A DNA stretch of 64,000 nt from Pseudomonas sp. UYIF39 (GTDB lineage: Bacteria; Pseudomonadota; Gammaproteobacteria; Pseudomonadales; Pseudomonadaceae), in contig NZ_JALBYU010000004.1 in the NCBI RefSeq assembly GCF_029963765.1, positions 248,001-312,000 of the forward strand, given 5' to 3'. The notes under the pieces are model-generated. The model ran no database searches, was not told the origin of the DNA, and saw only the letters and a list, made by a program, of their open reading frames with translations. Of this stretch, positions 1 to 64,000 are shown one piece after another (positions within the stretch are counted from its first letter, which is position 1; each line of letters opens with the position of its first letter). A program made the translations under genes and the position numbers.

Positions 1-643
1 AGAGGGTTTTGTACTCTTCGACACGACCTTGACCGTCGCACGAGTCGCACGGATCGGAAATGATCTTGCCCTGGCCATGACAGCGCGGACATGTCTGCTG
101 CACCGAGAAAAAGCCCTGCTGCATACGGACTTGACCGATACCGCCGCATGTCGGGCAGGTTATCGGCGAGGAACCTTTCTTGGCACCCGAACCGTCGCAC
201 GGCTTGCAGTTGACCAATGTCGGAACACGGATATTAACGGTCGTACCGCGCACCGCTTCTTCCAGATTCAGTTCCAGGGTGTAACGCAGGTCGCTGCCGC
301 GCTGAGCGCCGCCACGAGAACCGCCGCGACCGCCGCCGAAGAAGTCACTGAAGACATCACCAAAGATGTCGGAGAAGTTCTGACCGCCAAACCCTGCACC
401 GCCGCCGCCCATGCTTGGATCGACACCGGCATGACCGTACTGGTCGTAGGCCGCTCGCTTGCTGGAATCGGACAGGACTTCGTAGGCCTCGTTGGCCTCC
501 TTGAACATATCTTCCGACGCTTTGTCATCGGGATTACGGTCCGGGTGGTGCTTCATCGCCAGGCGACGGTAGGCCTTTTTCAGGTCTGCTTCGCTTGAGC
601 CACGCTCAACACCCAATACTTCGTAATAGTCACGCTTTGCCAT
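1..643 (-). CDS. dnaJ: Chaperone DnaJ (Hsp40), 3' part outside window
   Basis: Co-chaperone that delivers unfolded clients to DnaK and stimulates its ATPase. The start [11 protein letters not shown] at 643 opens a J domain with the HPD motif (HHPDRNPDD), followed by a Gly/Phe-rich linker and the zinc-binding region with four CxxCxGxG repeats ([32 protein letters not shown]). The C-terminal substrate-binding domains lie beyond base 1. It is the last gene of the leftward grpE-dnaK-dnaJ heat-shock cluster, but a 453-base gap with repeats separates it from dnaK, so it may also have its own promoter. Identity is certain. Confidence 0.97.
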
Positions 644-831
644 AAGTCTTTGCACTCTTAAGGACGTCCGGCAAACCTCTCCTGAGCCTTGCCAAACTCG
701 TTGAGCCCCAATACAGGCCCGGACCCAACTCACGTCAATTCAACGATCCTGGTCTTTGATTCGATACGGTACTTTCGGCTCGAAAAGCAGGAGCATTCCC
801 GGCCATACCGCCAACACTGGAGCGGACTGAA

Positions 832-968
832 TGGCTTGTTCGTTAGGCAATTCCGGCGCCTGAACACCATATCCTGCGTTGCCGCACCTCCCCATAGCGA
901 GCTATGAGTCGTCGCAGCGCCTTGGCTATGGCGTTCAGGAATCCGAACTTGCTCTAACGAACAAGCCA
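832..968. repeat. 137-bp fold-back element between dnaJ and dnaK
   Basis: Perfect 15-base terminal inverted repeats (TGGCTTGTTCGTTAG at 832-846 and its complement at 954-968) enclose further imperfect complementarity: CCTGAACACCATA near the left arm pairs 12 of 13 with TATGGCGTTCAGG near the right arm. The whole element could fold into one long hairpin. It resembles MITE-like or palindromic intergenic repeats of pseudomonads. It has no T-tract, so it is not a simple terminator. Apart from this element and the stem-loop at 1023-1042, I see nothing in the gap 644-1096. Confidence 0.7.
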
Positions 969-1022
969 CTCACTCCGCCTTTGTCGCATGCTGTAAAAAT
1001 TCGCTAACTCCAGACACGCCAA

Positions 1023-1042
1023 CGCGGGAGCAAGCTCCCGCG
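1023..1042. repeat. REP-like stem-loop downstream of dnaK
   Basis: CGCGGGAG and CTCCCGCG form a perfect 8-bp stem around a CAAG loop, about 55 bases past the dnaK stop. There is no T-run. The GCGGGAGCAAGCTCCCGC core is a repetitive extragenic palindrome seen all over P. fluorescens-type genomes. It could protect or punctuate the dnaK-dnaJ transcript. Confidence 0.65.
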
Positions 1043-1096
1043 CGGCGACATCCTACCAGTCACCGCCTGAAGGCAGTCAACCGGGCGACCAACAAC

Positions 1097-3013
<1,917 letters not shown>

Positions 3014-3115
3014 GTTCACTCTCCCGAAACTTTGGAATTGGTTGCCGCAGCAGTGGTCGCTAACTGCGGTAGCACTTAAACGCTTGACTTCTAAATGGGG
3101 GCCTTGCGGCTAATT

Positions 3116-3682
3116 TCAAGCCTGCTCGTCTATCGAAGGCGAAACCGGGGCCGGGGCCTTGCTGACCACGACCATGGCCGGGCGCAGCAGGCGACCGTTG
3201 AGCTGATAGCCCTTCTGGAACACCTTGAGCACGCTGTTCGGCTCGACATCGGCGCTTTCCTGCATGGCCATTGCCTGATGCTGAACGGCGTTGAACGGTT
3301 CGCCATGCGGATCGATCGCTTCCAGCTGATAACGCTTCAGGGTGTCCTGGAACATTTTCAGGGTCAGCTCGATGCCTTCGCGCATTGGACGAATGCTTTC
3401 GTCGTCCGGACTGGACAACTCCAGACCACGCTCCAGGCTGTCGATGATCGGCAACAAGTCACCGGCGAATTTCTCCAGTGCGAATTTGTGAGCCTTTTCT
3501 ACATCCTGCTCGGCGCGACGGCGGACGTTCTGCAGATCAGCCGCTACACGCAAAGCCTGATCATGAGCGCCAGCCAATTGCTCCTCGAGCACTTGAACAC
3601 GAGCCGCCAGCTCATCACCCGAGTCTTGGGCAGCCTGATCGGCGTCTAGATTTTGCGTATCCACTGTCTGTTCGTCAGCCAT
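3116..3682 (-). CDS. grpE: Nucleotide exchange factor GrpE
   Basis: Exchange factor that releases ADP from DnaK. It has 188 residues: an acidic, disordered N-terminus, a long coiled-coil helix ([17 protein letters not shown] through [24 protein letters not shown]), then the beta domain with the typical [13 protein letters not shown] and [20 protein letters not shown] segments. It is the first gene of the leftward heat-shock cluster, and AGGAGA stands just before the ATG. A perfect sigma-32 promoter is found 53-81 bases upstream of the start. Confidence 0.97.
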
Positions 3683-3734
3683 AGATTTCTCCTTTCAATA
3701 TCGTCCGCGAGCTCAACTCGCGCTTCTGCCCAGC

Positions 3735-3763
3735 TATATGGGGCCGTAAAATTCAGCTTCAAG
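3735..3763 (-). promoter_or_regulatory. Sigma-32 heat-shock promoter of grpE-dnaK(-dnaJ)
   Basis: On the minus strand, CTTGAA (3763-3758) is followed after 14 bases by CCCCATATA (3743-3735). This matches the RpoH consensus CTTGAA-N13-17-CCCCATNT almost exactly. It points at grpE, 53 bases before its start codon. Confidence 0.88.
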
Positions 3764-3883
3764 GGGCGCTTATTGATTAACCCTACAAAAAACAGCTGCA
3801 TTGCCATTCCCGGGCGCACTAAGGATTTCGTCGGATCAAGCAAATCGAGCTAAGGGAGGGCATTGTCAGCCAGAAACAAAACA

Positions 3884-3899
3884 CTGTATAAATAACCAG
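3884..3899. promoter_or_regulatory. LexA (SOS) box upstream of recN
   Basis: CTGTATAAATAACCAG fits the LexA consensus CTGT-N8-ACAG with one mismatch and has an AT-rich centre. It ends 25 bases before the recN start codon. RecN is an SOS-induced gene in many proteobacteria, so LexA repression here is expected, but it is inferred. Confidence 0.7.
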
Positions 3900-3923
3900 A
3901 CCTAAAGCCTGGGAGCGGCCTTT

Positions 3924-5597
3924 ATGCTGGTGCACCTGTCCGTACATAACTACGCCATCGTTGAACATCTCGATCTCGAACTTGATCGCGGGATGAGCGT
4001 GATCACTGGGGAAACCGGCGCCGGCAAGTCGATCATGCTCGACGCCCTCGGCCTGACCCTGGGCGATCGCGCCGACAGCGGCGTGGTCCGTCCCGGCGCC
4101 GACAAGGCCGATATCCTGGCAACCTTCGATCTGGTCGATATTCCAGAAGCCAGTGCCTGGCTGGCCGAGCGTGACCTGGAGAGCGATGGCCCGTGCATCC
4201 TGCGCCGGGTGATTACCGCCGAAGGTCGCTCGCGTGGCTATATCAATGGCACGCCCTGCCCCCTCGGTGATCTCAAGGCTCTGGGTGAATTGCTGATCGA
4301 TATCCACAGCCAGCACGAACACCAATCCCTGCTCAAGACCGACACGCACCGCCGTCTGCTCGACGAGTACGCGGGTGCAACGGACCTTGCCCGTCAGGTA
4401 CACCTGGCCGCCCAACGCTGGCGCCAGACCCGCCAGGAGCTGGAACGCCTTTCCAATTCCGGCGACGAGCAGCGCGCTCGCCATCAATTGCTCAGCTATC
4501 AACTCGAAGAGCTGGAAAACCTCGGCCTCGGCGAAAACGAGCTGGAGCAGCTGGAACAGGAACACAAGAACCTGACCAACGCCGAAACCCTGCTGGGCAT
4601 TTGCCGGCAAGTGGTCGAACAATGCAGCGAAAGTGATTCCGGGAATGTGCTAAACGCCCTCACCGCCAGCCTCAATCGCCTTTCGAGCGTCAACAATTCG
4701 ATCGGAGCCCTGGGTGAAGCCAGCAGCCTGCTGACCAGTGCACAGATCCAGGTCGAAGAAGCCGTGGGAGAACTGAACCGCTTCCTTGATAACTTCGATG
4801 CCGATCCAGCGCGTCTTCAATACCTGGAGGAACGCCTTGATGCGATCTATACCATGGCGCGCAAACACCGCATCCAGCCGACCGAAGTGGCCGAGATGCA
4901 GCAGCGCTTGCTGGATGAAATCGAAACCCTGAATGCCAACGACGAATCCATCGAGCGACTGAGCGATGAACTGGCCTCCTATGCCCGTCATTATCAGGAA
5001 AAGGCTCGCGAGCTGAGCGATTTGCGCCATCAGGCCTCGAACAGCCTGGCCAGTGCCGTGGAGCAGGAAATCCAGCGACTGGGCATGCCCGGCGGTCGTT
5101 TCACCATCGAGCTACGCCCCAACAGTAGCGATGAACTGCTACCCAATGGCCTTGAGCAGGTAGAACTGCTGGTGAGCGCCAACCCCGGCCAGCCATTAAA
5201 AGCTCTGGCCAAAGTAGCCTCGGGCGGTGAGCTGTCACGGATCAGCCTGGCGATTCAGGTGATCACCGCGCAGACCTCCCGCGTACCGACCCTGGTGTTC
5301 GACGAAGTGGACGTGGGCATCGGTGGTCCGACCGCCGAAATCGTGGGCCAATTGCTGCGTCGACTTGGGGAGCGCGGGCAGGTATTGACGGTAACTCACT
5401 TGCCGCAAGTAGCAGCGCAGGGACATCAACATCTATTCGTACACAAGGTGCGCGGCGAAGATGCCACTCACACAGCCGTCTCCAAGCTGAGCAAGAACGA
5501 TCGTGTCGAAGAAGTGGCGCGGATGCTGGGAGGCATCGACCTTACAAAGGAATCTCTGGCTCATGCCAGGAAAATGGTCGTCACCGCGAAAATTTAA
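3924..5597 (+). CDS. recN: DNA repair protein RecN (SMC-like ATPase)
   Basis: Cohesin-like ATPase acting in double-strand break repair. It has 557 residues. The N-terminal Walker A is GETGAGKS (about residues 30-37). A long coiled coil follows in the middle (around 150-370), and the C-terminal half carries the ABC signature ASGGELSRISLA, Walker B VFDEVDVGIGG and the H-loop VTHLPQVAA. The start ATG follows GGGAG with suitable spacing. It is transcribed divergently from grpE behind a LexA-like box and stands alone, ending at a hairpin shared with fur. Confidence 0.97.
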   Translation: MLVHLSVHNYAIVEHLDLELDRGMSVITGETGAGKSIMLDALGLTLGDRADSGVVRPGADKADILATFDLVDIPEASAWLAERDLESDGPCILRRVITAEGRSRGYINGTPCPLGDLKALGELLIDIHSQHEHQSLLKTDTHRRLLDEYAGATDLARQVHLAAQRWRQTRQELERLSNSGDEQRARHQLLSYQLEELENLGLGENELEQLEQEHKNLTNAETLLGICRQVVEQCSESDSGNVLNALTASLNRLSSVNNSIGALGEASSLLTSAQIQVEEAVGELNRFLDNFDADPARLQYLEERLDAIYTMARKHRIQPTEVAEMQQRLLDEIETLNANDESIERLSDELASYARHYQEKARELSDLRHQASNSLASAVEQEIQRLGMPGGRFTIELRPNSSDELLPNGLEQVELLVSANPGQPLKALAKVASGGELSRISLAIQVITAQTSRVPTLVFDEVDVGIGGPTAEIVGQLLRRLGERGQVLTVTHLPQVAAQGHQHLFVHKVRGEDATHTAVSKLSKNDRVEEVARMLGGIDLTKESLAHARKMVVTAKI

Positions 5598-5612
5598 GAC
5601 CAGCAGAAAGCA

Positions 5613-5639
5613 CGAAGGCGACCCCTGGGGTCGCCTTCG
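5613..5639. terminator. Bidirectional terminator between recN and fur
   Basis: CGAAGGCGACC and GGTCGCCTTCG form an 11-bp stem with a short CCTGG loop between the convergent ends of recN and fur. The T-tract is weak on the plus strand, and the symmetry lets it serve both genes. Confidence 0.75.
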
Positions 5640-5673
5640 CTCGTTTCGCGAACCTTAAGTTCGCGCGACATGC

Positions 5674-6078
5674 TTACTTTTTCTTGCGTACGTACAGCAC
5701 AAGGTTGTGATCAACCATCTCGAAGCCATACTTGTCGACGATTGCCTTCTGCAGTCGCTCGATTTCTTCGTCGAAGAATTCGATCACTTCACTGGTCTCG
5801 ACGTTGACCATATGGTCGTGATGCTTGCCGTCGTCCAGCTCAAAGACCGCATGGCCCCCGTCAAAGTTGTGCCGCACCACAAGGCCCGCTGCCTCGAACT
5901 GGGTCAGGACACGATAAACCGTGGCCAGACCGACGTCCTCACCAGCCTCCATCAGCGCCTTGTAGACGTCCTCGGCACTCATGTGGCGTTGCTCGGCGGA
6001 ATCGAGCATTTGCAGAATTTTGACCCGTGGAAGGGTCACTTTGAGGCCGGCTTTGCGTAGTTCGCTATTTTCAACCAT
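5674..6078 (-). CDS. fur: Ferric uptake regulator Fur
   Basis: Fe(II)-dependent repressor of iron uptake genes, 134 residues. The N-terminal winged helix (LKVTLPRVKILQMLD through GLATVYRVLTQFEAAGLV) is followed by the metal-binding dimerisation domain with the histidine-rich HAVFELDDGKHHDHMV. The C-terminal CxxC pairs seen in E. coli Fur are absent, as is usual in Pseudomonas. It is convergent with recN and divergent from bamE. I see no clear Fur box in the 97-base promoter gap. Confidence 0.97.
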   Translation of the reverse strand: MVENSELRKAGLKVTLPRVKILQMLDSAEQRHMSAEDVYKALMEAGEDVGLATVYRVLTQFEAAGLVVRHNFDGGHAVFELDDGKHHDHMVNVETSEVIEFFDEEIERLQKAIVDKYGFEMVDHNLVLYVRKKK

Positions 6079-6175
6079 GGTTAGCTTTCTCGCGATGCTG
6101 CTTCGCAGCTTCTCTTAATGCGGGTATGATCGGCGTTTACGTTGTCCCAGCCAAGATAGTGGAAGTCGCCCACCG

Positions 6176-6703
6176 ATGCAAAACACCAAGCTCTTGCTAA
6201 CCAGTTTCACCCTTGTGGGACTGCTCGCACTCGCCGGTTGTTCATTCCCCGGGGTTTACAAAATCGACATCCAGCAGGGCAATGTCGTCACGCAGGACAT
6301 GATAGACCAGTTACGCCCGGGAATGACCCGCAAGCAAGTACGGTTTATCATGGGCAACCCTCTGTTGACCGACACGTTCCATGCCGATCGCTGGGATTAT
6401 CTGTACAGCCTGCAACCGGGTGGCGGTGAACGCCAACAGGAACGCATTAGCGTTATCTTCAACCCAAATGACCAGCTTGTCAGCCTCTCCGGTGATTTCA
6501 TGCCAGGCGTGAGCCGCGACGAAGCCATTCTCGGCAAGGACAGCGGCTCTACAGTCGCTGCACCAGCAGAAAACGTCGAGAAGCCGAAACCAGAAAAACC
6601 GGTCAAGCCAGGTTCGTTGCTGGACCAGATCCAGAAGGACGTCGACGGTGTAGAAACCGTTCCAGTCCCGACTCCAGAACCTCTGGAAACCTCGCCGCAA
6701 TAA
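6176..6703 (+). CDS. bamE: Outer-membrane assembly lipoprotein BamE (OmlA)
   Basis: Small lipoprotein of the BAM complex, which inserts beta-barrel proteins into the outer membrane. It has 175 residues. The signal peptide ends in a lipobox LAGC with the lipidated Cys at residue 22. The SmpA/OmlA domain follows, with [19 protein letters not shown] and [13 protein letters not shown]. The proline-rich tail (KPEKPVKPG) is longer than in enterobacteria, as is common in Pseudomonas. Divergent to fur, an arrangement conserved in the genus. Confidence 0.95.
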
Positions 6704-6716
6704 TTTGCGACGCAAT

Positions 6717-6743
6717 AAAAAACCCGGCATGTCCGGGTTTTTT
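6717..6743. terminator. Bidirectional terminator after bamE / rnfH
   Basis: AAAAAACCCGG and CCGGGTTTTTT pair around a CATGT loop, giving a T-run on either strand. It sits between the convergent bamE and rnfH. Confidence 0.9.
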
Positions 6744-6764
6744 ATTGTCCAGCGTTTGAGCGAA

Positions 6765-7079
6765 TCACTGATTCCGGTTTTTGGCCTCAGCAGCCTTGGC
6801 TGCGCGCAACCGACGAACTTCTTTCGGATCAGCCAGTAATGGCCGGTATATCTCGATGCGATCTCCAGCCTGGACAGGATGCTTGTCCGGATCAGCGATC
6901 ACCTTACCGAAGATCCCCGCCGGACAACTGGCCAGATCCAGCTCCGAAAACGCCTCGCCGATGCCTGACGCCAGCAAAGCCGCCCGCACGGTTGTTCCTG
7001 CCGGAACCGTCACCGAGAGAAGCACCTGACGATCAATGGCGGCATACACCACCTCAACGTCAATCACGGCCTCAACCAT
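6765..7079 (-). CDS. rnfH: RnfH family ubiquitin-like protein
   Basis: Small protein of 104 residues with the beta-grasp RnfH (UPF0125) fold. The start is MVEAVIDVEVVYA, with VPAGTTVRAALLASGI and the typical VQAGDRIEIYRPLLADPKEVRR block before a basic tail. The start is placed at 7079, where the gene overlaps the end of ratA by 8 bases, the usual coupling of this pair. The molecular role is unsettled. The family was named after an rnf-operon member, and in most gammaproteobacteria it follows ratA next to smpB. Confidence 0.93.
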   Translation of the reverse strand: MVEAVIDVEVVYAAIDRQVLLSVTVPAGTTVRAALLASGIGEAFSELDLASCPAGIFGKVIADPDKHPVQAGDRIEIYRPLLADPKEVRRLRAAKAAEAKNRNQ

Positions 7080-7506
7080 GCATCTGCTTGACGCGCTGGC
7101 AGAAGGCATCCACCAACGTATTGGCCGCCTGATTGAACAACGGCCCCAGGGTCGCGCGGACAATTGGCCCGGCGTAATCGAACGACAGGTCCAGGCTGAT
7201 CTTGCAGGCTTTCTCGCCCAACGGCTTGAACACCCAGACGCCATGCAATTGATTGAACGGGCCTTCCTCGAGATTCATCTCGATCGAATGCCCAGGCACC
7301 AGCGTGTTGCGCGTTACGAAATGCTGGCTGAGACCGCCCTTGGCCACGCCGACGCTAGCGCGCATATGCTCAGGAGAACTCTCCAGGACTTCGGCCGATG
7401 AGCACCACGGCAGGAATTCCGGATAACGGGCCACGTCGTTGACCAGGTCATACAGCGCTTGTGCCGGATACGGCAGCAGGGCCGAACGTTGAATGTGTGT
7501 CGTCAT
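7072..7506 (-). CDS. ratA: RatA / COQ10-like START-domain protein
   Basis: SRPBCC (START-like) domain protein of 144 residues starting MTTHIQRSALL. Visible landmarks are YPAQALYDLVNDVARYPEFLPWC near the N-terminus and the helical C-terminus IVRATLGPLFNQAANTLVDAF. The eukaryotic homologue COQ10 binds ubiquinone. The E. coli member was reported as RatA, which blocks 70S ribosome association. Which of these roles applies in Pseudomonas cannot be read from sequence. It sits directly upstream of rnfH and is convergent to nothing on its strand. Confidence 0.93.
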   Translation of the reverse strand: MTTHIQRSALLPYPAQALYDLVNDVARYPEFLPWCSSAEVLESSPEHMRASVGVAKGGLSQHFVTRNTLVPGHSIEMNLEEGPFNQLHGVWVFKPLGEKACKISLDLSFDYAGPIVRATLGPLFNQAANTLVDAFCQRVKQMHG

Positions 7507-7513
7507 GTCAGCG

Positions 7514-8917
7514 TCACTTCCACAGCTGGGCGGCAAACACTACGAGAATGCCGATGGGCGCCACATAGCGCATCAAGAACAGGGACAGGGCGAACAACGC
7601 AGGGCTGCGGATCGACAACTCGTCTCGTACCGCTTCACGCCCCATCACCCAGCCTGCAAACACCACGAAACACAAACCACCGAGTGGCAACATGATCCGC
7701 GAGGTGAAGAAATCAATCACACCAAATAAGTCCAGGCCACCGGCCGCACCCCATTGATAGAGGTGAAACAAACCGCCTTCGTTCACGAAAAACTTGGCTT
7801 CCTTCCAGATATTGAAGGAAAACACCGTGCCCAGACCGACAAACCAGCAGATAAATGCCAGCCAAAAGGTGACCCAGGCGCGGCTGACTTTCGTGCGTTC
7901 AACCAGGTAAGCCACCATCGGCTCAAGCAAGGAAATTGCCGAGCTCCAGGCTGCCACCGCGACCAGTACGAAGAACACTACGCCCATCAACTGGCCGAAC
8001 GCTACGTTACCAAAAGCAAATGGCAGGCTGACAAACATCAGGCCAGGACCTTCGCTTGGGTTCAGGCCGCCAGCGAACACAATCGGAAACAACGCCAGAC
8101 CGGCCACCAGCGAAACGAAGGTGTCGAGCAGCGCCACGCCGACCACGGTGCCGGAGATCGACGAATGCTTCGGCATGTAGGCGCCGTAGATCATGATCGA
8201 ACCGACGCCCACGCTCAGGGAAAAAAACGCGTGCCCCATGGCGGGCAGCAAACCGTCGAGTACTTTTTCCGGGTGGAAGTCGAACATGAAATGCACGCCT
8301 TCCATGAAATGCCCGGTGGTCATGCTGTAACCCAGCAGCACCAGAATCATCACAAAGAGAAGGGGCATCATGATTCGCAGGCTGCGCTCAAGCCCAGCGA
8401 CCACGCCTTTGGCGATCACGACGGCAGACAGCAGCATGAAAATCGTGTGCCAAAGTGTCAGGCGCCACGGATCGGCGATCACATTGCCAAAGTACGCGCC
8501 GACCTGGTCGGGCGTTGCACCCTGGAAGTCGCCACGGCCCATGTCGATGATGTAATCCAGCGACCAACCGCCGACCACACTATAGAAAGACAAGATCAGC
8601 AACGCTGTGATCATCCCGGCGAATGCGCCCCAGGACCATTTACCCGAATGCCCGGCTTCCAGCGCCAATACCTTCAGGGCGTTGGCCGGGCTCTGCCGTG
8701 CACGGCGGCCGATCAGGGTCTCGGCCAGCATGACCGGCACACCGATCAGCGCGATACAGGCCAGGAACATCAGCACGAAGGCGCCGCCGCCGTAGACGCC
8801 GACCATGTACGGGAATTTCCAGATACTACCCAGGCCCACGGCCGAACCGGTCGCGGCGAGTATGAAGACCCAGCGGCTAGCCCAACTGCCGTGGACAGAA
8901 ACCTTGTCTGTCGACAT
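7514..8917 (-). CDS. Sodium-dependent transporter, neurotransmitter:sodium symporter (NSS/SNF) family
   Basis: Inner-membrane Na+-coupled symporter, 467 residues, with about 11-12 hydrophobic segments. The first helix has the family signature [17 protein letters not shown], which forms the sodium and substrate site in LeuT-type carriers. I use the start [12 protein letters not shown] at 8917. An ORF extension of 17 codons upstream has no family resemblance. The substrate is probably an amino acid but is not predictable. It ends only 7 bases before the ratA start and may be cotranscribed with ratA-rnfH. It is divergent from smpB. Confidence 0.93.
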
Positions 8918-9020
8918 CGTTATCACGCCCAAGCGTTCAAAAAAGAGGCCGCATTGTCCGGGATTCAATCAACCTGCTCAAGCACGTAGCGATACCGTAG
9001 CCGACTCGCGTGCAACTCCC

Positions 9021-9026
9021 TATAAT
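9021..9026 (+). promoter_or_regulatory. Candidate -10 box of smpB, very close to the start codon
   Basis: A perfect TATAAT lies only 9 bases before the smpB ATG. Transcription from it would begin around 9033, giving a leader of about 3 bases and no ribosome binding site. No convincing -35 hexamer is visible at 17 bases, so the box could also be fortuitous. Confidence 0.45.
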
Positions 9027-9035
9027 GCCGCCCCT

Positions 9036-9518
9036 ATGGCTAAACAGAAGAAACACCCAACAGGGACCATCGCGCAAAACAAAAAGGCGCGACACGATTA
9101 CTTCATCGAGCACAAGTTCGAGGCTGGTCTGGTCCTGGCCGGCTGGGAAGTAAAAAGTCTGCGGGCAAGCAAGCTGCAACTGGTTGACAGTTACGTGCTG
9201 CTCAAGGATGGCGAAGCTTGGCTGCTCGGCAGCCACATTACGCCGCTGATGACCGCCAGCACCCACGTCATCGCTGATCCGACTCGCACCCGAAAATTGC
9301 TGCTCAACCGTCGCGAGCTGGAAAAGCTGGCCACGGCCGTGCAGCAAAAAGGTTACGCCTGCGTGTGCCTGTCCTGGTACTGGAGCAAGCACATGGTCAA
9401 GTGCGAAATCGCTCTGGGCAAGGGCAAGAAGGAATACGACAAGCGTGATACCGAACGCGAACGCGACGCCGGTCGCGAGCTGCAGCGTGCGGTGCGCAAC
9501 AAGGGCAAGGAAGATTAA
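9036..9518 (+). CDS. smpB: tmRNA-binding protein SmpB
   Basis: Binds tmRNA and brings it to stalled ribosomes for trans-translation. 160 residues, with the conserved opening [22 protein letters not shown], the OB-fold core ([20 protein letters not shown]) and a basic C-terminal tail ([20 protein letters not shown]) that enters the mRNA channel. Its RNA partner ssrA is encoded 10 kb downstream on the same strand. The start is fixed by family conservation, although there is no Shine-Dalgarno sequence before it. Confidence 0.97.
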
Positions 9519-9551
9519 TCTTCCGGCCTGAGCTGTGTGGCGCTAGCGAAA

Positions 9552-9620
9552 AGATTGCAGCCTGCGGCAGCTCCTACATGGATCGCGTATCCATGTAGGA
9601 GCACCGCAGGCTGCGATCTT
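9552..9620. repeat. REP-type palindrome between smpB and lldR
   Basis: Long imperfect inverted repeat centred near 9587. GCAGCCTGCGG...CTCCTACATGGAT on the left pairs with ATCCATGTAGGAG...CCGCAGGCTGC on the right, and the outer AGAT(T)GCAG / CTGCGATCT also match. The GCAGCCTGCGGCAGCTCCTACA unit is a familiar intergenic repeat of the P. fluorescens group. Placed between convergent smpB and lldR, it may also end both transcripts. Confidence 0.8.
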
Positions 9621-9633
9621 TTGCTTTATATAA

Positions 9634-10401
9634 TCACATTCCCTTGCGCCGCTCCGCCCGAGCCATGCGCTGGACCTCCTGACGCACTTCTTCCAGCACT
9701 TCCTGCACATACAAGATATGTCGGCTGGAGACTTCCCGCGCCTGCTCGGCCCTTCCTTCAATAATCGCCAGGTACAACTCCCGATGCTGCGTGATAAGCA
9801 TGTCGCGGGTCTCGGTACGCTGTTTATACATCCCGCCGATGTTGGTCACCACGTTACGCTTGAGCAGATCGAACAACCCGCGAATGGTGTGCAGCAACAC
9901 CGCGTTGTGACTGGCTTCAGCAATTGCGAGGTGGAATTTCGCATCCGCCGCCCCCTCTTCCGCCCGACTTACCTCGTCGTGACGCGTATAGCAGTCCTGC
10001 AATTCATTGAAAGCCGCGGTCAATCGCTCGCGATCAACGTCCGTAGCACGCATGGCTGCGTAATAGGCGCAGGAGGCTTCCAGGGTGTGGCGAAATTCCA
10101 GCAGATCGCGCTGCGCTTCAGGGTTGCTTTCCAGCAGATGCAGCAGCGGATCGCTGAAGGTTGACCCCAGCGACTCCACCACATAATTGCCGCCACCCTG
10201 GCGACTGACCAGCAAGCCCTTGGCCGCCAGCTTCTGAATCGCTTCGCGCAACGAAGGGCGTGACACGCCGAACTGCTCGGCCAACGCACGTTCGGCCGGC
10301 AAGCGCTCACCCGCCTTCAGCGTGCCCTCGAGAATCATCCCCTCGAGCTGCTCGACAATATCGTCAGACAAACGGCGCTGACGAATCTGATCAAACCCCA
10401 T
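9634..10401 (-). CDS. lldR: GntR/FadR-family lactate repressor LldR
   Basis: Transcription repressor of lactate genes, 255 residues. The N-terminal winged helix (LSDDIVEQLEGMILEGTL... LPAERALAEQFGVSRPSLREAIQKL) is typical of GntR. The all-helical FCD ligand domain follows, with histidines expected to hold a metal and effector (DAKFHLAIAEASHN). It is divergent from lldP, with the operator palindrome at 10595-10611 between them. In studied pseudomonads L- or D-lactate releases the repressor. The assignment rests on this context plus family resemblance. Confidence 0.92.
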   Translation of the reverse strand: MGFDQIRQRRLSDDIVEQLEGMILEGTLKAGERLPAERALAEQFGVSRPSLREAIQKLAAKGLLVSRQGGGNYVVESLGSTFSDPLLHLLESNPEAQRDLLEFRHTLEASCAYYAAMRATDVDRERLTAAFNELQDCYTRHDEVSRAEEGAADAKFHLAIAEASHNAVLLHTIRGLFDLLKRNVVTNIGGMYKQRTETRDMLITQHRELYLAIIEGRAEQAREVSSRHILYVQEVLEEVRQEVQRMARAERRKGM

Positions 10402-10547
10402 AACTCATTTCTCCACGATCCCGACGGCTCGCCGGGGTCTCTATTCTGGCCTATCAGGGCTGTGTCAGCACCTGCCAGACGGCATTCGGTCGAGCGGAGC
10501 AGATGACTTCTGTAGCGCGTATTCGACAAAAGTTTTAGGAAGGCAAA

Positions 10548-10611
10548 TTGACACGCCGCCTACAAGGCTTTTACCCTAGCCAACAGCGATTGTAAATTGG
10601 TATTACCAATT
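10548..10611 (+). promoter_or_regulatory. lldP promoter region with LldR operator palindrome
   Basis: AATTGGTA-T-TACCAATT at 10595-10611 is a perfect 8+8 palindrome of the FadR/LldR operator type (TTGGT...ACCAA). A TTGACA at 10548-10553 with a weak -10 (TACCCT, 10572-10577) lies just upstream. A repressor on the palindrome would therefore cover the transcription start and the first transcribed bases. Confidence 0.82.
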
Positions 10612-10663
10612 ATCCAAGAACGCTGACCAGTGCCTGACCAACAACAATTAGGGGCCACCCCAT

Positions 10664-12358
10664 ATGCAAACCTGGCAACAACTCTATTCTCCGCTCGGCA
10701 GTCTCGGCGTGTCCGCGCTCGCGGCCGTTATCCCCATCGTGTTTTTCTTCCTGGCATTGGCCGTGTTCCGACTCAAAGGACACGTGGCCGGCAGCATCAC
10801 GCTGGCCTTGTCCATTGCCGTGGCGATCTTCGCCTTCCAGATGCCTGTAGACATGGCCTTCGCCGCCGCCGGATATGGTTTCGCCTATGGCCTGTGGCCG
10901 ATTGCCTGGATCATCGTCGCGGCGGTGTTCCTCTACAAACTGACGGTCAAGAGTGGTCAGTTCGAAGTGATCCGCAGCTCGGTGCTGTCGATCACCGACG
11001 ACCAGCGCCTGCAAGTGCTGCTGATCGGCTTCTGCTTCGGCGCCTTCCTGGAAGGTGCCGCCGGTTTCGGTGCGCCGGTTGCGATTACCGCCGCACTGTT
11101 GGTAGGACTGGGTTTCAATCCGCTGTACGCCGCCGGCTTGTGCCTGATCGCCAACACCGCACCGGTCGCTTTCGGTGCCTTGGGGATTCCGATCATCGTT
11201 GCCGGGCAAGTCACCGGTATCGACGCGTTCAAGATCGGCGCCATGACGGGCCGCCAACTGCCGCTGCTGTCGCTGTTCGTGCCGTTCTGGCTGGTGTTCA
11301 TGATGGATGGCCTGCGCGGCGTGCGGGAAACCTGGCCGGCCGCATTGGTGGCGGGGTTGAGCTTTGCTATCACTCAGTACTTCACTTCGAACTTCATTGG
11401 CCCGGAACTGCCGGATATCACCTCGGCGCTGGTCAGCCTGATTTCCCTGACCCTGTTCCTGAAAGTCTGGCAGCCAAAACGCGCCGCCGGCCAACACATC
11501 GCTGGCGCCGTCTCGGCTTCCGTGGTGAGCGCCAGCGTCGGTGGTTTCGGCCAGAAGCGCACCACCGTGGCTTCGCCTTACAGCCTGCTGGAAATTTTCA
11601 AAGCCTGGTCGCCGTTCCTGATCCTCACCGTACTGGTCACCATCTGGACCCTGAAACCGTTCAAGGCGATGTTCGCTGCGGGCGGCTCGATGTACAGCTG
11701 GGTTTTCAACTTTGCCATCCCGCACCTGGATCAACTGGTGATCAAGGTCGCGCCGATCGTGACCGCGCCGACCGCCCTGCCGGCAGTGTTCAAACTTGAT
11801 CCAATATCTGCTACCGGCACGGCGATTTTCTTCTCCGCGCTGATCTCGATGCTGGTGCTGAAGATCAACTTCAAAACTGGTCTTACCACTTTTAAAGAAA
11901 CCCTCTACGAACTGCGCTGGCCGATTCTGTCCATCGGCATGGTGCTGGCGTTTGCCTTCGTCACCAACTACTCGGGCATGTCTTCGACCATGGCCCTGGT
12001 GCTGGCGGCAACCGGTGCAGCGTTCCCGTTCTTCTCGCCGTTCCTCGGTTGGCTGGGTGTATTCCTGACGGGCTCCGACACCTCGTCCAACGCGCTGTTC
12101 AGTTCGTTGCAAGCGACTACCGCGCACCAGATCGGTGTCAGCGATGTGTTGCTGGTGGCGGCGAACACCAGCGGCGGCGTGACCGGCAAGATGATCTCGC
12201 CGCAATCGATCGCCGTGGCCTGCGCCGCGACCGGACTCGTGGGCAAGGAATCGGATCTGTTCCGCTTCACCCTCAAGCACAGCCTGTTCTTCGCAACAAT
12301 CGTTGGCCTGATCACCTACATCCAGGCCTATTGGCTCACCGGCATGCTGGTGCACTAA
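10664..12358 (+). CDS. lldP: L-lactate permease LldP
   Basis: Proton-coupled lactate importer of the LctP family, 564 residues, with about 12-14 transmembrane segments. Family landmarks include [16 protein letters not shown] (around residues 125-140), the [12 protein letters not shown] stretch and the C-terminal [14 protein letters not shown] and [15 protein letters not shown]. It starts a rightward unit with lutABC and dld under the LldR operator. It supplies lactate to those enzymes. Confidence 0.96.
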
Positions 12359-12508
12359 GACTACAAGCAACACCGATAAAACCGACGTCGGACCACGATT
12401 CCGGCGTCAGCTATTCACCACCCGGTCTGTAAGGCTGCTGAAAGCTTGCCTCTCTATATTCAGCAGCATCAACAGACGGATAACCGGGACCACCCGGAGA
12501 CACGCCTG

Positions 12509-13333
12509 ATGAGCGAGCTTTTTTACAACGCTGTGCCGAATGCGACCCGCGTCGCCCCGCCACTGCCCGAGCCTCGGCAATACCCCAGCGAGAAACCGTC
12601 ACGGGTCTACCTGTTCGGAACTTGCGTGGTGGATTTGTTCTACCCTGAAGCCGGGATGGACGCGATTCACTTGCTGGAACGCGAAGGCATTCGTGTCGAG
12701 TATCCGCAGGGGCAAAGCTGCTGCGGGCAACCGGCCTACACCTCAGGTTACACCGAGCAGGCGAGGATCGTGGCACGCTCGCAACTGGCGCTGTTTTCCG
12801 GGGACTATCCGGTGGTGGTGCCATCGGGATCGTGCGCCGGGATGTTGCGCGAACACTACGCCGACTTGTTCAAGGACGAGCCGGACACGCTGAAACAGGT
12901 TCAGGCGCTGGCTGCCCGGACTTATGAACTGGCCGAGTTTCTGTTGTTTGTCTGCAAGGTGCAGCTCAAGGACAGTGGCGAGCCAGTCAAAGTAGCGTTG
13001 CACACGTCGTGCTCGGCACGCCGTGAGATGAACACCCACTTGCATGGCCGCGAGTTGTTGGCGCAGCTCCGTAACGTGGAGCGAGTCGACCACAACCATG
13101 AAAGTGAATGCTGTGGCTTCGGTGGGACTTTCAGCGTCCGTATGCCAGACATTTCTGGCGCGATGGTGGCTGACAAGACCCGGGCGTTGAAGGAATCCGG
13201 TGCGCATAAGGTACTCAGTGCCGACTGCGGTTGCCTGATGAACATCAACGGCTCGCTGGAAAAACAGAAGGAAGCGTTGCGCGGCCAACACCTGGCCAGT
13301 TTCCTTTGGCAGCGAACCGGAGGTGTTCAATGA
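12509..13333 (+). CDS. lutA: Lactate utilisation protein LutA (CCG-domain Fe-S subunit)
   Basis: Subunit of the LutABC L-lactate oxidising complex, 274 residues. It carries two cysteine-rich CCG modules, CCGQPAYTSGY near the N-terminus and CCGFGGTFSV in the C-terminal half, which in related proteins (GlpC, HdrB) hold an Fe-S cluster. The start MSELFYNAV at 12509 replaces a longer ORF whose first 21 codons look non-coding. It overlaps lutB by 4 bases (ATGA), so translation is coupled. Confidence 0.94.
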   Translation: MSELFYNAVPNATRVAPPLPEPRQYPSEKPSRVYLFGTCVVDLFYPEAGMDAIHLLEREGIRVEYPQGQSCCGQPAYTSGYTEQARIVARSQLALFSGDYPVVVPSGSCAGMLREHYADLFKDEPDTLKQVQALAARTYELAEFLLFVCKVQLKDSGEPVKVALHTSCSARREMNTHLHGRELLAQLRNVERVDHNHESECCGFGGTFSVRMPDISGAMVADKTRALKESGAHKVLSADCGCLMNINGSLEKQKEALRGQHLASFLWQRTGGVQ

Positions 13334-14784
13334 ACGCTTCCGCGATTATTCCTACGGTTGCCGTAGAAGAAGATTTCCGCACCCGTGCGCACAACGCGTT
13401 GGGTGACAAGCAACTGCGAAACAACTTTCGCACTGCGATGGATTCGCTGATGACAAAACGGGCAGCGTCCTTCAGCGATGCCCACGAAAGAGAACATTTG
13501 CGAGCGCTGGGCAATGCTGTCCGTGCCCGTGCTTTATCCAAGTTGCCCGACCTGCTCGAGCAGCTTGAACAGAACCTGATCCGCAACGGTGTGACAGTGC
13601 ACTGGGCGGAAACGGTGGACGAAGCCAATGGCATCGTCCTCTCGATCATCCGCGCTCACGAGGGGCGGCAAGTGATCAAGGGCAAATCGATGGTCAGCGA
13701 AGAGATGGAAATGAATCACTTCCTCGCTGAACAGGGCATTGAATGCCTGGAATCGGACATGGGCGAGTACATCGTCCAGCTCGACCACGAAAAGCCTTCA
13801 CACATTATTATGCCGGCGATCCACAAGAATGCCGGTCAGGTCGCGTCCTTGTTCCACGACAAACTTGGCGTGGAATACACCAAGGACGTTGACCAACTCA
13901 TTCAGATTGGTCGCAAGGTCTTGCGGCAGAAATTCTTCGAAGCGGACATCGGCGTCTCCGGCGTCAACTTCGCCGTGGCCGAAACCGGCACCTTGCTGTT
14001 GGTGGAAAACGAAGGCAACGGGCGCATGACCACTACCGTGCCGCCGGTGCACATCGCCGTCACCGGCATCGAAAAAGTTGTGGAAAACCTGCGCGATGTG
14101 GTGCCGCTGCTATCACTGCTGACCCGTTCAGCCCTCGGCCAGCCGATCACCACCTACGTCAACATGATCTCCGGCCCGCGCAAGGAACATGAACTCGACG
14201 GCCCTCAGGAAGTGCACCTGGTATTGCTCGACAACGGTCGCAGCCAAGCCTTCGCCGACAGCGAATTGCGCCAGACCCTGAACTGCATCCGCTGCGGCGC
14301 CTGTATGAATCATTGCCCGGTCTACACCCGAATCGGCGGCCACGCCTATGGGGAGGTTTACCCTGGGCCTATCGGAAAAATCATCACCCCGCACATGGTC
14401 GGTCTGGCGAAAGTCCCGGACCACCCGAGTGCCTCGTCGCTGTGTGGCGCCTGCGGTGAAGTCTGTCCGGTAAAAATTCCGATTCCGGCACTGCTGCGTC
14501 GCCTACGGGAAGAGAACGTCAAAGCCCCGGACAGCCCTCATCAAGTGATGCGCGGCCAGGGCAGCAAGTACTCGCGTAAAGAACGGTTTATCTGGAATGC
14601 CTGGGCGAAGCTCAACAGTTCACCCACGCTTTATCGACTGTTCGGCTTCTTCGCTACTCGCTTGCGAGCACTGGCACCCAGCAACGTCGGTCCGTGGACG
14701 CAAAACCACAGCGCACCGAAACCCGCTGCCCGCTCACTGCATGACATGGCCCGCGAACATCTGGCCAACCAGGGAGATCGCTGA
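13330..14784 (+). CDS. lutB: Lactate utilisation protein LutB (4Fe-4S subunit)
   Basis: Iron-sulphur subunit of LutABC, 484 residues. An LUD domain (about residues 60-300, with GVNFAVAETGTLLLVENEGNGR) is followed by two ferredoxin-like motifs, CIRCGACMNHCPVY and CGACGEVCPVKIPIP, and a C-terminal helical region. It overlaps lutA by 4 bases and lutC by 1 base. Known in B. subtilis and pseudomonads as part of an L-lactate oxidation route independent of flavin LldD, which I do not find here. Confidence 0.95.
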   Translation: MNASAIIPTVAVEEDFRTRAHNALGDKQLRNNFRTAMDSLMTKRAASFSDAHEREHLRALGNAVRARALSKLPDLLEQLEQNLIRNGVTVHWAETVDEANGIVLSIIRAHEGRQVIKGKSMVSEEMEMNHFLAEQGIECLESDMGEYIVQLDHEKPSHIIMPAIHKNAGQVASLFHDKLGVEYTKDVDQLIQIGRKVLRQKFFEADIGVSGVNFAVAETGTLLLVENEGNGRMTTTVPPVHIAVTGIEKVVENLRDVVPLLSLLTRSALGQPITTYVNMISGPRKEHELDGPQEVHLVLLDNGRSQAFADSELRQTLNCIRCGACMNHCPVYTRIGGHAYGEVYPGPIGKIITPHMVGLAKVPDHPSASSLCGACGEVCPVKIPIPALLRRLREENVKAPDSPHQVMRGQGSKYSRKERFIWNAWAKLNSSPTLYRLFGFFATRLRALAPSNVGPWTQNHSAPKPAARSLHDMAREHLANQGDR

Positions 14785-15451
14785 TGAGCGCCAAGCAAAA
14801 TATCCTCGCCAAACTGCGTAAAAGTCTGACGGGCACCACGCCGGTGCCTGACGAATTTGACGTCGAACTGGTGACAGCACCCTACACATACACCGCCCAA
14901 CAACGCATCCCGCAGCTGCGCAAACTGATGGAAGCGGTGCACACCGAAATCCATCTGACGTCCGACGAAGGTTGGCCTTCGTTGCTTGCTCAGTTGTTGC
15001 GGGACCGTCAGCTGCCTAGTTTGTTGATCGCACCGACTACACCTCACGGGCAACGTGTCACTCAGCACTGGGCGAAAAATCCTGATTTGCCAACGCTCAA
15101 ATCCTACGACCGTCCGGTTGAAGAATGGAAGACCGAATTGTTCAACGACACGCCAGCCAGCCTGACCGGCACCCTCGGTGCAATCGCCGCCACAGGTAGT
15201 CTGATTCTCTGGCCGACGCGGGAAGAACCGCGCCTGATGAGTCTGGTGCCGCCGGTGCATTTCGCCCTGCTCAAGGCCAGTGAAATCCGAGACAACTTTT
15301 ATCAAGTGCAGCAGGAATTCGAGTGGGCCCAAGGCATGCCGACCAACGCCCTGCTGGTGTCCGGCCCGTCAAAAACCGCCGATATCGAGCAGGTCCTGGC
15401 CTACGGCGCTCACGGCCCGAAAGACCTCGTGGTCATGATCCTGGAGGACCA

Positions 15452-15455
<4 letters not shown>
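14784..15455 (+). CDS. lutC: Lactate utilisation protein LutC (LUD domain)
   Basis: Third LutABC subunit, 223 residues, with one LUD domain and no Fe-S motif. Landmarks are ASLTGTLGAIAATGSLILWPTREEPRLMSLVPPVHFALL and the end block DIEQVLAYGAHGPKDLVVMILED. It starts within the lutB stop codon, and its own stop codon overlaps the next ATG by 4 bases. Confidence 0.94.
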
Positions 15456-18271
<2,816 letters not shown>

Positions 18272-18390
18272 AACCTTGACGCGCTGCCGTAGTCCACAGA
18301 ATTAGCCCGGTCGCTACAGGGCTTTACCCAAACTCGGCAACCCGTCCTGACGGCCAGCGAAGTCTGGACCCTCAGCTCAAGGAGATACAC

Positions 18391-18663
18391 ATGAAACGTT
18401 CTGTACTGTTAGGTCTGTTCGTTACTGCCTCGCTGATGGCGTCCACCTCGTTTGCCGCCGAAGACCTCTGTGCGGTCAACTTGAAAACCATCGAAAATGC
18501 CAAGGCACAGATTCCTCCGGAAATGACTGAACAGGTAATGGACAGCGTCAAGAGCGCCAAAGCCGATCAGGCAAAGGGCACCAAGGAAGGGACTGATGAT
18601 TGCATCGCCGAGACCAACCAAACCATCCAGGACCTCAAGAACGCGAGCAAAGGTGGGAAATAA
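18391..18663 (+). CDS. Small exported protein, tandem copy 1
   Basis: 90 residues. An N-terminal signal peptide (MKRSVLLGLFVTASLMASTSFA, cut before AED) precedes a short helical mature part with two cysteines (DLCAVN and DDCIAET) that could pair in the periplasm. AAGGAGA precedes the ATG. I do not recognise a function. A paralogue with the same layout lies 275 bases downstream, and both have very similar leaders and terminators, so the two arose by duplication of a whole unit. Confidence 0.8.
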   Translation: MKRSVLLGLFVTASLMASTSFAAEDLCAVNLKTIENAKAQIPPEMTEQVMDSVKSAKADQAKGTKEGTDDCIAETNQTIQDLKNASKGGK

Positions 18664-18673
18664 CTCAGCCCAG

Positions 18674-18693
18674 GGCCAACCTTCGGGTTGGCC
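18674..18693 (+). terminator. Hairpin after tandem copy 1
   Basis: GGCCAACC-TTCG-GGTTGGCC, a perfect 8-bp stem with a stable tetraloop 10 bases after the stop. The following bases TTCTGCTTCC are only moderately T-rich. Confidence 0.7.
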
Positions 18694-18938
18694 TTCTGCT
18701 TCCCCCTGCACCGCCAGATATGAAACAAACCAAAACCCGCCACCAGCAATTGCCCCCTTTTTTACTGCCATTGCTTCTATAAAGCAGTTTATTTCATAGC
18801 CTTTTTTGCAAAAACCGAATTCCTGCGCAGCGCCGTAGTCTTTTAAGTAGGCCCCATCAATCGTGGCTTATTTTCCGACCTCGGCCGAGCCGCCCGCTCA
18901 TACGGCAGCACCGAGACCATCAGTTCAAGGAGATATCC

Positions 18939-19190
18939 ATGAAACATACCGCACTCGCTGGTCTGTTCATTTCTGCTGCAATGTTGGCCTCTCCCGTATT
19001 TGCAGCGGACAACGACCTTTGTACGAGCAAACTGCAGGAGCTCGAAGCCAAAGTGAATGCGCTACCAGCGACCTCCACCAACGCACCGGAGATCAAAAGA
19101 CTGCTGGCCAGCGCCAAAACTTCAAAAGCCGCCGGGGACGACAAGAAATGCGCCACCGAGGCCATCCAGGCATTGGCGCTGACAAACTGA
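18939..19190 (+). CDS. Small exported protein, tandem copy 2
   Basis: 83 residues. The signal peptide ends after VFAA, and the mature part keeps the two cysteines of copy 1 (NDLCTSKL and DKKCATEA) and the same helical pattern, with only moderate identity. The ribosome site and surrounding bases (TTCAAGGAGATA before the ATG) are nearly the same as in copy 1. Function not recognised. The pair sits just before ssrA in the core chromosome. Confidence 0.78.
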   Translation: MKHTALAGLFISAAMLASPVFAADNDLCTSKLQELEAKVNALPATSTNAPEIKRLLASAKTSKAAGDDKKCATEAIQALALTN

Positions 19191-19218
19191 GCAACGAACC
19201 CAACCCATAATCACTCGC

Positions 19219-19238
19219 GGCCAACCTTCCGGTTGGCC
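19219..19238 (+). terminator. Hairpin after tandem copy 2
   Basis: GGCCAACC-TTCC-GGTTGGCC, the same stem as after copy 1 with one loop base changed. It supports duplication of the whole transcription unit. Its right arm overlaps the candidate -35 of ssrA. Confidence 0.7.
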
Positions 19239-19262
19239 TTCTGACGTGTGTTGGCGTACACT
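19233..19262 (+). promoter_or_regulatory. Candidate ssrA promoter
   Basis: TTGGCC (19233-19238) and TACACT (19257-19262) are separated by 18 bases. Transcription would start near 19270, leaving a 5' leader of about 36 bases before mature tmRNA. The boxes are not strong matches. Confidence 0.35.
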
Positions 19263-19305
19263 GCGCAGGCTTGTTGCTCACTTGGATTCACAGAGCAACA
19301 GGCTC

Positions 19306-19699
19306 GGGGCCGTTTAGGATTCGACGCCGGTTGCGAAACTTTAGGTGCATGCCGAGTTGGTAACAGAACTCGTAAATCCACTGTTGCAACTTTCTATAGT
19401 TGCCAATGACGAAACCTACGGGGAATACGCTCTCGCTGCGTAAGCAGCCTTAGCCCTTCCCTCCTGGTACCTTCGGGTCCAGCAATCATCAGGGGATGTC
19501 TGTAAACCCAAAGTGATTGTCATATAGAACAGAATCGCCGTGCAGTACGTTGTGGACGAAGCGGCTAAAACTTACACAACTCGCCCAAAGCACCCTGCCC
19601 GTCGGGTCGCTGAGGGTTAACTTAATAGACACGGCTACGCATGTAGTACCGACAGCGGAGTACTGGCGGACGGGGGTTCAAATCCCCCCGGCTCCACCA
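19306..19699 (+). ncRNA. ssrA: Transfer-messenger RNA (tmRNA)
   Basis: 394-base RNA that rescues stalled ribosomes with SmpB. The 5' end GGGGCCG pairs with CGGCTCC before the 3' ACCA to form the tRNA-like acceptor stem. GGTTCAAATCC near the 3' end is the T-arm. The tag reading frame lies at 19402-19443 and encodes ANDETYGEYALAA followed by TAA. The gene is complete, because the island that entered at its 3' end restores the terminal bases. Confidence 0.96.
19676..19699 (+). other. Left attachment site (attL) in the ssrA 3' end
   Basis: The last 24 bases of ssrA, GTTCAAATCC...CCACCA, recur imperfectly at 53211-53233. P4-type integrases commonly use the 3' end of tRNA and tmRNA genes, and an integrase gene begins 185 bases downstream. 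Confidence 0.75.
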
Positions 19700-19710
19700 C
19701 TTCATCATCT

Positions 19711-19736
19711 AAAGACGTCCACGGACGTCTTTTTTT
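19711..19736 (+). terminator. Terminator just inside the island, behind ssrA
   Basis: AAAGACGTC and GACGTCTTT pair around a CACG loop, followed by TTTT. It ends ssrA transcription on the island side, so the island brought a replacement terminator for the host gene it interrupted downstream. Confidence 0.88.
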
Positions 19737-19813
19737 GTGCCTGAAATCAAGTGAATACGGGGCTTTCAGCGCCACTAGCATCCATCAGCGTCCATAGACA
19801 TCCATGCAAACGT

Positions 19814-19880
19814 GTATTCCAAGTGGTATTCCAAGCCCCCAGATGGTAATTTTTGGAATACACAAACAGTATTGGAATAC
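19814..19880. repeat. Four GTATTCCA repeats before the integrase gene
   Basis: GTATTCCA occurs at 19814-19821 and 19826-19833, and in inverted form (TGGAATAC) at 19854-19861 and 19873-19880, ending 3 bases before the integrase start codon. Two more copies lie at the right island end (53139-53158). The placement suggests integrase arm-type sites that also overlap and autoregulate the int promoter. Confidence 0.6.
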
Positions 19881-19883
19881 ACC

Positions 19884-21140
19884 ATGTGCGCCCAAGCCAC
19901 TCGCCTTTCAGACATGAAAGTCAAAGCCGCCAAGCCTAAGGAAAAGGACTACACGCTCACGGATGGCAACGGCCTACAAATGCGAGTGAGGATCAACGGC
20001 TCAAGACTGTGGAATTTCAACTATATCCATCCCGTGACCAAAAAACGGATCAACATGGGATTAGGTACCTTTCCCGAAGTCAGCCTGGCACAAGCACGTA
20101 AACGGACTGTTGAAGCCAGGGAACTTGTCGCTCAGGGACTAGATCCGAAAGAGCAGCGAAATGCTGATCGCCAAGTGAAAAAAGCCGCGACAGAGCACAC
20201 GTTTCAAAACGTGGCGACGGCTTGGCATGAACTGAAAAAAGATGAAGTGACGCCAGCCTACGCCGAGGACATCTGGCGCTCCCTTACGTTGCACGTTTTC
20301 CCGGACTTGGCCAGCACACCGATTGCAGCCATCAGCGCCCCTCAGGTCATCAAATTACTCCGACCACTTGAAACCAAAGGCAGCCTGGAAACAGTCAAGC
20401 GACTGAGTCAGCGACTCAACGAGATCATGATTCACGGGGTCAACTCGGGACTGATTCACGCAAACCCGCTTAGCGGAATTCGTTCCGTCTTCAAGAAACC
20501 GAAAAAGAAGAATATGGCGGCGCTTGCTCCCGATGAGCTGAAAGAGCTCATGGTGGCAATTGCCAATGCCAGCATAAAAAGGACCACGCGCTGCCTGATC
20601 GAATGGCAGCTCAACACCATGACCCGCCCAGCAGAAGCAGCCACCGTGCGCTGGGCCGACATCGACTTCGAAAAGCGTATCTGGACGATCCCTGCTGAGC
20701 GCATGAAGAAACGACGCATACATATCGTGCCGCTCACCGATCAAGCACTGGCGCTTTTGGAGGCAATCAAACCCTATAGCGGACATCGGGAATACGTGTT
20801 TCCTGCCGACCGTAACCCTCGCACCCACTGCAACAGCCAGACCGCCAACATGGCACTGAAGCGAATGGGCTTCGAAGGACGCTTGGTAAGCCATGGCATG
20901 CGCTCAATGGCCAGCACCATCCTCAACGAGCACGGTTGGGAGCCCGAGTTGATCGAGGTGGCGCTTGCCCATGTCGACAAGGACGAAGTTCGCAGTGCCT
21001 ATAACCGGGCAGACTATATCGAACGCAGGCGTCCGATGATGGCTTGGTGGAGCGAGCACATCCAGGAGGCTGCCACCGGCAACCTCTCTGTGTCAGCTTT
21101 GGCCAAAAACCAGGACCGAAAAGTCGTCTCGATACGTTGA
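19884..21140 (+). CDS. int: P4-type tyrosine recombinase (integrase)
   Basis: Site-specific recombinase of 418 residues that would integrate and excise the island. It has the N-terminal DUF4102 arm-binding domain (KAAKPKEKDYTLTDGNGLQMRV), a core-binding SAM-like domain and the catalytic domain with Arg in TRPAEAATVRW, HGMR, LAHVD and the Tyr in SAYNRADY. The start MCAQATRL is taken because the four GTATTCCA repeats end just before it. The gene reads away from ssrA into the island, the usual order for this family. Confidence 0.93.
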   Translation: MCAQATRLSDMKVKAAKPKEKDYTLTDGNGLQMRVRINGSRLWNFNYIHPVTKKRINMGLGTFPEVSLAQARKRTVEARELVAQGLDPKEQRNADRQVKKAATEHTFQNVATAWHELKKDEVTPAYAEDIWRSLTLHVFPDLASTPIAAISAPQVIKLLRPLETKGSLETVKRLSQRLNEIMIHGVNSGLIHANPLSGIRSVFKKPKKKNMAALAPDELKELMVAIANASIKRTTRCLIEWQLNTMTRPAEAATVRWADIDFEKRIWTIPAERMKKRRIHIVPLTDQALALLEAIKPYSGHREYVFPADRNPRTHCNSQTANMALKRMGFEGRLVSHGMRSMASTILNEHGWEPELIEVALAHVDKDEVRSAYNRADYIERRRPMMAWWSEHIQEAATGNLSVSALAKNQDRKVVSIR

Positions 21141-21518
21141 TCCAAGGGCCTCACTCACCCATCGCTACGCTGGCGGGCTCGTGCGTTGAGCAGGATTCCG
21201 TTCAGCAGAGCGCGATGGCTCCGACCTTCATGGATAGCACATGTCTAAAACGCCATAGAGTCCACCTTTTGCCAGTAGCGGACGATGGTTTGAGAATCTG
21301 GCAAAGCCTATATCTGAGTCGTGCAAAGACACTTCTAGTGGACACGTTAGTTAGCCAGTAAATAGTGAAATCAGATCCTACCAGGCAGAAAAATGATGCG
21401 CCGCCTGAGCAACTGCGCACGCTGAGGGGAAGTCAGGTAATTCGAAGCGGTGAACTGGAATAAGGCCAGCGATTGGGACAGGATGGCGCAATGAGTCCGT
21501 ACCTTTGAGCCTGCTCCA
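21141..21518. other. Gene-free gap after the integrase
   Basis: 378 bases between the convergent ends of int and the 605-residue gene. I see no convincing reading frame, RNA gene or strong terminator here. Confidence 0.5.
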
Positions 21519-23336
21519 TCATTCCTGACATATCACGCATCCGAAGGCTCCGACCTCGGTACAGGCAGCAAAGAAGGACGACAGTAACCAATAGAGCTGG
21601 ACGAAGTAGGGGCTGGCAGTGTGGCCCGCTTCGATGTTCTGAAAGGCTTGCTCAACTGCAGCCTTGCTCAGTGATGAGGTCACGATGGCCACCCGCTTGA
21701 AGGTGTGAGGGGCATTCCTGCAAAACTCCACCGCAGTTCTGGAATCAGCGGGTGTGCCACGGCATGTGCGATGAATACCAGTCCTTACCCTGTTGTTGGT
21801 ATAAAGCCGACCCCAACGAGCGAACTTTTTGGTCATGGCCGGAGCGGGCAATGTGAGGTTACCCAGGTTCTTGATAGCCTGGCTAACAGAAACGTGAAAC
21901 GCGCTGGCGCCGAGAGTCAGTTCTCCGTGCTTGGCATGGTAGAAGGTAACTCTCGGGGAGGCTGGATCCGTTCGAAAACCAATGAAATCAGCCCATTCAT
22001 CACCGAGATCATCGCAGACTATGACATCGTCCTCGGGGGCAATCGTCGACAGTACCGCGCCGAACGTTGAGTCTGGGTCGAACGTACGATGGGCCGCGGT
22101 AAAGGCACCTTTCTCATCCGTGACGGTTGCCAGCTCTGCGTTGCCGAATAGGTAGCCCAGGAACTGAGTGCCACCGTTGACCAATGAATCGTCCTGATAA
22201 AGACTTCCGTCCAGGTAGGCAAAGCGCGGCTGGTCGAAGAGGACGATGAACGTGTCCTGTTTGTCGATGAACTGCTTTAGCGGGATGCGATCATTGTCCT
22301 CCCCGAGAGCAAACTCAGTATCCTCGACGTAGACATCGGCGAGCAGAGGTAACGTAAGACGCTTCAAGGCGATTCGCGTTTTGTTTATCGCTATCTCACC
22401 TACCTCAACGCCTGTCGCAGGCTGGGACACCAGCAGCTTACCGGCGACGTTTTTGGCGACCCCCAAGACATCTGTTAGTTCTGCGAGTATTGGGTCGACC
22501 TCTAGCTTTGGCAGCTCTCGATATCCCCCTCCGTCACGCTTGACCAAGCGGATGACTTTATCGTCAAAGATGGCCTGTCCGAGGATTGCGGTATCAACCG
22601 CAAGTTGGGTAGGGCTAGCCGTCAGATCAGCTAGCTCTAGCGCTCGCGCGAAAGCTGCAAGAAAAGGGGAGGACGATGGCCTTCCGGGTCGAGGGTGCAA
22701 GCGGTCAATCATATTGCAGGCATAATCAACCAGCTCCAGATATCCAGCACGATCCGCACGAAGCGAAATCCGTCCAGTTCGCGGCGTCGTTGAAAAGTGT
22801 TCGTCCGCCTCAGTGAAGCTGTAACCCAGTGGGGCAAATCGAGCCGAGGATGCCATGCCCACGTTGTTGTGTAGGTTCTCACCCTCAAGTGTCTTGCTGC
22901 GCAAAGCAAAGCGGGACAGCGTCATATGCCTCAGCCGAACTCGGGCGAATATCGAGTCCTTGCTGGTCAGTCCACGGTCGACATCCTGCGCGCCGATGCG
23001 CTGCAGGTGCCGCTTGGAGAAATCAGCAGGAACGTCGATCTGAGATTTAAAAATGGCGACATAATCACGGTGCTCGACTATCAGCAAATATCCGGTTACC
23101 CGGTCGATGACATCGTCAGTGCCAGGCAGAAAAGCTGGTGTCTTGTCGAATTGAAAGCACAGAGCAGACCAGATTGACACCCCATGGGACTGCCGTATAA
23201 AAGAGAAAAGGTTGTTCGAGGGGGATATCTGGGCCCCTCTGACCGCCCGGAACAAAGTCGTGATCGCGACCGTTGTGATCGGAGCTTTTTGGCGATAAAA
23301 ATAGCAGGATTTGCTGGCTTGAAGCTCATCGATCAT
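21519..23336 (-). CDS. Uncharacterised 605-residue protein, partner of the GHKL-nuclease gene
   Basis: I do not recognise this protein with confidence. It has no signal peptide or membrane span. The N-terminal 300 residues alternate strands and basic helices, and the middle has YLDGSLYQDDSLVNGG and EDDVIVCDDLGDEWADFIG. The end is QLYWLLSSFFAACTEVGAFGCVIC. The layout recalls the sporadically distributed DUF6119/TIGR04141 proteins found near restriction genes, but that is a weak impression. It lies 240 bases downstream of the GHKL-nuclease gene on the same strand, so they likely form one unit. AGGGAAAC precedes the chosen ATG; an internal start is possible. Confidence 0.65.
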   Translation of the reverse strand: MIDELQASKSCYFYRQKAPITTVAITTLFRAVRGAQISPSNNLFSFIRQSHGVSIWSALCFQFDKTPAFLPGTDDVIDRVTGYLLIVEHRDYVAIFKSQIDVPADFSKRHLQRIGAQDVDRGLTSKDSIFARVRLRHMTLSRFALRSKTLEGENLHNNVGMASSARFAPLGYSFTEADEHFSTTPRTGRISLRADRAGYLELVDYACNMIDRLHPRPGRPSSSPFLAAFARALELADLTASPTQLAVDTAILGQAIFDDKVIRLVKRDGGGYRELPKLEVDPILAELTDVLGVAKNVAGKLLVSQPATGVEVGEIAINKTRIALKRLTLPLLADVYVEDTEFALGEDNDRIPLKQFIDKQDTFIVLFDQPRFAYLDGSLYQDDSLVNGGTQFLGYLFGNAELATVTDEKGAFTAAHRTFDPDSTFGAVLSTIAPEDDVIVCDDLGDEWADFIGFRTDPASPRVTFYHAKHGELTLGASAFHVSVSQAIKNLGNLTLPAPAMTKKFARWGRLYTNNRVRTGIHRTCRGTPADSRTAVEFCRNAPHTFKRVAIVTSSLSKAAVEQAFQNIEAGHTASPYFVQLYWLLSSFFAACTEVGAFGCVICQE

Positions 23337-23576
23337 GTCCGTTTCCCTACGGCAAGGGCTGAAACGTGGAGTCCTTCAGGCTGGGAAGATAGCCCAGTGC
23401 CACTAGGCTGTCCAGATGAATACGCCTCAACAGGGCATGGCTTCTTGCGAGCAATATCAGGCTGTCGTGAGGGATCGCTACTGGCCGTTTTCTGTCAGAG
23501 GCCACAGGTACTCCCGGCCAGAAGCAGACGCTTACCTTCCCATCTCGTCACGCTCGTTCGGTGTGGCGCTCTTTTT

Positions 23577-25556
23577 TCAGTGTTCTGCTTGCAACTCCGC
23601 AACTAGGTCATCCTTGGACGCTGCGGTGTAGTCATCTCGTTTGAGCTTGAGGTTCTCGAGCATGAAGCCGTGCGTCAACTCAAACCCATCGAGCAACGTG
23701 TACCAGTTCATGACGTATAGCTTCATGCGTGGGTCGTCTGCCACTAACCCGGGATCGCTACGTGCAATCAGGTTGTTCAAGCGACTAGGAATGATGGTGT
23801 CGGCTGACGATATTTGGCGCCCGAGTAAGATTAGCTCGAAATGCATTTTTTCTGACTTGAACTCCGGCTGACGCTTGATGATGTCTGCATAGTCTTCCAG
23901 CTGTCGAAGGTGCTTCTTGTTCAGGGAAATCGCCGGTCGCTTTATCTCCACCACGATACATCTGTAGACCTTATTCCCCAGGGAATCAGTAGAGGGAAAC
24001 TTACGTGCCAGAAAGAGGTCTGCTTGCCGCCTTGCCCCCGGCAGGTCTTCCTCATCGTCTACGTCATCCATGCTCAGGGAGGTTCGAGCCATGACCTCGT
24101 CGCGCATTCGACGAGCAACCTTTGCAAAGGTGTCTTCTTCCGCACCAATAGTCTCGTAGCGTGCTCCGAACAACCATGTATTGTTCTCGATGACCTTCTG
24201 CAGATCAGGAGTCTCACGAACTTCGCGGTAGTGCTCATTCATGACGTGTCGCAGCTGCTGCACCGCAGTGGCTCGTCGCTGCAGCACCTCGATGCTCGCG
24301 ACGATGCTCTCTAAGGTCGTACGATGCAGCTGCTTCGCGAGGACTTGCATCGACTTCGCATCGAGGTCGAGCGCACCTTCTAGCACCTCAAACAGCGCGT
24401 CGTTCTCGTTTGAAACAGCGAGCCGGTCCAACAGGCGAATAATGAGCTTTGCCTGCTTCTTGTTGGCGTTGCTGAACACACGAGGCTCGGCAATGTAGAG
24501 GTTCCGCACCAAGCCGCGAGTATGCTGATGTCGCCATGCCTTCTCCGCGTCATCCAGTCCAACATAGCTCGGGAAGTAGCCTTCATCCTCATAGCCCTGC
24601 ACCACCTCTTCGGCTCGCATGCGTAGGAATTTGTCATAGATGGATTGGCTCAGGCGGTCCAACTCGGACTTGAACTTCTTCCAGGTTGGCGATGCAAGTG
24701 TATGTGCCCCTGGATTCAGCAGATCTTGCTCGCTCGAGAAGGTATCAGCCCATGCCGACGTTACGCACACGCTGGTGAAGAAGTTAGGCTTCTGGTTAAG
24801 CGAGCTCAACACCTTGTAGACTGGCGCGCCGCTAGAATTGAGCAGGTATAGGTACGATTTCTCCGAGGTGGGCCGTTGCTCCCAGCGAATCACCTGAGCC
24901 TGGAAGATAGCGTCGTCGGTCGCGATCTCTTTCTGGAAGGCTTCATGCTCCGGAATCTGAATAGTGACGCCGTTTAGCACTACTTGTTTCTCGGGATGTA
25001 CGGCAAGGTACCAACCGAACTCCACGGAGAACTTTTCGCGTAGCGCGTCCAACTCTGGTAGAGCGCCCGTGAAGTCCGTGAGCTCTACTAGAGTGCCTTT
25101 TCCCTGTCTCAACAGATCCGCGTTCTGCTCAGCCCCCTCCAGAAGCCGACCTTCGAAGTCTTTGATGGTCGGCTCGGCAACGTAGATAACTGCGTCGACG
25201 CCGTTGCATCTAGTGAACCATGATGCGTTGCGGCAAATCATATGGAACGCGAGGCGTCCGCGGCCATGCTCGCCCTTCAGCGAGAGGTTCGTTCTCTTCG
25301 CCGAGTCGTTAAAGCTACCGAATGTGTCGGTCAGTGCGTCGAACTCAATGCCATCACCATCGTCCAACACAACAACCCGCTCCAGGCCATGCATCTCGTT
25401 CTCGGCTACATCGACCGATACAAAACTCGCAGCGGCATCGAAGCCATTCCAAACCAGCTCGAACAGAGGTTGCCAAGGCTCCGCATTCTTGAAGTGCCTT
25501 TTAATTCCGGAATTACCGATGGCAGCACTGCCCTTGAATACTAGTTTTTTTGTCAT
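23577..25556 (-). CDS. GHKL ATPase fused to a Shedu-type (DUF4263) nuclease domain
   Basis: 659 residues, start MTKKLVFKGS behind GGGAGAGGG. The N-terminal half has the GHKL ATP-binding motifs: FELVWNGFDAA (Glu/Asn box), LDDGDGIEF (DxGxG) and GEHGRGRLAF (lid glycines), as in MutL and Hsp90. The C-terminal part from about residue 457 (ENNTWLFG) resembles the Shedu nuclease, with ADLFL (Asp about 513), VEIKRP (Glu 537, Lys 539) and RQLEDYADII, a PD-(D/E)xK core. This would be an ATP-controlled DNA nuclease, probably antiviral given its place in a defence island. Domain calls are by eye; the function is inferred. Confidence 0.85.
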   Translation of the reverse strand: MTKKLVFKGSAAIGNSGIKRHFKNAEPWQPLFELVWNGFDAAASFVSVDVAENEMHGLERVVVLDDGDGIEFDALTDTFGSFNDSAKRTNLSLKGEHGRGRLAFHMICRNASWFTRCNGVDAVIYVAEPTIKDFEGRLLEGAEQNADLLRQGKGTLVELTDFTGALPELDALREKFSVEFGWYLAVHPEKQVVLNGVTIQIPEHEAFQKEIATDDAIFQAQVIRWEQRPTSEKSYLYLLNSSGAPVYKVLSSLNQKPNFFTSVCVTSAWADTFSSEQDLLNPGAHTLASPTWKKFKSELDRLSQSIYDKFLRMRAEEVVQGYEDEGYFPSYVGLDDAEKAWRHQHTRGLVRNLYIAEPRVFSNANKKQAKLIIRLLDRLAVSNENDALFEVLEGALDLDAKSMQVLAKQLHRTTLESIVASIEVLQRRATAVQQLRHVMNEHYREVRETPDLQKVIENNTWLFGARYETIGAEEDTFAKVARRMRDEVMARTSLSMDDVDDEEDLPGARRQADLFLARKFPSTDSLGNKVYRCIVVEIKRPAISLNKKHLRQLEDYADIIKRQPEFKSEKMHFELILLGRQISSADTIIPSRLNNLIARSDPGLVADDPRMKLYVMNWYTLLDGFELTHGFMLENLKLKRDDYTAASKDDLVAELQAEH

Positions 25557-25814
25557 ACGATCCCTCTCCCTTTGCGACGATTCTTGCACAACTCCTTGAA
25601 TGTAGGGGTGACCGATTTCAGCCGAAGTGGGCAGTCAAGAAAATGTGCTGACAGGCTGCTTTTGGCTGTGGATTCAACCGGTCGTCACAGGCCGCTATGG
25701 GTGACAGCAGCCTGCCGCACGCTCGGGCGATTAGCTAGCGTCAAAGTCATTCGATTCAAAAAAATCTCAACCACACATTACTGCTATGACATCACCACCA
25801 AGAAGGTTCGCCCC

Positions 25815-26165
25815 ATGTCATTGCAGTGCCCTCGTTGTCATTCCCCCAAAGTCGCTTCCTTCCATCACGCCATGAAAATCGGCGCAGCCCTCGGCACCGT
25901 GGGCGGTGCTGCGCGTGGCGTCAGTGCTGCACTGGCTGGCGGTCAGGCTGGTGCGCTTATTGGATCTTTCGCCGGCCCTGTCGGTATCACGCTCGGCTCA
26001 GTAACAGGTGCCATCCTCGGCGGCCTGGCCGGTGGGGTTGGTGGTTGTGCGCTCGGCGCGCAGCTGGGCGAATCGCTCGACCGCCACGTCCTGGCCCACA
26101 ACCTCTGTCTGCTCTGTGGTCATCGCTTCAACCTGCCTACATCCAAACAACCTCCTAACTTCTAA
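25815..26165 (+). CDS. Zinc-ribbon plus glycine-zipper membrane protein
   Basis: 116 residues, start MSLQCPRCHSPKV behind AAGAAGG. An N-terminal CPRC pairs with a C-terminal CLLCGH, so the two ends could jointly hold one zinc ion. Between them lies a long glycine/alanine stretch (about residues 20-80, e.g. GTVGGAARGVSAALAGGQAG) typical of glycine-zipper segments that enter membranes. It is the first gene of the rightward recombination module. The function is unknown. Confidence 0.75.
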   Translation: MSLQCPRCHSPKVASFHHAMKIGAALGTVGGAARGVSAALAGGQAGALIGSFAGPVGITLGSVTGAILGGLAGGVGGCALGAQLGESLDRHVLAHNLCLLCGHRFNLPTSKQPPNF

Positions 26166-26237
26166 CCCCATCAATCATTGCCGGGACTGCGCATGCTCAG
26201 CGCTTTATGCCGGCGTGCACCTGAAGGAATCTCAACC

Positions 26238-27206
26238 ATGGCTCATCTCGTCGAAACAATGGCCTACGCTGGCGCAGCACCATGGCATGGCCTGGGCAAT
26301 CAGCTCACTCAGAAACAACCCATCGAGGTCTGGCAACGCGAAGCCGGCATGGACTGGAAAATCCAGGAAAGCCCCGTGCATTTCAAGGCAGATGCGATTG
26401 GTCATCTGGGTTCTATTCACTCGTACCCGGAACAGAAGGTGCTGTTCCGCTCGGATACCAAGGCACCGCTATCGGTGGTCTCCAATCGCTATCACACCGT
26501 GCAGCCAAGGGAAGTTTTGGAGTTCTACCGAGACCTGACCGAGGTCTCTGGCTACGAGTTGGAAACAGCCGGCGTGCTCAAGGGTGGACGTAAGTTCTGG
26601 GCGCTGGCGCGTACCGGGCAAGGTGCAGCGCTCAAGGGAAACGACCAAGTGAATGGCTACCTGCTGTTGGCAACTTCCTGCGACGGTACCCTGGCCACTA
26701 CAGCAACGCCGACCACTGTTCGCGTAGTCTGCAACAACACCCTGACCATCGCCCTGGCCGGTACCAGCCGGGCGATCAAGGTGCCCCACAACACCCGCTT
26801 CGATCCGAAGGCGGTGAAGAAACAACTCGGCATCGCCGTCTCGCAATGGGACGACTTTATGTACCGCATGCGCGCCTTGGCCGAACGTAAGGTGCAGTGG
26901 CATGAAGCACTGGGCTTCTTTATGAACGTGCTGTGCAAAACCAATCCGACCGGTGCTCTGCCGGAGGTTCTGCCCAACGAGCGTGCCCTGCGCAAGGTCC
27001 AGGAACTGTACGAGGGTCGTGGTCGGGGCAGTCAGCTCGACTCGGCACGCGGCACCGCCTGGGGCCTGCTCAACTCCGTGACCGAGTTTGTCGATCACGA
27101 GCGCCGCGCCCGCAGCGACGAGTACCGCATGGACTCAGCCTGGTTCGGCCAAGGCGCGCAGATCAAGCAACGTGCCCTGGACACCGCTCTGCAACTTGTC
27201 GCCTGA
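26238..27206 (+). CDS. DUF932 phage/plasmid-related protein (TIGR03299 type)
   Basis: 322 residues, start MAHLVETMAYAGAAPWHGLGN, the typical opening of this family (mother genes contain PWHGLG). Other marks are FRSDTKAPLSVVSNRYHTVQPREVLEFYRDL and ATTVRVVCNNTL-like segments. Such proteins are widespread on plasmids, phages and integrative elements, where they sit beside YqaJ-like nucleases and single-strand annealing proteins. The biochemical role is not established. A terminator-like hairpin follows. Confidence 0.88.
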   Translation: MAHLVETMAYAGAAPWHGLGNQLTQKQPIEVWQREAGMDWKIQESPVHFKADAIGHLGSIHSYPEQKVLFRSDTKAPLSVVSNRYHTVQPREVLEFYRDLTEVSGYELETAGVLKGGRKFWALARTGQGAALKGNDQVNGYLLLATSCDGTLATTATPTTVRVVCNNTLTIALAGTSRAIKVPHNTRFDPKAVKKQLGIAVSQWDDFMYRMRALAERKVQWHEALGFFMNVLCKTNPTGALPEVLPNERALRKVQELYEGRGRGSQLDSARGTAWGLLNSVTEFVDHERRARSDEYRMDSAWFGQGAQIKQRALDTALQLVA

Positions 27207-27228
27207 CCGTTTACCTCCTCCACCCCAT

Positions 27229-27263
27229 AACGCCCGATCAGCCTGGTTGCTGATCGGGCGTTT
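27229..27263 (+). terminator. Hairpin between the DUF932 gene and the YqaJ-like gene
   Basis: AACGCCCGATCAG and CTGATCGGGCGTT pair perfectly (13 bp) with an 8-base loop and a short T-run. It lies just before the ribosome site of the next gene, so it may attenuate rather than fully stop transcription. Confidence 0.75.
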
Positions 27264-27285
27264 CTATGTCCACAAGGAGAATGCT

Positions 27286-28287
27286 ATGAAAGCTAGTTCG
27301 TTAAGCCGCGCCTGCAAGCCGCGCCCGGCGCTGCGTTTAATCAGTACCAAGGAATTACCGCGTGAAGATTGGCTGATGGTGCGTAAACAGGGTATCGGCA
27401 GCTCGGATGCCGGTGCTGCGGTAGGCCTAAATCCCTACAAGTCGCAGCTGGAGCTGTGGATGGAGAAAACCGGGCGCGACACCACGTTACCGAAGGCCGA
27501 CCCACACGATGAAGAAAGTCCGATGTACTGGGGCAATGTGCTGGAACCGGTCGTGGCCTGGCATTACAGCAAGCGCACGGAGAACAAGGTGCGGCGTATC
27601 AACGCTGTACTGCAGCATTCCGATCCGGAGCTGTCGTGGATGCTGGCCAACATCGACCGCGAGGTGATCGGTGCCGAAGATGTGCAGATACTTGAATGCA
27701 AGACCGCCGGCATAAACGGCGCACGTCTCTGGAAGGAGGGCGTGCCGGAGTATGTGCAGTTACAGGTGATGCACCAGCTCGCCGTCACTGGCAAGCAGGC
27801 GGCAGATGTCGCTGTGCTGCTCGGTGGTCAGAGACTTGAGATTCACCGCATCGAACGGGATGAGCAAATGATTGCTCGCCTGATCGAACTGGAGCGTAAG
27901 TTCTGGCAGTACGTGGAGACGGATACGCCACCACCTGCAGATGGATCTGCTTCGGCGGAAATGGCGCTGCGCTGTTTGTACCCGGAGGACAACGGTCAGA
28001 CGCTGGACCTCAGCAATCATGCCGGATTGACCGCTTCCTACACCGAACTGAAGGTGGTACGCCAGTCGATTGCCGAGAAAGAAACCCGTGAAGCCCAGCT
28101 CAAGCAGATGCTGCAGCAGGCCATGGGTGAGGCTACTCGGGCCGAGTTCAGTCACGGTTTCATCAGCTGGAAAAAGTCCAAAGACAGCACTGTGCTCGAT
28201 GTTAACCAGCTGCTCAATGACAAGCCGTATCTGCAGGTTCGCTACACCAAGCTCAAGGAAGGCAGCCGTCGTTTCCTGATCAGTTAA
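27286..28287 (+). CDS. YqaJ-family (lambda exonuclease-like) recombinase nuclease
   Basis: 333 residues, start MKASSLSR behind AAGGAGA. The nuclease domain spans about residues 20-210, with GIGSSDAGAAVGLNPYKS, WGNVLEPVVAWHY, NIDREV and LECKTAG supplying the acidic and lysine residues of the lambda-exo/YqaJ PD-(D/E)xK fold. A coiled-coil helix follows (SIAEKETREAQLKQMLQQAM). It probably resects DNA ends for annealing-type recombination of the element. No RecT or Beta partner is identifiable next to it. Confidence 0.9.
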   Translation: MKASSLSRACKPRPALRLISTKELPREDWLMVRKQGIGSSDAGAAVGLNPYKSQLELWMEKTGRDTTLPKADPHDEESPMYWGNVLEPVVAWHYSKRTENKVRRINAVLQHSDPELSWMLANIDREVIGAEDVQILECKTAGINGARLWKEGVPEYVQLQVMHQLAVTGKQAADVAVLLGGQRLEIHRIERDEQMIARLIELERKFWQYVETDTPPPADGSASAEMALRCLYPEDNGQTLDLSNHAGLTASYTELKVVRQSIAEKETREAQLKQMLQQAMGEATRAEFSHGFISWKKSKDSTVLDVNQLLNDKPYLQVRYTKLKEGSRRFLIS

Positions 28288-28374
28288 CCCATTCCACTTC
28301 AAAAAATCCCTCTTGGTCACCCATGCGGCGGTAGCTGTGTGGGCAGCCTTTCTTTCATTTCAAGGAGAGCCACT

Positions 28375-29283
28375 ATGCTCAAAGGTCTGGCTATTACCCC
28401 GCCAATACTCGGGCGTATTTCCATCGGCAAAGTCATCGAAAAGAACGGCAAACGCCTGCCGGAGAAGGATGACCAGTTCACCATCACTTCACAGGTGCAA
28501 GGTAAGGACGGCTGGCTTCTGCACCCGCTCAACGATGAGCTGCGTAAAGGTCAAGAAGACAAGCTACGCAGCATCCCGGTGCGCCTGCTGTTCAACGAAC
28601 CGGAGCTGAATTTCCGCGCCGACTACACGCTGTTTGATCGCCAGTCTGGCAGGCAGCTGTGCGTGGGCAATGGCGAGACCTGCAAGCGCGTCACTCAGGA
28701 CGGCATGCAATCACTGCCCTGCCCATCGCCTGATGCCTGCTCATTGGCCAAGGGTGGCGTCTGTAAGCCCTACGGCCGGCTGAATGTGCTGATTGGTGAT
28801 GATGATCCACTAGGCAGCTTCGTGTTCCGCACCACCGGCTTTAACAGCATCCGCACCCTGGCTGCTCGGCTTCATTACTTCCAAGCTATTTCGGGCAATC
28901 GGTTGGCCTGCCTGCCGTTGGAGCTGCGCCTGCGTGGCAAATCCACCCGTCAGAGCCATGGCACGCCGATCTTCTACGTTGACCTGACGGTACGTGGTGG
29001 CATCGACATGAGTGAGGCGCTGCGGGTTGCTAATGAGTTGGATGAACAACGGCAAACCGCTGGCTTCGATCAGTCCGCACTGGATGGGGCGGCACGCCGT
29101 GGTTTTAGTAAAGGCGCGTTCGAGGACAGCGAAGAAGATAGCGGCGCGGTGATTGAGGAGTTCTTTTCAGTCGAAGGCGGTGCTGAGCAGCCATCTTCCA
29201 AACCCATACAACAGCAATCAAGCAAACCCAGTCTGGCTGAAAAGCTTGAAAGCCACTGCCAGCAACAACCCCATAACACCTAA
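28375..29283 (+). CDS. Gp3-like recombination directionality factor / metal-binding protein
   Basis: 302 residues, start MLKGLAITPPILGRISIG behind AAGGAGAG. A cysteine cluster at about residues 95-130 (CVGNGETCKRV, CPSPDACSLAKGGVCKPYGRL) suggests a structural metal site. The family includes proteins annotated as phage gp3-like recombination directionality factors. The C-terminus is Ser/Gln-rich and low complexity. In this island it follows the YqaJ gene and precedes the radC-like gene, a set often repeated on Pseudomonas islands. Whether it directs this tyrosine integrase is unknown. Confidence 0.75.
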   Translation: MLKGLAITPPILGRISIGKVIEKNGKRLPEKDDQFTITSQVQGKDGWLLHPLNDELRKGQEDKLRSIPVRLLFNEPELNFRADYTLFDRQSGRQLCVGNGETCKRVTQDGMQSLPCPSPDACSLAKGGVCKPYGRLNVLIGDDDPLGSFVFRTTGFNSIRTLAARLHYFQAISGNRLACLPLELRLRGKSTRQSHGTPIFYVDLTVRGGIDMSEALRVANELDEQRQTAGFDQSALDGAARRGFSKGAFEDSEEDSGAVIEEFFSVEGGAEQPSSKPIQQQSSKPSLAEKLESHCQQQPHNT

Positions 29284-29311
29284 AACCGGCCAGCCGGCTA
29301 TGGAGCAAAAG

Positions 29312-29809
29312 ATGAAATTGCACAAGTTTAGAGCCGGTGAAGCCACTGGCACCTATCTGGTCGATTCACCTGTAAGCGAAGCCGACATCCTGCTGATGGC
29401 TCAGCAACTAGCCAGTCAGCGGCTGCGCCGTGGACGCTCACTGACCTCTCCCAAGGCAGTGTTCAACCATTTGCAGACGTTGCTGGGCGACTATGAGCAC
29501 GAGGTATTCGCTCTTCTTCTACTGGACAGCAAGCACCGGATTTTGACGTTTCAGGAGCTGTTTCGCGGCACTCTGGATGCGACAGGGGTTTACCCCAGAG
29601 AGGTCGTCAAGATTTGCCTGGAGTTCAACGCCGCCGCAGTGATCCTGGTTCACAACCACCCGTCAGGTGATCCGGAACCTAGCCAGGCTGACCGGACCCT
29701 GACTCGCAAACTTCAGGACGCATTGAACTTGATAGACATCCGCACGCTCGATCACATCGTGGTGGGCCGTGAGGGATGTGTTTCGATGGCTGATCGGGGG
29801 CATCTATGA
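29312..29809 (+). CDS. RadC-like JAB-domain protein
   Basis: 165 residues. The JAMM metal site is plain: HNHPSGDPEPSQAD, with the upstream Glu in the FQELFRGT segment. Proteins called RadC on mobile elements share this domain; the old link to DNA repair is doubtful and the substrate is unknown. I choose MKLHKFRAG because GGAG lies 6 bases before it. An ATG four codons earlier lacks a ribosome site. The stop overlaps the next start by 4 bases. Confidence 0.9.
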   Translation: MKLHKFRAGEATGTYLVDSPVSEADILLMAQQLASQRLRRGRSLTSPKAVFNHLQTLLGDYEHEVFALLLLDSKHRILTFQELFRGTLDATGVYPREVVKICLEFNAAAVILVHNHPSGDPEPSQADRTLTRKLQDALNLIDIRTLDHIVVGREGCVSMADRGHL

Positions 29810-29988
29810 AAACCACCATGCTGGCAATGCTAAAGCTACTTGGAACGCTGCTCGCGTTCGTCGGCATACTGGCCGGCTGCATCGTGGGGCTGTTACTAGT
29901 AATAGCAATGGTGCGTTTTCCACCACTACTGATTGCAGTGCTGCTGGCTTGCTGGATCTTCAACCGACTGCAAAGAAATATAAGCTGA
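29806..29988 (+). CDS. Small membrane protein
   Basis: 60 residues, almost entirely hydrophobic, with two likely transmembrane helices (TLLAFVGILAGCIVGLLLVIAM and LLIAVLLACWIFN). Its start overlaps the radC-like stop (ATGA), so it is translated by coupling. Function not recognised. The following 190 bases to the dprA-like stop hold no recognised feature. Confidence 0.6.
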   Translation: MKTTMLAMLKLLGTLLAFVGILAGCIVGLLLVIAMVRFPPLLIAVLLACWIFNRLQRNIS

Positions 29989-30179
29989 CTACTTCAATGA
30001 GTGAACTCCCAGCGTGAACAGCTACCAAGCTGTCCACGCTGAAGCGTCTGAACTTTTCTTTTTGCCTTTCGGGTCCTTATATTCCGCTGCTGCAGTGCCG
30101 GTATACATGCAGGTGATATCAGTAGCGAACTTAGTCTGCAGGAAAGTGCCGCTACGCACGTCCTCATGGGATTCGGCGA

Positions 30180-31526
30180 TCAATCGAGGCCGAGCCCCAT
30201 TTGACCGGCAGAAGCACTATCTGAAGTTGCGCGAGGTTGACTCTCAGCGTTCGAAACTTTTAGATGTTGGTAACGCACCGGTTTGGCTAATTTCTGTACC
30301 GCACCCTCATCGACTGATGTCTTAAGCCACTCTGTGATCTGCTTCTTGGGCAACTCCCATTGGGCAACCAGCTCATCAATCGTCGCTGCTCGCCCAAGGC
30401 GTTTCAGCTTCTCGAGGAAAAACTGATAAAAGCTCAACTCGGTAAGACCAAGAGGACTTTCAGCCGATGCTTTGGGTTTTTCCCGGGACGGGGCAGTTAC
30501 TAGTGAAGTTTGTAACTCTGTTTCTGTGCTGGTATGGCTCAGACTAGATAGCTCAACTTCCGTGGAAACAGCCTCGCTATCAAAAGTCCGTGGGGTTGTT
30601 GAATTAAGGGGCATAGACAAAGCTTGCACATCTAACTGCTCAGCCTCGCCATCCAACCATTGTCCACCTTCAGTCACGAGCATCCGATTACCGGACTGAG
30701 TATCCTGGTCTCTTTTTACCCAAAGAGGCACCCAAGCCTTTTTCAAATTTTCAATGGCCCCGCTCCAGGTTCCGCCCTTGATATCGGAACGAACCACAAC
30801 CGCAGCGCGACTCAGACAGTAAATGTACTTGTTACGGGCCATAGCATTGCCCGCATTGAAACCGGCCTCGGGATAGAACGGAGAAACCAGCACGAGATTG
30901 TTATTCATCAACCCCTGCCTCCATTTACTGGCCATTGCAGCTTTCAGCAAGCTATCCGCCATAACACCTATAACCGTGCCCTCTTGGATCAATCCGCCCA
31001 GCATCGCAGCCTCATCTACTCCGCGAGCACCACCGGAGACCACAGACTGCCCAGCAACAGCAATTCGTTTCCCCAATGCCTTGGCATAATCCAGATCAGC
31101 CTCGCTTGCATTACGAGCACCGACTACGGATACGCCACCCTGATTAAGCAAGCGCGCATTGCCGCATCCAAACAGCACAGGCGGCGCATTGTTTCGTAGC
31201 TGATGCTTAAGTAGTTTGGGGTAGTCGGCATCCGAGCGGGTTAGGACCCATATTCCCACACGACTCCATTTCTCCAGCGCCAGCGCCAGCGCATGACCAC
31301 GCCCAAGCAACTGCTCGATTCGCTCCAGCGAGATTTTGTCATCTTGCCATCCCTGTAACACCCCGCACGGCTCGGACGTAACCAGATCAGCGGGGGTCTT
31401 TCCCTGCTCATTGAGCCAGACTGCAAAGCGCCCCCACTCAGTAGGGGTAAGCGGCTTTGCGTCGCCTACTGACTTCGAGAAGTAGGAAGTCAGCAGCAGG
31501 ATGGACTGAGTCGTGGTATTGATCAT
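30180..31526 (-). CDS. DprA/Smf-like DNA-binding protein of the BREX island
   Basis: 448 residues. A Rossmann-like DprA domain spans about residues 100-290: VSVVGARNASEADLDYAKALG, VVSGGARGVDEAAM, GTVIGVMADS, ARNKYIYCLSRAAVVV and GGTWSGAIENLKK. A C-terminal winged helix (about 370-430, AATIDELVAQWELPKKQITEWLK) follows a low-complexity linker. Chromosomal DprA loads RecA on incoming single strands. This diverged copy overlaps the recQ-PRTase gene by 4 bases and follows the BREX operon, so I infer an accessory role in phage defence rather than competence. Confidence 0.85.
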   Translation of the reverse strand: MINTTTQSILLLTSYFSKSVGDAKPLTPTEWGRFAVWLNEQGKTPADLVTSEPCGVLQGWQDDKISLERIEQLLGRGHALALALEKWSRVGIWVLTRSDADYPKLLKHQLRNNAPPVLFGCGNARLLNQGGVSVVGARNASEADLDYAKALGKRIAVAGQSVVSGGARGVDEAAMLGGLIQEGTVIGVMADSLLKAAMASKWRQGLMNNNLVLVSPFYPEAGFNAGNAMARNKYIYCLSRAAVVVRSDIKGGTWSGAIENLKKAWVPLWVKRDQDTQSGNRMLVTEGGQWLDGEAEQLDVQALSMPLNSTTPRTFDSEAVSTEVELSSLSHTSTETELQTSLVTAPSREKPKASAESPLGLTELSFYQFFLEKLKRLGRAATIDELVAQWELPKKQITEWLKTSVDEGAVQKLAKPVRYQHLKVSNAESQPRATSDSASAGQMGLGLD

Positions 31527-33622
31527 GTCTTACTTGCCGTAGAGGAGATTGCTAGCGGATAAACCGGTCCACTGCCCACCCGCCGAAGCAGTGCAGCAAT
31601 AACCGTCATAGTCCAGCCCGAATCGATCATGTCATCGATCAATAATACTGGGCCGGAAGGGATGCTTTCGCTTACTGCGAACACCCCATCAAGATTTCGA
31701 CACTGATGGAAACGATTGTTCTGCCACTTTTGTGGCTCGTTTTTCTTGATCTTACTAATGCAGTCGACAAATGGGACACCCAGAGCAACAGCCAGCCTGC
31801 GAGCAAAATCAGGAACTAAGGTTGGATGCCCAAGGGAGGGCACGCAGCACACCCAAGCGGGCTCAGGAGTCGGCCGCCAGCGAGCTCGAATCATTTCGGC
31901 CATGGCCTGTACCAATGCTTCATCGAAATGTCCGTTGTCCTTGCCGTCTGCAGCCAGCTCTCCCCAACCACCATCGCGCCACTGCGAGAGTACACGCCCC
32001 TCATTCGCCTGCAGCTCCTGCGGCAGTCTGAACGGAAAGCCATATTGACGGAAAGCGTCCTTAGCGACTTCTTTCTTGGGTTTAATGGGGAGCTCAGCTT
32101 GCCGAATAAATCTTGCAGCCTCATGCACGAGAAGTTTGCTATCCACATCGGCGGGCACTAACGCTTTACCAATACAGTTGGCACATTTACCGCAATCCGC
32201 GTGTTCAGGGTCATCCAAAGCACTGCGCAAGAAAGCCATCAGGCAACGGGGCTCATCAAGATAGGCTTTGACCTGCAGCCACTCAAGCTCACGTAATTCA
32301 GTGAGTTGCTGAATACGATCCTCGTCCAAGTCGAAATGAATTGGAGTTCGGTACCATTTGCTGCCTCCCTTAATCAGCGGTGCAGGGTTTTCCACGCTGA
32401 GAATTTTAAGGATTTTTTCAATCTGCCCTTTGGCGAGATTGCTGTGCTCCTCCAACTCCCGGAGCGTCAGCCCATCGAAATCAGCAAGTACAGCCAGCAA
32501 GTGCCGAACTTGGCCAGAGGGAGGGAAAGCCGAACGCCGGAAGAAATCATGAATCTTCTCATCCTCGTCACCCGACATCAGCAGGCCCAGCGAATAATCA
32601 ATAGCACGCCCAGCACGTCCTACCTGCTGATAGTAAGCAACGATTGAGCCTGGTGCTTGGTAGTGGATGACAAAACCGAGATCCGGCTTGTCATATCCCA
32701 TGCCCAGCGCCGAAGTAGCCACCAACACCTTCATCTCGTTTGCCAGCAACGCATCCTCTAGATGCTGACGGTACTGGTCACTGTTGGCGAATTGCTGATG
32801 CGATACATCACTGTGATAGGCCGATGCCTGAATCCCCTTGGCCCGTAGCCAGCGCGCCACCTGATCGGCATCACGCTGAGTAAGGGCATAAATAATGCCT
32901 GTACCGGGCAACCTTGGAATATTCTCCGCCAGCCATGCCAGACGTGTCGCCTTATCAGATATTCGCAGATTCTGCAGCGCTAGACTTTCTCGCACCAAGG
33001 TACCGCGCACGATAGCGATATCACCAAACTGCGCCTGAATGTCTTTAACCACCCGGTCGTTAGCTGTGGCCGTAGTACCCAGCACCGGCGTATTGGCTGG
33101 GAGGAAACGCAGAATATTAACGATGCGCCGGTAGTCTGGCCGGAAGTCATGCCCCCAGTCCGAAATACAGTGCGCCTCATCAATCACCATCAGCCCAATA
33201 CGGTCAGCGATGGGCTGCAGGATATTTTCCATAAAGCCATCGTTCGCCAGTCGTTCCGGTGAGATCAATAAGCAGTCAACCTGATTGGCGAGTACAGCTC
33301 GGCGAGCCTGCTCCCACTCATGTGGATTGGTTGAGTTGATGGTGATCGCACAAATGCCAAGTCGGCGAGCCGCCTCTATCTGGTTACGCATCAGCGCCAG
33401 CAAGGGCGAGATGATAATCGTCGGCCCCTGCCCACGCTCGCGCAGGATGCGCGTGCTGATGAAGTAAACGGAGCTTTTGCCCCATCCTGTACGTTGCACA
33501 ACCAGCATTTTCTTGCGCTGGTTCACCAAGGCGTCAATGGCCTCCCATTGCCCGTCCCGGAACTTTGCGCCCTGATCGGCGATAGCGACTTTAAGGAGTT
33601 GTTCGGCTTCGTCTTGTTTCAT
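31523..33622 (-). CDS. RecQ-family helicase with C-terminal phosphoribosyltransferase domain
   Basis: 699 residues, start MKQDEAEQLLK at 33622. Helicase motifs are clear: RTGWGKSSVYF (Walker A), VIDEAHCISDWGHDFRPDYR, GTTATAND, and GMGYDKPD with QQVGRAGRA. A RecQ-type zinc site follows (CADCGKCANC pattern near residue 500, read as DCGKCANCIG). The C-terminal 170 residues form a type I phosphoribosyltransferase-like domain with VLLIDDMIDSGWTMT, the PRPP loop. The fusion couples DNA unwinding to a nucleotide-related activity. Cotranscribed with the dprA-like gene, 107 bases after brxL. Confidence 0.9.
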   Translation of the reverse strand: MKQDEAEQLLKVAIADQGAKFRDGQWEAIDALVNQRKKMLVVQRTGWGKSSVYFISTRILRERGQGPTIIISPLLALMRNQIEAARRLGICAITINSTNPHEWEQARRAVLANQVDCLLISPERLANDGFMENILQPIADRIGLMVIDEAHCISDWGHDFRPDYRRIVNILRFLPANTPVLGTTATANDRVVKDIQAQFGDIAIVRGTLVRESLALQNLRISDKATRLAWLAENIPRLPGTGIIYALTQRDADQVARWLRAKGIQASAYHSDVSHQQFANSDQYRQHLEDALLANEMKVLVATSALGMGYDKPDLGFVIHYQAPGSIVAYYQQVGRAGRAIDYSLGLLMSGDEDEKIHDFFRRSAFPPSGQVRHLLAVLADFDGLTLRELEEHSNLAKGQIEKILKILSVENPAPLIKGGSKWYRTPIHFDLDEDRIQQLTELRELEWLQVKAYLDEPRCLMAFLRSALDDPEHADCGKCANCIGKALVPADVDSKLLVHEAARFIRQAELPIKPKKEVAKDAFRQYGFPFRLPQELQANEGRVLSQWRDGGWGELAADGKDNGHFDEALVQAMAEMIRARWRPTPEPAWVCCVPSLGHPTLVPDFARRLAVALGVPFVDCISKIKKNEPQKWQNNRFHQCRNLDGVFAVSESIPSGPVLLIDDMIDSGWTMTVIAALLRRVGSGPVYPLAISSTASKT

Positions 33623-33729
33623 AGTGAAAATCCTTTTCTTGGGAAAATTTCCTGGGAACAATTCATTTATTCAATGCACTCTGACTGCCGATACGCCCAG
33701 ATTCATGTCTGGCTTGTTCGACACCGAAC

Positions 33730-35778
33730 CTACTCAACAATCGCCTTCAACAACGCATCACGTGCATCCTGGTAGAACTGGATGTCGATCTTCGTTGCCA
33801 TGTCATCAGACAAGTCGTACAGCTGGCGCCTAGCGGTTACCGGCATTAGCAGCGCACTGGCTCCCTTTTCAACTGCCAGTTCAGCGATATTTACAGCGCT
33901 GCTGATCGGTTCGATGGAGCCACCCAGGTTGATTTCGCCGACTACGATCAGACCGCCCTTTACCGATTTTTTCAGCAGGCTGCTGCACATGGCAATCAGC
34001 GCTGCCATGCCTAGCTTGGAACCACGCTTAGCGGCGTCAAAGCCTCTGAGTTGCACGGAGAATTCGTGGGCACGTGGGTCGCGGTCACCAATGAGCTGAG
34101 TTGCCCTGGAATACAGATTCTGTTCTGCATAGCGCAATGACTCTTTGAAAGCTGCAGGTGCCGGGTTATTGAGAATACGCACACCAGAGCCTGGGCCTTC
34201 ATTCACCTCTATGCGATAGAGACCAGCATTATCGTCAATGTCGGCACCGCCTTCGCTGATAGCCCAGATTTGGCCTGGTTCCAGTGGATCATCACCAATT
34301 TCGTTGTTAGCGCGCAGCTCCGGTGTGGCAACAAACTTCTCCACACCGTCGGCGCCAATGAAATAGCTAAAATGCGTGTTGCGGAACTCGGCAGCACCGA
34401 CGCGCTTTTGCTGTTCTTTGACCCGTCGGCGCACCTCCAGCCCCAGACGGGTTGCCCACTCAAGATCTTCGTCGGAGACAGCCATTTCCTGATCCGGGTA
34501 CATCAGCTTGAGCAGACCTGAGACGGTCTTGTTAACCGCGTTGGTGTCTCGGCCACTCAGCGCCCCACCTAAGTGAACGCGATTCTGCATAGCGGACACA
34601 CGGCTCTGAAAACGCAAGCGGCTCATGCATTCGGAGAAAAAATCACTGACCAGACCAAAATGGTCGGTGGTCAGATTTTTATTCATTTTGGGCACATCCC
34701 AGCCAGGCAGGTAGCAATGGATGCGATCCATCCAGGCCGTGTCGTCACGCATTTCCGCGGGCAGCGGGCCAAACAAATGGCCTACGCGCTGCTGATGCTC
34801 TACATCGACATCGAAGTTACCGACAAACACCATGGAGCCATCGGCTCGAATGCTTTCCTTGCCACGGCTGAACTCGCCGGACTCCATGTAGCCCTTCATA
34901 ATGTTTATCCCTTCCTTGGTGTCGAAAGAGATGCCGCTGACCTCGTCAAAGCAAACGACGTCGTACTGACAGACCAAGCCGCGCTGGCCGTTGGCATTGT
35001 TCACAAACATTTTGGCGATGGTGGCTTTGCCGCCGGAAATCAGGTGGGAATAAGGCGAAACTTGCTGGAACAAGTGACTCTTACCTGTGCCACGCGGCCC
35101 AAGCTCAACCATGTTGTAGTTGCGTTCAACGAACGGAACCATCCGGAGTAGGATGGCGTCCTTGGCACGCTGTGAGAGCTCACTTGGCTCCAAACCGATC
35201 GAGCGAACCAGAAAATCCCGCCACTCTTCGCTGCTGAATTGAGTTCGTGCCTCGGCCATTACATCCAGCACATTGCGATTGGACATCTGGATGGGGCGCA
35301 ACTCGGCAATACCGAAGGCGTTGCCTTTCTCTTCCGCAATGACGCTGTCGTACGTTAACGTCACCTCAGCATAGAAGCCCCCGGTCAGCAGACGCTCGTT
35401 ATCGTCGACAACTTTATCTGGGATGCGAACTCGGCTGAGGTTCAAGCTGGGTAGCGAGGCAAGGTAGCCACCTTCTTTTTCAACAAAGCGCACGCTGACA
35501 ATATCGATCAGTTTGGCCGAGCCCGTTTTATACGCGCGCGCCTTAAACAGTTCCTCCTCGCCAGCACGCACAGTGCGATCCGAGAGCTGTCGCTGGACGA
35601 TCTCCAACCCCTCCTCAATTTCAACAGGATCGGTAGATGCGCAGTACCTGCCCAACATAAATTCGACAACATAGGTCGGAACCGGGAATTGGCGGGCAAA
35701 GGTCCTAACCAGATCTTTGCGCACGATGTAGCCTTCAAAGGTCGAGGCCGCTTTGTTATCCAATAAATCCAATTCCAC
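33730..35778 (-). CDS. brxL: BREX system Lon-like ATPase/protease BrxL
   Basis: 682 residues. A conserved N-terminal domain (LFKARAYKTGSAKLIDIVSVRF) precedes an AAA+ module with Walker A GPRGTGKSH and a Walker B in YDVVCFDEVSGI. The Lon-type C-terminal domain follows (GSKLGMAALIAMCSSLLK ... GEINLGGSIEPI). In characterised type I BREX the protein forms DNA-binding rings and is needed for phage exclusion but not always for methylation. It starts exactly where pglZ ends and is the last of the canonical operon genes. Confidence 0.95.
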   Translation of the reverse strand: MELDLLDNKAASTFEGYIVRKDLVRTFARQFPVPTYVVEFMLGRYCASTDPVEIEEGLEIVQRQLSDRTVRAGEEELFKARAYKTGSAKLIDIVSVRFVEKEGGYLASLPSLNLSRVRIPDKVVDDNERLLTGGFYAEVTLTYDSVIAEEKGNAFGIAELRPIQMSNRNVLDVMAEARTQFSSEEWRDFLVRSIGLEPSELSQRAKDAILLRMVPFVERNYNMVELGPRGTGKSHLFQQVSPYSHLISGGKATIAKMFVNNANGQRGLVCQYDVVCFDEVSGISFDTKEGINIMKGYMESGEFSRGKESIRADGSMVFVGNFDVDVEHQQRVGHLFGPLPAEMRDDTAWMDRIHCYLPGWDVPKMNKNLTTDHFGLVSDFFSECMSRLRFQSRVSAMQNRVHLGGALSGRDTNAVNKTVSGLLKLMYPDQEMAVSDEDLEWATRLGLEVRRRVKEQQKRVGAAEFRNTHFSYFIGADGVEKFVATPELRANNEIGDDPLEPGQIWAISEGGADIDDNAGLYRIEVNEGPGSGVRILNNPAPAAFKESLRYAEQNLYSRATQLIGDRDPRAHEFSVQLRGFDAAKRGSKLGMAALIAMCSSLLKKSVKGGLIVVGEINLGGSIEPISSAVNIAELAVEKGASALLMPVTARRQLYDLSDDMATKIDIQFYQDARDALLKAIVE

Positions 35779-38097
35779 TTATTCGCCTCCTACTAGCGTC
35801 GGTAGCTTCGCTAAAACGTTGCCTTGCTCATCCAGCAGCACCAGCACGGCGGACGTATGCTCGTACTGGTCATCCAACATCAGGCTGCACTTCCCATCTT
35901 TTAGGGGCTTGCGCTTACTTATTTCAGAGCCTGCATCGGCCGCATGCGTTCTGAGCACCGCCATCACCGACTCGGATGCAGTCTGCGCCTGGACCTTGCA
36001 CGTGAGCCCAAGCCAACGCAGATCAGAAAGCGTGGCTGAGGTGGTAGCGCTCGTGGCGGGACTCTGCGTACTGCGAACTTCAATTACCGGCGTCAAACAT
36101 TCCTGCAAGCTCAGACCACCGTGGTCGTAATGTTGTCCGGCTTTGAAGCTACAGGCGCCTGGGGCCATGGCGATGCTGACAGCGCTGTTCCAGTACCAAC
36201 CGACCTGCTGATAACCACTATCGACAGAGTCTTTGATAACCGCACAGCGGCCCCAGCGAGTTTCAGTTAAATGCTTGGCCAGTTCGACCTTGGCCATAGG
36301 TGCAGGGGTCAGCATCCAACCGTGGTCGGTGACGATACGGATCTTGCGCCAACCTGCAGCCAGAAGTTCCTCAACCCGCTCCTGCACCTCGGCCAGCAAG
36401 GTATCAATCCGGGCAGCCAGCTTTAGACCTTTTACATGACCTTCTTTGTCGATATCGCCGCTTTGTACCCAGGCATTGGAAGTCGGGTCGCCCGAATCCC
36501 CCTCTTCCAAATACTGCCAGCCTTTTTCCTGCAAAAACTTCTTCAGGTAGTAGCTAGAGAAATCCGTATCGTTGTCCAGTAAGCTGGGCTCAAAGTCGCG
36601 GTCAGTGGTTCTGCCGGTCAGGCGATCATGCACCGGTGTAATCGCCGCTTTAGATGTTGCGGTTACCGAAGGCAAGGCCGCCCAAGTTGCCGAGAGCCGC
36701 ACATCACCCAAGTGCCGCAGCGCCTGATTCAGTCTCTGGGCAATGTCGTAACGCAGGCCGTCGACAAAGAAAACCACCTCGCCAGCCACCGCATACTCAG
36801 CTGTGGCTTCATTGACCTGGTTGCTGCCCGGATACCCCTTCGACCGGACCAAGCCTTGGAAATTGCGTGTCACCTCATCCAGCCATGGCGTGTAAATCAG
36901 CGCTAGAACTTGCTGCACCAGCACTTGTTGGCGCGCCGGTAATGGGCAAGCCAAGGCTTTGAGTACCTGATTGTCTGCCTGCCAGTATTGCTCCCGGTAC
37001 TGCACGGCCATTTCATCCGCATCAGAACCTGAAAACACCTTGGCCGTTTTTTCAGCCACCTGGCTCAAATGCCTAAGCGCGCCGGCCAAAGGAGCCAGAT
37101 CAAGCTCTGACCATACCCAACTGCGCCGCTTAGCATGTCGCTGCTCCAGAGTCTTAAGGCTCTGCCGGGCCTTATCGCATCCTTCTCGCAACAGTTGCTG
37201 GAGTGATAGTTCGAGATCTTTCTCTTCACTGGCATTGATAGCCGGATAGCTAGCGCCATCAGCAGCAAGATCCGGCTGCACTTTCAGCAACAACTCCGGT
37301 AAATGCGGGTAATGCTGACAAGACTCGGTGTAGCGCTGCCAAACACTGTGCCAAATACCCTGATTCTGGCACAGCAGCTCGGCAGCGGTTAGCACACCGT
37401 CTTGTTCAGGGCTGAAGTGATACTCGGTTTCACAGATCCCGGCCAGGGCCTGCCAACGCGAGGCATCCCAGCGCTCACGGCAGCTCTTGCTGTCATTCAT
37501 CCAACTGAGCAGATCACGCACCGGGTCGCTGCTCACCAGCTTATTGAAGTCTGCCGCCTCTAGGCGTCGGTTGCTCAGTTCTTCGCGCTCATTTTCAAGA
37601 ATTTCAGGCAGAACACGCAGCATGGCCTGTTGGGCTTTTTCGTCTTTGGCCACATCCAGTCCTACGCCACCGTTAATAGAAACCAGGAAGGCATTCACCG
37701 TCCAGTCTCGACCTGAGTTGCTGTAAATCCACCAACACCCTCGATATTGCAGCTCAGCTAGCGGCTTAAGGGCATCCGGACAGGAACCAATAGCGCGCAA
37801 GTCGCGGCGCTCCACGCCGGGCAAATACACTATCGGAGTTCGATCAGACGGCAATACAATTTCAGGTAAAACGCCATCGACCACACACTTGATCCAAATA
37901 GCCGGCCCGGTCTTTTTCTGAGGCGCATAGTCACCCAACACGATCAGCTCCGGCATCGCAGCCTGTAATAGAGGCAGTGCGGGCGCCCACTGGCACAGCT
38001 TGTCTGTCCAGAGGATCACGCTGGGCGCGACTTGCACATTGGTGTTGTAGGCTGCGCTTCCGCGGATCTCGGTGGCCAGCAAATCGATCAGTTTCAT
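35779..38097 (-). CDS. pglZ: BREX phosphatase-like protein PglZ
   Basis: 772 residues with an alkaline-phosphatase-superfamily domain in the second half. Marks are VVFFVDGLRYDIAQRL (metal Asp), WAALPSVTATSKAAI (active-site Ser/Thr region) and IVTDHGWMLTP (Asp-His metal ligands). The first half is helical. PglZ is essential in BREX and probably bridges PglX and the other components. Its length and sequence suggest the shorter type B of the BREX-1 PglZ proteins, which I cannot verify. It abuts brxL. Confidence 0.93.
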   Translation of the reverse strand: MKLIDLLATEIRGSAAYNTNVQVAPSVILWTDKLCQWAPALPLLQAAMPELIVLGDYAPQKKTGPAIWIKCVVDGVLPEIVLPSDRTPIVYLPGVERRDLRAIGSCPDALKPLAELQYRGCWWIYSNSGRDWTVNAFLVSINGGVGLDVAKDEKAQQAMLRVLPEILENEREELSNRRLEAADFNKLVSSDPVRDLLSWMNDSKSCRERWDASRWQALAGICETEYHFSPEQDGVLTAAELLCQNQGIWHSVWQRYTESCQHYPHLPELLLKVQPDLAADGASYPAINASEEKDLELSLQQLLREGCDKARQSLKTLEQRHAKRRSWVWSELDLAPLAGALRHLSQVAEKTAKVFSGSDADEMAVQYREQYWQADNQVLKALACPLPARQQVLVQQVLALIYTPWLDEVTRNFQGLVRSKGYPGSNQVNEATAEYAVAGEVVFFVDGLRYDIAQRLNQALRHLGDVRLSATWAALPSVTATSKAAITPVHDRLTGRTTDRDFEPSLLDNDTDFSSYYLKKFLQEKGWQYLEEGDSGDPTSNAWVQSGDIDKEGHVKGLKLAARIDTLLAEVQERVEELLAAGWRKIRIVTDHGWMLTPAPMAKVELAKHLTETRWGRCAVIKDSVDSGYQQVGWYWNSAVSIAMAPGACSFKAGQHYDHGGLSLQECLTPVIEVRSTQSPATSATTSATLSDLRWLGLTCKVQAQTASESVMAVLRTHAADAGSEISKRKPLKDGKCSLMLDDQYEHTSAVLVLLDEQGNVLAKLPTLVGGE

Positions 38098-38128
38098 GGC
38101 ATTCCTTGGAATTCGTTAAAGGCCTGGG

Positions 38129-39922
38129 TCATGTCGCGGTAACCACCAACGGATACTTCCCCAGCACCTCTTGCACCAGCTGCTCCGTCCTCGCCTTCAG
38201 CTTCTCCACGGTCCAACTGCTCTCAGTAGCCAGCGCTTGGTTCAAATAGAGGCCGTTGTTGTAGCCCACCTTGCGGCCTTGGCTATCAGCCCGGCTCTTC
38301 TTCTCATCAAAGCTCTTGTTGCCCAGTGCACTGTTGTAGCCAGAAATAGTAAGGTTGCCCAGGCAATGGGCGTAAGTCTGGCGGTGTTGCTCGGCCAAGC
38401 TAGCATCGCCATAGGCAATCATCTGTACCCAACAGCTGGGGATGTTTTCGCCCTGGGGGAAGATATGCTCGATGGTCCAGACGTACTGCTTGCCTTTCAG
38501 AACCCACAAATCGACCTGGGTTTCGCGGGTCATGCGGCTTTCTTCAAGGGCGCAGAGCACAAAGCGGCAGACCGCTTTGTTGTCCTCGTAGATAGGACCT
38601 TTGAGGCTTTTCTCGAACTGCTCATCACTGGCGCTATCGGCTTTGAGCCTGTGCTGAATATGACTGACCACATCGCCAGCACGCAGCGCCAGGATCGCCT
38701 CAGCCACATCCATGAAAATACGGGTCAGATCACGGGTAGGCGGCAGGTCTGTCGTGTTGCGGCGAACAAAGAAGGCAATCAAGAAGCCCACAATCTGTTC
38801 CAGGTGTTCTTGTTGCAGCTCCAACTCGGTTTGCCGCTCCATCAGCACCATCAGCAGCAGATAAGCAGCGGCACCCTGGATACGATCCAACGAGAGCAGC
38901 AGGTTGGAAAGCTTGGGCTGATCTGGCACTGCACGGTAGCCAACAATCTGAGCATAGCTGTTGGACAGACGAATCATGGCATGCAGAAAGCCCTCGGCAT
39001 TATGCGCGATCAGCTTTTCATACACCTGCATTAGGTTCGACTTGGTAGCCACCGGTACTGAAATGACATCCTTCAAATCGGGTTTGAAGGCGTTGTAATA
39101 CTGGCGGAAGAAGCGCTCCTGCACGGCGTAGTCATCACCCAGGGCGTCAATCACCTTTTTCCAACGGTTGTACTGCTTGTCGATGCTGCCAGGGTCTTTG
39201 GACTCCAGCACTGCCAGTAACTTGTTCTTGATCAGGTCAATAGCCGTCAGCGGTACACCGCGATTGTTCAGCGACTCGAACAGGGTATAGGCATCGGAAT
39301 GCCCGGCGACCTCGATCTTAACCAGAGTGGCGGTGTTAACTTTTTCCAACAGGGCCTGCAAGCTGGCAATGGGGTCAGCGCAGTGCTCCAGGTACAGCTC
39401 AATGCGGCTGATAAAATGCCGGAAGGCTTTCATCACTCGCCGGTTTCCGGCATTCGGCACAGTCTCCACATCGTCCAAAATGCCGGTTTGACCGAGCACC
39501 GCGAAGTAGTCCTGTTGGTTGTTGTTCTGCACCTGAGGGATCAGGCGTGGCTGATCCGACTTTTTCTTCAGCACCAGTTTGTGCTTGAGGTTGTACAGCT
39601 CAATCTGCTGTTCCATGCCCAGATTCGGCAGGGTGCGGTAGCTCTGATAGACAGCCGCCAGCAGCAAAGATAGCGTTGTCATACGCTGTTGTCCGTCGAC
39701 CAGCTCCAGGCTTTGCACCGTCAGGGCATCTTGCGACTGGTTAATGCAGATGATCGAGCCGAGGAAATAATGCAGCTCGTTGTCCAACAGATCTTCGAAC
39801 AGCGCATCCCACTGCGCCCGGCTCCAAGTGTACTCACGCTGGTAGCGCGGGATGGCATAAACCACCCCGCTCTCGATATCGAGCAGGGTGGAAACCGGGT
39901 AGTTGTAAACGGACTTGATCAT
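38129..39922 (-). CDS. brxU: GmrSD-type (type IV) restriction enzyme BrxU
   Basis: 597 residues joining DUF262 and DUF1524. The N-terminal DUF262 has IPRYQREYTWSRAQW, YFLGSIICI and the nucleotide motif ELVDGQQRMTTLSLL. The C-terminal DUF1524 has the HNH-like WTIEHIFPQGE and LGNLTISGYNSALGNKSF. Such enzymes cut DNA with modified bases such as glucosylated hydroxymethylcytosine. The same gene position, between pglX and pglZ, is known for brxU in the Escherichia fergusonii BREX plasmid island. It would cover phages whose modified DNA escapes BREX. Confidence 0.92.
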   Translation of the reverse strand: MIKSVYNYPVSTLLDIESGVVYAIPRYQREYTWSRAQWDALFEDLLDNELHYFLGSIICINQSQDALTVQSLELVDGQQRMTTLSLLLAAVYQSYRTLPNLGMEQQIELYNLKHKLVLKKKSDQPRLIPQVQNNNQQDYFAVLGQTGILDDVETVPNAGNRRVMKAFRHFISRIELYLEHCADPIASLQALLEKVNTATLVKIEVAGHSDAYTLFESLNNRGVPLTAIDLIKNKLLAVLESKDPGSIDKQYNRWKKVIDALGDDYAVQERFFRQYYNAFKPDLKDVISVPVATKSNLMQVYEKLIAHNAEGFLHAMIRLSNSYAQIVGYRAVPDQPKLSNLLLSLDRIQGAAAYLLLMVLMERQTELELQQEHLEQIVGFLIAFFVRRNTTDLPPTRDLTRIFMDVAEAILALRAGDVVSHIQHRLKADSASDEQFEKSLKGPIYEDNKAVCRFVLCALEESRMTRETQVDLWVLKGKQYVWTIEHIFPQGENIPSCWVQMIAYGDASLAEQHRQTYAHCLGNLTISGYNSALGNKSFDEKKSRADSQGRKVGYNNGLYLNQALATESSWTVEKLKARTEQLVQEVLGKYPLVVTAT

Positions 39923-39925
39923 AGG

Positions 39926-42900
39926 CTAGCTCCTTGCCGCCTGTTTTTCCGCCAAGGACAAATGGTGATCATTGATCCGGGCACCCTCGCCTTCGTCGTA
40001 TTGCAGGCCGAGGGTGTACCAGGGGGCGGATTCGACGTCTTTGCCGCGGTCTTTGGCCCATTTGATGTTGGGCATCCAGCGCAGAATGCCCGCACCTTTT
40101 TTGCCGACACTGCGAGCGTTCAGGAATGGGCGGATGTTGAGGCGCACGCCGTCGTTTAGGTCAGGGGTCCAGCCGATGGGTTGTTCGGCCTGGGGCTTCC
40201 AGCGCACGAAGATATCGTAGGGTGCTTCGCCTTCGAGGATAGCTTCAAGCTCGTGCTTGAGCGCTTCGGCAGCAAGCAGCCGTTCCTGAGCCCCGTCTTC
40301 TCCGTTGGCCATGCCGGCTTGCTGGGTGCGGATCCAGTCACCTAGATAGGTGTAGATCAGCCGTTCGAGGCCGGACTTGTCGAGTTTGTGGTAGTTGACC
40401 AGGGCGCTGAAGCCGTCTTTGAGTCCGTCCCAGATGTGCCAGATAAATGGCCGGTGCTGGAACATTTTGCAGTGCTGTTCGAAGAACTTATCGCGTAGCC
40501 ACAAGCTGAGGGATTTGCTGCCGACGGTTTCCAGCAGACGGTTTTTCAGGGGCGTGGTCCAGGCACTGCCGTAGGCGGCTTGCAGCAGAGCTTCCAGGCG
40601 CTGGTCGGCGGCTTTTTCGCCGCGCACTGCGGGCAGGCAGACTATGCCATCGTCGTCCACATAGGCATCCAGTGCCTGGCAGCTCTTTACCCACTCACGT
40701 TGTTCTACGGCCAGATCCATCTCTCCATCCAACTCCGCCGGCCAGCGGTAGCCAAGCAGACGGGAAATCGCAACTTGCAGCACGCTATCATCAACACGCA
40801 GTTCGCCGTGGGCAGTCCACTTGGCCTGCTCGTCCCAGATAACCGAACCGCAGGGGTGGCCATGGAAGATCCATTGGGTCGAGTCATTGGTATATGCTTG
40901 AGGTAACCCATTGGGATATCGCTCTTCGGCAATGCGAGCCCAGTAATCAAGATCGAAAGGAACCTCTGCTACTGTAGAGGAAGAAATTGCTAAATTTGGA
41001 TTAGCATTTCTAAGGTTCTTTAGATATTCGTCTGATTCGCAATAAGCCCAAATTGCAGGAAGATCACTCTCATTTTTAGGCACGATCACAGCAAGATTTT
41101 GATCAAAAATAGAGCCACGATAGATCGTTCGAACTATGTTGCCCATTCTAGATGCGGAAACACCCATCTTACCCCATGCATCTTGCCCAGTTTTCCACCT
41201 TTGAGCAGCTGAGTTAAGATGTTTCATACTCAGCACAAACTCATAGAGCGACCCTTCCCCCTCCTCCCAAAGTATCGCTTGAGAAAATCCACCGCAGTGC
41301 GATGTTCTCTCCAAAGACCCATGAAGAAACTCATAGTTTGGCTTCAGATTTTGAACTTCCCAAATCGCTCTATAAAATCTCAGACTATCGCCTGTGGCGA
41401 CACCAGCAAGGGCAGAGCTGAAATCTTCCAGGCTCTCTACTCCGCTTTCCTCCTTCATCAATATTGGGAAGTCTTTAGTTGCCACCACAGCATCATGCCC
41501 AACCAATGCAAAATTACGACCTATCAGTCCGCGAGCCTTCAACTGAACAGAATTATCCTCAGACACATCTATCGCAGAGTACTGCGAGCCGCAACTTTTG
41601 TTTGAATTCACAACAATGGTTAAGCTCGCATTGACAACTTGACCAGAAATTGTTTCAAATGCACCAGTGCCCAACCTTACGCATGAGCGCAGAAAGTAAT
41701 TATTAACTAAACGTTCTCGAAAGCTCTTGTAGGAGCTCAAGTAATGCCATGTTTGTGGCGTGACAATTGAAGCAGCACCTCCAGGGCACAACAGGGCCAA
41801 GATTCTAGACATCATGGCTACCGCTAAGTCGAACCGCTCATCATAATGATACTTCTCCAAGTAACTCAGCAAAATATCATTCTGTTTTCTTGTTGCCAAA
41901 AATGGAACATTCGTAAGGATGAGTGAATATTTCTCCGCCAACAATGACGTCGCTTTAAAAAGCCCTTTGGCAACTACCCCCATCTCTGAATATTCGTCAC
42001 TTTTTTCATTCGCCAACGCTTTAGTTAAGAGAGGGCCAACTTCTTGCCACTTTAATTCGAAAAGAGAACCTTTACCCAGACTTAATTCCGGATTAATCAA
42101 GCTGCCGAGCACTGGCGCATCTTTGAAATGTTCATAAATCTCGCCAAGAACGCCCCTCAGATCACTAATATCTTGAGCCAGTAACAACCACTCCTCTTTA
42201 GAGGTGCTAATCGCCAGACCAGAGCAAGCCAAATGCAGCTCGGGTAATGGGCGGTAACCACCTGCGTTCGAGTAACGCCACGCTTCCAGCGCTACAGCAA
42301 AGGCTGCCAACTCCACACAGCGCTGATCCAACTCCAGGCCATGCAGGTTCTCACTCAGCACACGGTCAATAGCTTGTTGGGCCATGAGGTTTTCGGCCTG
42401 CATGCGCATGGGTACCAGCATCAAGAAGGCAGCGACCAGAAAGTGGCCTGAGCCACAGCACGGGTCGAGGGCTTTCAACTCACTCAGCTGTTTGGGCCAT
42501 GCATCGAAGGTGCCGGAGGCGGGTTTCCATTGCTGGGTTGTCTCATCTTGAACAAAGCGCAGAAAGCGCAAAGGCACGCCCGGGATGGCGGCTTTGTCGC
42601 GCAGTTCCTGTTCGCTATTGGCGTGCTGCCAGTCGCTGTCACTCAGGCGCTGCCCGGCCCACCATGCCCCTAGACTGTTATCGAGCAGAAAGCTGACCAT
42701 ATAGGGTTCGGTAAACAGCTGGGTCACCGGCGAAAGCTCGTCGGCACCGATCTTCACTTCGGACTTGTTGACTTCTTCTTTGCGCTTGCTCTGCCAGAAC
42801 TGATAAACCCAGCCAAGGCTGTCCTGGGCCTGGAAGGTTTCCAGGGCCAGGCCAATCACCAACTGCTCCAGGCTACGCTGGTGCTCAGGGGCAAACTCCA

Positions 42901-43387
42901 GCTCGAACACCGGCGAGTCGATGCGGAAGATCTGCGGTAGCATCTTGGAGGCCAGCACCCCAGCCAGCTCCCAGCCACTTTGACAGTGGCGTTCCAGTTC
43001 GTCGCGAGCCACATCCGGGTCTTGCACCAGCTCGGTACATTCGGCCAAGGTCAGCGACGTGTGCTCGTCATACATAAGTAGACTGTTCTGCTCCAGAAAG
43101 CGCGCAAACAGCATGCGGTGCCAATGTTCGTAGGCGACTTCGGTGACAAGCTTGTAGATAGATTGCTGGCCGTTGGCATCTTTGCTATCACCTAGCTGAC
43201 GGCCATGAGAGCGCAAGCGGGTGCGCAGCTTGCGCTGCTCATCGCTCAGGTAGTCAGCCGGTTTGGCATCACCTACGCCCAGTCGTTTTAGAGACTGGGT
43301 GGCAGCCTGTTCGGCGATGTCGCGGGCTCTGACAACGGTGGTTTCCAGGGTACGGCGTAGGGCTTTGTCGAGGGGCTGTCGAATCAT
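39926..43387 (-). CDS. pglX: BREX adenine-specific DNA methyltransferase PglX (BrxX)
   Basis: 1153 residues, standard for BREX type I. It would methylate one adenine of an asymmetric host motif and is the specificity subunit. Methyltransferase motif I is LDPCCGSGHFLVAAF (about residue 310). Motif IV reads LTNVPFLATRK (about 500) instead of the textbook NPPY/F. The target-recognition part follows. The segment from about 42190 down to 40870 (residues 400-840) is clearly AT-richer than the rest, suggesting exchange of the specificity region. It overlaps the brxC stop by one base, and brxU follows after 3 bases. Confidence 0.95.
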   Translation of the reverse strand: MIRQPLDKALRRTLETTVVRARDIAEQAATQSLKRLGVGDAKPADYLSDEQRKLRTRLRSHGRQLGDSKDANGQQSIYKLVTEVAYEHWHRMLFARFLEQNSLLMYDEHTSLTLAECTELVQDPDVARDELERHCQSGWELAGVLASKMLPQIFRIDSPVFELEFAPEHQRSLEQLVIGLALETFQAQDSLGWVYQFWQSKRKEEVNKSEVKIGADELSPVTQLFTEPYMVSFLLDNSLGAWWAGQRLSDSDWQHANSEQELRDKAAIPGVPLRFLRFVQDETTQQWKPASGTFDAWPKQLSELKALDPCCGSGHFLVAAFLMLVPMRMQAENLMAQQAIDRVLSENLHGLELDQRCVELAAFAVALEAWRYSNAGGYRPLPELHLACSGLAISTSKEEWLLLAQDISDLRGVLGEIYEHFKDAPVLGSLINPELSLGKGSLFELKWQEVGPLLTKALANEKSDEYSEMGVVAKGLFKATSLLAEKYSLILTNVPFLATRKQNDILLSYLEKYHYDERFDLAVAMMSRILALLCPGGAASIVTPQTWHYLSSYKSFRERLVNNYFLRSCVRLGTGAFETISGQVVNASLTIVVNSNKSCGSQYSAIDVSEDNSVQLKARGLIGRNFALVGHDAVVATKDFPILMKEESGVESLEDFSSALAGVATGDSLRFYRAIWEVQNLKPNYEFLHGSLERTSHCGGFSQAILWEEGEGSLYEFVLSMKHLNSAAQRWKTGQDAWGKMGVSASRMGNIVRTIYRGSIFDQNLAVIVPKNESDLPAIWAYCESDEYLKNLRNANPNLAISSSTVAEVPFDLDYWARIAEERYPNGLPQAYTNDSTQWIFHGHPCGSVIWDEQAKWTAHGELRVDDSVLQVAISRLLGYRWPAELDGEMDLAVEQREWVKSCQALDAYVDDDGIVCLPAVRGEKAADQRLEALLQAAYGSAWTTPLKNRLLETVGSKSLSLWLRDKFFEQHCKMFQHRPFIWHIWDGLKDGFSALVNYHKLDKSGLERLIYTYLGDWIRTQQAGMANGEDGAQERLLAAEALKHELEAILEGEAPYDIFVRWKPQAEQPIGWTPDLNDGVRLNIRPFLNARSVGKKGAGILRWMPNIKWAKDRGKDVESAPWYTLGLQYDEGEGARINDHHLSLAEKQAARS

Positions 43388-46300
43388 CAGAAGGTCACCG
43401 GTCCATCATTGAGCTTGTCGAGAATCTGTTGTTTGACTTCAGTCAGCCAAGTGTCGACATCGGACTCTGTCTCAAAGGTTTTGCGTGGCAAGCTGATGCG
43501 CTGCAGTTTGGGCTGCAGCAGCTGCACGGCCTCCATGCGCGCGTTATCGAATTTATTGGCCAGCGATTCGGTGCGATCGGTCCACTGCTCCAGGCTGACG
43601 TCATTGAGGCTGTCGATAATGGCCTCGGCGTCGTTAAGCGCCGGTTGCGCCAAGGTAAGCAGTTTACGTTTGCCGAGGATGTCGCTCTGTTGCTGCTCGC
43701 TGAGTTGCAGCCAGTGACTGTCGGCTTGCAGTTGGGCCAGGTACTCGGCATACCGATCCTGATAGGCCTGCACATGGAACTGGATGGCATCGCGCAGCTT
43801 ATTGACCAACTGCTGGACCAAGCCAGATACCGGATTGGGATCATCCAGCAAAGACCGGTGGCTGACTATGGCATCCACCTCGGTCTGGATAGCGGCATGG
43901 AAAGACAAACCACGACTGAGGTCGAGCAGGCTTTTGAGCAGCGCCCAATCACTGCGCCGTGCTTCGATGCGCAGGGCAGTGGCGGCCCATTCCTTGACCG
44001 CCTTTTTGATCGCATCTTGCTCATCCAGTACATGCTTGAGTTGTGCGTTACCGGAGTGGCGCGCCAGCTCGTCGAAAATACGGCTGTCGGGGATTTTCGG
44101 CAGAGGGGCTTCCCCCCCGGCGCGCTTGGACAGTTCACGGCCTTTTTCAGCTAGAAGTGGCAGCTTGCTAGCTTCTTCACCGGGCTGACAATCGATGCCG
44201 CTGCTGCTGAGTACACCGCGTATTTTGATCAGATCTACAGGGCGGATGGTGATGCTTTCCGGCTTAAAGCTGGTTTGGGTGATCTGCTTGCGATCCAGCG
44301 TTGTGGCGGTAACCATGTTATTGCGGTTGTCGTAGGCGATGAGAATGCCGGTGGCCATCAGAATGGTGAGGCCTCCGTCGATGGCGTCCTGCGGCCAGCC
44401 GTATGGGGCAGCCAGAAAGTGCTCACGAATCTCGTTACCTTTTTTCGACACACCGATATAGCGCTTAATGGCAGCGCACACGGGCTGCTGCTCGGCATCA
44501 CCGCTGTAGCTCAGTGCTTCCAGGGCATTTTGCCCACCCTCTTTGCTGGCGCGGTCATACACCTTACCCCAGCCGGTATGGTCAGCGGCATCGAAGTCGC
44601 GGTAGAGGCGAATTAGCGAGGCTTTAGCCGCAGTTTCTACCCGGTCGGCAATCGTGTTGCCGTCTACTTCGTTACCACCGGCTTGAAGCACTTGCACGCC
44701 GTCGAAAATTTCGCGCAGCAGTGCTTGTACCTGCTTTTGCGCATCACGGTAGCGGGTTTCCATGGCGCTACGGGCATCTTTGCCGGCATCGGTATTGGGG
44801 ATGCCGCGTTTTTCCAGAGTGGCATGAGCGGCGTTCTCAGTAATGATCGCGCTGGTCAGCTCGGATCGGTTGCGCGCTGGTACAAAGACGAAAATAGTCG
44901 GCTCGCCCGGCTGGCGGCTGCGTGCATCGGCAAAGAAGCTCTTTTCATCAATACTCCAGCCGTCCTGTACCCAGGCGTAGACTTTTTCTTTAGCGTCTTT
45001 GGGCAGCTCGGAGTCAAAGCAAGGGATAACCTGGCGCGGCTCGTTGCACTTGCCCTGGGTGAGACGCACCTGGGCTACCTGGCGGCGCAGTTCTTTGTGC
45101 AACAGGTCTACGCGGATATTTTCGATACGTTGCATATTGCCGCGCAGGTCGGCTTCTTCCTGTCGAAGAGTGTCGTACCACTGCGCACTCTCCTGAGTTT
45201 GCAGGCGGAACTCAGTGCCGATGCTGGTTTGCATAGGCATAACCAGGCCTTCGTCGGCCAATACCTGAAGCAGTTTGGGCACACTGGTGCGAATGGAATC
45301 TTTGCCGTTATTGAGGTCATCAATGAGCAGGTCAGCCAGCATGTCGGCGGTAGCCCGCACCCCGCAGTCAGCAGTCGGATCGGAAGGCAATTTACCGATC
45401 AGCAGCACCAGACCGAGAATGCGCGACTTGAGCTTATCGTCAGCATCGCCGGCGGACAGGCGACCAATGGTTTCGGCAATTTCTTTGGAGATAACGCCGG
45501 TCTGCAGCAGATTGACTGCGATCTGGTTGTAAATGAAGTCAGCCGGCACCACATGGCCCAGCGGCAGGTCGGCGGTGGCCTGGGCGGCTTCGTGAATGAC
45601 CTTGAGCTGGTTACGCAATTGCGAGACGGTCCCAGTGGTATCAACGATACGCAGCACCCGCTCCCAGAAGCGGCGGCGTACCGGCAGCAGCGGGTAATCG
45701 GCCAGCATGACTTTTTCGTCATCCTGGTGGTGCTCGATTTTGGTGCCGCGCAGCTGACGTGAAATCTCGCCCAAGTGTGATTGCAGTACCTGCTCCAGCT
45801 GCGGCTTGGCCGAAGCTTTTTTCTGCAGGATGACCTTGCGGATCACCGACTCGACATCGGTATCGGACAACTGAATCGGAATCTGGAAACGGCCAAGCAG
45901 GCGCTGCAAATTAGGCATGCCGGACAGAGCACTTTGCCCTGTGGCGACAAACAGTAACTTGTTCTGAAAGACCGAATGCTTGCAGCAGGTTTCTACCACC
46001 TCCTGGACCTGGTGCGCCTTGTCGGTATCGGAGCCGACATATTGTTGCACCTCATCGAGTACCACCAGGGTGAGCGGGAACTGGCCTTCTTTGGCTAGGG
46101 CGTCGTAAATAGCATCGACCATCTGCTGGTTAGTGACATCCTGAACATTAGGGTACTGCTCGCGCAGAAGCTGACGCACCTCTTTGACGTCGTTACCCAG
46201 GGTGCTGTCCACCTCAAGCAGAGCTCCAGCGATGCTACGGGAAACGTAGAGGTCTTCCAGCTCGTCGTCCCAACTGTCACCTGCTGTTTCGACCTTGGCT

Positions 46301-46851
46301 TTAACCTGATCGAAAATACCCTGCTTTTTCAGCCACAGCACAAAACGGGCCTGATGGTACTGCTCTGGAAGGCCTGCGGATTTGAACACAATGTTGAGCA
46401 GCGCCAGGCGGACGTTGTTGTTGGCGCCAGAGCCCAACGTACCAGAGGCGGCATGCAGACCGCCGTGGCGGTTGGCGGCGTTGCTCAGCTCCTTGAAGTG
46501 ATCTTTGACCTCTTGTGGCAGATCGGCGATATCGCGGGCAGAGACACCATCGCTGAACGGCTGATTAGTCCACAGCGCACGCAGCATTTTGGCCAGGTGC
46601 GATTTACCAGAACCGAAGAAGCCAGAGATCCACACGCCAGGCTGTTCGTGCTGGCTGCCCAAATTGCGCAGGTAAGCAGACAGAATCTTGTCGAGACCGG
46701 CTTGGTACTCACCATCGCAGACGAAAGTTTGCAGCTCGTAGCGCAGGGTCTTGAGTGCCTGCGCTGACTGGTCATCCTTTACTTCGGCGACGCCGTTGTT
46801 TTCCAGACGATTTTGCTGGGGGTCGAGCTGGTAAATCTCGCGGTTCAACAT
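43387..46851 (-). CDS. brxC: BREX ATPase BrxC
   Basis: 1154-residue ATPase. Walker A is GFFGSGKSHLAKML (residues 77-84 core) and Walker B is TLVVLDEVQQYVG. A large helical C-terminal half of unknown structure follows (family formerly DUF499/PglY-like). It is required for both methylation and defence in type I BREX. The start MLNREIYQLDP lies 65 bases after brxB, the largest gap inside the core operon, and the stop overlaps the pglX start. Confidence 0.95.
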   Translation of the reverse strand: MLNREIYQLDPQQNRLENNGVAEVKDDQSAQALKTLRYELQTFVCDGEYQAGLDKILSAYLRNLGSQHEQPGVWISGFFGSGKSHLAKMLRALWTNQPFSDGVSARDIADLPQEVKDHFKELSNAANRHGGLHAASGTLGSGANNNVRLALLNIVFKSAGLPEQYHQARFVLWLKKQGIFDQVKAKVETAGDSWDDELEDLYVSRSIAGALLEVDSTLGNDVKEVRQLLREQYPNVQDVTNQQMVDAIYDALAKEGQFPLTLVVLDEVQQYVGSDTDKAHQVQEVVETCCKHSVFQNKLLFVATGQSALSGMPNLQRLLGRFQIPIQLSDTDVESVIRKVILQKKASAKPQLEQVLQSHLGEISRQLRGTKIEHHQDDEKVMLADYPLLPVRRRFWERVLRIVDTTGTVSQLRNQLKVIHEAAQATADLPLGHVVPADFIYNQIAVNLLQTGVISKEIAETIGRLSAGDADDKLKSRILGLVLLIGKLPSDPTADCGVRATADMLADLLIDDLNNGKDSIRTSVPKLLQVLADEGLVMPMQTSIGTEFRLQTQESAQWYDTLRQEEADLRGNMQRIENIRVDLLHKELRRQVAQVRLTQGKCNEPRQVIPCFDSELPKDAKEKVYAWVQDGWSIDEKSFFADARSRQPGEPTIFVFVPARNRSELTSAIITENAAHATLEKRGIPNTDAGKDARSAMETRYRDAQKQVQALLREIFDGVQVLQAGGNEVDGNTIADRVETAAKASLIRLYRDFDAADHTGWGKVYDRASKEGGQNALEALSYSGDAEQQPVCAAIKRYIGVSKKGNEIREHFLAAPYGWPQDAIDGGLTILMATGILIAYDNRNNMVTATTLDRKQITQTSFKPESITIRPVDLIKIRGVLSSSGIDCQPGEEASKLPLLAEKGRELSKRAGGEAPLPKIPDSRIFDELARHSGNAQLKHVLDEQDAIKKAVKEWAATALRIEARRSDWALLKSLLDLSRGLSFHAAIQTEVDAIVSHRSLLDDPNPVSGLVQQLVNKLRDAIQFHVQAYQDRYAEYLAQLQADSHWLQLSEQQQSDILGKRKLLTLAQPALNDAEAIIDSLNDVSLEQWTDRTESLANKFDNARMEAVQLLQPKLQRISLPRKTFETESDVDTWLTEVKQQILDKLNDGPVTF

Positions 46852-46916
46852 CCTGTGCCTACTCCCTTTGCGCTTACTGCGCCAATCTGAGCGTTAAATT
46901 CTGTATGCGTCGGTGT

Positions 46917-47462
46917 TTAGTTATCAGCGGTGATCGCCGTGGCCTGGTAGCCCCAGCCGTCGCGGGCATCGAGCAGGCTGTAGCCGTTGTTTCTGTACTC
47001 GCCGGGGAACAGCACTAACAAGCGCCCCGGAACGTGCTCAGCCAGTTGTTTGACGAAGTCAGAGACCGAGGCAAAACCAAACAGAGTGCCGCATCCAACC
47101 AAAGCGACCAGGGTCTTGTCGTCGGTCCTAGTCTGGATTTGCTCCGCAAGCACCTCCACCGATTGGCGGACGAAGGTCTTGTACTTCGGCGTTAGGCTGT
47201 CTGGGTCTTCAAAGTAGTCTTCGCGGTATTTCTGCTTGGCCATCCAATCAGAGAACAGACGGGTAATATCCAGCTCCAACCAGAGGTGGCCGGTGCTTTC
47301 AGTGGCCAGGCGAAACTCTTCAACCCTGGCGCGCAGTTTGAGCTCGTCCTCTTTGTGATAAACGGCGAATAACACTCGCTGCTCGTTGGCCAAACCCTTC
47401 ATCCAAGGCAGGCTGATATGGTTGGCGTAACTCTTGATAAGGCGGTTCAGTCTGTTACTCAT
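46917..47462 (-). CDS. brxB: BREX protein BrxB (DUF1788)
   Basis: 181 residues. Family marks are WLELDITRLFSDWM, TLVALVGCGTLFGFASVS and the closing VLFPGEYRNNGYSLLDARDGWGYQA. It is needed for BREX methylation and defence in tested systems, and its enzymatic role is unknown. It overlaps brxA by 8 bases. Confidence 0.93.
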   Translation of the reverse strand: MSNRLNRLIKSYANHISLPWMKGLANEQRVLFAVYHKEDELKLRARVEEFRLATESTGHLWLELDITRLFSDWMAKQKYREDYFEDPDSLTPKYKTFVRQSVEVLAEQIQTRTDDKTLVALVGCGTLFGFASVSDFVKQLAEHVPGRLLVLFPGEYRNNGYSLLDARDGWGYQATAITADN

Positions 47463-48234
47463 GCAACCAAGACTCCTCTTCCTTGCTCAGGTAGTCGGGG
47501 AAGGTCACTTCCACCACTTCACTGGAGTGTTTGAAGTTAATCAGCCCGCTGTAGCTAGCCAGACGAGCCAACTCCAGCAGCCGTTCTAGGCGACAGCCGA
47601 GTACGCGGGTCCACTCGCAGGTAAATAGCCGGTTGCCGCTTGCCCCCTGCAAATAACCGAGGAACAAGGCAAACACCACGTTGACCGGACGCACATCTGG
47701 CTCGGCACGGTGCTTTTTGCTGCGCCCTTGGAGAAAACCTGCATTAGTCCAAGTACCGTTGACGTTCTGCGCCAGAGATTTGAGCATCGCTGGGCTGTAG
47801 CGGTCTGGACATTGCTCATCCAGCGCTTGCTCCATGTATTCACGTGGCAACCATTGGCCTGGCACGAGCGAAAGGATTTTGCCTTGGGACAGACGTAGCA
47901 ACGGGTCCCGAGCGAGTGCCATTTGACACGCGAGCATAGGTCTTGCCGATTCGTCGTTTTCCCACAGACGACGGAATATCCGGAAAAGTGGGATATGGGT
48001 ATCCATGCCATACAGGTCGACGAGATGACGCCAGGTCAGCTTGCGCGCCTTTTCGGTTGGCTTATGCAGGACGTTGAATAGCTCAATATCTTCCTGGTAT
48101 TGCGCGGGGATAGCCTCAACGACGCGCCCATGAAAAAGCTCGGTAATTTCTGCCAGCATCATGGTGCGGGCGGAGTGCGCTCCGTTGCGGCCGAACTTGA
48201 AGCCGAATTTTTGTTGGGACTCGGTCGAGCTCAT
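47455..48234 (-). CDS. brxA: BREX protein BrxA (DUF1819)
   Basis: 259 residues, mostly helical and basic, as in the family whose members bind DNA. Marks are HSARTMMLAEITELFHG near the N-terminus and NVVFALFLGYLQGASGNRLF in the second half. The start MSSTESQQKFGFKFGRNG overlaps the brxR stop by 1 base and the gene runs 8 bases into brxB, so the three are translated as a coupled group. Confidence 0.92.
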   Translation of the reverse strand: MSSTESQQKFGFKFGRNGAHSARTMMLAEITELFHGRVVEAIPAQYQEDIELFNVLHKPTEKARKLTWRHLVDLYGMDTHIPLFRIFRRLWENDESARPMLACQMALARDPLLRLSQGKILSLVPGQWLPREYMEQALDEQCPDRYSPAMLKSLAQNVNGTWTNAGFLQGRSKKHRAEPDVRPVNVVFALFLGYLQGASGNRLFTCEWTRVLGCRLERLLELARLASYSGLINFKHSSEVVEVTFPDYLSKEEESWLHE

Positions 48235-49127
48235 CAGTAGCCGGTCTCCACAGAAAAACCTGGAGCGATGGACAGCCTGACCTGGCTTGCGACTCTCTTG
48301 GGGTCACGCAGTGCCAGTTGATATTCCTCGGGGTTCAATGTCGCCTCGGGGCTGCAGTCGACACCCCAACGCCGCAACAGATAACCGGCCATTGCTGCCC
48401 GAACTGGCAGTTTGATGCATTGCTCGGATTCGAGACCGTAATCCAGTTCAATGGCACGGGTGTAGGCTGCCCTGGGGTGCGGGATCAGCTCAAGGCTGAC
48501 GATGGCTTGCCAGTCGTGATCCTGAGCGATGGATTCAACTGGAATATTGACCGGCGCTGCCGTGCCATCCACTGCTGTTATGCGGGTAAGAACAAAATCC
48601 CTGAACTCAGCATGATTGCGGCAATAGGCGCGGGCATGCCAGCGCAGACCGGTATTGACCAAGCTGTGAGGCACAATTTCGCGGAATGTTTCGCCACTAC
48701 TAATCGACACGTAAGCAATAGACAACGCTTTGCCGGCATAAATGGCCCGCGACATAGCGGCCAGTGTTTCCAGGTTAGGTTGGTTCAGCGTAGGAGCAGC
48801 ATCGACAAGGATTGGCTGAGCGCAGGCTTCTAAGCCCACCCCCTGACCCAGGGTTAAGGTTTGCAGGGTGTGCTCACGATCGTAGGTGAACAGTGGCTGG
48901 AAGTGACTAGTGCGCCGATAGACTTTGTCGCTGTGATCGTAATCCAGATTGTCCGGTGCCAACTGACGATAAAGCGCAAAGTCGCGGGTGGCGTTAGACA
49001 GGGCAATACCAAAGCGCTGCACCAAGTCCTGCCTTGTAATCTGACCTCTGAAGCGTGTCAGAAAGTCGATCTGCCACAGGCGTTCGCGCTGGTTTGGTGA
49101 AGTCTCACCCGTCGCCGTCGTCGGCAT
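48234..49127 (-). CDS. brxR: WYL-domain repressor BrxR
   Basis: 297 residues. An N-terminal winged helix (LTRFRGQITRQDLVQRFGIALSNATRDFALYRQL) is followed by a WYL ligand domain (about 130-210, ALSIAYVSISSG ... RWHARAYCRNHAEFRDFVLTRI) and a C-terminal dimerisation part. In the known BREX islands this is the first gene and an autorepressor of the operon. It starts the leftward BREX operon here. The candidate operator is at 49156-49179. Confidence 0.92.
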   Translation of the reverse strand: MPTTATGETSPNQRERLWQIDFLTRFRGQITRQDLVQRFGIALSNATRDFALYRQLAPDNLDYDHSDKVYRRTSHFQPLFTYDREHTLQTLTLGQGVGLEACAQPILVDAAPTLNQPNLETLAAMSRAIYAGKALSIAYVSISSGETFREIVPHSLVNTGLRWHARAYCRNHAEFRDFVLTRITAVDGTAAPVNIPVESIAQDHDWQAIVSLELIPHPRAAYTRAIELDYGLESEQCIKLPVRAAMAGYLLRRWGVDCSPEATLNPEEYQLALRDPKRVASQVRLSIAPGFSVETGY

Positions 49128-49155
49128 CTATCAATGTCCTCGTCTGAACTACGCA

Positions 49156-49179
49156 ATCAGTCATACTAAAAATGATGAT
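49156..49179. promoter_or_regulatory. Candidate BrxR operator upstream of the BREX operon
   Basis: ATCAGTCAT and ATGATGAT form an imperfect inverted repeat around ACTAAAA, 29-52 bases before the brxR start. Nearby GATGATAACGATGACGACAG repeats the GATGA unit. The position fits an autorepressor site, but no binding data exist. The remaining gap to 49449 holds nothing I recognise. Confidence 0.4.
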
Positions 49180-49449
49180 AACGATGACGACAGTGACAAG
49201 CCAGAGCTAATTAGGAAATGGGCGATACTCAAGAGAGTAACCTGAGGCAGTAAAGGTCCTGGCCTAGCAGCCATGGTCAAAGCACACCTTATTCCAGATG
49301 CTGCCCCTATTGCGCTGTCGACGGGCGCGATCTGATTGAGACAACCGTATTACCCGACCTATCTGCAACCATCCACAAACGGATGTATTGCTCAGCCAAG
49401 CCGGGCATGTTGGTACCCTCCCTTCTCGTTGCAAGGCCAGATATCTGAT

Positions 49450-50151
49450 TTATCCCCTGCTGGTGCCGAATCCACGCTGACGATCCCCGTAGGACTTCGT
49501 AGCCTCCTTGCATAGGTAGCTGGCTCGCCGGAACAACTCTGGTAGCTCATCCACCTTGTCTTCGGGGACGTCCCGGTATATCCGATACGTAGCATTGTCT
49601 GTTATGTGAACCAGCCCTTCGACCTGATCGACCGATAGCCCCAACGCGCTAGCCCACGCCTCCTGCAGACGCGCAACGAGATTTCGCCTCGCAGATTGCA
49701 GCCGCCCCGGCCTGTGATAAGCATCATGATTCAGCAGGAATACCAGGTGGTAGTGCGGCCTTCCCATCATTCCAACCTCCCTTGCCCAGGCATAGCGAAC
49801 CCTGCAATCACGAGTGTCCTTCTTTTGCTCACGCAGCTGACTGCGGTGGTGTTCGATCTTGGCGCTAAAGGACTCGATACACCTGCTGATGACCTTGTTG
49901 GTGTTAGCGTAGACAGGCAGATCTTTATCCCTCGGCAGGGTTAGATCCACCCGGAATGCCATGACCCTCGGATACTGAGTCAGTGCCATTTGGATAACGC
50001 CCAGGAGACTGGATAGGTACTCGTCTACAAATGGCCCCTTGTCGACCATCAAGGGAAGACCACGGTAGGTCGGTTGGCGGTACAGGTGGAGATTGGTGTT
50101 ACCTGGATGACGAAGTGGGTAGCGGCTGGTGGTATCGGGATGACGAAGCAT
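49450..50151 (-). CDS. YfjJ/inovirus Gp2-like protein with HUH motif
   Basis: 233 residues. The core RPHYHLVFLLNHDAYH contains the HxH metal motif of rolling-circle initiators, preceded by FRVDLTLPRD and followed by RSASYLCKEATKSYGDR-type basic residues (read as RRASYLCKEATKSYG). This is the YagK/YfjJ C-terminal domain shared with filamentous phage replication proteins and found on P4-like islands. It may initiate replication of the excised island. I use the second Met because AGGAG is too close to the first. Confidence 0.85.
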   Translation of the reverse strand: MLRHPDTTSRYPLRHPGNTNLHLYRQPTYRGLPLMVDKGPFVDEYLSSLLGVIQMALTQYPRVMAFRVDLTLPRDKDLPVYANTNKVISRCIESFSAKIEHHRSQLREQKKDTRDCRVRYAWAREVGMMGRPHYHLVFLLNHDAYHRPGRLQSARRNLVARLQEAWASALGLSVDQVEGLVHITDNATYRIYRDVPEDKVDELPELFRRASYLCKEATKSYGDRQRGFGTSRG

Positions 50152-50157
50152 GGGCAT

Positions 50158-50523
50158 GACTCCTGGTTGAGTTTCATACCGATCTTCATCATGTGGAATT
50201 TTTAACCGTTACCTCGTACTGCTGCCTGACTTCGACTGGATATGTAGTGGTCAGTGCTTGCAGCCCGCTTCAGCAACCCGGTGAACCCTACGGGTAGGAA
50301 GTGCTAGTAAAAGCATAATACTCGTGCCGCAAATGATGCTCTCGGCTGCACCGTGATCGCGAGGTGTTTTTTCACGGCCACGCCGTGAATTTCTCCAGGG
50401 GGTCTACTCCGGAAATAAACCATCATATTGCTCGCCCTGCTGGGGCGTCCGACGGGGGATTCCGCCCTAACCAGCATAAGCGCCATGACCTGCCATAGCC
50501 GGTCATGGCGCTTATGCTGGTTT
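50158..50523. repeat. Gap with a perfect 22-bp inverted repeat (50469-50522)
   Basis: Arms at 50469-50490 and 50501-50522 are exact complements with a 10-base loop (TGCCATAGCC). The right arm ends one base before the alpA stop codon. No T-run follows on either strand. A smaller hairpin, TTCACGGC / GCCGTGAA, lies near 50371-50390. The long stem could be an origin or a processing structure for the neighbouring HUH-type protein, or it could stop alpA transcription. Confidence 0.75.
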
Positions 50524-50754
50524 CTAGCTGGCCATACTCAGGTGGCCAGTGGACCGTACTGCAGTGCCCTCTGCCAGATCACGCTCCTCGATCCTTGCCA
50601 AGATCCAATCGTGCACCTCGCTGTCTACCCAACCGACGCAGCGGTCGCCGAGCGAAACGGGCTTCGGGAAGGTGCCTTCCGCGATGTATTTGTAGATGGT
50701 CGACCGGGCAAGACCTGTCGAATCGATGACTTCTTTTAATCGGATGATTCGCAT
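50524..50754 (-). CDS. alpA: AlpA-family excision/transcription regulator
   Basis: 76-residue MerR-like helix-turn-helix protein: IIRLKEVIDSTGLARSTIYKYIAEGTFPKPVSLGDRCVGWVDSEVHDWI is the complete AlpA/Vis domain. On P4-like elements such proteins activate the integrase or assist excision. GGAG stands 7 bases before the ATG. It is followed by a long hairpin and the YfjJ-like gene, the usual neighbourhood on such islands. Confidence 0.92.
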   Translation of the reverse strand: MRIIRLKEVIDSTGLARSTIYKYIAEGTFPKPVSLGDRCVGWVDSEVHDWILARIEERDLAEGTAVRSTGHLSMAS

Positions 50755-50811
50755 GAGCAGGCTCCTCTATGGCTCAGAGGATGTGCAGGAGGCTTATAAA
50801 AAAACCGCCTA

Positions 50812-52176
50812 TTACTCAGGTGCTCGTGCCGACGTGAGCAGCCCCGACTTCTCACGCAGCTCCAATGGAATATCCACCTCCCTCGAAACACATGTCACCA
50901 CTGGTTCGCCGACCCCCTTGGTGATTGTCCAATGATTGGCAATGTCAGAACCCGCAGACCTCAGAATTAAGAGAGCAATGCATTGATGGCCAATCGGCAT
51001 ATGCGCCGGCACCAAAATATATCTGGCCTCGGCAAAGGATACGGTCAAGAGCTGAGAAAAGCGCCGAACAAACTCGTCGGCGAGATCGAACATCAGTCTC
51101 TGAAAAAAGTCGACAATTTCGTCGTGATCCAAGACTGGCTTACCTTTCGGGTCAAACATAGGCACTCGGAAAAAAGCCACCACCCTCTCTTTCACAGTGA
51201 CATCAACACCGCGCACCTTTTTTCTCCAGCTGACAGGATCAGCCTCAACCCAACAGCGCGACAAAAATCCCGAAACGCAGTCACAGATAAAAAACTCAAG
51301 TTGATCAAATACGTGATTGGGAGCTCGCCTCAAAAGGCGCAGCACACTGACAGGTGTCAAGTGTTCCAAGCGCTTTAAGAAGGAGTCACGATCGAACCGG
51401 ACACTAGGCATAAATTTACAGTCGATAGCCGGATCATCGAATCCCTGATGCACTGCGGTGCAAACCACATCACGATCAGGTGAAAGCTGAAGGTGGTTCA
51501 GGTTCAGTAAATAGATGCTCTTGAGCTTCTCAGTAAAAATCGGGCTCGCGACCCCTGGTATCTGCCTCCGGATAAACCCCAGCTCGGTAAGCCTTCGCAA
51601 GCGCTGCTTCAGAGCAGCACCGTCCATCCCTGTGAGCAAGCAGATCTCCTTGCTGCTCAGCCCCCTGACAATCCCAAACGGATCTGCGCGACTCAGTAAA
51701 ATCATGAGAAGTAAGCGATTTGCTAAACTGAGTTGCCCGGTGCGCACTGGCGCAACTCGTTTCTCCCCCTGCAAGCGGGCACGAGGCTCTGAGGCAACCT
51801 GCGGATCGCTGGTCCAGCCAGGCCAGATTGCTCTGATACGTTCGCCACCCAAAACCTGCTCTATCAAGTCGAGATGGATCAGTTCCCTTTCCTCGACCTC
51901 CCGCAGCTCCACCTGAACGCTTTTGCTCACCGAGTAGGCGCACTTTGGCCGGCCCTTTCCTTCAGGTTGCGTGACGACACGCAACACCGCCATTTCAACC
52001 AGCTGAGCGACAGCTTTTGAAACGGCCTGTGCCGAAAGCCTCAGCTCCTCAGCCAATTGCTTCAGCGAAGAAGGCTTAGGCGCCTCAGCGCCGTAACGCG
52101 CCCAGAAAGCCACGAAGAAAAACTTAGCATCCGGCTCACAGAATCTGAGACTCACGCCAAGCGGCTTAGAAAGCAT
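50812..52176 (-). CDS. Tandem winged-helix DNA-binding protein of the island
   Basis: 454 residues, not assigned to a named family. The N-terminal segment SSLKQLAEELRLSAQAVSKAVAQLVEMAVLRVV is a MarR-like winged helix. A second one is GLSSKEICLLTGMDGAALKQRLRRLTELGFIRRQ around residues 180-215. The C-terminal half is helical with no motif I know. Two winged helices in one chain occur in some plasmid initiators as well as in regulators. It faces an AT-rich region full of TAACG repeats, so it may control or initiate something there. Confidence 0.75.
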   Translation of the reverse strand: MLSKPLGVSLRFCEPDAKFFFVAFWARYGAEAPKPSSLKQLAEELRLSAQAVSKAVAQLVEMAVLRVVTQPEGKGRPKCAYSVSKSVQVELREVEERELIHLDLIEQVLGGERIRAIWPGWTSDPQVASEPRARLQGEKRVAPVRTGQLSLANRLLLMILLSRADPFGIVRGLSSKEICLLTGMDGAALKQRLRRLTELGFIRRQIPGVASPIFTEKLKSIYLLNLNHLQLSPDRDVVCTAVHQGFDDPAIDCKFMPSVRFDRDSFLKRLEHLTPVSVLRLLRRAPNHVFDQLEFFICDCVSGFLSRCWVEADPVSWRKKVRGVDVTVKERVVAFFRVPMFDPKGKPVLDHDEIVDFFQRLMFDLADEFVRRFSQLLTVSFAEARYILVPAHMPIGHQCIALLILRSAGSDIANHWTITKGVGEPVVTCVSREVDIPLELREKSGLLTSARAPE

Positions 52177-52256
52177 ACATCCCCCCTAGCATCACCAAAT
52201 TTTATACCGTAAATATACCCTATATATACGGCATCCTATAACAATAACATCTCAAA

Positions 52257-52330
52257 TAACGCAACATAACGTTATAATAACGAATCAATGACGCTTTACT
52301 AACGAAACAGCTAACGGTTGCCTATCGTTA
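52257..52330. repeat. TAACG repeats in an AT-rich divergent region
   Basis: TAACG occurs at 52257, 52267, 52278, 52300 and 52312, and inverted (CGTTA) at 52270 and 52326. The one at 52267-52274 is the palindrome TAACGTTA. The region 52177-52353 is very AT-rich and also has related TACCGTA, TATACGG and ACGGTATA words at its edges. It separates the winged-helix gene from the MatP-like gene and could hold operators or an iteron-type origin. Confidence 0.6.
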
Positions 52331-52401
52331 CAGTGACGGTATAAATTCATCTCATGCGCCAGGTTTACGTACATAGCCCAAACGGCCCGCCGGAGGATGG
52401 A

Positions 52402-53070
52402 ATGTCAGAAAATGAGAAATCGCTGAAGTGGCTGCGCAAGCAGGATGATGAATGGGAATGGGCAGCCAACTACCTCAGGAAACGACTTGATGCTAGGTAT
52501 TTGGAATCGCTAGATGGGCATGTGTTTGACCGGTTCTCATCGTATGAAAACACCGTTGTCGCCATCAGACAGATCCAAGAGGACAGACCAGGGCTAGTCA
52601 TCAAGCTCCAGGGGGCCATCCGGCAGCGTCGCTACAGATCCGACAGCAACGGTAGAAAACCGCTTACATTTACGCTTGGCAAAGAAACCATCACGAAACT
52701 GAGATCCATTGCCAAACGGTACAATGCAAACGAGACGGCAGTGATCGCTTCGCTTGTAGAACGGGAGGGGCAAGCTGCTGAAGTCGAGAGGAATTACGAA
52801 AAGCAGCTCAAGGAGTCAGTCTCAAGAGAGCGCAAAATTGCTGGCCAAGTAGCTGCATCTCTGACAGCTCAGCGGGACGAGGCATTGAAACACGCAGAGC
52901 GATATCTAAAGCTTCTTAGCCGGTGGGAGCTGATGTGGCCTGACGAAAAGCCACCTACAGCCAGCGACGAAGATATCGCTGGGCTTGTTGAGCCCAGAAT
53001 GAAGGACCTCAAAGACGCTATAGGCTACATCGCCTTCAGAGACGACCTGACCAACGAGCGCTCCACGTAA
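52402..53070 (+). CDS. MatP-like DNA-binding protein with coiled-coil extension
   Basis: 222 residues, start MSENEKSLKWLRKQDDEWEW behind GGAGG. The first 130 residues resemble E. coli MatP by eye: the WEWAANYLRKR opening, then LQGAIRQRRYR followed by the ribbon-helix-helix-like FTLGKETITKLRSIAKRYNANETAVIASLVE. MatP organises the Ter macrodomain by binding matS sites. The last 90 residues (ERNYEKQLKESVSRERKIAG and on) are charged and helical. A mobile-element copy might act in replicon segregation or silencing. Likeness is visual only. Confidence 0.7.
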   Translation: MSENEKSLKWLRKQDDEWEWAANYLRKRLDARYLESLDGHVFDRFSSYENTVVAIRQIQEDRPGLVIKLQGAIRQRRYRSDSNGRKPLTFTLGKETITKLRSIAKRYNANETAVIASLVEREGQAAEVERNYEKQLKESVSRERKIAGQVAASLTAQRDEALKHAERYLKLLSRWELMWPDEKPPTASDEDIAGLVEPRMKDLKDAIGYIAFRDDLTNERST

Positions 53071-53138
53071 CGAGCTACCAAAACCAGAATAGCAATCCAA
53101 GCCACACGCGACATCCTGAGTTCAAATCCAGCATGGTG

Positions 53139-53158
53139 GTATTCCATAAAGTATTCCA
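53139..53158. repeat. GTATTCCA pair at the right island end
   Basis: GTATTCCA at 53139-53146 and 53151-53158, matching the four copies beside the integrase gene at the left end. Candidate right arm-type binding sites of the integrase. Confidence 0.55.
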
Positions 53159-53210
53159 CGAAAAATTCAAACCGGCACTTTTTATTATTTATCATATAGT
53201 TAGATAACCT

Positions 53211-53233
53211 GTTCAAATTACCCCGGCCCACCA
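53211..53233. other. Right attachment site (attR), imperfect copy of the ssrA 3' end
   Basis: GTTCAAATTACCCCGG followed by CCCACCA aligns with the last 24 bases of ssrA with two substitutions and one deletion. A shorter identical stretch, GTTCAAATCC, also occurs at 53120-53129. The rest of the gap 53071-53479 holds the arm repeats, a terminator and the promoter region of the next gene. Confidence 0.6.
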
Positions 53234-53247
53234 AATACGAAGCAAAA

Positions 53248-53272
53248 CAAAACCCGCCAAGTGCGGGTTTTG
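53248..53272. terminator. Terminator right of the island, perhaps the original ssrA terminator
   Basis: CAAAACCCGC and GCGGGTTTTG pair around CAAGT, 15 bases beyond attR. Before integration it would have stood directly behind ssrA. Confidence 0.85.
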
Positions 53273-53479
53273 TTGCATCTGGGGTTTGGTCATTTCTGTA
53301 GGCAGCATCACCCTCCCCGGCAAAAGCAGGCCTGCCCGCGATAAGGCTCGCATTTCAAGCACACGCTCACATCGAGTGAGCTGTAATCAACGTATTAGTC
53401 GGCGACTCAACGCAACGGAGCCTATGCTGCGGGTTAACCTGCAACCGCTTGAGCAACCAACGCACTCAGGAAGATCAAC

Positions 53480-54403
53480 ATGAACGTATGGATCGCAGCC
53501 GTTCTGGCCGCCTTGGTTTCTGTGCCTGTACACGCCGCCACCGAGATCGCTCCTCATGTCGAGCAGGTCACCTTCAAAAAGGGCTCCGACACCGCCAGGT
53601 TCACCCGATCCATCAAAGGCCCGCTCACCGCGCAGTACCGCCTGAACGCGAAGGCCGGCCAAATGATGACCGTGGACTTCAAGTCTTCCAACGCCTCTGC
53701 CTACTTCAACATCACCGCAAAAGGTTCGGACTATGCGTTGTTTAACGGATCGATCATGGGCAATCACTTTCTGGGACCATTGCCCGCCGATGGCGAATAT
53801 ACGGTTCAGGTATACCTGATGCGCAACGCCGCTCGGCGCAATGAAGTGGCCAACTACAGCCTTTCATTAAGCCTGAGCCCGGGTGATGCGACGGACAGCA
53901 ACCAGCCGTTCGACCAGACACTTGAATTGCAGGGCATTGGCTTTCACGTGACGAGCGTGTCGGTCGATGGAAATCGTGCTCTACACATTGCCCCCCAAGG
54001 TCTGGAAATCGATAACTCAGAGATCGTACGCCCCCTCACCGGCCCCATCGTCCGAGCAGAGGTCGCCGACCTTGATCGCAATGGCTCCCCAGAGATTTAC
54101 GTATTCATCAGGTCACCGGGGCGCGGGATGCCGGGCGAGCTCATTGCTTACGCTGCCAACCGCAAGAAGTCGCTGAGCGAGATTTATCTGCCACCTGTCA
54201 GCGAGAACCCGAAAACAGCGGTGGGCTACCAGGGCGAGGATGAGTTTGCCGTGGTGGAAAATGCGTTGGTGCAGCGGTTCCCGGTTTATGACAGCACCGA
54301 TGCCGATGCGGGCAGGACGGGGAAAGTTCGGCAGGTTCAGTACACCTTGATGCCTGGTGAGGCCGGGTGGGTTTTGAGAGTTTTTGGGGTGACGGAGTAT
54401 TGA
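53480..54403 (+). CDS. Periplasmic protein with PliI-like domain (lysozyme inhibitor candidate)
   Basis: 307 residues. The signal peptide MNVWIAAVLAALVSVPVHA is followed by a beta-rich domain (about 25-130) like pre-peptidase C-terminal or bacterial adhesin modules (FTRSIKGPLTAQYRLNAKAGQ). A C-terminal domain follows with VRAEVADLDRNGSPEIYVFI, GELIAYAANRKKSLSEIYLP and the EDEFAVVENALVQRFPVY pattern, which I recognise from PliI-type inhibitors of i-type lysozyme. AGGAAG precedes the ATG. First core gene after the island. Confidence 0.8.
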   Translation: MNVWIAAVLAALVSVPVHAATEIAPHVEQVTFKKGSDTARFTRSIKGPLTAQYRLNAKAGQMMTVDFKSSNASAYFNITAKGSDYALFNGSIMGNHFLGPLPADGEYTVQVYLMRNAARRNEVANYSLSLSLSPGDATDSNQPFDQTLELQGIGFHVTSVSVDGNRALHIAPQGLEIDNSEIVRPLTGPIVRAEVADLDRNGSPEIYVFIRSPGRGMPGELIAYAANRKKSLSEIYLPPVSENPKTAVGYQGEDEFAVVENALVQRFPVYDSTDADAGRTGKVRQVQYTLMPGEAGWVLRVFGVTEY

Positions 54404-54528
54404 AGGGCGCCGGTTGGGAGTTGCTCCCTTTCGCCCCCACGGTCAAAGCCTAAACACTGCGGATGAAGACCCGAAGCCCTTCTACACTCATCTCTCACAC
54501 GTCTAAAACCCCCACTAAACGAGCCCCC

Positions 54529-55935
54529 ATGACCACCCTCAAAGACCGTTTGAAGCAAGGCAAGGATGCTCGCAAGAACTGCTCCCGCGGTTCGCAGGCG
54601 TCCGTGGGGAAAATAGATCGCGACCCGCTGCCGCTGATCAAAACGTCCAGTGAAGGCCGCATCACGTCACTGGTCGAGTTGCGCTACGGCCGCATGCTGG
54701 TCTCGCCGTTCACCTTCTATCGCGGCAACGCGCTGCTGCAAGCCCACGACTTGGCCGGAACAGCCAACATGGGGCTGGTATCGCCCATCTGCGGCGACAG
54801 TCACCTGATGAACTTCGGCGGTTTTGCAACGCCGGAACGCAATCTGCTGTTCAGCGTCAACGACTTCGACGAAGCCCATCCCGGCCCTTGGGAATGGGAC
54901 TTGAAACGGCTGGTGGCAAGTTTCGTGGTGGCGGCGCGCGATCTGCGCCATGGCGACACGGTCGAAGAAACTGTCTGCCGCCAGGTGGTCGGCGCCTACC
55001 AACAGACCATGCTCGAATGTGCCGAGCAAAGCGCCCTGGAAACCTGGTACGAATCCATCAGTTACAACGACCTGCGCCAGCAAGCGAGCAAAGCGACCCT
55101 GGAGCATGTAGAGCGCGCCATCGAAAAAGCCGAACATCGCACCCATGCCGAACTGCTGCCGAAAATCAGTAAACGTGACGCGCATGGCCGACTGATCATT
55201 CGCGATGACCTGCCGGAAATTTTCCATTTACACGAAAACACCACGCTGCTGGATGCCGACGACGACTGGCTGCGCCTGTCGGACTGGCGTGCGCTTTACG
55301 ACGCGTTCATGCGCGACTATCCCGGCACGCTGCAAGCCGACCGTCGCGAGCTGTTGTCGCGTTTTCATGCCCACGACATGGCGTTCAAAGTGGTCGGTGT
55401 GGGCAGCGTCGGGACTCGATGCCTGGTTGCCCTGCTGGCCGATGATCAGGAGTTCCCGCTGTTCCTGCAGTTCAAGGAAGCACGTCGTTCGGTGCTTGCC
55501 GGTTATGTGAAAACTAAATCGCGGGTTCGGCACAACGGTCAGCGCGTGGTCGATGGCCAACGGTTGATGCAATCGGCCAGTGACCTGTTCCTCGGCTGGA
55601 CCACCGGCCCCAGCGGTCGACACTTCTATGTGCGCCAGTTGCGCGACATGAAAGTCTCGGCTGAACTCGAGACGTTCGACGCGGACACCTTCGCCGCCTA
55701 CGGACGCGTTTGTGGTCGTGCATTGGCACGCGCCCACGCTAAATCGTCCGGGAACGCTGCACACATCAGCGGCTACATCGGCAAGAGCGATGCGCTGGCC
55801 GACGCACTGTTGAAGTATGCGCAAAGCTACACCGCGCAGAATGAGCGCGACTTCGAACGATTCCAGCAAGCCTGCCGCAAGGGCCGTTTGCGGGCGCGTT
55901 CGGAAGCGGACTTTGCGGCGGATCATTTGCCCTAG
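54529..55935 (+). CDS. DUF2252 family protein
   Basis: 468 residues, start MTTLKDRLKQGKDARK. The family signature is present: FYRGNALLQAHDLAG, ICGDSHLMNFGGF and VNDFDEAHPGPWEWDLKRLVASFVVA, then GVGSVGTRCLVALLAD and QFKEARRSVLAGY. The GDxHxxNFG and DFDE pattern recalls kinase-like folds, but no function is established. It stands alone and ends before a strong terminator. Confidence 0.9.
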   Translation: MTTLKDRLKQGKDARKNCSRGSQASVGKIDRDPLPLIKTSSEGRITSLVELRYGRMLVSPFTFYRGNALLQAHDLAGTANMGLVSPICGDSHLMNFGGFATPERNLLFSVNDFDEAHPGPWEWDLKRLVASFVVAARDLRHGDTVEETVCRQVVGAYQQTMLECAEQSALETWYESISYNDLRQQASKATLEHVERAIEKAEHRTHAELLPKISKRDAHGRLIIRDDLPEIFHLHENTTLLDADDDWLRLSDWRALYDAFMRDYPGTLQADRRELLSRFHAHDMAFKVVGVGSVGTRCLVALLADDQEFPLFLQFKEARRSVLAGYVKTKSRVRHNGQRVVDGQRLMQSASDLFLGWTTGPSGRHFYVRQLRDMKVSAELETFDADTFAAYGRVCGRALARAHAKSSGNAAHISGYIGKSDALADALLKYAQSYTAQNERDFERFQQACRKGRLRARSEADFAADHLP

Positions 55936-56046
55936 GCGTGTCTCCGTGCGTGAAACGGCGGGCACTCATCGACATGAATTTTTCTTCACCCCACAATCGC
56001 TCATCAACCGGTACATTGCGCTCGCTCATTCAAGAAACTACGGTTT

Positions 56047-56072
56047 GCCCGCCCTCCCGCGGGCTTTTTTTT
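56047..56072 (+). terminator. Rho-independent terminator after the DUF2252 gene
   Basis: GCCCGC and GCGGGC pair around CCTCCC, followed by eight T residues. Confidence 0.85.
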
Positions 56073-56206
56073 GCCTGCTGTTTTGTTTCCCCATGCACTA
56101 GAAAGAGGCATGTTTTCGGACTCTGCCGCAATACCCTGACGCAAACCACTCCCGACACCGCCATAGGGTGTACCATCAAGCACTGTCCATCAGATATCAG
56201 TTAGCC

Positions 56207-56644
56207 ATGTCCACGCTAAGCGAAGAGAGCCGCCAGATCGTAGCTTCTCTGGTGCACCGCGTTGGCCCCAACGCTGACATTGCAACAGTCGCGCAAGCGA
56301 TCGCATCAATATTGCAGGATATGGACGCAGCCCTCACGCCCATCATCGGCCAGCAAGGGGTTGTTGCGCTTTATCGCCGCAGCCTTCATCTGTGCGCCTC
56401 TAGGCATCCGCGCCTGGCCGGCACCTATGACAGTGTGCAGGCGGCCTCTCTGGATCTGACTGCCCTCAAGTCCGTACTCGTTGAGCAAAGCGAAGCCGAT
56501 GCGTTGTTTTTCGGTGACGTGTTGCTGACCACGTTTTACGAGCTGCTGACCACGCTGATCGGGCCCTCGCTCACCGCACGTTTGCTTCGTGGCGTGTGGG
56601 AACCTTCTTTGAGCGACACCCCTTCGCAGGAAAATTCGCCATGA
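56207..56644 (+). CDS. Unknown helical protein upstream of kaiC-like gene
   Basis: 145 residues, acidic to neutral and helical, with no signal peptide. Start MSTLSEESRQIVASLV; there is no good ribosome site. The end of the gene overlaps the kaiC-like start by 4 bases (ATGA), so it belongs to that unit. It does not look like KaiB, which is shorter and thioredoxin-like. Function not recognised; a globin-like or sensor helix bundle would fit its length and pattern but is only a guess. Confidence 0.75.
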   Translation: MSTLSEESRQIVASLVHRVGPNADIATVAQAIASILQDMDAALTPIIGQQGVVALYRRSLHLCASRHPRLAGTYDSVQAASLDLTALKSVLVEQSEADALFFGDVLLTTFYELLTTLIGPSLTARLLRGVWEPSLSDTPSQENSP

Positions 56645-58099
56645 GCACCAAAGTGACTATCAACCGCCTGGCCACCGGCGTGCCAGGACTGGACGAGGTG
56701 CTGGGCGGAGGATTGCCGGAGTTTTCGTTCAACCTGATCGCAGGCCCGCCTGGCTGTGGCAAAACCACCCTGGCGCATCAGATGATGTTCGCCCTGGCGA
56801 CACCCGAGCGCCCGGCGCTGTTTTTTACGGTGCTCGGCGAGCCGCCGCTGAAGATGCTGCGTTACCAGCAGCAATTCGACTTTTTCGACAGCGAAGCGAT
56901 CAACCAGTCGATCCGCTACATCAACCTGGCTGACCACACCTTGGCCGGGAATCTGGACGAAGTACTGCGGCGCATCGTCAGCGAGGTGGAGGCTAACTCC
57001 GTCACTGGTGTTCGTCGACTCGTTCCGTTCGGTGGTGCTGGCCAGCCAGACCCAGGACAACCCGAACAACAACCTGCCGCAGTTCGTTCAGCAACTGGGC
57101 ATGTTGATGACCACCTGGCAGGCGACGACCTTCCTTATTGGCGAATACTTCACCGAAACCGACACCAACCCGATCTTCACCGTGGCCGATGGCCTGATCT
57201 GGCTGCGCCAGAGCGTTCAGCGCAATTCCATGGTGCGCAAGATGGAAATCATGAAGATGCGCGGCCAGCCGACGCTGCCAGGGCTGCACACCTTCCGTAT
57301 CGCGACGTCGGGGATCAAGGTCTTTGCACCTGCGCCCCTCAACCCGGTTGAAGCACCGCTGGAGTTCCCCATCAAGCGCCTGAAAATGGGCGTGCCACAG
57401 CTCGACGAGATGCTTGGCGGCGGTCTGCCCCGTGGTTATTCCTTGCTGGTGGCCGGGCCGTCGGGCTCGGGCAAAAGTATTCTGGCGTCCACCTTCCTGG
57501 CCGAAGGCGCTAGAAATGGTGAAACCGGCGTGATCGCGGTGTTCGAGCAACGGCCTAATCACTCCCAGAACGCCACCCTGACGGGCCTGATTCAAAGCGG
57601 ACAGGTCGGTCTGGTGGACAGCCGCGCCCCGGACCTGTCCATCGACGAGATCGTGCAATTGCTGCTCAGTGAGATCAGCCGACTGAAAGCCACCCGCGTG
57701 GTGATCGATTCGTTGTCGGGCTTCGAACTGGCGCTGGCGCCGACCTTCCGCGAAGATTTCCGCGAGTCGCTGTCGCGCATGGTCACTGCGTTGACGAGCG
57801 CCGGGGTCAGCGTGTTGATGACCTCGGAGCTGGAAGACCGCTACACCGACCTGCGTTTCAGCCCTTACGGCACAGCATTTCTCACTGACGCAATCGTCGT
57901 TCAGCGCTACATTGAAGTGCAGAGCCGATTGCTGCGCATCATGGCCGTGGTCAAGGTGCGGGCCAGCGCCCATTCCGATGAGTTGCGCCTGTACCACATC
58001 GACGATAGCGGCCTGCACATCGGCGAGATGTTGCCAGACCAGGAAGGCTTACTCGGTGGCCGCCCTACCCGGCACCGTTTGGGCAAAGACGACGGATGA
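56641..58099 (+). pseudogene. Two-domain KaiC-like ATPase, interrupted by a frameshift
   Basis: The first RecA-like domain starts MSTKVTINRLATGVPGLDEV, with Walker A GPPGCGKT at residues 35-42. At about 57000 the frame shifts: EVEAN reads out of frame at AACTCCGTCACTGG, and continuity (PSLVFVDSFRSVVL) resumes one base later. The second domain keeps Walker A GPSGSGKS, VVIDSLSGFEL and the KaiC-type arginine region, and ends GRPTRHRLGKDDG. One extra base, or two missing, explains it. It could be a real inactivation, a sequencing error or a recoding site. A kinase gene follows after 9 bases. Confidence 0.85.
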
Positions 58100-58108
58100 G
58101 CAAAAACC

Positions 58109-59131
58109 ATGAGTGAGGCCAATGGCAAGAACGAGCAAACGATGGCCACTGCCGCTCGCGAACTGTTCCTGCTCGGCCAGAAAACTGTTGAAGCGCGGGC
58201 GGTGCTCGCGGCGTTGCAAAAAGAGCTGAGCGATGCCAACACCCGTCTGGTCGATAGCCAGCAGGTCGAGCAACTGATCGAGGCCAATCAGCAACTGGTG
58301 CTGGCGATTTTGCTGGCGCAGTCCGATGCAGAAACACCAAAACGCACGCAGGAAGAACAACGCCTGTTCCTGGAGATGCGCGAAGCCAACGCGCAATTGG
58401 TGATCGCAGCCCTGAGCGCGCAAGACCTGCAAGCCACGGCCGAGCACACCCTGGAACAACAACGCAACATCCTCACCCAGGTGGCTCACGAACTGCGCAA
58501 TCCGCTGACGCCCATCAGCATGATCGCCGGCCGACTGGTGCGTGTGCCCAGTGAGGAACTGCCGCGCATGCAGGCGCTGATCGAAGGCCAGGTGCAGCAC
58601 ATGTCGCGGCTGGTGGACGATTTGCTCGACGTCTCCCGCGCCAGCACCGGCAAGTTGCGCCTCGATTGCCGCATCGTGGACATGGTGCAGATCATCCAAC
58701 AGGCCATCGAAGTGTGCAGCCCGGTGATGACCGCTCACCATTTGCACTTCACCGCTGAACTGCCTACGTGCGCGCTGGCGGTGAACGGCGACCCGGTGCG
58801 GCTCACGCAGATTCTCGGCAACCTGCTGGGCAATGCGGCCAAGTACACACCGGCGGGCGGCAATGTCACGCTGTCGGTGACCGCCGAAGTCGACGCGCTG
58901 CAGATGAGCATTTGCGATGACGGCATCGGCATTTCCGCCCAGGCGCTGCCGTTTATCTTCGAGCCGTTTGTGCAAGACGTTCACGCCATCGGCTTCAACG
59001 GTGCAGGCCTTGGCATCGGCCTGACGGTGGTGCGCGAGTTGGTCGAAGCCCATGGCGGCACCGTGATCGGCATGAGTGACGGCAACAGCAAAGGCAGCAC
59101 TTCTATCGTGACATTGCCGCTGGTGATTTGA
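58109..59131 (+). CDS. Soluble histidine kinase linked to the KaiC-like gene
   Basis: 340 residues with no membrane segment. An N-terminal coiled coil (about 25-115, QKELSDANTRLVDSQQVEQL) leads to the HisKA domain with the phospho-acceptor in QVAHELRNPLTP (His127). The HATPase domain follows, with N-box NLLGNAAKY, CDDGIGIS and GAGLGIGL. No response regulator is adjacent. Its place 9 bases after the KaiC-like gene suggests the ATPase passes a signal to it, as proposed for KaiC/kinase pairs in other bacteria. Confidence 0.92.
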   Translation: MSEANGKNEQTMATAARELFLLGQKTVEARAVLAALQKELSDANTRLVDSQQVEQLIEANQQLVLAILLAQSDAETPKRTQEEQRLFLEMREANAQLVIAALSAQDLQATAEHTLEQQRNILTQVAHELRNPLTPISMIAGRLVRVPSEELPRMQALIEGQVQHMSRLVDDLLDVSRASTGKLRLDCRIVDMVQIIQQAIEVCSPVMTAHHLHFTAELPTCALAVNGDPVRLTQILGNLLGNAAKYTPAGGNVTLSVTAEVDALQMSICDDGIGISAQALPFIFEPFVQDVHAIGFNGAGLGIGLTVVRELVEAHGGTVIGMSDGNSKGSTSIVTLPLVI

Positions 59132-59188
59132 GTTTCCCCGCTGACCACGCAATGCTTGCGCGACGATCCCCGTGAACCGGAGCGCCCT

Positions 59189-59755
59189 ATGCCGCTGTTG
59201 TCCCTGCCCTGTAAACGCTTGACGCTGGCGGTGCTCGACCCTGAACAGGCGGCGCTGGAAAGCGACTTCTACCGGCGCAACCAGAGGCACCTCGCCCGGT
59301 GGTCGCCGATTCGTCCCGCCGATTACCACAGCCCTGAACGCATCCGCCCGCGCCTTGAGGTGCAAGCCAGCGCTTTCCACGCCGGTCTGGCGGTGCATTT
59401 CGCGTTGCTGGATCCGGACAACGGCCAGATGATCGGCGCCTGCAACTTCAGCGGCATCACTCGCGGGGCGTTTCAGGCCTGCTATCTCGGTTACCACATC
59501 GACCAAACCCATCAGGGCCAGGGCTTGATGCAGCAAGCACTGGAAGCCGGCATCGGCTACATGTTCGATGAGCAGAAGCTGCACCGGATCATGGCCAATT
59601 ACATCCCTGGCAATGAACGCAGTGCGCGGTTGCTGGAGCGCCTGGGCTTTGAACGCGAGGGCTATGCCAAAGCCTACCTGAGTATCGCCGGACGCTGGCA
59701 GGATCATGTGCTGACAGCGTTGATCAACCCGGCGCCGAATGCCGGGTACCGCTAA
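59189..59755 (+). CDS. GNAT acetyltransferase, RimJ-like
   Basis: 188 residues, start MPLLSLPCKRLTLAVLD behind GGAG. The GNAT fold shows in AVHFALLDPDNGQMIGACNFS, LGYHIDQTHQGQGLMQQALEAGI (the acetyl-CoA loop Q-x-x-G-x-G/L) and NERSARLLERLGFEREGYAKAYL, the pattern of the RimJ/RimL group that acetylates N-termini of ribosomal proteins. The real substrate is unknown. Confidence 0.9.
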   Translation: MPLLSLPCKRLTLAVLDPEQAALESDFYRRNQRHLARWSPIRPADYHSPERIRPRLEVQASAFHAGLAVHFALLDPDNGQMIGACNFSGITRGAFQACYLGYHIDQTHQGQGLMQQALEAGIGYMFDEQKLHRIMANYIPGNERSARLLERLGFEREGYAKAYLSIAGRWQDHVLTALINPAPNAGYR

Positions 59756-59767
59756 GCGCTCATCCTG

Positions 59768-60820
59768 TTATTGCACGACCATCTTTTGCGCAACGTCGGG
59801 CAACAGGCAGCCTTTGGCCATCCACTGACAATCCCGGTCCCAACGATAACCGGTCTCCAGGTTGCCTCGATCGTCATAGTAGTTCAGCCGCAATTGGCGG
59901 GGATTCAAATCAAGTTTGGCAAAACCGGCATGTGCGGTGGCAAACGAGGTGTCCTGCGCTGCGGCGCCAACGGCGTAGAGTTTCTGGCCCCCGGCCCCGG
60001 AAACCACCCAGGCTGGCTCGGCCGCGCGTAGCAGCAGTTGCTGATTGTGGTCGTGCCCGGCCAGGAACACGTCGACCTTGTTGCGTTCCAGTGCGGGCAA
60101 CAACAGGTTGACCAGTTCACTGTCCTCACCATGCTGGCCATGATTGCGGACCGGGTGATGGGCCGCCGCAATGCGCCATACAGGTGCCGGTCCCGGTTGC
60201 TGGAAGGCTTGGTCAAGCATGTCGATCTGATGCTGAAAGGATTCCCGTGGCGCCGAGGTGTCGAGGAACACCATTCGCACCAACGGTCGACCATCGACGC
60301 TGCCGAAATCCTTGACGTAGAAGTTGCTCGACATCTGCCAGCGACCCGAGCCCTTGCGCTGCTGGCCATATTCGAGTTCGATCTTTTGCGACTTGGGGTA
60401 ATCGTGATTGCCCAGCACGGCGTAAAACGGCACATGACTCAGCCACTGGCCCCAATAGACGCGCTCGAACTTCATTTGCCAGCCAAGGTCGTGGGTACTG
60501 GTCAGCGGTTTGCCATAGAAGTTGTCGCCCAACAACACGACCATGTCCAGCCGCCCGTCTCTGGCCGCGACTCGCTCCATGGCCTGACCCACTCGCCACT
60601 GTTGCAGATCACCGCTGCCTTGGTCGCCCAAGGCAATCATCGACACGGCGGAAGGGTCCAGACCACTCAACGGAACAAACGGCGCCGGCGGTGTAAATAT
60701 CCAGTACCCGACTATCGCTGCGCCAATCAGCAAGATGATTGCGACGATGCTTAGCCTGCGAACAGCCTTTCCGGGGACAAAACGTTTTGCGGCGGGTGAT
60801 GGAGTTTGGGGTCGTTTCAA
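59768..60820 (-). CDS. Membrane-anchored calcineurin-like metallophosphoesterase
   Basis: 350 residues. One N-terminal transmembrane helix (SIVAIILLIGAAIVGYWIF) puts the domain in the periplasm. The dinuclear metal site is visible in ALGDQGSGD, LLGDNFYG, LGNHDYP, AAHHPV and GHDHNQQ. This resembles purple acid phosphatase-like exported phosphatases. The C-terminus ends in a segment with two cysteines (DRDCQWMAKGCLLPD) that may form a disulphide. It diverges from the glycosyltransferase gene. Confidence 0.9.
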   Translation of the reverse strand: MKRPQTPSPAAKRFVPGKAVRRLSIVAIILLIGAAIVGYWIFTPPAPFVPLSGLDPSAVSMIALGDQGSGDLQQWRVGQAMERVAARDGRLDMVVLLGDNFYGKPLTSTHDLGWQMKFERVYWGQWLSHVPFYAVLGNHDYPKSQKIELEYGQQRKGSGRWQMSSNFYVKDFGSVDGRPLVRMVFLDTSAPRESFQHQIDMLDQAFQQPGPAPVWRIAAAHHPVRNHGQHGEDSELVNLLLPALERNKVDVFLAGHDHNQQLLLRAAEPAWVVSGAGGQKLYAVGAAAQDTSFATAHAGFAKLDLNPRQLRLNYYDDRGNLETGYRWDRDCQWMAKGCLLPDVAQKMVVQ

Positions 60821-60985
60821 TCAAGGGCTCACTTGGCATGGCCAGCCAGGCATTAAGGGAAAGCAGGGGTCGACATTTGCCATTAATAGATCACACCAGT
60901 TGTTCACACTTTGTTAAGAATTCGCCCCGTATACTTTTTTTAGCCCGCTTTTTTTCGGCCCCCTTTCGTCGATGGCCAGAACCTT

Positions 60986-62425
60986 ATGTCGCGTCCAGCC
61001 CCATTGCTTTTCCTGCTTGGTTGCTTGCTGTTTTTCTTCGCCTTTGGCAACCATCAATTGCAAGGTTCTACCGAAGCCCGGGTCGCCGGGATCGCCATGG
61101 AAATGTACCTGGATGACGACTGGGTGACACCGCGCCTGTTCGGCGAATCCTTCCTGGAGAAACCGCCCCTGAGCCTGTGGCTCGACTCCGGGGCGATCCG
61201 TGTGTTCGGTGGCACGCCGTGGGCGGTTCGACTGGCGTCGGCGTTTGCCGGGTTGTTCAGTGTGATGGTGTTGTACGCCATGCTGCGCCGGTTCGGCCGG
61301 CCGAAGACGATTGCCTGGACCGCCGGGATCCTGCTGGCAACCATGGCCAGTTATTGGAGCAATGTGCGCGGTGTCGGTGAGGACGCCTTGCTCGCCCTCG
61401 GCGTAACCATGGCGCTGTTGGCGTTTTTCCAGGGACAACGGCACGCCACGATGGGCAACGCATTACTGTTTGCCGCAGGGATTGCCATCGCCACTTTAAG
61501 CAAAGGTGTATTGGGACTGGCGATGCCCGGGGTGGTGATCCTCGCGTTCCTGCTGGCCGAGAGCCTGATGGACAAACGCCTGAAAGTAGCCGCCTGGCTA
61601 CGACCAGGGCTGCTGACACTGCTGGGGCTGATCCCGCTGCTGATCTGGCTCGCTGCGCTGTACCAACGCGATGGTGCCCATGCCGTAAGCGAAGTACTGC
61701 TGACCAACAGCGTCGGCCGATTCAGCGGCTCTTTCGTCGAAGCCGGGCATTACGAACCGTTCTACTACTACCTGGCCAAGCTTCCGCAAGCGTTCCTGCC
61801 CTGGAACATTCTGGTGTATCTGGGGTTGTGGCACTTTCGCAAAAGCCTGATGGCCAACCGTTATTTGCTGTTTTTTACCCTGTGGATCCTGGCGCAGTTC
61901 GTCGTGCTGACGCTGGCATCGAGCAAGCGCACCGTGTACCTGATGTCGATGACGCCCGCCGCCGCGGTGATTGCGGCGGAATATGCCCACGTCCTGCTCC
62001 AAAGGCTGAAGGCCCGTGAAGGCGCCTCGAGCCTGATCGGCCGTATTGCCCGGCACCGACAAGGTGTGGTCGCCGGTTTGCTCACGGTGGTGATCGCCAG
62101 TTACCTGGCCACCGCGCAATGGGCAATGCCCCGGGCCGACGTCGAACTGTCCTTCCTGCCCCTGACCGAACACATTCAGACGCTACAGGCCAATGGGCAG
62201 CAAGTCGCGCTGTTCCAGGCCAATGAACGGCTAGGCGGTGCCACCGTGTTCTACACCCAACGGGTGATCAAGGGACTGGACACCGAGGCGCAGCTGCATG
62301 AGTTTTTGAGGGCGTCGCCGGGCAATGTGGCGGTGATGTCTGGTGAGAGCGAACCGGCCGCTCCGTTGAAGGTGCTGAAGATCATGATGGTGGGGCGCCA
62401 GGCGTATTACTTCGTCGGGGAGTGA
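60986..62425 (+). CDS. ArnT-like glycosyltransferase (GT83/GT39 family)
   Basis: 479 residues with about 11-12 membrane helices. The first periplasmic loop has the family signature GSTEARVAGIAMEMYLDDDW and GESFLEKPPLSLWLD, in which the acidic residues after TEAR act in catalysis. ArnT transfers aminoarabinose from undecaprenyl phosphate to lipid A. This shorter homologue may transfer another sugar. The nearby PAP2 and Ais-like phosphatase genes support envelope or lipid A modification. The ribosome site is weak. Confidence 0.85.
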   Translation: MSRPAPLLFLLGCLLFFFAFGNHQLQGSTEARVAGIAMEMYLDDDWVTPRLFGESFLEKPPLSLWLDSGAIRVFGGTPWAVRLASAFAGLFSVMVLYAMLRRFGRPKTIAWTAGILLATMASYWSNVRGVGEDALLALGVTMALLAFFQGQRHATMGNALLFAAGIAIATLSKGVLGLAMPGVVILAFLLAESLMDKRLKVAAWLRPGLLTLLGLIPLLIWLAALYQRDGAHAVSEVLLTNSVGRFSGSFVEAGHYEPFYYYLAKLPQAFLPWNILVYLGLWHFRKSLMANRYLLFFTLWILAQFVVLTLASSKRTVYLMSMTPAAAVIAAEYAHVLLQRLKAREGASSLIGRIARHRQGVVAGLLTVVIASYLATAQWAMPRADVELSFLPLTEHIQTLQANGQQVALFQANERLGGATVFYTQRVIKGLDTEAQLHEFLRASPGNVAVMSGESEPAAPLKVLKIMMVGRQAYYFVGE

Positions 62426-62491
62426 GTCCTCTGCCGGCGGTTCAGTCACACCGAAGGCCCTCTCCCAACCACCGCTCCACGGGACAGAAAA

Positions 62492-62533
62492 CAAAAAACC
62501 CGCCCCCCTCTTCAGGGTTGGCGGGTTTTGTTG
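62492..62533. terminator. Bidirectional terminator between glycosyltransferase and PAP2 genes
   Basis: CAAAAAACCCGCC pairs with GGCGGGTTTTGTTG across a 15-base loop, with T-runs on both strands. It separates convergent genes. Confidence 0.85.
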
Positions 62534-62548
62534 TTCAGGCCTTTTGAA

Positions 62549-63382
62549 TCAGTTAACCGTCTGCGTCTGTGCAACGCTTTCAGACCGCTCATGCGCTTGC
62601 AGCACCGGCTGCTCGAGCCGCGCCCGCCCGTAGAACGCCAGGGCTGTCAGCAAACACGCCAGCCACACGAAGATCCCGGCCCACAAGGTGTGGGACATGT
62701 AGTGCCAGCCCTGCACAACCCGCGTCGTGCCGTAGACAAAACCGAGCAACAGCGAGCCGTACATGATCGCTTTGGAATAGCGCCAGCGGTAGCGGCGCGC
62801 CACAAAGTACAGCGCGAGCATGGTGAAACCACCCGAGGCGTGCCCACCCGGCCAGCAGCGCCCCTTGCCGGCAACTTTCAGCAGATCGAAATTCTGATAC
62901 CACTCCTTATGCTCGATTTTCCCCGCGTACTGGGTCGTTTCGACCGGGCAGTACACGCTGGTGTGGCCCTTGAGGTAGTGAATCACACCGGTGCTGATGG
63001 AGAACGCGAACACCACGTAGAGGAAGTCCCGACGATGCTTGCTCGCAAACCGAAGCACTGGCGCGACTTTGATTTTTTCCAGGAATGCGATGATTTTCGA
63101 ATGCTTTTCCGCCTTCAGGCGCGGCCAGAGAAACGACAGCAAGGCGCCGATGATCGCTATCTCACCGGTCCAGTTCGGGATGATCCGAGCCCATTTATGG
63201 GTGATCTTTTCGAACAGTTGGATATGATCCAGCGGAAACGTCTTTGTGATCGGGTCATAAAAAAGATCATTGAACGCGATGTCGATTTTGGTCAGGTCGA
63301 ACAGCAGGAAAACCACGGCCGCACAGGCCAGTGGAATGCCGAAGTTCACCCAGTAAAAGCGGTAGCGGGAAGAAGTCAACAT
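62549..63382 (-). CDS. PAP2-family membrane phosphatase
   Basis: 277 residues with about six membrane helices. The active-site motifs are KGRCWPGGHASGGF (central, with the His of PxGHAS) and TRVVQGWHYMSHTLWAG (third motif, catalytic His). This is the LpxE/LpxT-like branch acting on lipid A or undecaprenyl pyrophosphate. I choose MLTSSRYRF because AGGA precedes it. A Met 10 codons upstream overlaps the preceding stop (ATGA) and would be coupled instead. Confidence 0.9.
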   Translation of the reverse strand: MLTSSRYRFYWVNFGIPLACAAVVFLLFDLTKIDIAFNDLFYDPITKTFPLDHIQLFEKITHKWARIIPNWTGEIAIIGALLSFLWPRLKAEKHSKIIAFLEKIKVAPVLRFASKHRRDFLYVVFAFSISTGVIHYLKGHTSVYCPVETTQYAGKIEHKEWYQNFDLLKVAGKGRCWPGGHASGGFTMLALYFVARRYRWRYSKAIMYGSLLLGFVYGTTRVVQGWHYMSHTLWAGIFVWLACLLTALAFYGRARLEQPVLQAHERSESVAQTQTVN

Positions 63383-63408
63383 CGTGTGTCCTGATCCAGA
63401 AAGTGAAT

Positions 63409-63999
63409 TCATTCGGTGGTCACCGAGTGCCAGTCCGAGGCTTCGATGAAACCGAGCATCCGCGGCGCCTGAGGCGTTTCGGCCGAGATAAACAAAGAAG
63501 CGCCATAACCCAGCGTAGAGGCCGGCAACTTGAGGTCTTTCTCAAGTTGTGACATGCATTCGCTGTGGGTCACCAGAATCAGGTTTCGCCCGGCCACCTT
63601 GTGCGCCAGAGCGTCGCGCAGCATGGTGCCCTTGCAATTGATCAACCATTCTTCACCGGCCCCGACCTTGTTGAACATATAGCCGGCGGTCTGCGCTGTA
63701 CGGGTCAGGGGGCTGTTGTAGATGTCAGCCCTGCTCAGCCCCAGTTGCTCGAACTGTGCACCGACCCCCACCGCGACGCTGCGAGAGCGAGCGGTAATGC
63801 CATCGTTACCGCTCAGACAGGCGGCGCTGGAATGATCGCAGCGTTCAACGTGACGCACCAGCACAATTACGTTGCCCTTGGCCCAGTCGGCCGCCAACGC
63901 CCGGGCGCCGGCCACATTGCCGTGGGCCAGGTCCGGTACAGCGGCAGGAAGCAAAAGCCAGACCGTCAGCGCAATCACCAAAAGCGCCGAGGTGAACAC
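63409..63999 (-). CDS. Ais/PmrG-like histidine phosphatase, 5' end at the window edge
   Basis: At least 196 residues. An N-terminal hydrophobic signal or anchor (ALLVIALTVWLLLPAAV) is followed by the phosphatase core: VLVRHVERCD (catalytic His), NSPLTRTAQTAGYM and VTHSECMSQ (second His). The HSEC form is typical of Ais/PmrG, which removes phosphate from core heptose of lipopolysaccharide. The frame starts with GTG at 63999, one base from the edge, so the real start may lie outside. It overlaps the longer form of the PAP2 gene by 4 bases. Confidence 0.85.
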   Translation of the reverse strand: MFTSALLVIALTVWLLLPAAVPDLAHGNVAGARALAADWAKGNVIVLVRHVERCDHSSAACLSGNDGITARSRSVAVGVGAQFEQLGLSRADIYNSPLTRTAQTAGYMFNKVGAGEEWLINCKGTMLRDALAHKVAGRNLILVTHSECMSQLEKDLKLPASTLGYGASLFISAETPQAPRMLGFIEASDWHSVTTE

Positions 64000-64000
64000 G

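Follow-up and report, generated by a model that had tools for sequence, protein, structure and literature searches.

A PsyrTA (RqlHI) gene pair behind a type I BREX operon of Pseudomonas sp. UYIF39, a probable toxin-antitoxin defence cassette

PsyrTA of Pseudomonas syringae was reportedly described by Sberro in 2013. ShosT, the toxin of the ShosTA pair, is a phosphoribosyltransferase (PRTase) without a helicase. RqlH and RqlI of extraintestinal E. coli, known here from excerpts of PMC4670107, show the same order of toxin and antitoxin genes as the pair analyzed below, a RecQ-like helicase carrying a PRTase being followed by a DprA-like partner with an HTH. According to the same excerpts, effects on growth, SOS and filaments are gone in RqlH D663A, viable counts being only modestly reduced, and the PRTase domain alone is non-toxic; RqlI co-precipitates full-length RqlH, not RqlH lacking the PRTase. 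K49A and D148A mutants of RqlH lower viable counts and are not rescued by RqlI, hence the helicase is more than a carrier. In the portion of their work available, Russell and Mulvey proposed that RqlH alters a nucleotide, which RqlI then resolves, and report no detected fitness cost of the rqlH/rqlI double deletion. Excerpts of PMC9122126 list DprA homologues as antitoxins in shosTA, 'syrTA' and rqlHI, and describe a DprA-PRTase pair protecting against T7 and lambda. Phage SSB activates several systems, ShosTA reported among them (PMC10732053, in excerpt). Of the 11 strains carrying PsyrTA in a panel of P. aeruginosa, 81.8% resisted phages, a correlation only (PMC10855318, in excerpt). Overexpressed PsyrTA of E. 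coli NILS69 slowed growth and gave no detectable phage protection in the sections available of PMC12409345; the improved plating of some phages is put down by the authors to low cell density. Among metagenome-assembled genomes PsyrTA is under-represented in the defence islands, and where it does lie inside one it co-localises with other systems (PMC10924106). The findings on the function of psyrTA are mixed, the E. coli double deletion having no detected cost, one DprA-PRTase pair being protective, and an overexpressed PsyrTA not.

The window, a stretch of 64,000 nucleotides from Pseudomonas sp. UYIF39, contains a gene pair (Table 1) which, judged by profiles and key residues, is a known PsyrTA (RqlHI), not a new system. 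The PADLOC PsyrT profile matches (E 1.8e-300) residues 14–711 of the 712 aa encoded from a TTG at 33661, also in the open frame, over profile positions 3–687 of 689; the PsyrA profile matches (E 5.6e-159) over positions 3–395 of 398. As expected of PsyrTA/RqlHI, the T gene lies 5' of the A gene with an ATGA overlap, and K49, D148 and D663 are retained, numbered exactly as their mutated counterparts in E. coli RqlH. A sequence-only reading of the locus had noticed the RecQ helicase with LIDDMIDSGWT, its 4-base overlap with a DprA-like gene and the location behind BREX, all confirmed by coordinates and Pfam matches. It overlooked that the pair had been described as PsyrTA/RqlHI, with a PRTase needed for toxicity and a DprA-like partner restraining it, and deduced a fixed stoichiometry from the coupling; the overlap is insufficient for this, and suggests coupled translation only.

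Table 1. Features of the psyrTA pair and of its surroundings (window coordinates)
Feature	Position	Strand	Basis or remark
psyrT (rqlH-like), encoding a RecQ-like helicase and C-terminal PRTase (699 aa, ATG start)	31523..33622	-	PADLOC PsyrT
psyrT helicase part, about aa 1-490	32153..33622	-	residue conservation, fold match
psyrT C-terminal region with PRTase domain, aa 500-699	31526..32125	-	Pfam Pribosyltran
PRPP loop LIDDMIDSGWT, aa 661-671 of PsyrT	31610..31642	-	alignment of 44
psyrA (rqlI-like), DprA-like antitoxin, 448 aa	30180..31526	-	PADLOC PsyrA
PsyrA predicted winged-helix-like tail, aa 366-421	30264..30431	-	structure prediction
ATGA overlap, psyrT stop and psyrA start	31523..31526	-	4 bp
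brxL	33730..35778	-	
pglZ	35779..38097	-	
GmrSD-family type IV restriction enzyme, BrxU position	38129..39922	-	
pglX methyltransferase	39926..43387	-	
brxC	43387..46851	-	
brxB	46917..47462	-	
brxA	47455..48234	-	
WYL regulator, brxR-like	48234..49127	-	
radC-like gene, flank adjoining brxL in relatives	29153..29809	+	
psyrTA cassette segment, unmatched at DNA level in three related BREX islands	29967..33727	.	about 3.76 kb, brxL to radC

PsyrT matches the Pfam families DEAD, Helicase_C and Pribosyltran, the last barely over cut-off (28.3 vs 26.3 bits), and PsyrA matches DNA_processg_A (138 bits). Adenine PRTases match the PsyrT C-terminal region weakly in sequence (E 0.015). In an alignment of 44, window copy included, K49 (TGWGKS), D148/E149 (DEAH), D663 and W670 are invariant, D664 and T671 nearly so; the loss of PRTase loop residues in homologues, which the earlier reading had named as evidence against itself, is not seen. 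The model of PsyrT (pLDDT 90.9) has a RecQ fold, with Z 40.9 to BLM, and the helicase part fills the Foldseek and VIA lists obtained with the full-length protein. The predicted fold of PsyrA (pLDDT 86.3) is like that of DprA (3maj) and ShosA (8zva). Its tail, foreseen as a winged helix from the letters, is indeed modelled as winged-helix-like, with three helices and two short strands and pLDDT >90 over most of the segment.

Neighbouring families were rejected by score or architecture. PsyrA is not a canonical DprA (NCBIfam equivalog TIGR00732, 91.8 bits vs a cut-off of 191.15). PsyrT is neither a canonical RecQ (equivalog TIGR01389, 268.3 vs 640.2 bits), nor DpdF of the Dpd system (NF041063, 152.9 vs 550 bits); it passes the wider RecQ subfamily TIGR00614 (234.8 vs 219.8 bits). 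ShosTA is rejected by the fusion of helicase domains to the PRTase, and by the scores of PsyrA (527 bits for PsyrA vs 84 for ShosA). Elsewhere the host genome encodes another, stronger DprA-family match (249 vs 141 bits), and RecQ-like genes besides psyrT.

A type I BREX operon (33730–49127, minus strand) lies directly upstream of psyrTA on the same strand. The GmrSD-family gene occupies the position of BrxU, and the WYL regulator is brxR-like. The gap between brxL and psyrT measures 107 bp to the ATG, 68 bp to the TTG; a scan of the gap, weak evidence in itself, found no promoter-like site. In three related BREX islands radC directly follows brxL and psyrTA is absent. Homology to these islands stops at 33728–33731 and restarts at 29961–29975, varying by island. 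The pair is a discrete cassette behind brxL, and BREX relatives exist without it. The island begins beside a tyrosine integrase and tmRNA. The opposite attachment site was sought as a repeat of the tmRNA 3' end, but neither the window (exact words of at least 14) nor the genome (up to one mismatch) contained such a repeat.

psyrTA is accessory and rare in the genus, not core, the opposite of what the sequence-only reading had set as grounds for abandoning its proposal: PsyrT was found in 11/398 genus genomes (E 1e-150), BrxL in 17/398. The survey of co-occurrence with BREX which that reading had called for gave one genome with both PsyrT and BrxL among the 398, with 0.47 expected, and 16 of the 17 BrxL genomes lack PsyrT at E 1e-150; at the genome level the association is at chance. 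A defence module beside BREX, as proposed, agrees with the combination of helicase, PRTase and DprA folds and with the accessory distribution, while a specific tie to BREX is not supported, given these counts and the three sister islands. psyrTA resides within or behind the operon at five further BREX loci, at varying places. In a tree of 74 rows, 11 of them solo loci, built by a quick method, BREX-linked PsyrT (6 rows) are scattered, with at least 5 changes, and form no single lineage, 6 changes being counted for the 6 rows. A PsyrA match is absent from the fetched stretch in 41 of the best 80 PsyrT relatives; some stretches reach contig ends, which may be all that makes certain loci solo, and two of the 41 (L082, L110) are not assessable. 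Two chromosomal E. coli pairs are flanked by gntU and yhgN, and the 8–9 kb flanks shown carry no annotated defence gene; they are assumed to represent the F11 gene. Chromosomal E. coli copies as long as the published RqlH (698 aa) match the closest of three reference PsyrT at about 60%.

In the genus, psyrTA is found in methylation-based defence operons at 6/12 loci, in contrast to 0/30 Gabija loci; scored by motif only, the counts are 5/12 and 0/30. The host operons are of BREX, type I restriction, Hma and Druantia-like types. Elsewhere most psyrTA are not nested (nested copies: 10/39 in the species collection, 1/9 in the phylum sample). A run comprised genes on one strand with gaps of no more than 250 bp, as given by a simple gene caller, and short contigs, frequent among the relatives, can hide contexts. 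The window was counted on the PsyrTA side on the strength of its known BREX operon, Gabija and solo sets being motif-scored; the BREX and type I sequences used as BLAST references were drawn from PsyrTA loci and not applied to Gabija loci, which favours the PsyrTA side. The Gabija control consists of the best 30 of 49 matches listed (44 genomes); at two loci (L205, L206) nothing but a 220-aa gene was called, and two others (L198, L204) run to the contig end. Among the 12 genus loci, psyrT is broken or shortened at two (L035, L036). L031–L033 are near relatives, as several Gabija loci seem to be judging by gene size; L024, with a split psyrA, was left out of the count. In the species collection the motif [DNS]PP[YFW] was positive for 7/39 pairs (L037, L038, L040, L045, L053, L070, L077). 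L070 was removed, the motif gene being nine genes off, and four loci were added by hand from BLAST/HMM matches, L061 (adjacent HsdS), L063 (adjacent HsdR), L067 and L072 (BREX genes), giving 10/39; L057, with a more distant HsdR-like match, was left out. L045 is counted for a type I-like methyltransferase two genes behind psyrA, the next three downstream genes having no Pfam match. L037, whose contig also appears in the genus sample as L027, was assigned Hma from like gene sizes and a DPPY motif, PADLOC having been run for L038 only. In the phylum sample PsyrA matched in 14/398 genomes, one being that of the window; among the 13 others, the four loci L140–L143, whose fetched stretches gave no match to PsyrT, were excluded.

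The pair is, with good probability, a defence cassette of the toxin-antitoxin type, probably acting by abortive infection. Family identity, intact motifs, gene overlap and the discrete cassette are established for the window copy; the dependence of toxicity on the PRTase, the antitoxin activity and the physical interaction would carry over from published relatives, and we infer the phage trigger, the chemistry and a second-layer role behind BREX. In PsyrT the PRTase would confer toxicity, and the RecQ-like helicase would probably bring it to DNA and also help restraint. PsyrA, with its DprA fold and overlapping start, may bind PsyrT and keep the PRTase in check. Phages replicating past BREX would generate DNA intermediates (ssDNA or ssDNA-SSB), which a DprA fold might sense, and restraint would be relieved; the released PRTase would then damage nucleotide pools or DNA, bringing the cell to a halt.

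The recurrence of psyrTA in methylation-based defence operons is the addition of this analysis, and makes a plug-in backup role plausible. More tentatively, with perhaps one chance in three, distinct psyrTA lineages have been captured, at differing positions, inside BREX, type I, Hma/DUF499-type and Druantia-like operons as a guard which fires when a phage passes them; the RecQ-DprA pair would respond to DNA intermediates or anti-restriction events after the phage evades the host system. PARIS with Ocr, and PrrC, are comparable guards. If capture is indeed repeated, the trigger may be failure of the host system, and tests on isolated psyrTA could have overlooked activity.

That psyrTA is instead a selfish addiction module, preventing loss of the island or BREX operon with no direct anti-phage role, is rather unlikely. 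Its genetics would be identical, and the accessory distribution, the discrete segment in an island beginning beside tmRNA and integrase, and the failure of overexpressed NILS69 PsyrTA to protect (PMC12409345, in excerpt) are all in line with it; E. coli copies lie between chromosomal genes, however, the position inside methylation-based defence operons is more specific than stabilisation requires, and the related DprA-PRTase pair protects from phages (PMC9122126, in excerpt). Less probable still is a DNA repair or processing pair, in which helicase and DprA-like protein cooperate, the PRTase producing a nucleotide or mark for the partner to resolve. The predicted RecQ and DprA folds, the published RqlHI model and the many relatives with no PsyrA match nearby would suit such a pair, but the double deletion with no detected fitness cost (in the part available of Russell and Mulvey), the accessory distribution and the other DprA-family and RecQ-like genes of the host argue against it. 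A dedicated BREX component, working solely with BREX proteins, for example as effector, is very improbable despite the short same-strand gap to brxL and the five further loci, and core membership is rejected, given the BrxL genomes and sister islands devoid of the pair, the scattered lineages and the differing operon positions.

Compared with known systems, the likeness to PsyrTA of Pseudomonas syringae rests on the nearly full-length PADLOC PsyrT and PsyrA profile matches. The E. coli RqlHI copies differ in location, between gntU and yhgN, the window copy lying in an island, behind BREX. The main text of PMC12839542 contains none of the terms RecQ, DprA, PRTase, phosphoribosyl and Psyr. The backup effectors recruited by BREX and BREX-related systems and treated in the excerpt of that paper, such as PARIS-like modules and GmrSD, likewise form a second layer in or beside the core locus; they are nucleases, unlike psyrTA. 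ShosTA, too, combines a DprA-like antitoxin and a PRTase toxin, and the predicted window PsyrA resembles its solved antitoxin.

The pair was read from the sequence alone as a RecQ-phosphoribosyltransferase (PRTase) gene overlapping a DprA-like gene behind BREX, and this is borne out by the domains, by the ATGA shared by the psyrT stop and the psyrA start, and by the same-strand operon. The two products match PADLOC profiles over nearly the whole profile length (PsyrT, E 1.8e-300; PsyrA, E 5.6e-159), and the window psyrTA is an ordinary member of an already known family. The Pribosyltran domain scores 28.3 bits (cut-off 26.3). Canonical RecQ, DprA and DpdF identities were discarded, scores being under the NCBIfam cut-offs; a DprA-family match stronger than PsyrA resides on another contig of the host genome. 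Helicase and PRPP-loop residues are kept in homologues: K49, D148, D663 and W670 are invariant in 44 aligned PsyrT proteins, D664 and T671 nearly so. The PRPP-loop tryptophan differs from the glycine found at that place in the compared adenine PRTase. The AlphaFold model of PsyrT is confident (pLDDT 90.9) and resembles RecQ-family helicases (BLM, Z 40.9, 396 residues, rmsd 2.3) in match lists that cover the helicase and do not extend to the PRTase part. The PsyrA model (pLDDT 86.3), confident except in a linker and the C-terminal end, has structural counterparts in DprA (3maj) and in ShosA (8zva), an antitoxin.

The psyrTA pair and its surroundings in the window and in relatives (L-numbers denote loci of relatives)
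Feature or context	Locus	Position	Strand	Description
type I BREX operon	window	ahead of the pair	-	order: WYL regulator, brxA, brxB, brxC, pglX, GmrSD enzyme, pglZ, brxL
psyrT	window	31523-33622	-	699 aa, RecQ-like helicase, C-terminal Pribosyltran domain
psyrA	window	30180-31526	-	448 aa, DprA-like protein
BREX	Acinetobacter plasmid			flanked by pglX and DUF262 gene; then pglZ, brxL
BREX	L132			flanked by brxC (with Schlafen-like gene) and pglX
BREX	L072			flanked by pglX and pglZ
BREX	L077, Clostridium nigeriense			after GmrSD-like gene; Fic gene and pglZ downstream
BREX	L067			immediately after brxL
type I restriction	E. coli, one plasmid and two chromosomes opened			M-S-psyrT-psyrA-R
type I restriction	L040, Providencia			M-S-psyrT-psyrA-R
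type I restriction	L031-L033, L045, L061, L063			type I genes adjoin pair or close behind
Hma	L038	1532-16291		HmaA-PtuA-PtuB-HmaB-psyrTA-HmaC
Hma-like	L037			gene sizes resemble L038
DUF499 type	L053			DUF1156 gene on one side, DUF499 gene on the other
Druantia-like	L030	1-20000	same-strand run	type IIG-like methyltransferase, AriA-like ATPase, DUF4276 gene, psyrTA, DruE-like giant

The pair is a cassette rather than a part of BREX. Most of the window BREX operon is matched at the DNA level by three relatives, L209 (a Pseudomonas veronii plasmid record, 85-94% identity), L211 (82-85%) and L210 (76-82%), in which radC comes next after brxL on the opposite strand, at gaps of 367, 370 and 289 bp. 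Homology of the window to all three ends at the brxL end (33728-33731) and restarts at 29961-29975, before radC; the window stretch between these limits, about 3.76 kb, is mostly psyrTA. Identity, motifs and discrete segment are observed features of the pair. A specific tie to BREX was not upheld by a co-occurrence survey of 398 genus genomes: PsyrT is present in 11 (12 loci), BrxL in 17, and both in one, that of the window, versus 0.47 expected by chance (P of at least one, 0.39).

Other features mark the window. In PglX (39926-43387, minus strand) NVPF replaces the usual NPPY/F motif IV at about residue 493, and motif I (DPCCGSG) is intact. Since three sister BREX islands carry NVPY in the matching context, this looks like a subfamily trait, not decay. 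The middle of pglX (40964-42208, residues about 393-808) has no DNA match to the three sister operons, elsewhere 76-94% identical, and may be a swapped target-recognition region. At 19306-21140 a tyrosine integrase lies behind a tmRNA gene, and the island seems to begin at the tmRNA 3' end; searches of the window and of the genome did not turn up its second attachment site. Bordering the operon on its psyrTA side (26178-29809) are plasmid or phage-like DUF932, YqaJ recombinase, Gp3-like and RadC genes. A 670-aa HATPase_c_3 protein (23577-25589, minus strand) adjoins a 605-aa protein (21519-23336) for which Pfam gave no match; the two may form a further defence pair.

In relatives, psyrTA lies among or next to genes of several methylation-based defence systems; a run was taken as genes on one strand with gaps of up to 250 bp. 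A Fic-domain gene (L077, 13165-14298) separates psyrA from pglZ in the C. nigeriense BREX operon, and the L038 Hma operon contains Septu (PtuA, PtuB) as well as PsyrTA. In L030 the AriA-like ATPase has HEC-01A as best match, and the DruE-like protein measures 2120 aa. A near-identical E. coli pair occurs in 53 of 5426 genomes, its context having been read on one plasmid and two chromosomes. The chromosome of E. coli ES2 (NZ_CM184352.1, L145) has two matches to it; type I restriction genes surround the copy whose context was read.

A gene with the methyltransferase motif [DNS]PP[YFW] shares the run with 5 of 12 genus loci, or 6 of 12 including the window, added as a known BREX locus whose PglX motif, NVPF, escapes scoring. 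Gabija, the control two-gene system, gave 0/30 in the same genus sample (the 30 best-scoring of 49 matches, 44 genomes; Fisher p 0.00018, motif alone 0.00093; 0.0023 when three related type I loci count as one, leaving 4/10). PsyrA is present in 39 of the best 80 relatives in the species collection; 7 of these 39 paired loci are positive by motif, and 10 by manual classing (the motif set minus one, plus four). PsyrT without PsyrA, a mostly actinobacterial control, was positive in 0 of 39 assessed (p 0.012 by motif, 0.0010 by classing). Nesting is recurrent, not the rule: 1 of 9 further pairs in the phylum sample is nested, and two E. coli chromosomal copies in the gntU-yhgN interval are not.

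In a tree of 74 PsyrT proteins the six BREX-linked rows require six label changes, gains or losses and not gains alone. Well supported branches demand five or more of these changes, and the rows cluster no more than with shuffled labels. Type I rows account for four changes, Hma or DUF499 rows for two; the window PsyrT has as its closest relatives four copies, two of them linked to Hma and two unlinked. From this scatter, psyrTA lineages seem to shift among host systems instead of co-evolving with BREX.

We regard it as probable that PsyrTA is a PRTase toxin, released on infection, with a DprA-fold antitoxin. PsyrT would be the toxin, its own helicase carrying and partly controlling the PRTase; PsyrA would be the antitoxin and probable sensor; infection intermediates would free PsyrT, and growth of the cell would halt. 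The need for the PRTase, its restraint and the interaction are carried over from relatives. In the passages covered of the E. coli study (PMC4670107), RqlH without RqlI is genotoxic, and growth and SOS effects are abolished by PRTase deletion or D663 mutation, a modest drop in viable counts persisting in D663A. The PRTase by itself is not toxic; RqlI, its HTH being dispensable, interacts with full-length RqlH and not once the PRTase is missing. Helicase mutants K49A and D148A reduce viable counts, an effect that RqlI fails to rescue. The authors of that study propose that RqlH alters a nucleotide and RqlI resolves it, and they detected no cost to fitness on deleting both genes. Trigger, chemistry and division of labour with BREX we infer. 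Passages of Rousset et al. (PMC9122126) report protection from T7 and lambda by a DprA-PRTase pair, and DprA homologues as antitoxins in shosTA, 'syrTA' and rqlHI; Iyer et al. (PMC5512222, in part) set the helicase-PRTase protein and DprA alongside competence ComFA and ComFC.

That psyrTA serves as a plug-in backup or guard module of methylation-based defence operons is a tentative reading, with the odds against it. Confidence in it, as in the toxin-antitoxin reading, is slightly reduced by published helicase-mutant results and by a tree that counts changes, not gains. A general defence role is weakened since, in the passages covered, NILS69 PsyrTA overexpression slowed growth with no detectable protection (PMC12409345), and among metagenome-assembled genomes the defence islands are depleted in PsyrTA (PMC10924106), which does co-localise with other systems when inside them. 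An addiction module is improbable, though slightly less so since phage protection by PsyrTA itself is unreported in the literature passages covered.

The unexpected element is the recurrence of psyrTA inside methylation-based defence operons, which points to experiments on psyrTA with its host system; tests of the isolated pair could miss any such activity. The literature passages covered, with few subscription journals and no bioRxiv, hold no statement of recurrent nesting. A figure legend lists RM and PsyrTA among systems in E. coli GInt elements (PMC10121019), and that figure may already draw the E. coli neighbourhood. RecQ, DprA, PRTase, phosphoribosyl and Psyr have zero occurrences in the main text of PMC12839542; backup effectors in BREX loci are a concept published there, and in the section covered those effectors are nucleases.
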